Shown here piece by piece: positions 1 to 27,972 of a stretch of 27,972 nt of DNA (its first letter is position 1; each line of letters begins with the position of its first letter). A program made the translations under genes and the position numbers. Location of the stretch: the IMG/VR virus record IMGVR_UViG_3300020438_004722, positions 1-27,972 of that record, one strand, 5' to 3'. The notes beneath the pieces were generated by a model. The model saw only the letters and a list, made by a program, of their open reading frames with translations. It was not told where the DNA came from and did not search any database. Source of the stretch: a virus.

Positions 1-2486
1 ACACCTACTCCTCCACCACCAGCACCACCACCAGTTAAACCGTTGGCAGATCCTCTACCAGCTGAACCACCAGATTCGCTATTACCATTTGCAGAATATC
101 CACCAGCTCCACCGCCTCCACCATATGTCTGATGAGCACCACCATTACCACCACCTTCACCAACAAAATCTCCACCACCTCCATTATTACCTTTTCCACC
201 ACCACCTTTAACAGTAGTCGCATTTATAAAATATGAGTCATTACCATCAGAACCTTGAATCTGTTGAGGACCATGATCACCAACTACTACAGTATATGTC
301 TGACCTGGTGTTACTGGAATATTATTCTTCCATCCGAGTCCACCACCTCCACCTGCCTCAAAGTTACCACCACCGCCGCCTCCTCCACCACCACTACTAG
401 AAGTTCCACCTCCACCAGCACCAATACATACTGCATGTACCTTTGTTACATTAGCAGGACATGTCCATTGATATGTTCCTGGTGTTAAATATGCCTGTTG
501 TCCTGTTGCTTCTGTTACTTCTCCACCATCTGCAATCTGAGTTCCAAATCCATCATTATTACCACTACAAGTAGTACCACCTCTTCCAAGAGCAAATAAA
601 TCTATTGCTTTACGTTTAGTATCTTTAGGATTTCCCAATAATCCTTTACGGATAGCAACATAGATATATCTGTTGTTAGGATCAAGACTTTTACATCTAA
701 ATCCTCTTGCCTTAAATCTAATTTGATTACTACTACCACCACTTTCTGCATCATTACCATTTACTCGAAGAAATCTGGAATAAGTACCCACACCTCTCTT
801 ATCATCCCAAATATACCAATTTCCTGTTAATTGACCATAACTAGTAGTATCACAAATCCGTTTCGTCATGATCCACTGTGGTTCCCATCCGAGATCATTA
901 TATCCACTATTTCCTCCACTTATTGGAGAAACTCCAGAACCATCTGTATCAAAATATCCACAACGAATCATACCATCTTCACTCTCATCATGAGCAAAAA
1001 TATAAGCTATATACTTTTCTCCATTATTATTCGTTCCAAAATAACCTTCACCACCTGATGATTCATAATTATTCCAGTTTGATGTTACATGGAATTGATT
1101 TGTCTTATTAGCAGGACCACCTAAACTTGGATAATTGTCAGCAGGAGTATTTCCTGTCTCAAATTGAGTACTAAAAGCACTGTTCATCTGCAATACACCT
1201 TGACCAGGAATAGAAGCACGTTGTGCATTTTTATGAATAGCAACCCACCCAGTAGAACTCTGAGTTACGTTCTTTATCACAATAAATCCAGGAATATCAT
1301 CTAATGTATGGTCAATATAACGAGATGTAGCACCATCCCCCGTATATTCTACGATATCCAGAAATTTAGAATTTTTAGCAAAACTCCAAGATGTATACTC
1401 TTCACCAGAATTATTTACACGAGAATCTCCACCAGTAGTAAATCCATCATTAGTAAATGCATAGATGTTGTTAGTATCATTAGTCTCTGCATTATTATTA
1501 CTAACGTTCAACCACCTATCTTTACCTCGTAAAGTATCAACAAGACAATGATCCTGACCTGAAGTTCTTGATTTTATCCATACCATCCCACCTTTTTCAA
1601 GATATTTTACTCTAGTCTTCTTCGTAATTCCAGCACTTGCAGTTAAAATATCACCATCTGCACCTAATGGATCTGGAGACTTGCAACATACAAATTGAGT
1701 ATTGACATTAGTACCATCAGCCCAATCAGCAAACGGTTTTGTTGGTACTGAAAAATTAGCATTATATCTAGAAATACCTGTTGTTACCCTAAAGTTTGAT
1801 ATTCTTCCTTGGAAATTATAACTAGCTGGATATGCTTTTTGCCCACCAATTGTAAAATCTGAATTATTAGATCCCCAATTAACTCCACTTCCTGCAGAAT
1901 TATCTTGCTCAACACCATCTCTAAAAAATCTGTATGTTTGACTGCTATTAGCATATTTAACAGACAATGCATAATGATGCCATCCTGTACCTGCAGCAAC
2001 ACCTGTAGTCTCTGTTAAGAGGGTAGTACCACCATTACCCATCGTAATATAATACTTACCCTGATTAGTTCCATTAAGACCAATGAATAATCCAGCACTA
2101 GTATTACCAAGATCCATTACAGTCATGTACGGATCTCTCTCTACTCCTGGATTGCCACCTGCCTCAAATCTCTTTTCCCACCATTCTATTGTAAAACTCT
2201 TAGTATTCCCATAATCAAAGTAATTACTTGTATCAAAAGCAATAGAGTTGTTCAACCCAAACTCTACACTATAATATCCCTCACCTGTTCCAGTAAATGG
2301 AGAATCTGTTGATGCAACTGGTGTTCCATCCTTCTTTGTATATGAAGCACTATAACTTGAACCATAATAATTATAAGTTGAGAAGAAATCTTCTATATTA
2401 TTATAGATTGCAGATCCAGGTGGAGCACTGTATGGTCTTCTACCAAATCCCTGTGCCCAATTTAATCTTGATAGAATAGGTGACAT
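1..2486 (-). CDS. LamG / glycine-rich tail fibre-like protein (partial, C-terminus off window)
   Basis: An uninterrupted minus-strand frame begins with ATG at 2486 and stays open for 828 codons to the window edge, so its stop is not seen. The start abuts the stop of the upstream 258-aa gene (TAA then ATG). The order seen is: an N-terminal stretch of about 80 residues; a concanavalin/LamG-like domain (FTIEWWEKR near residue 90, GWHHYALSV near 167, GRISNFRV near 225); then a long segment (about 270-660) resembling the DUF7483-type domain of marine phage fibres (MVWIKSRTS, YIAYIFAHDE). From about residue 667 there is a glycine-rich module opening with PGTYQWTCPANV and containing many GGGG runs. 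LamG domains bind glycans, so a receptor-binding or distal fibre role is inferred. The glycine-rich module is shared with the 1202-aa protein of this window. Confidence 0.85.
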   Translation of the reverse strand, partial: MSPILSRLNWAQGFGRRPYSAPPGSAIYNNIEDFFSTYNYYGSSYSASYTKKDGTPVASTDSPFTGTGEGYYSVEFGLNNSIAFDTSNYFDYGNTKSFTIEWWEKRFEAGGNPGVERDPYMTVMDLGNTSAGLFIGLNGTNQGKYYITMGNGGTTLLTETTGVAAGTGWHHYALSVKYANSSQTYRFFRDGVEQDNSAGSGVNWGSNNSDFTIGGQKAYPASYNFQGRISNFRVTTGISRYNANFSVPTKPFADWADGTNVNTQFVCCKSPDPLGADGDILTASAGITKKTRVKYLEKGGMVWIKSRTSGQDHCLVDTLRGKDRWLNVSNNNAETNDTNNIYAFTNDGFTTGGDSRVNNSGEEYTSWSFAKNSKFLDIVEYTGDGATSRYIDHTLDDIPGFIVIKNVTQSSTGWVAIHKNAQRASIPGQGVLQMNSAFSTQFETGNTPADNYPSLGGPANKTNQFHVTSNWNNYESSGGEGYFGTNNNGEKYIAYIFAHDESEDGMIRCGYFDTDGSGVSPISGGNSGYNDLGWEPQWIMTKRICDTTSYGQLTGNWYIWDDKRGVGTYSRFLRVNGNDAESGGSSNQIRFKARGFRCKSLDPNNRYIYVAIRKGLLGNPKDTKRKAIDLFALGRGGTTCSGNNDGFGTQIADGGEVTEATGQQAYLTPGTYQWTCPANVTKVHAVCIGAGGGGTSSSGGGGGGGGGNFEAGGGGGLGWKNNIPVTPGQTYTVVVGDHGPQQIQGSDGNDSYFINATTVKGGGGKGNNGGGGDFVGEGGGNGGAHQTYGGGGGAGGYSANGNSESGGSAGRGSANGLTGGGAGGGGVG
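454..486 (-). repeat. 33-bp near-identical repeat, copy A (glycine-rich module entry)
   Basis: Matches 20562-20594 at 32 of 33 positions. It encodes the PGTYQWTCPA start of the glycine-rich module in the LamG protein; weaker similarity extends beyond the block. Confidence 0.75.
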
Positions 2487-3263
2487 TTAAGCATAACCTC
2501 CGTTCACTGATCCAAGTACAATGTAATTTGCCGTTGTTGTCGCAGAACCAACAATATTGATTCCAGTAAAGTTATAAATGTCAGTTCCGTTTGTTGTTGT
2601 GACACCTGTTATTGCAGATGCTAATGATCCACCTGCCCATTTAATAGGAGCAGTATATCCATTAAGTTTCACTGATGTTACACTCCTTGCAGTACCAGTA
2701 TTACTTACTATAACACTAAATGTCAAGGCATGATCAGCAAAGTCAGATGTAACTGGTATCTGATTTACATTTAAGGTTATATCACCAGTAGGAGTTGTTG
2801 TAAATCCAATATTACTTCCACCTGACTGATAAACCAATCCAACATTATTACCATTCTGTCTATTAACAAATTCTGATACTCCTCTAAATCTTGCTTCTTG
2901 AGGTTTTAGTGAATTAGTAATTAAATCAGAACTACTAAGTGTACCTGCAGTAACAATACCTGTAGTATTGATATTAGTGTTAATAGCAGAAGGGGTGTCT
3001 CCTGCAATAATAGTTCCACTAAGATTAGGTAGTTTTGCTGTTGGATTACCACTAAATTCATTATGTGCAGGTGCTTGTAATCTTACATAATGAGAATTGT
3101 TAGACTCACAATAAATATCAACTCTACCAGGACTAGCATCAGCACTTTTGATGCTTAATTGATCAGTAACTGTTGCAGCTGCACCAACAACTACACCATC
3201 AGGTAAATTGGGAGGTGTTCCAGTAGTTCTACCACGTAAATTAGTAACTCTTAAATCTGACAT
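2487..3263 (-). CDS. Virion structural / fibre-like protein (258 aa)
   Basis: The protein begins MSDLRVTNLRGRTTGTPP, an opening I associate with T4-like cyanophage structural proteins. There is no catalytic motif, signal peptide or membrane segment. The central part carries the short beta-type repeats (ITTGIV, TAGTLSS) seen in neighbouring fibre genes. The C-terminal 100 residues (IPVTSDFADHALTF, then PIKWAGGS, then a terminal VNGGYA) resemble the C-terminal end of the 1965-aa protein. The ATG overlaps the stop of the 251-aa gene by one base (TAATG), and its own TAA abuts the next ATG, so the three genes probably form one translationally coupled late operon. Virion location is inferred from context and composition only. 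Confidence 0.75.
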   Translation of the reverse strand: MSDLRVTNLRGRTTGTPPNLPDGVVVGAAATVTDQLSIKSADASPGRVDIYCESNNSHYVRLQAPAHNEFSGNPTAKLPNLSGTIIAGDTPSAINTNINTTGIVTAGTLSSSDLITNSLKPQEARFRGVSEFVNRQNGNNVGLVYQSGGSNIGFTTTPTGDITLNVNQIPVTSDFADHALTFSVIVSNTGTARSVTSVKLNGYTAPIKWAGGSLASAITGVTTTNGTDIYNFTGINIVGSATTTANYIVLGSVNGGYA

Positions 3264-4018
3264 TAGTTTGCATCTCCTAGTTGTAGAACATCAATAATCA
3301 TACTCTTACCAACACCAATCGTAACAGCAACTCCTGCTGCAATCTCAACTTCAGGTATTACAGACAAAATGTATGTTGTAGTTAATCCAGCATTACTAGT
3401 ATCAATCATCAAATCTTCTTTCACAGTCGCACTTGATTCAAGATAAGTAAAAGGAGAAGCAGTACCATCCGCATAAGTAATAGGAGTTCCAATTCCACCT
3501 CCACCACCACCTTGGATGAAGACATCCATTGTGCCGCCATCGGCTTGCATCTTGAATGTATTACCTGCACCAATGAAGTTAAATGCAGTAACACTAGCAC
3601 CTACAAGAGTTCCGTCTGACCTTACACCAACAGCAGTAGGAGGAACTACTGGAAGAGATGCACCAACAGAAAGACCGTGGAAAGATAATCCATTTACAGG
3701 AGCAGTACTAAATTCTATTTTAGTATTCTGTATAATATTATAATCTTCGCCTGGATTCTGTATAACACCACCAACACTTATGATAAGTTGTTCTGGTCTA
3801 CTCGGATATGGTGTTATTGCAACACCACCAATCATCAAATCGAAAGTTTGTTGAACTCCATTGAAGTAACCAGATATATTATCAAGTTCTCTGATACCAT
3901 TAACTGAGGATGACTCAAAACTAATCCATAGTGTGCCATTCCATACATAGGTAAATCCTGCAGTGGTATCAGTAAAAACCTGATTTAGCGTGGGATTATC
4001 TGGAAAATTGAGTGCCAT
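3263..4018 (-). CDS. Virion structural / fibre-like protein (251 aa)
   Basis: First gene of the left-hand late operon. It opens MALNFPDNPTLNQVFTDT, followed by FTYVWNGTLWISFE, a head seen (by memory) on several cyanophage structural proteins. The middle has FIGAGNTFKMQ and a GGGGGG run. The C-terminal third (YILSVIPEVEIAAGVAV, IIDVLQLGDAN) looks like a short beta-solenoid cap and closely resembles a block inside the 556-aa protein. No enzyme motif is seen. A perfect T4-type late octamer TATAAATA lies 18 bases upstream of the ATG, so late expression is likely. The gene is divergent from the plus-strand oxygenase/HldD pair. Confidence 0.78.
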   Translation of the reverse strand: MALNFPDNPTLNQVFTDTTAGFTYVWNGTLWISFESSSVNGIRELDNISGYFNGVQQTFDLMIGGVAITPYPSRPEQLIISVGGVIQNPGEDYNIIQNTKIEFSTAPVNGLSFHGLSVGASLPVVPPTAVGVRSDGTLVGASVTAFNFIGAGNTFKMQADGGTMDVFIQGGGGGGIGTPITYADGTASPFTYLESSATVKEDLMIDTSNAGLTTTYILSVIPEVEIAAGVAVTIGVGKSMIIDVLQLGDAN

Positions 4019-4035
4019 TATTAACGCTTTTTAGA

Positions 4036-4043
4036 TATTTATA
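4036..4043 (-). promoter_or_regulatory. T4-type late promoter octamer TATAAATA
   Basis: The minus strand reads TATAAATA, an exact match to the T4 late -10 consensus, and to NATAAATA as I recall it for T4-like cyanophages. It is correctly placed just upstream of the ATG at 4018, giving a very short leader. Confidence 0.75.
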
Positions 4044-4060
4044 GTAGCATGAATACTACT
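4043..4060. repeat. Small inverted repeat between divergent promoters
   Basis: AGTAG and CTACT flank an 8-base loop, lying exactly between the minus-strand late octamer and the plus-strand -35 box and touching both. It may be an operator, or chance in AT-rich DNA. Confidence 0.3.
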
Positions 4061-4088
4061 TGCTTTTCCTATTTATTCGTATTATAAT
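4060..4088 (+). promoter_or_regulatory. Sigma70-type promoter TTGCTT-17-TATAAT
   Basis: TTGCTT (4060-4065), a 17-base spacer and a perfect TATAAT (4083-4088) precede the ATG at 4109, putting transcription start near 4095 and leaving a leader of about 14 bases. This is a host-RNA-polymerase type promoter, unlike the late octamers elsewhere in the window. Its upstream part overlaps a small inverted repeat (AGTAG 4043-4047 / CTACT 4056-4060) that could be an operator. No transcript data are available. Confidence 0.55.
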
Positions 4089-4108
4089 CTAATGAATAAT
4101 ATAAAAAA

Positions 4109-4606
4109 ATGAAAATACAAACAGAAACAGAAATTGGAATATACACTCTTGAGAATCATCAAGAATTAAATAATAAATTAAAAAAGATTATATCAGATTT
4201 TAGAAAAAAGTATCCAGAATCAGATAATAGTAATGTAAAAGCATGGCACAGTCATTTTGATACTCACTATAAAGAACCAAGATTTAAGATTCTAATTGAT
4301 AGAATAATAGATATGAGTAGGAATTTTATAAAAGTAAAATGTGATTTATATCCACTAAATTTTTGGGTGATGGAATATGAAAAAGGAAATCATACAGTAA
4401 AACATAATCACTGGCCCGCAACTCTATCAGGTGTATACTACATAGATGTAGAAGAAAATAGTTCACCTATTATATTTGAGAATAATTTTACAGTTAAACC
4501 AAAAAATGGTATGTTATTATTATTTCCATCTATAGTAAATCACGAAGTACCTCCATCAAAAGGGAAGAGAATAGTCGCATCAATTAACCTAATATATACA
4601 CCATGA
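4109..4606 (+). CDS. 2OG-Fe(II) oxygenase-like protein (165 aa)
   Basis: Resembles the small 2-oxoglutarate/Fe(II) oxygenase family (PF13759-like), which hydroxylates or otherwise oxidises small molecules or side chains using O2 and 2-oxoglutarate. The double-stranded beta-helix core is visible: H99-x-H101 before LSGVYYI (106-112), then LLLFPSIVNHEVPP with distal H145, and K153/R154 as the probable 2-oxoglutarate contact. The usual first metal pair is HxD/E; here it reads HNH, as in some PF13759 members, so activity is uncertain. There is no clear Shine-Dalgarno sequence. It is one of only two plus-strand genes, sits behind a sigma70-type promoter and overlaps the next gene by ATGA. The substrate is unknown; the neighbouring sugar genes suggest a glycan or sugar target. 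Confidence 0.72.
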   Translation: MKIQTETEIGIYTLENHQELNNKLKKIISDFRKKYPESDNSNVKAWHSHFDTHYKEPRFKILIDRIIDMSRNFIKVKCDLYPLNFWVMEYEKGNHTVKHNHWPATLSGVYYIDVEENSSPIIFENNFTVKPKNGMLLLFPSIVNHEVPPSKGKRIVASINLIYTP

Positions 4607-5388
4607 TCATACTTACAGGTAACGAAGGTTTTATAGGAAAAAAATTCCTAGAAAAATTATCGGGCAAAAATGTAATTAAAGTTGAAAAAAGGAACAGTTG
4701 GCATTTCCATAGCTTTGCTGAGTGGCATAAAGTAGAACTCATACTACATCAAGGTGCTATCTCTGATACAACATGCACTAATGTAAAAGCAATCAATCAT
4801 TTTAACATAGAGTTTACTGAGTGGTTATTTGAAAAAGCAATACGATATCAAATCCCTATTAAGTATGCATCATCTGCATCTGTCTATGGTAATCAACAAG
4901 GAATCATAAACCCACTTAACTACTATGCAATATCTAAAGTTGTTAGTGACTATTGGATGCAGGATAATATAGATAAATTTAAGTTAGTACAAGGATTCAG
5001 ATACTTTAATGTCTATGGAGAAGGTGAAGAACATAAAGAAGATCAAGCAAGTCCAGTATCTAAATTTGCAAAGCAAGTACAAGAAGACGGTAAACTAAAA
5101 CTCTTTGAGGGTTCTGATAAGTTCCTAAGAGATTTTGTATGTGTAGATGATATTGTAGATATCGTTCTTAATAATGATAAACCATCAGGTATCTATGATT
5201 TAGGCACAAGCAATCCTATCAGTTTCCAAGAAGTAGGAGAACTAATATCAAATAAGTATGAAGGTGAAATAGAATATATTCCTTTCCCTGATCATTTAGT
5301 AGGTAAGTATCAAGACTATACCTGTGCAAAAGATGAAGGATGGAATCATAAATTCACAACAGTAAAAGATTATATCAATCGCCTTTAA
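4603..5388 (+). CDS. hldD: HldD-like ADP-L-glycero-D-manno-heptose 6-epimerase
   Basis: Short-chain dehydrogenase/epimerase of the extended SDR family. Its family would convert ADP-D-glycero-D-manno-heptose to ADP-L-glycero-D-manno-heptose. It has an N-terminal Rossmann motif (TGNEGFIG, 5-12), HQGAISDTT (49-57), YASSASVYG (88-96), catalytic Y108-x-x-x-K112, GFRYFNVYGEGEEHK (131-145), LFEGSDKFLRDFV (167-179), SGIYDLGT and IEYIPFPDHLVGKYQ. These blocks follow E. coli HldD almost in register (as I recall that sequence) and are more specific than generic epimerase motifs. At 261 aa it is shorter than the usual 310 or so. It is coupled to the upstream oxygenase by ATGA and overlaps the convergent cupin gene by 14 bases. 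The other heptose genes lie on the opposite strand. Confidence 0.85.
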   Translation: MIILTGNEGFIGKKFLEKLSGKNVIKVEKRNSWHFHSFAEWHKVELILHQGAISDTTCTNVKAINHFNIEFTEWLFEKAIRYQIPIKYASSASVYGNQQGIINPLNYYAISKVVSDYWMQDNIDKFKLVQGFRYFNVYGEGEEHKEDQASPVSKFAKQVQEDGKLKLFEGSDKFLRDFVCVDDIVDIVLNNDKPSGIYDLGTSNPISFQEVGELISNKYEGEIEYIPFPDHLVGKYQDYTCAKDEGWNHKFTTVKDYINRL

Positions 5389-5737
5389 AGATTCTATGCG
5401 AATCATCATCAAAATGTTGGGTTGAGAACTCGAATAGTTCTGTGTCTTCTAAGGCAACCATTTGATGCCTCAACCCTCTATAAACATGGAACCTATCACC
5501 AGGTTCTAAGATCATAGTCTTTGCATCCTCAAGTTTATCCGTATCACCATAGAATAGGTGTATCCTCCCTGATTGAATATAAAAGGTTTCGTCTTTCAGT
5601 TTATGGTAGTGCCAAGAACATCTCTTGGTCTTTTTAATAAACAATAACTTCCCACAATACTCTGGAGAATTGGCAATCCATTTCTCATAACCCCATCCCT
5701 TGGGTACGTGTTTGATTGTAATTAAAGAATGCATCAT
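5375..5737 (-). CDS. Cupin-fold protein, mannose-6-P isomerase / sugar-isomerase-like
   Basis: Single-domain cupin of 120 aa from the chosen start. The metal motif is visible: SWHYHKLKDETFYIQSG, with the two His, then Glu, then LEPGDRFHVYRGLRHQ with the distal His. The opening PKGWGYEKW and closing DDDSHRIFKGD recall the C-terminal domain of type II mannose-6-phosphate isomerases. An ATG at 5758 exists, but 5737 is preferred. It forms the ATGA overlap with the upstream stop used throughout this operon, and GAGAAGG lies 9 bases before it. As last gene of the sugar cassette it could isomerise or epimerise a keto-sugar made by the 4,6-dehydratase-like enzyme (as FdtA/WxcM-type cupins do). That role is inferred, and it could also be a non-catalytic sugar-binding cupin. 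Confidence 0.75.
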   Translation of the reverse strand: MMHSLITIKHVPKGWGYEKWIANSPEYCGKLLFIKKTKRCSWHYHKLKDETFYIQSGRIHLFYGDTDKLEDAKTMILEPGDRFHVYRGLRHQMVALEDTELFEFSTQHFDDDSHRIFKGD

Positions 5738-6333
5738 AAGATAAGACCTTCTCCCCAACCAACAACTACTCTTCTTTTACCTTGAGTAACAGGTGTAACT
5801 TTATGTAGCATCCATGAAGGGAATACTATTATATCACCTCTACCAAGTTTATAAGGATCTTCCTCTTCTCCTGCCTTAAAGACTAAATCACCACCTTCAT
5901 ACTCACTCTCCTGAGATAATCCTAAAGAAAAAGATACTTTCCTAGACTCTCCTCTCATTTCAATTTGATCAATATGCCAACAAAAATGATCTCCTTTAGT
6001 ATATTCACTATACTGAAAAACACCATATCCATTATAATTATATCTCCACATACCCTCATTTATCATTCTAACTTTTCTAGATATATTCTCATAAATTGGC
6101 ATTAAAAAATCTTTATATTTCTCATCACTCATCCAATGAACCTTTGAAGATCTTGCCTTGTCAGCTCTTTCGTTATCCATATGCAAAACTTTTGCATTTT
6201 CTAATTCATGAGAACTTATATATTTCTCAATATCAGATAAAAGTTTTTCCTCAAATATATTTTTCCCAACAAAAGTCAAACTATTACGACTCGCATTAGA
6301 ATCAACGTATCCTAGATCCTTAAAAAATGTCAT
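5734..6333 (-). CDS. 2OG-Fe(II) oxygenase, prolyl-4-hydroxylase-like (199 aa)
   Basis: A 2-oxoglutarate/Fe(II) dioxygenase of the P4Hc type with the full ligand set: H120-x-D122 in FCWHIDQIEM, distal H177 in FPSWMLHKVTPV, and a basic GKRR (185-188) for 2-oxoglutarate. GGDLVF and GRGDIIVFPSW are typical core strands. Proteins of this kind are common in T4-like cyanophage genomes. Substrates there are mostly unknown; prolyl residues, sugars and nucleotides are all possible. The start at 6333 has GAGGT with good spacing. The gene lies 2 bases after the HAD gene and overlaps the cupin gene by 4 bases. It is a second, clearly different oxygenase from the 165-aa one across the strand switch. Confidence 0.82.
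   Translation of the reverse strand: MTFFKDLGYVDSNASRNSLTFVGKNIFEEKLLSDIEKYISSHELENAKVLHMDNERADKARSSKVHWMSDEKYKDFLMPIYENISRKVRMINEGMWRYNYNGYGVFQYSEYTKGDHFCWHIDQIEMRGESRKVSFSLGLSQESEYEGGDLVFKAGEEEDPYKLGRGDIIVFPSWMLHKVTPVTQGKRRVVVGWGEGLIL
5747..5753 (-). promoter_or_regulatory. Ribosome binding site deciding the cupin start
   Basis: The minus strand reads GAGAAGG followed by 9 bases and ATG at 5737. The alternative ATG at 5758 has no comparable site. Confidence 0.5.
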
Positions 6334-6335
6334 AT

Positions 6336-6686
6336 CTACCTCTTATCATTAAAAAAAGATACGTCTGTCCGTGCTTTATCATCTATAAAGTAATCCGCAT
6401 GTGGTTTACCCATGATTAACTCATGATACTTAACACCCCAATCATTTAATTGCTTCTGAGTCAACTCAAACAAGACTGCTTCTGCCTTTACAGATGCAAT
6501 AGAATGAGGGTGTTCAGAAAATCTACCCATAGCTCTTGCAGTAAAGTAGATGATATAATTACCTTCATCATAAAGTTTATTTAGTACCTTGATCCTATCT
6601 TGCCAAGGTTCTGCTTTATGGTAATCCCTACCCACCGTTGGAGTACAAATTGTACCATCAATATCAACGCAATAACGTTTTGACAT
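6336..6686 (-). CDS. Small HAD-superfamily phosphatase, capsule-biosynthesis type
   Basis: 116 aa with the HAD motif I DIDGTIC (D8 and D10), a threonine/arginine motif YFTARAMGR that fits motif II, and GKPHADYFIDDKA combining the motif III lysine and the motif IV aspartates. It lacks a large cap domain. Its size and motifs match small phosphatases found in capsule and LPS operons, which remove phosphate from sugar phosphates. It could duplicate or replace the GmhB step or act on a separate sugar phosphate; the sequence does not say. It starts inside the upstream kinase gene (23-base overlap) with a strong AAGGAGG only 3 bases from the ATG. Confidence 0.75.
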   Translation of the reverse strand: MSKRYCVDIDGTICTPTVGRDYHKAEPWQDRIKVLNKLYDEGNYIIYFTARAMGRFSEHPHSIASVKAEAVLFELTQKQLNDWGVKYHELIMGKPHADYFIDDKARTDVSFFNDKR

Positions 6687-7395
6687 CTTCCTCCTTTAAT
6701 ACATAAGTTCCTGTGTGCGAAACAGCAATTGCTGCTGCTTTATTGGCAAGAGGAATTGCTTCCTCGACTTTACCATACTGTAAAAATCCAAACGTCAATG
6801 CAGCAAGAAAAGTATCACCTGCACCAACTACATCATATACATTTACTTTCTCTGCTGGATATAAATTACCTTGATATTCAGCACCTTTCCCACCCTTAGT
6901 TATAATCAAATTATTTGGATCATAATGAGTAACCTTGTCGAATTCAGACTCGTTTATCTTAACATAAGCATTTTCTGGTATATTATTCTTTTTAGTGTCA
7001 ACAAAAATAGGACCAACAAATGTAGAACATATCTCAAATAACTTTTCTTGAGTTATAAACCCCTTATCATAATCAGATATAACAAGGGTATCATAATTAT
7101 TATTAGAGACTACATCCGTTAATGGTTTAATTTTAGGTTCATCATCTACTCTAAGGATCTGATAATTAGACTTCTCATCAATATATCTTGTCTTTACTAT
7201 CTGTTCTGCATTAGTAAGCATATGGGTTTCGATACCAAATGCTAGTAGATTATTAAAGACATTCCATGCCATTCCTTTACTAGTCTCAGTTCTTTGAGAT
7301 TCTAGTATAGGAACAGGTGCTTCTGGACTCAACCGTTTGGCATCACCATAAACAAATCTGTCTTCACAACTATCACCAATAACTAATACTCTCAT
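6664..7395 (-). CDS. hldA: HldA-like D-glycero-beta-D-manno-heptose-7-phosphate kinase
   Basis: PfkB-family sugar kinase corresponding to the N-terminal half of bifunctional E. coli HldE. Its family would phosphorylate heptose-7-phosphate to heptose-1,7-bisphosphate. The diagnostic block RLSPEAPVPI (21-30) is specific to the HldE/RfaE branch of PfkB. Other visible motifs are VISDYDKGF (105-113), TKGGKGA (166-172) and the ATP/anion-hole signature DVVGAGDTF (188-196) with catalytic D194. At 243 aa it is shorter than the usual 310-320, mostly through loss in the N-terminal half, where RTETSKGMAWNVFNNL replaces the normal GGAANVA-type stretch. It is coupled by ATGA to the adenylyltransferase gene, so the two halves of HldE appear here as separate proteins in reversed order. 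Confidence 0.87.
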   Translation of the reverse strand: MRVLVIGDSCEDRFVYGDAKRLSPEAPVPILESQRTETSKGMAWNVFNNLLAFGIETHMLTNAEQIVKTRYIDEKSNYQILRVDDEPKIKPLTDVVSNNNYDTLVISDYDKGFITQEKLFEICSTFVGPIFVDTKKNNIPENAYVKINESEFDKVTHYDPNNLIITKGGKGAEYQGNLYPAEKVNVYDVVGAGDTFLAALTFGFLQYGKVEEAIPLANKAAAIAVSHTGTYVLKEEDVKTLLR

Positions 7396-7796
7396 AGATT
7401 CTTCATCTTATTAAGTGTTTTACTACTAGCATACCCTCCTACTCTAGGGAGAAATCTAACACCTTTAGCATGTTCTATTCCTACAACATCACCTCCTTGC
7501 CAATCATCACCAAGTAATAGTATATCAGGAGTATACAATTGTATCAACCCCTCTAGTTCTTGTCTGTCACCAAATGTCAATACAACGTCAATATACTTAA
7601 TTGCCTCAAGCATTGCAACTCTATAACATAGATCATTAACAGGTCTATGCTCTCCTTTATCCTTCTTTATCTTTTCATCTGTATCGGTGGCAACAATAAC
7701 CTTATCACCCAGTGACCTTGCAACCTTAAACAGTTGCATATGACCTGGATGTAAGATATCAAATGTCCCATTACACCAAACAATTTTATCTGTCAT
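7392..7796 (-). CDS. hldC: HldC-like D-glycero-beta-D-manno-heptose-1-P adenylyltransferase
   Basis: A single cytidylyltransferase-fold domain of 134 aa, the counterpart of the C-terminal half of HldE. Its family would transfer AMP from ATP to heptose-1-phosphate, giving ADP-heptose and pyrophosphate. Visible are CNGTFDILHPGHM with the HxGH nucleotidyltransfer motif (H16-P-G-H19), KGEHRPVND (47-55) and a terminal GGYASSKTLNKM matching the nucleotide-binding serine/threonine motif. Glycerol-3-phosphate cytidylyltransferases share the fold. The adjacent RfaE-type kinase makes the heptose assignment much more likely. ATGA overlaps couple it both to the dehydratase gene before it and to the kinase gene after it. 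Confidence 0.85.
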   Translation of the reverse strand: MTDKIVWCNGTFDILHPGHMQLFKVARSLGDKVIVATDTDEKIKKDKGEHRPVNDLCYRVAMLEAIKYIDVVLTFGDRQELEGLIQLYTPDILLLGDDWQGGDVVGIEHAKGVRFLPRVGGYASSKTLNKMKNL

Positions 7797-8818
7797 AAAG
7801 TAATCCAGCGTTCATTTTCCAATGTCCACTTAGTTACATCTGCAATACGTTCTCTAACAGATTTTGCTGGAACCCAACCAAGTTGCTTCATCTTATCACC
7901 ATCCAATGCATAACGTAAGTCATGTCCTGGTCTTGATGAATGGAAGTCAACTAACTCATATTGCAATTCTTTACCTTGAGCATCAGCAATAATCTGTGCT
8001 AACTCTAAATTATTAAGTTCTTCTGATCCAACAATATTAAACTTAGGACACTTAGCATTACCCCATGTTGGCTCAAACTCACCTTCATAATTTAACAAGA
8101 ATATAATAGCAGACGAGACATCTTCTGCATGAATATAATGTCTTGAACCAGGAATTGTTTTAGTAGAGTCACTATGAATGGTTATAGTCTCACCATCTCT
8201 TGCCCTTCGGATACACATAGGAATATACTTCTCTGGATGCTGACGCTCACCAAAGACATTCATTGTATGAGTAATGTATATTGGAAGGTTATATGTATTC
8301 TCATATGCTACTGCTAACTCTTCACCACCTGCCTTACTAGCACTATATGGATTAGTAGAGTTAAATCTATCATTCTCCTTGTACTTAATACCATCAGGAG
8401 CAGGACCAAATACCTCATCAGTTCCAAAGTAGATGAACCTTTCTAAGTTATCCTTCTGAGTACGTGCAAACTCTAGTATATTGCATGTACCTACAACATT
8501 ATCCATGACAAATTCCATTGGATAATCAATACTTCTATCTACATGAGATCCTGCAGCAAGATGTAAAATATAATCTACATCACCAACCTCACTACGAACA
8601 AGTGGATTAAGTTCTGCCTTAAGATCATGATGTACAATCTTTACTCTACTTCTAACCTCTGGGTCATAAGAAAGCATCAAGTCATGAAGACGATTTAAGT
8701 TACCACTATAATCAAGACGATCTAGTGTAATAACTTCCCAGTCAGTATTCTCAAGTATCTGACCGATCATATGGTGAGCAATGAAACCTGCACCACCAGT
8801 AATAAGAGCTCTTTTCAT
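7793..8818 (-). CDS. Sugar-nucleotide 4,6-dehydratase-like SDR enzyme
   Basis: Full-length (341 aa) extended SDR enzyme resembling dTDP-glucose 4,6-dehydratase (RmlB). It has the NAD motif GGAGFIA (8-14), LDYSGN, HLAAGSHVDRSI, the active-site triad T133-D134-E135 in TDEVFG, Y158-x-x-x-K162 in NPYSASKAG, then NVFGERQHPEKYIP and SRHYIHAED. The DE pair is characteristic of 4,6-dehydratases rather than simple 4-epimerases. The family forms 4-keto-6-deoxy sugar nucleotides. Because no thymidylyltransferase (RmlA) is visible nearby, the substrate is uncertain. It may use a host dTDP-, CDP- or GDP-sugar, or modify the heptose nucleotide itself, as GDP-heptose dehydratases do in some pathogens. Its ATG overlaps the GmhB-like stop by 4 bases. 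Confidence 0.82.
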   Translation of the reverse strand: MKRALITGGAGFIAHHMIGQILENTDWEVITLDRLDYSGNLNRLHDLMLSYDPEVRSRVKIVHHDLKAELNPLVRSEVGDVDYILHLAAGSHVDRSIDYPMEFVMDNVVGTCNILEFARTQKDNLERFIYFGTDEVFGPAPDGIKYKENDRFNSTNPYSASKAGGEELAVAYENTYNLPIYITHTMNVFGERQHPEKYIPMCIRRARDGETITIHSDSTKTIPGSRHYIHAEDVSSAIIFLLNYEGEFEPTWGNAKCPKFNIVGSEELNNLELAQIIADAQGKELQYELVDFHSSRPGHDLRYALDGDKMKQLGWVPAKSVRERIADVTKWTLENERWITL

Positions 8819-9474
8819 AATGATTTAGCGAAATCTAATAGGTTGTCAAAAATTTGTACGTCTTTATATTTGGTGTTAATTCCTTTGAAGTTTTCTTTCT
8901 CAGTCTTAGAACCAAATCCAGTTCTAACTAATACAGGTTTTGCACCACCATTCTGTGCCATCTTAACATCTTCTATAGTATCACCAACATAATACCCTCC
9001 CTTAATATTAACTTTATACATTTGCTCCATTCTCTGAAACATACCCGTATTTGGTTTAGCAAATGGATCTCTTGAATCATCACTTGTATTATATAAAAAT
9101 CCATCAATAGAAAAAATACCATTCTTTCCAAATTCAGTCATATAAAAGTTATTCATTATTTTATCAACTTCTTCTGCTTTTAACAACCCTTTCATTATAT
9201 TTGGTTGATCAGAAAACATCATAATCTGATACCCTTTCAACCTTAAAGTACGAATTGCTTCTAAGGATCCTGGTATCCATCTAACATCCTCATACCTTTT
9301 AATCACATTCTTCCATTCATTTATAACACCATCTCGATCAATACCAATCATTCCATTTGGAAATTCTGTTGGCCAATCTTTTGGATCATATTGAGAATAA
9401 CCAGGAGGAGGTGATCCTTCTGGCATTCCTTGTGGTACTTGTGAAGGTGGTTTTGTTGATTTAAATCTACCCAT
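8815..9474 (-). CDS. gmhB: GmhB-like heptose-1,7-bisphosphate 7-phosphatase (HAD family)
   Basis: HAD phosphatase of the GmhB/HisB type, which removes the 7-phosphate from D-glycero-D-manno-heptose-1,7-bisphosphate. It has catalytic D46 and D48 in GIDRDGVIN, WIPGSLEAI (67-75), motif II in FSDQPNI, motif III KPNTGMF (140-146), and motif IV YYVGDTIEDVKMAQNGGAK ending in VLVRTGFG. The zinc-binding cysteine/histidine loop normally found between the SNQ/SDQ motif and the KP motif has no cysteine here (YNTSDDSRDPFAKP). An extra proline-rich N-terminus of about 40 residues precedes the domain. The start at 9474 overlaps the carbamoyltransferase stop by 8 bases and has AGGAGG at good distance. HisB-type histidinol phosphatase is the main alternative; the neighbours argue for heptose. 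Confidence 0.8.
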   Translation of the reverse strand: MGRFKSTKPPSQVPQGMPEGSPPPGYSQYDPKDWPTEFPNGMIGIDRDGVINEWKNVIKRYEDVRWIPGSLEAIRTLRLKGYQIMMFSDQPNIMKGLLKAEEVDKIMNNFYMTEFGKNGIFSIDGFLYNTSDDSRDPFAKPNTGMFQRMEQMYKVNIKGGYYVGDTIEDVKMAQNGGAKPVLVRTGFGSKTEKENFKGINTKYKDVQIFDNLLDFAKSL

Positions 9475-11257
9475 CAGTTTCCTCCTCCTTATTAGGAACT
9501 TTAATCAATTTACCAAGTTCTGGCATATACATATATTCCAATTTACTATTTCTTAATGTATGAATTGCATCATCAATATTTTCTACAAGAGGTTCTCCTC
9601 CAAGATTAAAGGAAGTATTAAACAATAGTGGAGTACCAGTCAACTTATAAAACTCTTTAATAAGAGCATAGTAACTAGTATTATCCAACTTAGATACAGT
9701 CTGAATCCTACAAGTACCATCAACATGAGTAACTGCTGGTATATCTCCTATATGCTCATCACTCACCTCAAGTGCATACATCATATAAGGAGTTTCCTTT
9801 AGTCCCTTCATATTAAACCATTCTTTTGCATGTTCTTTGAGAATAGATGCAGCAAATGGACGGAACCACTCACGACCCTTAATAGTATTGACAAAATCCT
9901 TACCATTAGGATCTGTTGGATCATAGAGAATAGAACGATTACCAAGTGCTCTTGGACCACCCTCAGATCTTCCTTGAAATATAGTAACAATATTACGATC
10001 TTTAATTAACTGAGCAACTTCTGCATCAGTGGTTTCTGTTACTTCTATTTCATCTTCAAGTTTATTAACCTTTAGGTAATTATCAAGATGTTGATTATTA
10101 TACTTATAATCAGGACCAAGATAAAGACTATTTAAAGGATCCTTTTCAAAAGTAATATCATCTTTCTTTGCTAAGTGCATAGCAACATACTTAGCGGCAC
10201 CAATAGCTAGTCCACCATCATGGCATACTGGATCAATATAGATATTCAAATTGGGGAATTTTTCCTTATAGTAAGTATTAGAAATAACATTCAATCCATA
10301 TCCACCAGATATAACTATATTCTTTTCACCAGTCATATCAACTGCTTTTTCAATATAAGTACACATCATTTCTTGGGTCTCTTTCTGTATCCTCCATGCC
10401 AGATTTTTATGCACATCCCGTATTTTACTTTTATCCTTATGCCAGAAAACAACATCCATGTCATGTTCATCTTTAGTAAAGTCACCAATATTAGTTAAAT
10501 ATGGAAATCTAAAGTGATCAAGATATGCACATCTAGGATATGATGGTATAAAAATATTCTTATCCCCTCTTAATGTCTCTTCCATAAAGAGATTAGGAAT
10601 ATTATCATCATGCCTACCATAAGGAGCAAGTCCCATTGTCTTTCCTGCTTCTATAGCAGGGAATCCAAGCCATTCAGTTACTGCTTCATATGATTTAACA
10701 AGAGTTATTGCAGAGTCAGCATCAGTATCTGATGTTTCTATTCTAGGTCCATAATTCTCAGCATATCTTTTCCACACTTCGTCTATTCCATCAGGCCAAG
10801 AGCATTTATATATACTTTCGGTCTCAAAATAGTTATATTTTTTATGTTCAGGTAAATCATCAATATCAGGGAACTTTCTAGATGCACCACAACCATCAAC
10901 TACAAGAGCAGTTGCAGTATCAAATCCTGATCCATAAAAAGCAGATGCAGCATGTGCTAAATGATGCTGGTGTGCAAATTTAACCAGTTCTACATTTGGA
11001 TAAAATTTTCTAACTAATGCATGATATGATGTTTCACCAGTCCAAGGAAGTTTATGATTTTCTTGCTCACTTCCATTACCACATGTAATAAGAACATCTA
11101 TGCGATAATTCTGCATAATCCATATCATAACTTTAAAAGGATTACCATCTCTTTTCACACGAGACATCCTTTCTTCTTCCAAATACAATTCCAACTTCCC
11201 ATCAACTACAAGAGCAGCTGATCCATTATGACCTGGGTTAATTGATAATATATTCAT
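9467..11257 (-). CDS. NodU/TobZ-family O-carbamoyltransferase
   Basis: Full-length (596 aa) carbamoyltransferase of the NodU/CmcH/TobZ family. These enzymes use carbamoyl phosphate and ATP to put a carbamoyl group on a sugar hydroxyl. The N-terminal Kae1-like ASKHA domain shows SINPGHNGSAALVVDG (5-20), metal-binding HHLAH (98-102), VVDGCG (119-124) and ISGGYGLNVI. The C-terminal domain has the family signature GRSEGGPRALGNRSI (about 425-440), followed by GREWFRPFAAS and NTSFNLGGEPLVE. All expected motifs are present, so it is likely active. It overlaps the GT9 gene by ATGA and the GmhB-like gene by 8 bases, and has an AAGGAG ribosome site. It probably carbamoylates the glycan or sugar nucleotide made by this operon. 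Confidence 0.9.
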   Translation of the reverse strand: MNILSINPGHNGSAALVVDGKLELYLEEERMSRVKRDGNPFKVMIWIMQNYRIDVLITCGNGSEQENHKLPWTGETSYHALVRKFYPNVELVKFAHQHHLAHAASAFYGSGFDTATALVVDGCGASRKFPDIDDLPEHKKYNYFETESIYKCSWPDGIDEVWKRYAENYGPRIETSDTDADSAITLVKSYEAVTEWLGFPAIEAGKTMGLAPYGRHDDNIPNLFMEETLRGDKNIFIPSYPRCAYLDHFRFPYLTNIGDFTKDEHDMDVVFWHKDKSKIRDVHKNLAWRIQKETQEMMCTYIEKAVDMTGEKNIVISGGYGLNVISNTYYKEKFPNLNIYIDPVCHDGGLAIGAAKYVAMHLAKKDDITFEKDPLNSLYLGPDYKYNNQHLDNYLKVNKLEDEIEVTETTDAEVAQLIKDRNIVTIFQGRSEGGPRALGNRSILYDPTDPNGKDFVNTIKGREWFRPFAASILKEHAKEWFNMKGLKETPYMMYALEVSDEHIGDIPAVTHVDGTCRIQTVSKLDNTSYYALIKEFYKLTGTPLLFNTSFNLGGEPLVENIDDAIHTLRNSKLEYMYMPELGKLIKVPNKEEETDG

Positions 11258-12201
11258 GATACTTTCTCCTTAATGTCTTTTATAATTCTAGTATAGATAT
11301 CCGTCACCTCTTTATCATCAAACTCCATCAACCTATCATTCAATCTATCCGCAAGATGATTATCAAACCCACAAATTCTAATAGGAGAATACCTTTTCTT
11401 TATTTTCCTATCATCAATAATCTGGAACCAATCAGGATAACTAATATTCTCAGCAAAAGTTGATCCAAGTATAACTGTACCTGGAATATCAAATGCTCTT
11501 GCTATATGCTGTCCCACACTATCACATCCAATAAAATAATCACACGCTTCAATAATAGCAGACCATGATCTAAGATCTGGTATCTGAGGTTTTTCTGAGT
11601 GCGTATCTTCTGATTCTATTTCCTTTGCAAATTCACCTTCTCCCATGAATATAATATTATATTTCTGAGATAATTTTTTCACCAATTTAGTATAAACAGT
11701 AGGATCTATTGACCTACTACTATCATCAATAATATCTCCATTATCAACTCTTGCCGATCTACCAAAAGGTTGGATTAGTATTGTAATATCTTTGTTCTGC
11801 TTTGCTTTAACACCAGCAATAGCATTAGCAGCAGCTTTCTCTTCTGCCTTACAAAGATACATGTTCGGTTTACCTAAATCCGAATGATCTTCTGTTTCGT
11901 TAATAATTTTATCAAATGCTTCTGCAAGAGAACATTGCTGATTATAATATGCCCATTGCGTGTAAGGTTCTGGATGAACTATTTCAGAATCTTTAATTAC
12001 AGTCTCGAATAATCCCTTTACATCCATACTAAAGGTTCTATCCTGTAGTAATGGATTGCCAAAGAATAAAGTATCCCAACCACCTATAACGATCTTCCAA
12101 TCTTCATCAGGATGTGCCTTTGCATATTTTTCTAGTGCTGGAATTGCAGTTATAGCACGTCCTGCCCCACCATCTATGGTGAAAACCTTTCTTCGAGTCA
12201 T
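11254..12201 (-). CDS. GT9 heptosyltransferase-like glycosyltransferase
   Basis: GT-B fold protein resembling family GT9 (ADP-heptose:LPS heptosyltransferases, and the autotransporter heptosyltransferases that modify proteins). The N-terminal VFTIDGGAGRAITAIPALEKY matches the acceptor-domain start. In the C-terminal half are TILIQPFGRSAR, a WSAIIEACDYFIGCDSVG stretch and HIARAFDIPGTVILGST, the donor-binding D-S/T-G-x-x-H region with Gln in place of a usual residue before His. The ATG at 12201 (315 aa) is chosen because the homologous region starts there. An in-frame TTG at 12258 would add 19 residues that contain a late promoter octamer. It is the first gene of the sugar cassette, joined by ATGA to the carbamoyltransferase gene. 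The acceptor, host LPS or phage protein, is unknown. Confidence 0.78.
   Translation of the reverse strand: MTRRKVFTIDGGAGRAITAIPALEKYAKAHPDEDWKIVIGGWDTLFFGNPLLQDRTFSMDVKGLFETVIKDSEIVHPEPYTQWAYYNQQCSLAEAFDKIINETEDHSDLGKPNMYLCKAEEKAAANAIAGVKAKQNKDITILIQPFGRSARVDNGDIIDDSSRSIDPTVYTKLVKKLSQKYNIIFMGEGEFAKEIESEDTHSEKPQIPDLRSWSAIIEACDYFIGCDSVGQHIARAFDIPGTVILGSTFAENISYPDWFQIIDDRKIKKRYSPIRICGFDNHLADRLNDRLMEFDDKEVTDIYTRIIKDIKEKVS
11266..11271 (-). promoter_or_regulatory. Ribosome binding site of carbamoyltransferase
   Basis: AAGGAG on the minus strand, 8 bases before the ATG at 11257 and inside the end of the GT9 gene. It supports this start despite the overlap. Confidence 0.6.
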
Positions 12202-12244
12202 AAGTAAAGACCAAAATACCGTTTCATGTAATTCAATACACTGG

Positions 12245-12252
12245 TATTTATT
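12245..12252 (-). promoter_or_regulatory. Late promoter octamer AATAAATA upstream of sugar cassette
   Basis: The minus strand reads AATAAATA (fits NATAAATA, 7/8 to the T4 consensus) in the 22-80 bases between the 328-aa gene and the GT9 ATG at 12201. It could drive the whole nine-gene cassette late. If so, the TTG-initiated longer form of the GT9 gene would not be translated from this message. Confidence 0.5.
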
Positions 12253-12280
12253 ATACAATCAAAAGGTTATTTGTGCAACC

Positions 12281-13267
12281 CTATGTGGTAACCCCTACAA
12301 AAATTCCTAATCCACCATCTTTAAGTCTATCAAATATAAACGATAAACCATCATCACGATAATATTTGGATATATCAGTTGTCAAACCAACAGTAAGTGT
12401 CGCTACTCCTACATAATTACTATTTGGTGTAAGAGTAATAGATCCTGTTTGTTTATTGTCAAGTATTAAACCATCATACTGAAATCCATCAATATGATAA
12501 TTGCATTGCATTTCTTTTCCTTGATTAGCAGTTGTTATAGTAACTACAACGGTACCTCCTACCCCAACTACACTAGACCCAACACCAATAGATGATGTAA
12601 ATATAGGTTTATCTTGTTTAATATACTCACTTTCCTTGTGTATGAATTTTCCTATTGTACCTACTGAAATTGTAGCACCAATACCAGTAGCTAATGTAAT
12701 CGAAGTTGCTGCAACTCCTGTTATAGTAGAACTTTCACCATTATATGCAAAGGTATCTCCTATACTTACAGTACCTCCAGACATAGTACTGAGAGGTGAT
12801 TCAAAAATTATAGTCTTTCTAGTGTTAGGAGTATTCTTATATACAGGTGGTCCATTAAGTTCTTTGTAAGTATCTCCAATAGTTACCCAAGAAGTAGTAC
12901 CCAATCCAACAGGATCCAAATTCTTTCTCATAAACTCAAATGATTCTTCAGGAAGTTCAGACTTTCCTGGTGCTATTGGCCACTCAGAATCTAATAAATG
13001 ACTTGGAGAATTTGCTAAAGAAGTTAAATCACGAAGTTTCTGTCTATAAGTTACCCATGCAGTTTTAGAGGTACTATCTAAAGGAGAATCTACACTCTGT
13101 GTCCAATCACATTCTAATAAAAGTTGATCCCTCTGCTTCCTAAGTTGAGACATCTGTTCATTATAACTAATCTGCCACCCAGTAAGTTCATCGGCAAGAT
13201 TCTGTTGCTCATCAATTACATCTTCGGTATATGTTGTAGTACCATCTAAGTTAATGTGTATTCCCAT
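12281..13267 (-). CDS. Tail protein with tail-assembly-chaperone-like segment (328 aa)
   Basis: Residues 35-85 (LRKQRDQLLLECDWTQSVDS followed by WVTYRQKLRDLTSL) match the short Phage_tail_APC pattern found in tail fibre assembly chaperone proteins. The rest is unlike those small chaperones: residues 140-225 carry beta-rich GIGATISVGTIG-type segments, and residues 230-300 carry a VVTITTANQGKEMQ block. A glycine-rich end reads GLGIFVGVTT. It follows the two cysteine-rich genes (8-base gap) and ends 79 bases before the GT9 ATG. It may assist folding or attachment of the fibres encoded just upstream, or be a structural component itself. A GGAGGA lies only 3 bases from the ATG. Confidence 0.7.
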   Translation of the reverse strand: MGIHINLDGTTTYTEDVIDEQQNLADELTGWQISYNEQMSQLRKQRDQLLLECDWTQSVDSPLDSTSKTAWVTYRQKLRDLTSLANSPSHLLDSEWPIAPGKSELPEESFEFMRKNLDPVGLGTTSWVTIGDTYKELNGPPVYKNTPNTRKTIIFESPLSTMSGGTVSIGDTFAYNGESSTITGVAATSITLATGIGATISVGTIGKFIHKESEYIKQDKPIFTSSIGVGSSVVGVGGTVVVTITTANQGKEMQCNYHIDGFQYDGLILDNKQTGSITLTPNSNYVGVATLTVGLTTDISKYYRDDGLSFIFDRLKDGGLGIFVGVTT

Positions 13268-13275
13268 GATTCCTC

Positions 13276-14022
13276 CTATGAAGATGTGCTTGTATCGCCA
13301 CTATGGACATGACCCCAAGGTATTCCATACAATGCCCAATTAGATTTGTATGCTTCAGTTCCACTTTGCTGAGAAGTACCACATGCTGGAGCCCAACTCT
13401 GAGGGGCACACATGCATAAAGTGTCAAATGTACAATTACAATGACCAGGCACATGACTTGCTCCTTTAGGAATCCAATCCATTGCAGCTAACCAATCATA
13501 ACTATATCCCCATTTTCTCCTCCAACCACAATACTCTGTTGCTCTCCACTTAAGGTCAAATCCTACTTGACACAGTTGACACGGATTACCACTGCTGTAC
13601 GAACAATGTCCCCATTGAAAAATGCAAAGATCAACAATTCCAGCACCATCTCCACTACTAGATTGATGCGACCACATACAAAAATCTCCTTCAGCAAAAG
13701 CGTTCCAACAACAACATGATCTTGATGGCCAACACCAGTTACACCATCCATAAAATTTGTTATTGTTACCTTGATAGGTTCCGTTATTATATCCAAAACC
13801 CCAACAATGGCACATATGCTGAGACTGACAAATCCTAAATCCATTTGCCATGTACCTAAAAGCTTGATAATCACAAGTAGGAAGAGCTAGACTATAGTTT
13901 ACGCCATAATCTTGAGTCCACTTTGCACAGTGGTGAATCCTCTTCCACATAAAATCATTACTACCACTACCACCGCTAGAGGTGGTGCCACCAGCACCTC
14001 TGGTGGTTACAAAACGTGCCAT
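13276..14022 (-). CDS. Cysteine- and tryptophan-rich protein of unknown function (248 aa)
   Basis: I do not recognise a family. The protein has about 21 cysteines (8.5%) and about 17 tryptophans (7%), with clusters such as WCNWCWPSRSCCCW, MCHCWGFGYN and HCNCTFDTLCMC. The first 25 residues are Gly/Ser/Thr-rich, and no signal peptide or membrane helix is evident. It begins with a one-base overlap (TAATG) on the stop of the 669-aa cysteine-rich gene, so the two are co-translated. The composition suggests a disulfide-knotted or metal-binding surface protein. Its position in a late fibre operon suggests virion or adhesin association. The reading frame is believable because it is long, correctly coupled to its neighbour, and oriented with the rest of the operon. 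Confidence 0.7.
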   Translation of the reverse strand: MARFVTTRGAGGTTSSGGSGSNDFMWKRIHHCAKWTQDYGVNYSLALPTCDYQAFRYMANGFRICQSQHMCHCWGFGYNNGTYQGNNNKFYGWCNWCWPSRSCCCWNAFAEGDFCMWSHQSSSGDGAGIVDLCIFQWGHCSYSSGNPCQLCQVGFDLKWRATEYCGWRRKWGYSYDWLAAMDWIPKGASHVPGHCNCTFDTLCMCAPQSWAPACGTSQQSGTEAYKSNWALYGIPWGHVHSGDTSTSS

Positions 14023-16031
14023 TAACCCTCATACCCCCATACTTGGAAATTGAATGATGTTCCTATAGTAGGTGATTCCATATTGTTGACGAATATCCTT
14101 TCATTACAATCAAGAATCACCCCAGTCCTTTCATAATTACTGAAGTTTAACTTATAATCAAGAATTCCTTCTTTACATACAGCACCATCAAATGATGTAC
14201 ACGTTCTCCATTTACATGTAGTACTTAAAAACTCAACAATACAATTAGAAGAGGAATCACAAATAACAGTTGATGAAACGTCATTTCCTGTAGGAGCAGG
14301 GTTCCAACTTATTAAATCAGTTGATACAAATGGATCAAACATTTTGGCATCACAATCATAAACACCCATTGCCCACAAACACTTCTCTACTCTATGGATA
14401 CATGTAGTACACATCATAGGAGTTATATACTTTTCCGAAGTCATCCCAACTGGGAAAGGGGCAACTTTCGTAAAGTAAGTAGTATCACAAGGCCATATAC
14501 AGTAAATAGTACCTGAATTCAACTGCCAGTCTCTATATTCATTCTCCTGTCCAGATCCAAACCAACTGAATACCCCACAATGAGCCTCATTCGCAGATCT
14601 TATCATCAAGTATGTACAACACTTTTGTGGATTCCATGAAAGATATTTGATAGAATACTCATTTGTGCAACAGTTAGTACTACCGTACTGAGGAGGTTTA
14701 ACCCACAAATCTAATATTTTCATTTCACAACTACATCTATTACACCACCAAGTACATGCGTTCATATTCCCAATAAACCACATTTGACAATCAACAAAAG
14801 TCTTATGATGTCTTACTATGGCACATTGAGTTGCTGCACCTGCGACACCACCAAGAGGATGCATCGGACAACCTTGATTATTACACATCCATCCTTCACT
14901 CAATTGATTGAAGCAGCACAAGCAACACAACCATGAATAGCAGTCAGTATATTGAGATATGCAACAACAATCAGTTCTACTCCTACACCATCTACCACAT
15001 TGACAACAGAAGCAATTACAATATCTGTAGGTTCCTCTTGCTACGTAACTTAGATATACTTCAATATCACCAGGATGATGATAACCTGGACATTTAGCAG
15101 TATAACAACCAAAGCAATTGCCACATTCTTGTCTGCAGAAATTACAACTACCATCACAACAGAAATATTTGTTAACTACTGTAGGTTGATTATTTGTTAA
15201 TGCATACCAATTAAAATAAGAACCGCATTGTTGATCGTTATACTGACAAGATATATTCATGGAAGATGGACTGGAACCTTCCCAATTGCATTTACCACAA
15301 CAGCAATAAGGATTTACCCATACTTGACCTGCTTCACATGGAGTCGAAGCATGACATCCATGAACTAACCATGCATGAGGTGGATGTGATCTACATGGTC
15401 CATACCAACATGTACCAGCCCTTGTCCATCCTAATGGGTTAGCACTTTGACATGCAATTATAGCTGAAGCATCAGAATATGGTTTTTCTTCACTCCAACA
15501 TTTTCCCGTATATTCATTATAAAATGATAGTGCAAAGTTTATCTGCTCTTGACCACCCCAGAAAGCATTTGCACACCAACTACTACAAGTGGTATCTGGA
15601 AAAGGTCCAGCACAAATACATATACAACAGTTCCAAGGATTATGCCCTGCTTCCCAATTCTTTGTTTCTGTTCCGTCTGCTGCAATAAATGACGCAATAC
15701 CTCCTGGTGAGGAACAATAACTACCACCTGGACAATTACAATCCTTTCCTAAGTAAAATGTTCCATGTACTGTAGTAAATCCTATAGGGTTAGATCCATC
15801 TGCCATTAAACCAAAATATCTTTCAAAATTACCAGATGCTATACCTAGTCTTTGTGAAAATTCAGTGGTGCCAAGACCAACAGCGACAGTCATGCAAGCA
15901 CTTCTATCAGTAGAAATTGCTTGAGCACCTAATGATACTGATAATGGCTTTCCAGTAGTATTTTGGTAGATTCCTTCACCCGAAGGGGTTGCTGGTACTA
16001 CTGTAGATAAAAATCTTCTAGCGGGTGCCAT
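14022..16031 (-). CDS. Very cysteine-rich fibre-like virion protein (669 aa)
   Basis: About 69 of 669 residues are cysteine (10%), dense from about residue 95 to 475, with runs such as NCCICIC, YCCCGKC, CDGSCNFCRQECGNCFGC, CNCFCCQCGRWC and WLCCLCC. The first 95 residues (FLSTVVPATPSGEGIYQN, LGIASGNFERYFGLMADG) and the last 150 (MFDPFVSTDLISWNP, LDYKLNFSNYERTGVIL, FNFQVWGYEG) look like an ordinary T4-like cyanophage fibre protein, so the cysteine-rich part appears embedded in a normal scaffold. There is no CxxCH heme motif or signal peptide. A strong GGAGGA lies 9 bases before the ATG, and a GATAAATA late promoter lies 48 bases upstream. Disulfide cross-linking or metal binding in the virion is inferred. 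Confidence 0.75.
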   Translation of the reverse strand: MAPARRFLSTVVPATPSGEGIYQNTTGKPLSVSLGAQAISTDRSACMTVAVGLGTTEFSQRLGIASGNFERYFGLMADGSNPIGFTTVHGTFYLGKDCNCPGGSYCSSPGGIASFIAADGTETKNWEAGHNPWNCCICICAGPFPDTTCSSWCANAFWGGQEQINFALSFYNEYTGKCWSEEKPYSDASAIIACQSANPLGWTRAGTCWYGPCRSHPPHAWLVHGCHASTPCEAGQVWVNPYCCCGKCNWEGSSPSSMNISCQYNDQQCGSYFNWYALTNNQPTVVNKYFCCDGSCNFCRQECGNCFGCYTAKCPGYHHPGDIEVYLSYVARGTYRYCNCFCCQCGRWCRSRTDCCCISQYTDCYSWLCCLCCFNQLSEGWMCNNQGCPMHPLGGVAGAATQCAIVRHHKTFVDCQMWFIGNMNACTWWCNRCSCEMKILDLWVKPPQYGSTNCCTNEYSIKYLSWNPQKCCTYLMIRSANEAHCGVFSWFGSGQENEYRDWQLNSGTIYCIWPCDTTYFTKVAPFPVGMTSEKYITPMMCTTCIHRVEKCLWAMGVYDCDAKMFDPFVSTDLISWNPAPTGNDVSSTVICDSSSNCIVEFLSTTCKWRTCTSFDGAVCKEGILDYKLNFSNYERTGVILDCNERIFVNNMESPTIGTSFNFQVWGYEG

Positions 16032-16040
16032 TTATCTATA

Positions 16041-16046
16041 TCCTCC
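16041..16046 (-). promoter_or_regulatory. Ribosome binding site of 669-aa cysteine-rich gene
   Basis: GGAGGA on the minus strand, 9 bases before the ATG at 16031. This is a strong site for the window. Confidence 0.65.
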
Positions 16047-16078
16047 AAAAATTTGTTTGATTGGTAAATTTCTCATAT

Positions 16079-16086
16079 TATTTATC
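16079..16086 (-). promoter_or_regulatory. Late promoter octamer GATAAATA
   Basis: The minus strand reads GATAAATA in the 58-base gap between the 556-aa and 669-aa genes, 48 bases before the ATG. It differs from TATAAATA only at the first base and fits NATAAATA. Confidence 0.6.
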
Positions 16087-16089
16087 GCT

Positions 16090-17760
16090 TTATTGTGTTC
16101 TCATTGCAGTTACTTGACCCATCATAAAGAAAGTTTGATCCAAAGATCCACCTCCACCACCACCTTCTATATTTATAGTGGCAATTCCAGCAGAAACAGT
16201 ACATGTAGAAACACCTGCTCCTCTTAAATCAAGGAAGGTTGCTCCAGTACCTACAGTTCCCCCTGCAGTAATAATTCCAACACCAGAAACTAAGTTCTGA
16301 ATGTTCTTACCATCACCATAGAAGTTACCATAATAATTAACAGGTAATGATCCCTGTGTTGCAGTTACCACTCCAGCAGTGTTTGCTGTGTTCTTAGTAA
16401 CTGTGACATGCTGCATCGTAGAGATACCAGCAATATTCATTGATGGTCCTGTAACTGCATTAGCAGCAGGTGCAGCACCTTGTACATTGGTCGTGTAAGT
16501 AGAAAGACCAAGTACGTCAACTACAAACTGATCACCATCATCAATAATTAAATCAATACCATCATTTACAACAACTTCTTCATAATTAGTGTACGCAACA
16601 TCAGTTGAGTTGGGTGCAGTAATTGTAGAGTTAGTTGTAATTTCTAGAATTTCATTTACATAATAAATTACGTCCTGTCCAGTAGTTCCTGGAACAGCAG
16701 TCATATCAATAGCAGTACCTATACCAGCACCACCACCAGCGATACTAATATCAACAGTAGTACCATTTACTCCAAATGTATTACCAACTCCAACAAAGTT
16801 AAGAGTTGTTATACCACTATTTCCGTTAATTAAAGTTCCTGCAGACGAAATTCCAATGTTAAATCCATCAGAAGCATCAGCTTTACCATCTACATGAAAA
16901 TCCTCTGATACAGAAACCTTACCACTTGAGTAATAAAATCCTTTACCAGTATTTCCCTTAAAGTATAAACCTGGAACATTTTGAGAACCTGGAAGAATTC
17001 CAAGTTGACCCTCCATATTGTCACCAGATCTAGAAAGGAATGTTCCTAAACCAGCAGAGACATTAAATGGAGATGCATCAATCCATACTCTAGCATTACC
17101 AAGACCTAGTGCAGGTTCATCATAGAAGATAAAAGTTCTACCTTCTTCAATATTAAACCAAAGGTCTCCACCGTCAGGTCCAGCAGGTGCAAGACTACTA
17201 ACACTGATGTTTCCACCACCACCTCCTCCTGAGAAGAAGATAGTACCGATACCACTACCAGCATCAAAGAATCCCGTAGAAACACCTGGTCCTTGGAAAT
17301 CTAAGAATGTAGCAGCATAACCAATAGCACCAGCAGGAGTACCAAATCCAATTGAGGATCCCTCAAATCCTGATGCTGTTAAAACACCAGTAATGTTAAC
17401 ACCACCCTGAATATCAAGGTTATTAGTAATATGATCAACAACATCAAGTCTGTTGATCGTTGCGATACCACTTATCGTGACATCCCGTGCAGTGATTTCA
17501 TCAAGAACTAAATCATCCTTGACAAATAAATCACCCCCAACATACAAATCGCCACCAGTGGTTGTGATTCCACCAGTAGCAGCGAGAGTTGTTATTCCAC
17601 TAACATAGAGATTGGTAGCCCCAATTCCACCGATTACATGAAGAGTATGTCCTACGACAGTAGTACCGATACCTACTAATTGTTTTTCAACATCAGTAAA
17701 TATTAGGTCGGTATTTACCTCCAGACCATTTTTGACTACAAAATTCTTACTTACAGCCAT
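16090..17760 (-). CDS. Repetitive fibre-like virion protein (556 aa)
   Basis: Opens MAVSKNFVVKNGLEVNTD, typical (by memory) of cyanophage virion structural proteins. The first 130 residues are short beta-repeats (GIGATNLYVSGITTL, LYVGGDLFVKDDLVLDE, VTISGIATINRLDV). The middle has three related 'ATFLDFQGPGVSTG...' type units, each ending in a glycine run (FFSGGGGGG, ISIAGGGAG, INIEGGGGGG). A block from GVGNTFGVNG to DQFVVDVLGLST resembles the C-terminal half of the 251-aa protein. No enzymatic motif is seen. A shaft-forming trimeric beta-structured fibre is the likely role. A purine-rich GGGGGAG precedes the ATG; no good late octamer is seen (best is GCTAAATA at 17797-17804), so read-through from upstream is plausible. 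Confidence 0.8.
   Translation of the reverse strand: MAVSKNFVVKNGLEVNTDLIFTDVEKQLVGIGTTVVGHTLHVIGGIGATNLYVSGITTLAATGGITTTGGDLYVGGDLFVKDDLVLDEITARDVTISGIATINRLDVVDHITNNLDIQGGVNITGVLTASGFEGSSIGFGTPAGAIGYAATFLDFQGPGVSTGFFDAGSGIGTIFFSGGGGGGNISVSSLAPAGPDGGDLWFNIEEGRTFIFYDEPALGLGNARVWIDASPFNVSAGLGTFLSRSGDNMEGQLGILPGSQNVPGLYFKGNTGKGFYYSSGKVSVSEDFHVDGKADASDGFNIGISSAGTLINGNSGITTLNFVGVGNTFGVNGTTVDISIAGGGAGIGTAIDMTAVPGTTGQDVIYYVNEILEITTNSTITAPNSTDVAYTNYEEVVVNDGIDLIIDDGDQFVVDVLGLSTYTTNVQGAAPAANAVTGPSMNIAGISTMQHVTVTKNTANTAGVVTATQGSLPVNYYGNFYGDGKNIQNLVSGVGIITAGGTVGTGATFLDLRGAGVSTCTVSAGIATINIEGGGGGGSLDQTFFMMGQVTAMRTQ
16170..16177 (-). promoter_or_regulatory. Intragenic TATAAATA, possible second late promoter
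   Basis: An exact TATAAATA on the minus strand lies within the last codons of the 556-aa gene (encoding TINIE), 139 bases upstream of the 669-aa start. AT-rich codons could give it by chance. Confidence 0.3.
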
Positions 17761-17803
17761 TTAGGGTTCACTCTCCCCCGTTAGTTACGTAATAGTTATT
17801 TAG

Positions 17804-20800
17804 CTAAATCACTACTCTAAGTACAACTTTAGCTTGAGATACACTTCCACCCTGTGAAGCAGCAACAATAGTAACAGATCCATCAGTGTATCCACTACCT
17901 CCACCACCTCCTCCATTGGTTCCTCCGTCACCACCAGTTGCACCATTTCCTCCATTACCACCAGTTCCAGAAGCTTGTCCAGCAGTTTGAGTTATGTCAT
18001 ATCCTGCCTTATATCCTCTGTCTATGGTATTAGTAGTTAAAAGAACTTCAGTTCCATCAAATTGCCTAAATCTAGTCAATCCCATATCTTGGCAAGGAGT
18101 ATATGCTTGCTGTGCCCAATAAACACCTTTTGAGCAAGGAGTTGTTTTACCTGCCTGTTGTCCTGTAGCATTAGTATCAGGAGAAACCGCAGTCAATCCT
18201 TGATACAAAGATCCAAATGTACCAGTAGAAGATAATGCACCAGCAGTAATTGCTTGACCACCACTACCTGCACCACTACCAGTACCAGAAGCACCAGCAA
18301 CACCTACTCCACCACCATCTCCACCATCTCCAGAATTACCAGCATTACCACCTCCACCACAACATGCGATTAGAGATGACTTATGATATAGGTAAGGAGA
18401 ATTAACAGTACCAATCAATCCAGATAATGTATATTCTTCATTTTGCTTCAAGGTGAATCTAATACGAGCATAACCACCCTGACCACCAGCGTAACTTGGT
18501 GTACTAAATCCAGCACCACCATACATATCCATCTCAATATCAATATCTCTATCAGGAGAATATATGATTTGATACATATTCTGCTGACCACCACCCTGTC
18601 CAGAAACATTTATCTCAAGAGCACTACTTGCTAAGTTATGAGTAGAAATAACAGCAGCAGTACCTATACCAATTGTTTCTATGTTAATAGTTGCCTGACT
18701 AACTGTTGATACAACATTATAATTTACTTCATCAGATGTAACTGGTGTATTAGTTGCACCTGAATTAGCCACAACACATCGTACAGTATTGATTCCGACA
18801 GCATCAGACTGAATTGTTAAAGTATCAGTTGCAGTACCAGAAGCAATGTGATTAACTGTTGTAACATTAGTAGTAGGTGGAGTGCCTGGTATAACATTTC
18901 TTACAGAATATTCAACTGATCCCCATCCATCAGAAGCTGTTCCTGTAGCATACTTTGGATTATATGAACCACCAGATTTTGTTAATAAATCACTTCTATA
19001 TTGACTTACACCTGCAGAACCACCTGTTGCAGCAGAAGAACTATCATTACCAGGAGTTCCTGCAGAAGCACTTGAGTATCCACCAGCACCTCCACCACCT
19101 GCACCACCACCATCACGACCAGTAGTAGTTCCAGGAGTTGCAGGAGTACCAGGAATAACAGTAGTTGTTGTTACTTGTTCTTCTACACTTATTCCATAAT
19201 AAGATGGGTTAACCCATGTATTACCACCATCAACTTGCAAAGATCCACCAGAGTATCTAAAACTTCCAGATTGTACAGGTTCAGATTGACCTGACCATAT
19301 AGAAATACTTGCTACACTAGAGAATTGATAAACGTATGTAAATACACCTCTATAGAATCTAACATAATTTCCAGAAGGAAAACTAAATCCAGAGTATACA
19401 TTTACCCAACTCGTTGTTGTAACAACTTGATCAGGAGTTCCAGGACTACCACCTGTTGTTGTCACATTATCATCATGAGCAGCATTTGTACCAGAATAAC
19501 CTTGTATCTGAGTAATATGTGTTGTCCAAGGAGCAGTGGAATCAGGACCAGCATCTCCACCGTCTGTACCATTGATGCCATTCGATCCACCACCAGCACC
19601 GCCACCACCACCAGCAGTCGCAGCAACTACATTATCAATAAGAAGTTGAGTACAACCGCCACCGCCGCCGCCGCCTCCAGATACACCTAAACCACCAGCA
19701 TTACCACCATATCCACCATTAAGAGCACCAGTATTAGAACTACCTTGTGTACCACCACCAGATGCAGTTCCACTTGTTCCATCTGCTGCTGCTTTACCAA
19801 CAACAAATTCAAAGGTTCTTGCATTTGGAGATGATCCAGCAGATCCTGTCATATCTGCAGTATTTAAAGCAGGGAATGCTCTATTTGCACCCCAAATAAT
19901 TCTTACTGCACCTCCACCACCACTACCAACATTATTTCCACTGTTACCACCACCTGCATTTCCACCTTGACCAACAACTAAAGTATAAGTTTGACCAGGT
20001 ACTACTGTAATATTATTTTTCCAACATAATCCACCACCTTCTCCAGTTGGATCGCCAAATACTCCACCATTACCACCACCTCCACCAAATGTAGCACCAT
20101 TTTCGTTTACTGAGTTTTGTCCACCAGAACCACCCCTTGACCAGAAAGTAGCATCACCACTATTACCATAAACACCTACACCTCCACCACCTCCTGGCAA
20201 ACCAGCAGAATCACCATTATTATGTCCTTGATATGATCCACCACTAGCACCAGATCCACTACCAGTTACATATCCACTTTGAGCAAACATAGTTGCTCCA
20301 CCACCTCCAGGCATACCATTACCATTATATCCTGCAGCACCTCCACCACCTGCTCCATAAGAAGATGAATGTCCAAGACCACCAGCATAATTTGCATCTC
20401 CACCAGTGGACAAACTAGCTTGTGGTGTCTGATTATTAGAACCTCTACCATAACCACCAACCATTGCTACATTATCGGCAGGTGCATCAAATGTAGAAGC
20501 TGAACCATCAGTATATCCACCACCTCCACCAATACATACGACACAAATCTTTCCAACACCTGCAGGACATGTCCATTGAAATGTTCCTGGTGTTGCATAT
20601 AATGATTGTCCAGTAGGAACATCACCTAATACATCAAACCATACACTCATTCCTGCACCACCAACACCACCAGCATTTCCTCCCTCTGCTGCACCATTTC
20701 CTCCTGGTCCTCCAGCAAGCTCAACTCTTACATTCTCTGCTCCTGCAGGTACTGTAAATGTATTTTGTGCCTCAGTATTAGTAGATGACGCACTAAACTG

Positions 20801-21412
20801 ATAGTTAATTACTTCTTCTTGAGTAGGAGTTCCTGGTGTTACTGATATATTCTGAGTAGTGAATGATCCATCAGAAATATCAGTTCCAGCCATTTGCCAC
20901 TGATATCCCATACCAGAAGTGGAAGAATCATTTAAACTAGCATCAACTTCAAATGTAGTATTAACATTTGGAATAATTGTTGATGCAGTAGGTTGAGAGT
21001 TTACCTGAATAAACCCATACATACCAACTGTTGCTATTCCTGATGTAAATGGTTCGTTCCATGCATTAGGAGTATTTGCTGGATATGGATCAGGAACATA
21101 ATCGATAACAAGAAAATACTGCGAATTATGATCCGCAGTTGCTATACCTGATATAGTTAATGTGGTTGTACCACTTCCTACATATTTTGCACTATCACTA
21201 ATAAATCCAGTTCCTTCTTTATACCACCTATAATTGATATTACCAGTGGTAGCACCAATACCAGATTCAAATCTTGCAGTAGCAATACCAATTAGATCGA
21301 CACTACCATTATAATTTCCAAAAGCACCTGTAGGTTGTAAAGTAAATGATAAAGTTGGTCCGTTAATTTCTAGGGACGTATCTATGTCCCTATAAAAATC
21401 TAATTGTGTCAT
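17804..21412 (-). CDS. Ig-like / glycine-rich tail fibre protein (1202 aa)
   Basis: The N-terminal 200 residues hold two Ig-like segments (NINYRWYKEGTGF with LTISGIATADHNSQYFLVID; then GYQWQMAGTDIS). A third Ig-like piece (DTLTIQSDAVGINTVRCVV) lies near residue 870. Long glycine-rich stretches follow at about 220-620, 770-830 and 1000-1200. They are full of GGGG runs and include PGTFQWTCPAGVGKICVVCI and PGQTYTLVVGQGGN; GYTDGS occurs twice. The composition resembles receptor-binding glycine-rich distal fibre proteins, where polyglycine-II-like bundles form, and Ig domains commonly bind cell-surface glycans. The ATG overlaps the stop of the 1965-aa gene by 4 bases. The left part of the window encodes a paralogous glycine-rich module. 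Confidence 0.83.
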   Translation of the reverse strand: MTQLDFYRDIDTSLEINGPTLSFTLQPTGAFGNYNGSVDLIGIATARFESGIGATTGNINYRWYKEGTGFISDSAKYVGSGTTTLTISGIATADHNSQYFLVIDYVPDPYPANTPNAWNEPFTSGIATVGMYGFIQVNSQPTASTIIPNVNTTFEVDASLNDSSTSGMGYQWQMAGTDISDGSFTTQNISVTPGTPTQEEVINYQFSASSTNTEAQNTFTVPAGAENVRVELAGGPGGNGAAEGGNAGGVGGAGMSVWFDVLGDVPTGQSLYATPGTFQWTCPAGVGKICVVCIGGGGGYTDGSASTFDAPADNVAMVGGYGRGSNNQTPQASLSTGGDANYAGGLGHSSSYGAGGGGAAGYNGNGMPGGGGATMFAQSGYVTGSGSGASGGSYQGHNNGDSAGLPGGGGGVGVYGNSGDATFWSRGGSGGQNSVNENGATFGGGGGNGGVFGDPTGEGGGLCWKNNITVVPGQTYTLVVGQGGNAGGGNSGNNVGSGGGGAVRIIWGANRAFPALNTADMTGSAGSSPNARTFEFVVGKAAADGTSGTASGGGTQGSSNTGALNGGYGGNAGGLGVSGGGGGGGGCTQLLIDNVVAATAGGGGGAGGGSNGINGTDGGDAGPDSTAPWTTHITQIQGYSGTNAAHDDNVTTTGGSPGTPDQVVTTTSWVNVYSGFSFPSGNYVRFYRGVFTYVYQFSSVASISIWSGQSEPVQSGSFRYSGGSLQVDGGNTWVNPSYYGISVEEQVTTTTVIPGTPATPGTTTGRDGGGAGGGGAGGYSSASAGTPGNDSSSAATGGSAGVSQYRSDLLTKSGGSYNPKYATGTASDGWGSVEYSVRNVIPGTPPTTNVTTVNHIASGTATDTLTIQSDAVGINTVRCVVANSGATNTPVTSDEVNYNVVSTVSQATINIETIGIGTAAVISTHNLASSALEINVSGQGGGQQNMYQIIYSPDRDIDIEMDMYGGAGFSTPSYAGGQGGYARIRFTLKQNEEYTLSGLIGTVNSPYLYHKSSLIACCGGGGNAGNSGDGGDGGGVGVAGASGTGSGAGSGGQAITAGALSSTGTFGSLYQGLTAVSPDTNATGQQAGKTTPCSKGVYWAQQAYTPCQDMGLTRFRQFDGTEVLLTTNTIDRGYKAGYDITQTAGQASGTGGNGGNGATGGDGGTNGGGGGGSGYTDGSVTIVAASQGGSVSQAKVVLRVVI
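20562..20594 (-). repeat. 33-bp near-identical repeat, copy B (glycine-rich module entry)
   Basis: Matches 454-486 at 32 of 33 positions, in the same orientation. It encodes PGTFQWTCPA in the 1202-aa Ig-like/glycine-rich protein, about 20 kb away. Confidence 0.75.
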
Positions 21413-24400
21413 GCGAAGTTCTGACCTCCTATTACTCCGTATAGTCCTTCACTAACTGCATTATTACCATCCCATATCTTAAATGAATAGATATCAGATC
21501 TATCTGCTGTTACAGTAACCACAGGAGCAATTCCACCTGGCCACCTTACTGGAATCAATGCACTACCGTTAATACTAAAGTTATCTATACCAACAGTTCG
21601 ATTACCTACTCCATCTTGCTGAACCTTAATCGTAAATGATGTCGATCCAGGCGGCAAATTAGTAAGATCAAACTTGGTTACATTACTCGATGCTGTACAT
21701 ATGAAGGATTGTGCATGTGAAAGATCCACAGTAACAATACTAGCATTGATAGGTAAGTATCCTACATTTTCAGAATATGTCTTGAATGTTGCATGTCCTT
21801 GAATGTCGAGAGCACTCTTCGGTTGAGTTGTGCCGATACCGACCTTATCTCCAGTAACAACAAACTCACCAACGTTGAATCCAGTAGCAGTAATAACACC
21901 AACACTAAGTTGACCTTGTGTTCCTGTCTGCAAGTCAATCGCAGATGCAGTCAACATACCACTTACATAGACGTTCGTAGCAGTTACTAATCCAACAAAC
22001 TCAGAACTACCATTAACCTTTAGAGCAGTTCCTGCCATTCCGACAGTACCAACTTCCAAATTAGTCTTAGGTGTACTAATACCAATACCTATGAAGTCTA
22101 GGTTAGTGTTATATGTACCATCATTATCAGCAGTTCTTGCCCAACCATTGATCTGACCTATGTTTGACCATCTAATACCACTACCAGTTGATTCTATAAC
22201 TTCACCTGGAGCACCTGATGCCCCATCAATATCAGTAATATTACCACTAAATCTAGCATCAGATATAATATGAAGACCATATCCATTTGCAGTTGTTCCA
22301 ATACCTACACCATAGTCATCAATAGAAACTAATGTAGTTCCTGATCCAACTTGGAATCTGTTAAGATTAGGTGTAATTGTGCCAATAGCAACCTGATCAT
22401 AAACTCCAATATTAGAATACTTAGAGTTACTTACATTACCAAATCTTCTCCAATCATTATCAGCACTCATTATCCAACCAACATATCCACCATCAGTTGG
22501 GTCAGAGTTCCAAACAATATCACCTGGGTTACCAGATAGTGTAGGTGCTACATTAGATATGGTATGCTTTCTAGAAACAATCTGATCACCCTGAATATAA
22601 TATGACTGTGCTTCTATACCTTTATCAGATATAGATGTTAGTTTGTTGTTAAGAATAACAGGACCATTAAATTCAGATGATGCCTTATTATCAGGACCAC
22701 CCTCTACTCTAATAGAACGACTAAATGAACCTTCGGTAGCATTTGTTACGTTAATAGTAGGAAGAGCACCAATATCTTCACCTGTAATAGTTTGAATTGG
22801 GGTGTCAAAGATTTCTTCCTGACCTGTTAGTGTACTTAATTTCTTATTACCTGTGTATGAAATACCTTTGTCATTCATACCAGTGTAGAAGTTAACACCA
22901 CCAGCTTTCTTAGTTGATTGTGCTAATAGTTCCTCTTGGAAACTAATCTGTCTATCTTGCTTATCTGGGAATGCAGTTGAGTAGTTACCTGGACCATATC
23001 CAACATACTCAAATGTGTGACCAGATGCACGGATAATAGAGTGTCTTCTAAGTTCTACAGGGTTAACATCTATTCTTCTAACAACAGAGTTGATAGTGTG
23101 AGTTGATCTCTTAGATCCAAGAGCACCACGGAATACTGTTAATGGGTTTGATACCTGATTCGTAGATCCTGCATTGGTTGTAGTCTTAACCCTAAAGATC
23201 TCATCATCAACTACCAAGTAATCACCAATCTGAATATCATACTTCTTGATATTCTCAATATAAAGTTGGTCTGTAGTAGTATTAGAAACGTTATTTGAGA
23301 TTACCGTTGTAATTCCAGCATAAGTTGGAACCATTCTACCAAATAAGTTTTCATTGTCTAAAGAAATAGAACCATCATTTGCTGCATATCCTTCATGATA
23401 TACTGCAATACTTCCAGTTGTTGCAGGTGATGCATCTCCTGATCCAATATTGATAGCAAAGGAGTTAAGACTGATGTTCTCAGTAACTACGAAACTCTTA
23501 TTGTAGAAGTCATTATCAGCACCAGCAAGTCTAACTCTTGTATCAACTCTTAATCCATGATTATTTGCAGTAACTACTGTTGCAATACCAGAACCATTAT
23601 CATAAGTTAAGGTACTAACTCTAATCTCTCCACCAGTTAAGTAAAGATATGCTTTCTCAGCAATATCTGGAATAATACCAGTTGTAGAGAAGTTAGAAAT
23701 AGACGAGGCAGACGATACATTGACCGAAGTAGCAGATCCAAATCCAACTGAATCAATCCTATAAAGTTGATTGTATCCTGAATTTGCAGTAGATGTAATT
23801 CCACTAATTCTAATAACATCACCAATGTTATTATAAATGTTCTCAACTTCAACAACAGCAGCAACGTGACCTGTTGTTGTTGCAATACCAACAACCGCAA
23901 GAGTGTTACCTATACCATATGCACTACCACCATCCATGATCTTAACGGCAGTTACACCACCAGTAGGATCAACAGTAACTTTAGCAGTTGCACTCTTACC
24001 AGTTACAGATGCACCAATAGATACTAATTTAACATTATAGTAGTCTCCACCAGTTCCATCACCATATCCAGCACCACTATTACCAATACCAATACTAAGT
24101 TTAGTAATTCTATTCAATCCATGATCTACATCAGCAGTAACTTCATGAACAAATCCAGTTGTAGATTTGATATTAGAAATCCCTACACCAAAATCAACAT
24201 CACGATTATACTTATTAACAGTTTCCTTAGTAATACTACTTCTAACATCATTAACAACAACATCACCAATCAAACTTGGAGAAGCAAAAGATTTAGCTTC
24301 TGGGGGATCTGAATGAGGATTGTCCCTATTAGTTTGAGGGAATAGTTCTTTTACTGGTTGAGAGAAATCTTCATTAGTAAAAGGTGCTACCGTTGGAGCA

Positions 24401-27306
24401 TTAGAAGAGTTAAGTAGAGTTAGATAGTAAACACCATCCTGCTCTCCAGAGATATATTCTTGTACTTCTTGATTTCTAAAGACATAGTAATTATTTTCAT
24501 ACCTCTTTCTCTTAAAGTAAGGTAATGTAGTAGTTCTAGAAGAAGTATCATTAGTAAATGTACCTGGATTAGTTGTTAATCCAACATTAAATGCCTTTGA
24601 ACTACTAATACCAATAACAGTATAATTTCTGTTATATCCAGAATCTGCAAGAGCAGTTGCATTTTCAGTACTCCTAATATTTTCCAACTGAACATCAGAT
24701 CCAACTGTTAAGTTATGAGGTAATTCTGTAGATACAGTTACCGTATCAGAACCATTCCATTCAGCACCTGCAACAAATCTAAAGTTTCTTTGCTGATTAA
24801 CTGAAGATAGTGATCCACTTCCATAGTAGGTTTGAATTTCTGCATCAGTTGCTGCAGTTGTATGGTTTGATTCCTGAAGAATATAACCATCACTTGGTGG
24901 TCTTGCAGTTGCACCATCTTTAGGAATTACATACCTTGCTCTATAAAGAGTATCAACAGTGTTTCTATTATCATTCTTTCTTGTTACAAAGGTTCTTGGT
25001 GTTGCATCACCCAAATTAGCAGTACCTAACTGATTTATTTTGGTATAGAAAGATGTATTAGCAGAACCTACATTAACGTACCATTGAGAATTTCCAGTAT
25101 CAAACTGAATTGGATGTCCGATATCACCAGAGTTCTTATCAGATACTCTACTTGATACGGTTAGAATTCCACCTTTCTGGTTAATAGCAATTTCATTACC
25201 AGTAGTATCAGTCAATGCATCACTAAGAGTTTTTGCAAGTTTAATATCAGTGTCTACTGTAATACCACTACTTGCATTTTCTTTGGTTATTGCATAGTAA
25301 ATTGTATTTGGAGTAATACCATCAGGTAAATGTCCATTTTCACTAATAACACGAACAGATTCACCATTCTTAAATGTATGATTAGAAGTAAATCTAATTA
25401 CATTATTTGCAATATTATTACCAGTTAATATTCTTTCAACACCAAAGGACTTTTCAGAGGTTGACTCTGATCCTTCCATAACAATACGAGCACTATACTC
25501 ATTAACAACACCAGATTCTGAAATAAGAACTCTTAACTTGTCATCAGATCTTGCACCAATTCTATATCCTTCTCTAACATTTTCTGGTAAAATATCTTGG
25601 TTCTTCTGACCATAAAGATAAAGATTCGTTGCAATACCAACAGAAGTAGTTATTCCAACATCAACTAACTCAAATTCTACAGATGTTTCTGTGAGAGGTA
25701 GTTCTTTTGGAGGAATAATATGGGTAATGTATCCTTGGTCATCCTGTGCAAATGCGTCTTTCTTAAATCCATCAGCAGATAGAGATTTTGCACCAAAGTT
25801 AGAGTTAGAGTTTGTAAGTGAAATATCACCACCACTCTCAGTTACGAAATGTTCTGCATAACCAATAGCAAACACAGAAACTGCCTGAATAAAGGCATCA
25901 TTTATTACCTTTATATGGAAGTTTGCAAACTCTGGTTTATAAATTGCTCTTGAATTAGTACTTAATGGTTCAGAAGCAGATGATTGATAACTGTACTTAC
26001 CATCAGTAGAACTGTAAACAGTAAACGCATTATCATCCTTCTGCAATCCAATACCAGTGTATTGAGCAACAACCATAGACTTAAATCCAGTTGCCTTTGA
26101 TCCATCAGAAAGCAATCCACAAGCACCATATACAGAACGTAATGATACGTTAAAGATATAAGGAGAAGATGATGTTACAGTATCAGATGTGAGTGATAAA
26201 GTTGCTCCTGCTACACTAGGTTTCGCAGATGCAGGTGCATTTTGTACCTGGTACTTAATTTGAGTATCACTAATTTTCTCAGATACCACAAATTGACCAT
26301 TAAACTCGGATACACCAATATTAGCAATACGGAAAGGAGTATCTACATCAAGTCCAGGAACTGCTGTAGAAGTAGTAACAGTAATATTAGTATCTGGGTT
26401 TATTCCATCACCAGCAATAATTGTGGTGATTCCAACAGTTCTACCTGTAGAACCAACAATACGATATTCATCAACTTTTGGTTGTATATCCAATCCTGCA
26501 GCAGGGTAATCTGGTTCAATTGGTCTACCTGATGATTGACCATAAACTAGACCAACCTTCTCATAGTACATATCAAGGTCAGTACGATCATATTGACCAT
26601 CTACACCTTGTATAAAGGTATCATTGATATTAACCTTATTAACACCATCAGCATATTCAAATACTGTTAACTTATGGTGTGAAAAATTAGGTACAAAGCT
26701 AGCAGTTGTATAATCTCTGTATGCCTTACCGTTAGGATCTGCATCAAATATGGAAAATTGCCAAAAATAGCATTCTCCTGTAACTCTGAATATTGCTGTT
26801 CTGTCTATATTTGCATCATATGGGTTTGGAACATATTTTGGTCTTATTTTCGTCTTTCTAAGGTCTAAACCAACAAGAGAAGTACCACGAGGAACTATAA
26901 CTCCACCATATACACTGTTTAATTTGTAAAGTTCATTATCTGGAGAAGTTAAGTCAAAATTTGATGTTAGGTCAAATGGAGGTAAATTATCAGAAGTCGC
27001 ACCATTCCTAAGTCTAAATTTATTACTACCAAGTCTTGAATCGGGAATAAACCCAGGTCTATTATCTATAGCATGATCGCCTGGATATAATAAAATCGTC
27101 GTTTTACCAAATCTATCATTATCCAATCCTTTCTGATAAGAAAATCTAGATGCCTCTATCAAAGCACGTTGAATAGTCTTAAAAGGTCGAGTTAACGAAT
27201 TACCCTTATTCTCAACACTATCTGTTGCATCTAAATCGTTTGGATTAACATAGAGAATCGTTCCCCTTGCCGATTTAAGAAAATTATCTAATCTGGAAAG
27301 ACCCAT
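21409..27306 (-). CDS. Large virion structural protein with beta-helix-like N-terminus (1965 aa)
   Basis: Largest gene of the window. Residues 16-60 (TILYVNPNDLDATDSVEN, then RPFKTIQRALIEAS) and KTTILLYPGDHAID match the DUF1565/pectate-lyase-like start of parallel beta-helix proteins. A very similar large protein is, as I recall, conserved in T4-like cyanophage genomes. The middle consists of many beta-rich repeats without catalytic motifs. From about residue 1690 a collagen-like DGASGAPGEVIEST leads into fibre repeats (FIGIGISTPKTNLEVG, VTGDKVGIGTTQPKSALDIQ). The last 100 residues (IPVRWPGGIAPVV, then DIYSFKIWDG, ending IGGQNFA) resemble the C-terminus of the 258-aa protein. A GATAAATA late octamer lies 28 bases upstream. 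Baseplate/tail fibre location is inferred. Confidence 0.88.
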   Translation of the reverse strand: MGLSRLDNFLKSARGTILYVNPNDLDATDSVENKGNSLTRPFKTIQRALIEASRFSYQKGLDNDRFGKTTILLYPGDHAIDNRPGFIPDSRLGSNKFRLRNGATSDNLPPFDLTSNFDLTSPDNELYKLNSVYGGVIVPRGTSLVGLDLRKTKIRPKYVPNPYDANIDRTAIFRVTGECYFWQFSIFDADPNGKAYRDYTTASFVPNFSHHKLTVFEYADGVNKVNINDTFIQGVDGQYDRTDLDMYYEKVGLVYGQSSGRPIEPDYPAAGLDIQPKVDEYRIVGSTGRTVGITTIIAGDGINPDTNITVTTSTAVPGLDVDTPFRIANIGVSEFNGQFVVSEKISDTQIKYQVQNAPASAKPSVAGATLSLTSDTVTSSSPYIFNVSLRSVYGACGLLSDGSKATGFKSMVVAQYTGIGLQKDDNAFTVYSSTDGKYSYQSSASEPLSTNSRAIYKPEFANFHIKVINDAFIQAVSVFAIGYAEHFVTESGGDISLTNSNSNFGAKSLSADGFKKDAFAQDDQGYITHIIPPKELPLTETSVEFELVDVGITTSVGIATNLYLYGQKNQDILPENVREGYRIGARSDDKLRVLISESGVVNEYSARIVMEGSESTSEKSFGVERILTGNNIANNVIRFTSNHTFKNGESVRVISENGHLPDGITPNTIYYAITKENASSGITVDTDIKLAKTLSDALTDTTGNEIAINQKGGILTVSSRVSDKNSGDIGHPIQFDTGNSQWYVNVGSANTSFYTKINQLGTANLGDATPRTFVTRKNDNRNTVDTLYRARYVIPKDGATARPPSDGYILQESNHTTAATDAEIQTYYGSGSLSSVNQQRNFRFVAGAEWNGSDTVTVSTELPHNLTVGSDVQLENIRSTENATALADSGYNRNYTVIGISSSKAFNVGLTTNPGTFTNDTSSRTTTLPYFKRKRYENNYYVFRNQEVQEYISGEQDGVYYLTLLNSSNAPTVAPFTNEDFSQPVKELFPQTNRDNPHSDPPEAKSFASPSLIGDVVVNDVRSSITKETVNKYNRDVDFGVGISNIKSTTGFVHEVTADVDHGLNRITKLSIGIGNSGAGYGDGTGGDYYNVKLVSIGASVTGKSATAKVTVDPTGGVTAVKIMDGGSAYGIGNTLAVVGIATTTGHVAAVVEVENIYNNIGDVIRISGITSTANSGYNQLYRIDSVGFGSATSVNVSSASSISNFSTTGIIPDIAEKAYLYLTGGEIRVSTLTYDNGSGIATVVTANNHGLRVDTRVRLAGADNDFYNKSFVVTENISLNSFAINIGSGDASPATTGSIAVYHEGYAANDGSISLDNENLFGRMVPTYAGITTVISNNVSNTTTDQLYIENIKKYDIQIGDYLVVDDEIFRVKTTTNAGSTNQVSNPLTVFRGALGSKRSTHTINSVVRRIDVNPVELRRHSIIRASGHTFEYVGYGPGNYSTAFPDKQDRQISFQEELLAQSTKKAGGVNFYTGMNDKGISYTGNKKLSTLTGQEEIFDTPIQTITGEDIGALPTINVTNATEGSFSRSIRVEGGPDNKASSEFNGPVILNNKLTSISDKGIEAQSYYIQGDQIVSRKHTISNVAPTLSGNPGDIVWNSDPTDGGYVGWIMSADNDWRRFGNVSNSKYSNIGVYDQVAIGTITPNLNRFQVGSGTTLVSIDDYGVGIGTTANGYGLHIISDARFSGNITDIDGASGAPGEVIESTGSGIRWSNIGQINGWARTADNDGTYNTNLDFIGIGISTPKTNLEVGTVGMAGTALKVNGSSEFVGLVTATNVYVSGMLTASAIDLQTGTQGQLSVGVITATGFNVGEFVVTGDKVGIGTTQPKSALDIQGHATFKTYSENVGYLPINASIVTVDLSHAQSFICTASSNVTKFDLTNLPPGSTSFTIKVQQDGVGNRTVGIDNFSINGSALIPVRWPGGIAPVVTVTADRSDIYSFKIWDGNNAVSEGLYGVIGGQNFA

Positions 27307-27333
27307 TTTATTAACACATATAGCCGTTATGGA

Positions 27334-27618
27334 TTATTTATCATTAAACAATATCTCTGGATTCTCAAGTTCCATCTCAAACAATAATGGATGAAATTCC
27401 TCTTGCATTAGGTAACAAGAGTAGTTATATAATTCTTCCGTATTGTATTTAGTTTCGTAATCAGCAATTATTCTAGCATCTTCTTCTAATATACCAATAT
27501 CATCTAATTCATCATATGTGAATGGAATGCCATTGATAAAATACATCAAAACAACCCTACTGTTCTTATTCAACCAATCACTGTACCAACAGTATGTAGA
27601 GTCGATCTTGTATTTCAT
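27334..27618 (-). CDS. Small acidic protein of unknown function (94 aa)
   Basis: I do not recognise a family. From the chosen ATG (27618) the protein reads MKYKIDSTYCWYSDWLNK at its start and is rich in Asp/Glu and Tyr in its second half (LDDIGILEEDARIIADY, NTEELYNYSCYL). It looks like a small soluble acidic protein. The same frame stays open upstream to an ATG at 27738 (134 aa), but that extension overlaps the preceding small gene by 65 bases and is lysine-rich and low in complexity, so the shorter form is preferred. No good Shine-Dalgarno site is visible for either. It lies directly before the late promoter of the big structural gene and may be a separate, earlier-expressed gene. Confidence 0.55.
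   Translation of the reverse strand: MKYKIDSTYCWYSDWLNKNSRVVLMYFINGIPFTYDELDDIGILEEDARIIADYETKYNTEELYNYSCYLMQEEFHPLLFEMELENPEILFNDK
27335..27342 (-). promoter_or_regulatory. Late promoter octamer GATAAATA
   Basis: The minus strand reads GATAAATA, overlapping the stop codon of the small upstream gene and 28 bases before the ATG of the 1965-aa structural gene. It is identical to the octamer before the 669-aa gene. Confidence 0.6.
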
Positions 27619-27660
27619 GCCAAACCTATCACGGGGATTTTTTTGCGGAGATTTTTTCCC

Positions 27661-27682
27661 GACTTTTTTGGAATTAAAAGTC
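27661..27682. repeat. 7-bp inverted repeat at end of 67-aa gene
   Basis: GACTTTT (27661-27667) and AAAAGTC (27676-27682) form a perfect 7-bp stem with an 8-base loop that includes the TAA stop of the 67-aa gene. Neither strand has a following U-tract, so it is not a standard intrinsic terminator. It may protect or attenuate the transcript. Confidence 0.35.
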
Positions 27683-27877
27683 GATTTTCCCTGAGAGAGG
27701 TTCCGTGTACACCAACCGTTCCTCTGGACATGTAGCACGTACTAACTCTAGTACATTCATAAACTCATCTACAGTCTCACAGACCACGACTTTTTTATCA
27801 CCTTCATTGGAGTATAGGTAGAACTTTCTTTTAAGTGTATCAACAACACACTTCATGAGGTATTCTTCTTCTTCCAT
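27674..27877 (-). CDS. Small conserved-looking phage protein of unknown function (67 aa)
   Basis: The protein (MEEEEYLMKCVVDTLKRKFY, then KKVVVCETVDEFMNVLELV) has the amphipathic pattern of a small folded alpha/beta protein. No family is recognised. The first ATG (27877) has AGAGG only 3-4 bases away. An in-frame ATG at 27856 (60 aa) has a purine-rich GAAGAAGAA further upstream and is an alternative start. Its stop lies inside a 7-bp inverted repeat. It is the first gene seen at this end, transcribed leftward like the rest of the block. What lies upstream is outside the window. Confidence 0.55.
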   Translation of the reverse strand: MEEEEYLMKCVVDTLKRKFYLYSNEGDKKVVVCETVDEFMNVLELVRATCPEERLVYTEPLSGKIDF

Positions 27878-27972
27878 AATCCTCTAAAATATTGGGGTGG
27901 GAGGTTGGATTTATGTGTACCAACAAGTAAGGGGCATTGCTACATGAGTAGATTTTTACCTCACTGTCTGAG
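27878..27972. other. Window end upstream of 67-aa gene, no clear gene
   Basis: One minus-strand frame is open from the window edge to a TGA at 27840-27842, overlapping the 67-aa gene by about 38 bases; it could be the tail of an outside gene. A weak ATAAAT-containing octamer match lies near 27910. Nothing is convincing. Confidence 0.15.

Follow-up and report, generated by a model that had tools for sequence, protein, structure and literature searches.

The window analysed here, a stretch of 27,972 nucleotides of viral DNA from an IMG/VR record, bears on its minus strand two adjacent genes whose products are extremely rich in cysteine. The larger gene (14022..16031) encodes a protein of 669 amino acids with 69 cysteines (10.3%) and 26 tryptophans, in which there are 11 CC, 10 CxC and two CCC motifs; its smaller partner (13276..14022) specifies 248 amino acids with 21 cysteines (8.5%) and 17 tryptophans. 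These exact counts bear out the first-pass annotation, which had reported about 69 and 21 cysteines, in clusters, together with many tryptophans and with neighbours almost free of cysteine: the flanking proteins have one cysteine in 556 residues and two in 328. Across the 18 remaining open reading frames of the window there are 55 cysteines in 8,123 residues (0.68%), and at that background the chance of encountering 69 in 669 is about 5e-57, and of 21 in 248 about 1e-16. Alternative frames of the large gene yield 9 and 31 cysteines, with 38 and 74 stops, and shuffling of its DNA gives 24 ± 5 cysteines, so the excess is a property of the coding frame.

That both frames are translated, as first supposed, is indicated by a Shine-Dalgarno sequence GGAGGA (16041..16046, minus strand) preceding the ATG of the large gene; by a TAATG overlap, in which the two genes share one base; and by purifying selection in homologues. 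In comparison with L003, the nearest relative with full sequence, dN/dS is 0.26/0.84 and 0.23/0.82 for the two genes, or about 0.3 each; the large protein retains 65 of its 69 cysteines at 66% identity, cysteine being its best-conserved residue, and the small protein 20 of 21 at 70% identity. At 88% identity, the large protein of L026 (NZHF01000005.1) retains 68 of the 69, the remaining site falling on an ambiguous base. The L026 contig sits in a Gammaproteobacteria MAG (MED656), and is probably a mis-binned phage contig. Both genes are real and under constraint. An origin of the cysteines in neutral or mutational bias, or in an artefact of assembly or reading frame, is scarcely credible in the face of this selection, of the pre-eminent conservation of cysteine in the large protein, and of an excess confined to the coding frame. 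Artefact was rejected on the dN/dS values, the frame test and the independent records, since the pair is carried both by independent contigs and by a single-particle genome. No homology was detected when the small and large proteins were compared, and a hydrophobic signal or membrane segment is absent from both, which leaves unsupported the earlier suggestion that they are assembled in an oxidising compartment.

Genomic setting

The pair lies within a series of minus-strand fibre genes. Upstream of it are genes for the 556-residue protein, which is of fibre or baseplate type (16090..17760); for a fibre-region protein of 1202 residues and 10 cysteines (17804..21412; phrog_24848, unknown function); and for a conserved cyanomyophage tail-fibre protein of 1965 residues and three cysteines (21409..27306; phrog_529). 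Downstream is the gene for the 328-residue protein, which resembles a tail-fibre assembly chaperone (12281..13267; PF16778, 2.1e-15), and this order is kept in L002 and L003. The adjoining fibre and baseplate-type proteins of the window contain 0–1.1% cysteine, the pair alone being cysteine-rich. For the 1965-residue protein there are matches in 460 phage records, almost all of them from cyanophages of Synechococcus or Prochlorococcus, the best named isolate being Synechococcus phage Bellamy (62.5%). Judged from this gene content, the window is the tail-fibre region of a T4-like (Kyanoviridae-type) cyanophage, in agreement with the context first proposed for the pair. In T4, Mu and Alteromonas phage V22 the gene that immediately follows a receptor-binding fibre gene is one for a chaperone (PMC7289586). 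We read the pair as tail-fibre proteins because of the gene neighbourhood, and as a receptor-binding tip because of the chaperone-like gene downstream.

Next to the fibre genes, positions 4603-12258 of the window house what appears, from the translations alone, to be a sugar or cell-envelope cluster, with carbamoyltransferase-, heptose- and epimerase-like open reading frames; it is kept in most of the related contigs.

Relatives and likely host

A tblastn search of 50,697 phage records retrieved one relative only, Marine virus AG-345-O18; further loci, designated by L-numbers, come from scans of IMG/VR. About ten contigs from uncultured marine phages carry the cysteine-rich pair, at 7–13.5% cysteine, and this family size is a lower bound because pattern-based scans miss distant members. 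The large protein has 46–111 cysteines (7.2–12.2%) in L003 and L005–L012, 73 in AG-345-O18, and 33 among 674 residues in L017; the small partners range from 8.5 to 13.5%. A cysteine-rich partner adjoins the large gene in the window and in L002, L003, L005–L008, L010, L011, L017 and L026. Profile searches of Pfam and PHROGs assigned neither protein to a family at E <= 1, and nothing was found in the open-access literature on cysteine-rich cyanophage fibres.

AG-345 is a plate of extracellular particles from a 180 m sample of the South Pacific gyre, and AG-341 is a Prochlorococcus sort gate from the same sample (PMC6122165). The isolates closest to AG-345-O18 in psbA are P-SSM5 and P-SSM2 (91%), phages of Prochlorococcus NATL strains, and its psbA region is 98.5% identical over 2 kb to that of a virus from AG-341-P01; on these two grounds Prochlorococcus is likely to be its host. 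The terminus of the L010 contig gave a partial psbA match, below the cut-off, and none was seen in the window itself. For the window phage, Prochlorococcus is a putative host.

Scaffold domain and inserted core

The two ends of the large protein were originally described as those of an ordinary cyanophage fibre, with a cysteine-dense core grafted between them. The grafting holds good; the description of the ends can be sharpened, in that they form one small two-part domain that also occurs alone. Its N-terminal half comprises residues 1-55 (15867..16031) and its C-terminal half residues 620-669 (14025..14174), ending in QVWGYEG, while the cysteine-dense insert occupies about residues 56-619 (14175..15866). 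A stand-alone protein of 109 residues (L012:4366-4695) matches the large family at the initial 60 residues (z 4–15) and the final 50 (z 10–18), whereas z in the middle stays between about -1 and 1. AlphaFold gave the large protein of the window a mean pLDDT of only 42.5, with confidence mainly at the two ends (64–85 in blocks to residue 50), and in a cysteine-poor homologue likewise modelled only the scaffold with confidence. It is on the L012 match and the confidence at the ends that the ends are taken as a single domain and the cysteine-dense part as an insert. The scaffold copy in L012 adjoins a cysteine-rich protein of 763 residues, and the usual cysteine-rich small partner is missing there.

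In the model, part of the insert looks like beta blades of three to four strands. Its best PDB matches by Foldseek were mainly propeller enzymes (Asp-box, GH43-like), at E >= 0.04 and from a low-confidence model; profile searches of the PDB returned no match. Both models matched BFVD entry A0A6J5NWH6, an uncharacterised 507-residue protein of an uncultured Caudovirales phage, at E 2e-10 and 1e-20, with low TM-scores because the insert is poorly modelled.

Cysteine-poor homologues and cysteine spacing

The same scaffold is present in proteins of 532-538 residues from L014, L015 and L016 that contain only three or four cysteines (0.6–0.7%), and whose alignment to the cysteine-rich family extends across roughly the last 210 residues. 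A search for additional cysteine-poor members recovered these three only. The gene neighbours in L016 are of podovirus type, so the scaffold family seems to span phage types. In the cysteine-poor phages the small partner is replaced by a different, glycine-rich protein with only its first residues in common. The existence of nearly cysteine-free relatives of the large protein marks cysteine enrichment as a separate, selected trait. In reliably aligned columns cysteine faces mostly T, S, G, A, K or N, and very rarely one of V, I, L and F, and this preference for polar or small positions suggests, at the level of sequence, that the cysteines lie at the surface.

Within the large family the spacings CC (z 4.3), CxC (z 4.2) and C-x4-C (z 3.1) are over-represented. 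Among the cysteine-rich members the CxxC formed by C541/C544 is near-invariant, and C343/C345 and C243/C245 are invariant. Between close relatives the cysteine totals are nearly constant, and several losses are offset nearby (261/262, 214/215, 626/629), a matched pattern of gain and loss that rests on few sites. Together with the near-complete retention of cysteine, the spacing and the partly matched changes would fit local disulphides formed after release of the particle. Such pairing is not strict, since single unpaired gains also occur (site 332 in L006/L007; site 164 of the small protein in the window and L026); these gains, and the odd totals of both window proteins (69 and 21), rule out strict disulphide parity.

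The conserved C541/C544, C343/C345 and C243/C245 pairs, and the excess of CxC in the large family, also speak for metal binding, in the form of Fe-S, Fe, Cu or Zn thiolates that might confer stability or allow docking on host metal-uptake receptors. The docking version would be a cysteine form of the 'Ferrojan horse' idea, in which unusual chemistry at the fibre tip is discussed for iron-poor oceans; the T4 fibre (gp37) is known to hold iron through HxH motifs, and the same has been proposed for marine phages (PMC11705849). However, histidine accounts for only 1.7%, and the large protein has no HxH at all, the small protein a single one. The C-x2-C spacing, which metal sites also employ, is only mildly over-represented in the large protein (z 2.5), less so than CC or CxC, and is not enriched in the small protein. 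The richness in tryptophan and tyrosine is likewise unlike metallothioneins, which are short, cysteine-rich proteins with almost no aromatic residues, whereas the large protein has its 26 tryptophans in a chain of 669. We consider metal binding rather unlikely, and place it second among the explanations because the large protein is without HxH and its enrichment in CxxC is modest.

A further proposal is that the cysteines remain mostly as free thiols or serve as a redox switch, the phage being attached, or a change in its fibre triggered, by exchange between thiols and disulphides at the host surface. This appears improbable to us: free thiols on a particle in oxygenated seawater should become oxidised, and there is no known receptor. 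It would nevertheless accord with the placing of cysteine at polar or small positions and with the toleration of unpaired gains, and there is a precedent of sorts in phage Milano, whose contraction needs partial reduction of disulphides (PMC10811340).

Cysteine enrichment in other fibres of related phages

Cysteine is normally very scarce in phage fibres. Beside the cysteine-rich pair, L010 encodes three RCC1-repeat fibres (L010:3-1160, 1182-2978 and 2984-4717) with 17–22 cysteines each (2.9–5.7%), compared with two or three (0.5–0.8%) in RCC1 proteins of AG-345-E08. RCC1-like propeller fibres, as in S-SRM01, BUCT-ZZ01 and AG-345-E08, consist of fibre-type repeats; they do not match the window proteins in sequence, and are cysteine-poor in the relatives measured, in contrast to the enriched versions of L010. 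A glycine-rich fibre with 5% cysteine is encoded in L012. A fibre of 1087 residues in AG-345-O18 (L002:17453-20716), without a match in Pfam, has most of its 26 cysteines in the C-terminal part, at up to 16 per 100 residues. AG-345-L05, from the same plate as AG-345-O18 and lacking any match to the cysteine-rich pair, encodes a 2491-residue repeat fibre with 75 cysteines (L029, MH319754.1 100001-149201:4093-11568); its GxxNxxIGxxAG repeats look, by eye, like a YadA head. The remaining structural proteins of the related phages with cysteine-rich fibres are cysteine-poor. No comparable fibre reading frame was seen in AG-345-E15, E08, F15 and P14 or AG-341-P01, or in the fibre regions of Bellamy and S-SM2, most of these being partial. 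Of the two reading frames flagged there, one runs antisense in S-SM2 and the other, of 145 residues in E08, is not of fibre type.

This enrichment of further fibres in the same phages bears on the idea that the pair is a secreted or intracellular factor, foreign to the virion, that lies within the fibre cassette by chance. The failure of either protein to match any family leaves room for such a factor, but the pair stands between fibre genes and a fibre chaperone in diverged lineages, and its scaffold is common to proteins in the fibre regions of other phages; we hold this idea to be distinctly improbable. It is also conceivable, though unlikely, that cysteine decoration is general among cyanophages of the deep photic zone, a link to depth that rests on one sample: several unrelated fibre folds would have independently gained dense surface thiols, which would serve jointly as a redox- or metal-dependent adhesive or trigger at the host surface, beyond any role as staples.

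Proposed function and significance

The reading we favour, with a probability of about one half, is that the two proteins are distal receptor-binding components of the tail fibre, made in reduced form and stapled by disulphides after lysis. The large protein would consist of the small two-part domain, serving for attachment, and a long, probably beta-sheet-rich insert, with the small protein as its partner tip or cap. Both would be synthesised reduced in the host cytoplasm, their folding aided by the downstream fibre chaperone, and once the virion reached oxygenated seawater their numerous surface cysteines would pair locally as disulphides, to leave a durable, covalently stapled host-binding head. 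Virion location, receptor binding and disulphides are thus all parts of a model deduced from gene content and sequence. A search for a phage-encoded thiol oxidase of the Erv1/ALR type gave no match, and the control likewise matched nowhere.

The nearest precedents are the Agrobacterium phages Milano and 7-7-1, which have contractile tails, raised cysteine content and extensive virion disulphides (PMC10811340, PMC12796354); in Milano the tailspike and short fibre are disulphide-linked (PMC10811340). Their cysteines are spread over capsid, sheath or baseplate, whereas in the window the enrichment is confined to the two putative fibre proteins, with neighbouring structural proteins cysteine-poor. 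The original view that such a cysteine content is very unusual in a phage tail protein therefore stands, with the qualification that disulphide-rich virions were already known, at far fewer cysteines: 2.1% in the structural proteins of Milano (PMC10811340) and 2.58% in the capsid proteins of 7-7-1 (PMC12796354), against 8.5–10.3% for the pair. Among Kyanoviridae isolates, Bellamy and S-SM2 share the 1965-residue type of fibre (59–63% identity over the part searched) and the fibre genes that follow it, but their cassettes contain neither a homologue of the pair nor any other cysteine-rich fibre reading frame.

The libraries searched contain no record of such a conserved family with 7–13.5% cysteine, several times the density of the described disulphide-rich virions. 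Since there are cysteine-poor homologues of the scaffold, direct tests are possible of how the cysteines affect stability, redox response, metal content and host binding. The phages that carry this family likely have as host one of the most abundant photosynthetic organisms of the sea, and the finding is relevant to the question whether marine virus particles contain metals bound by thiols.
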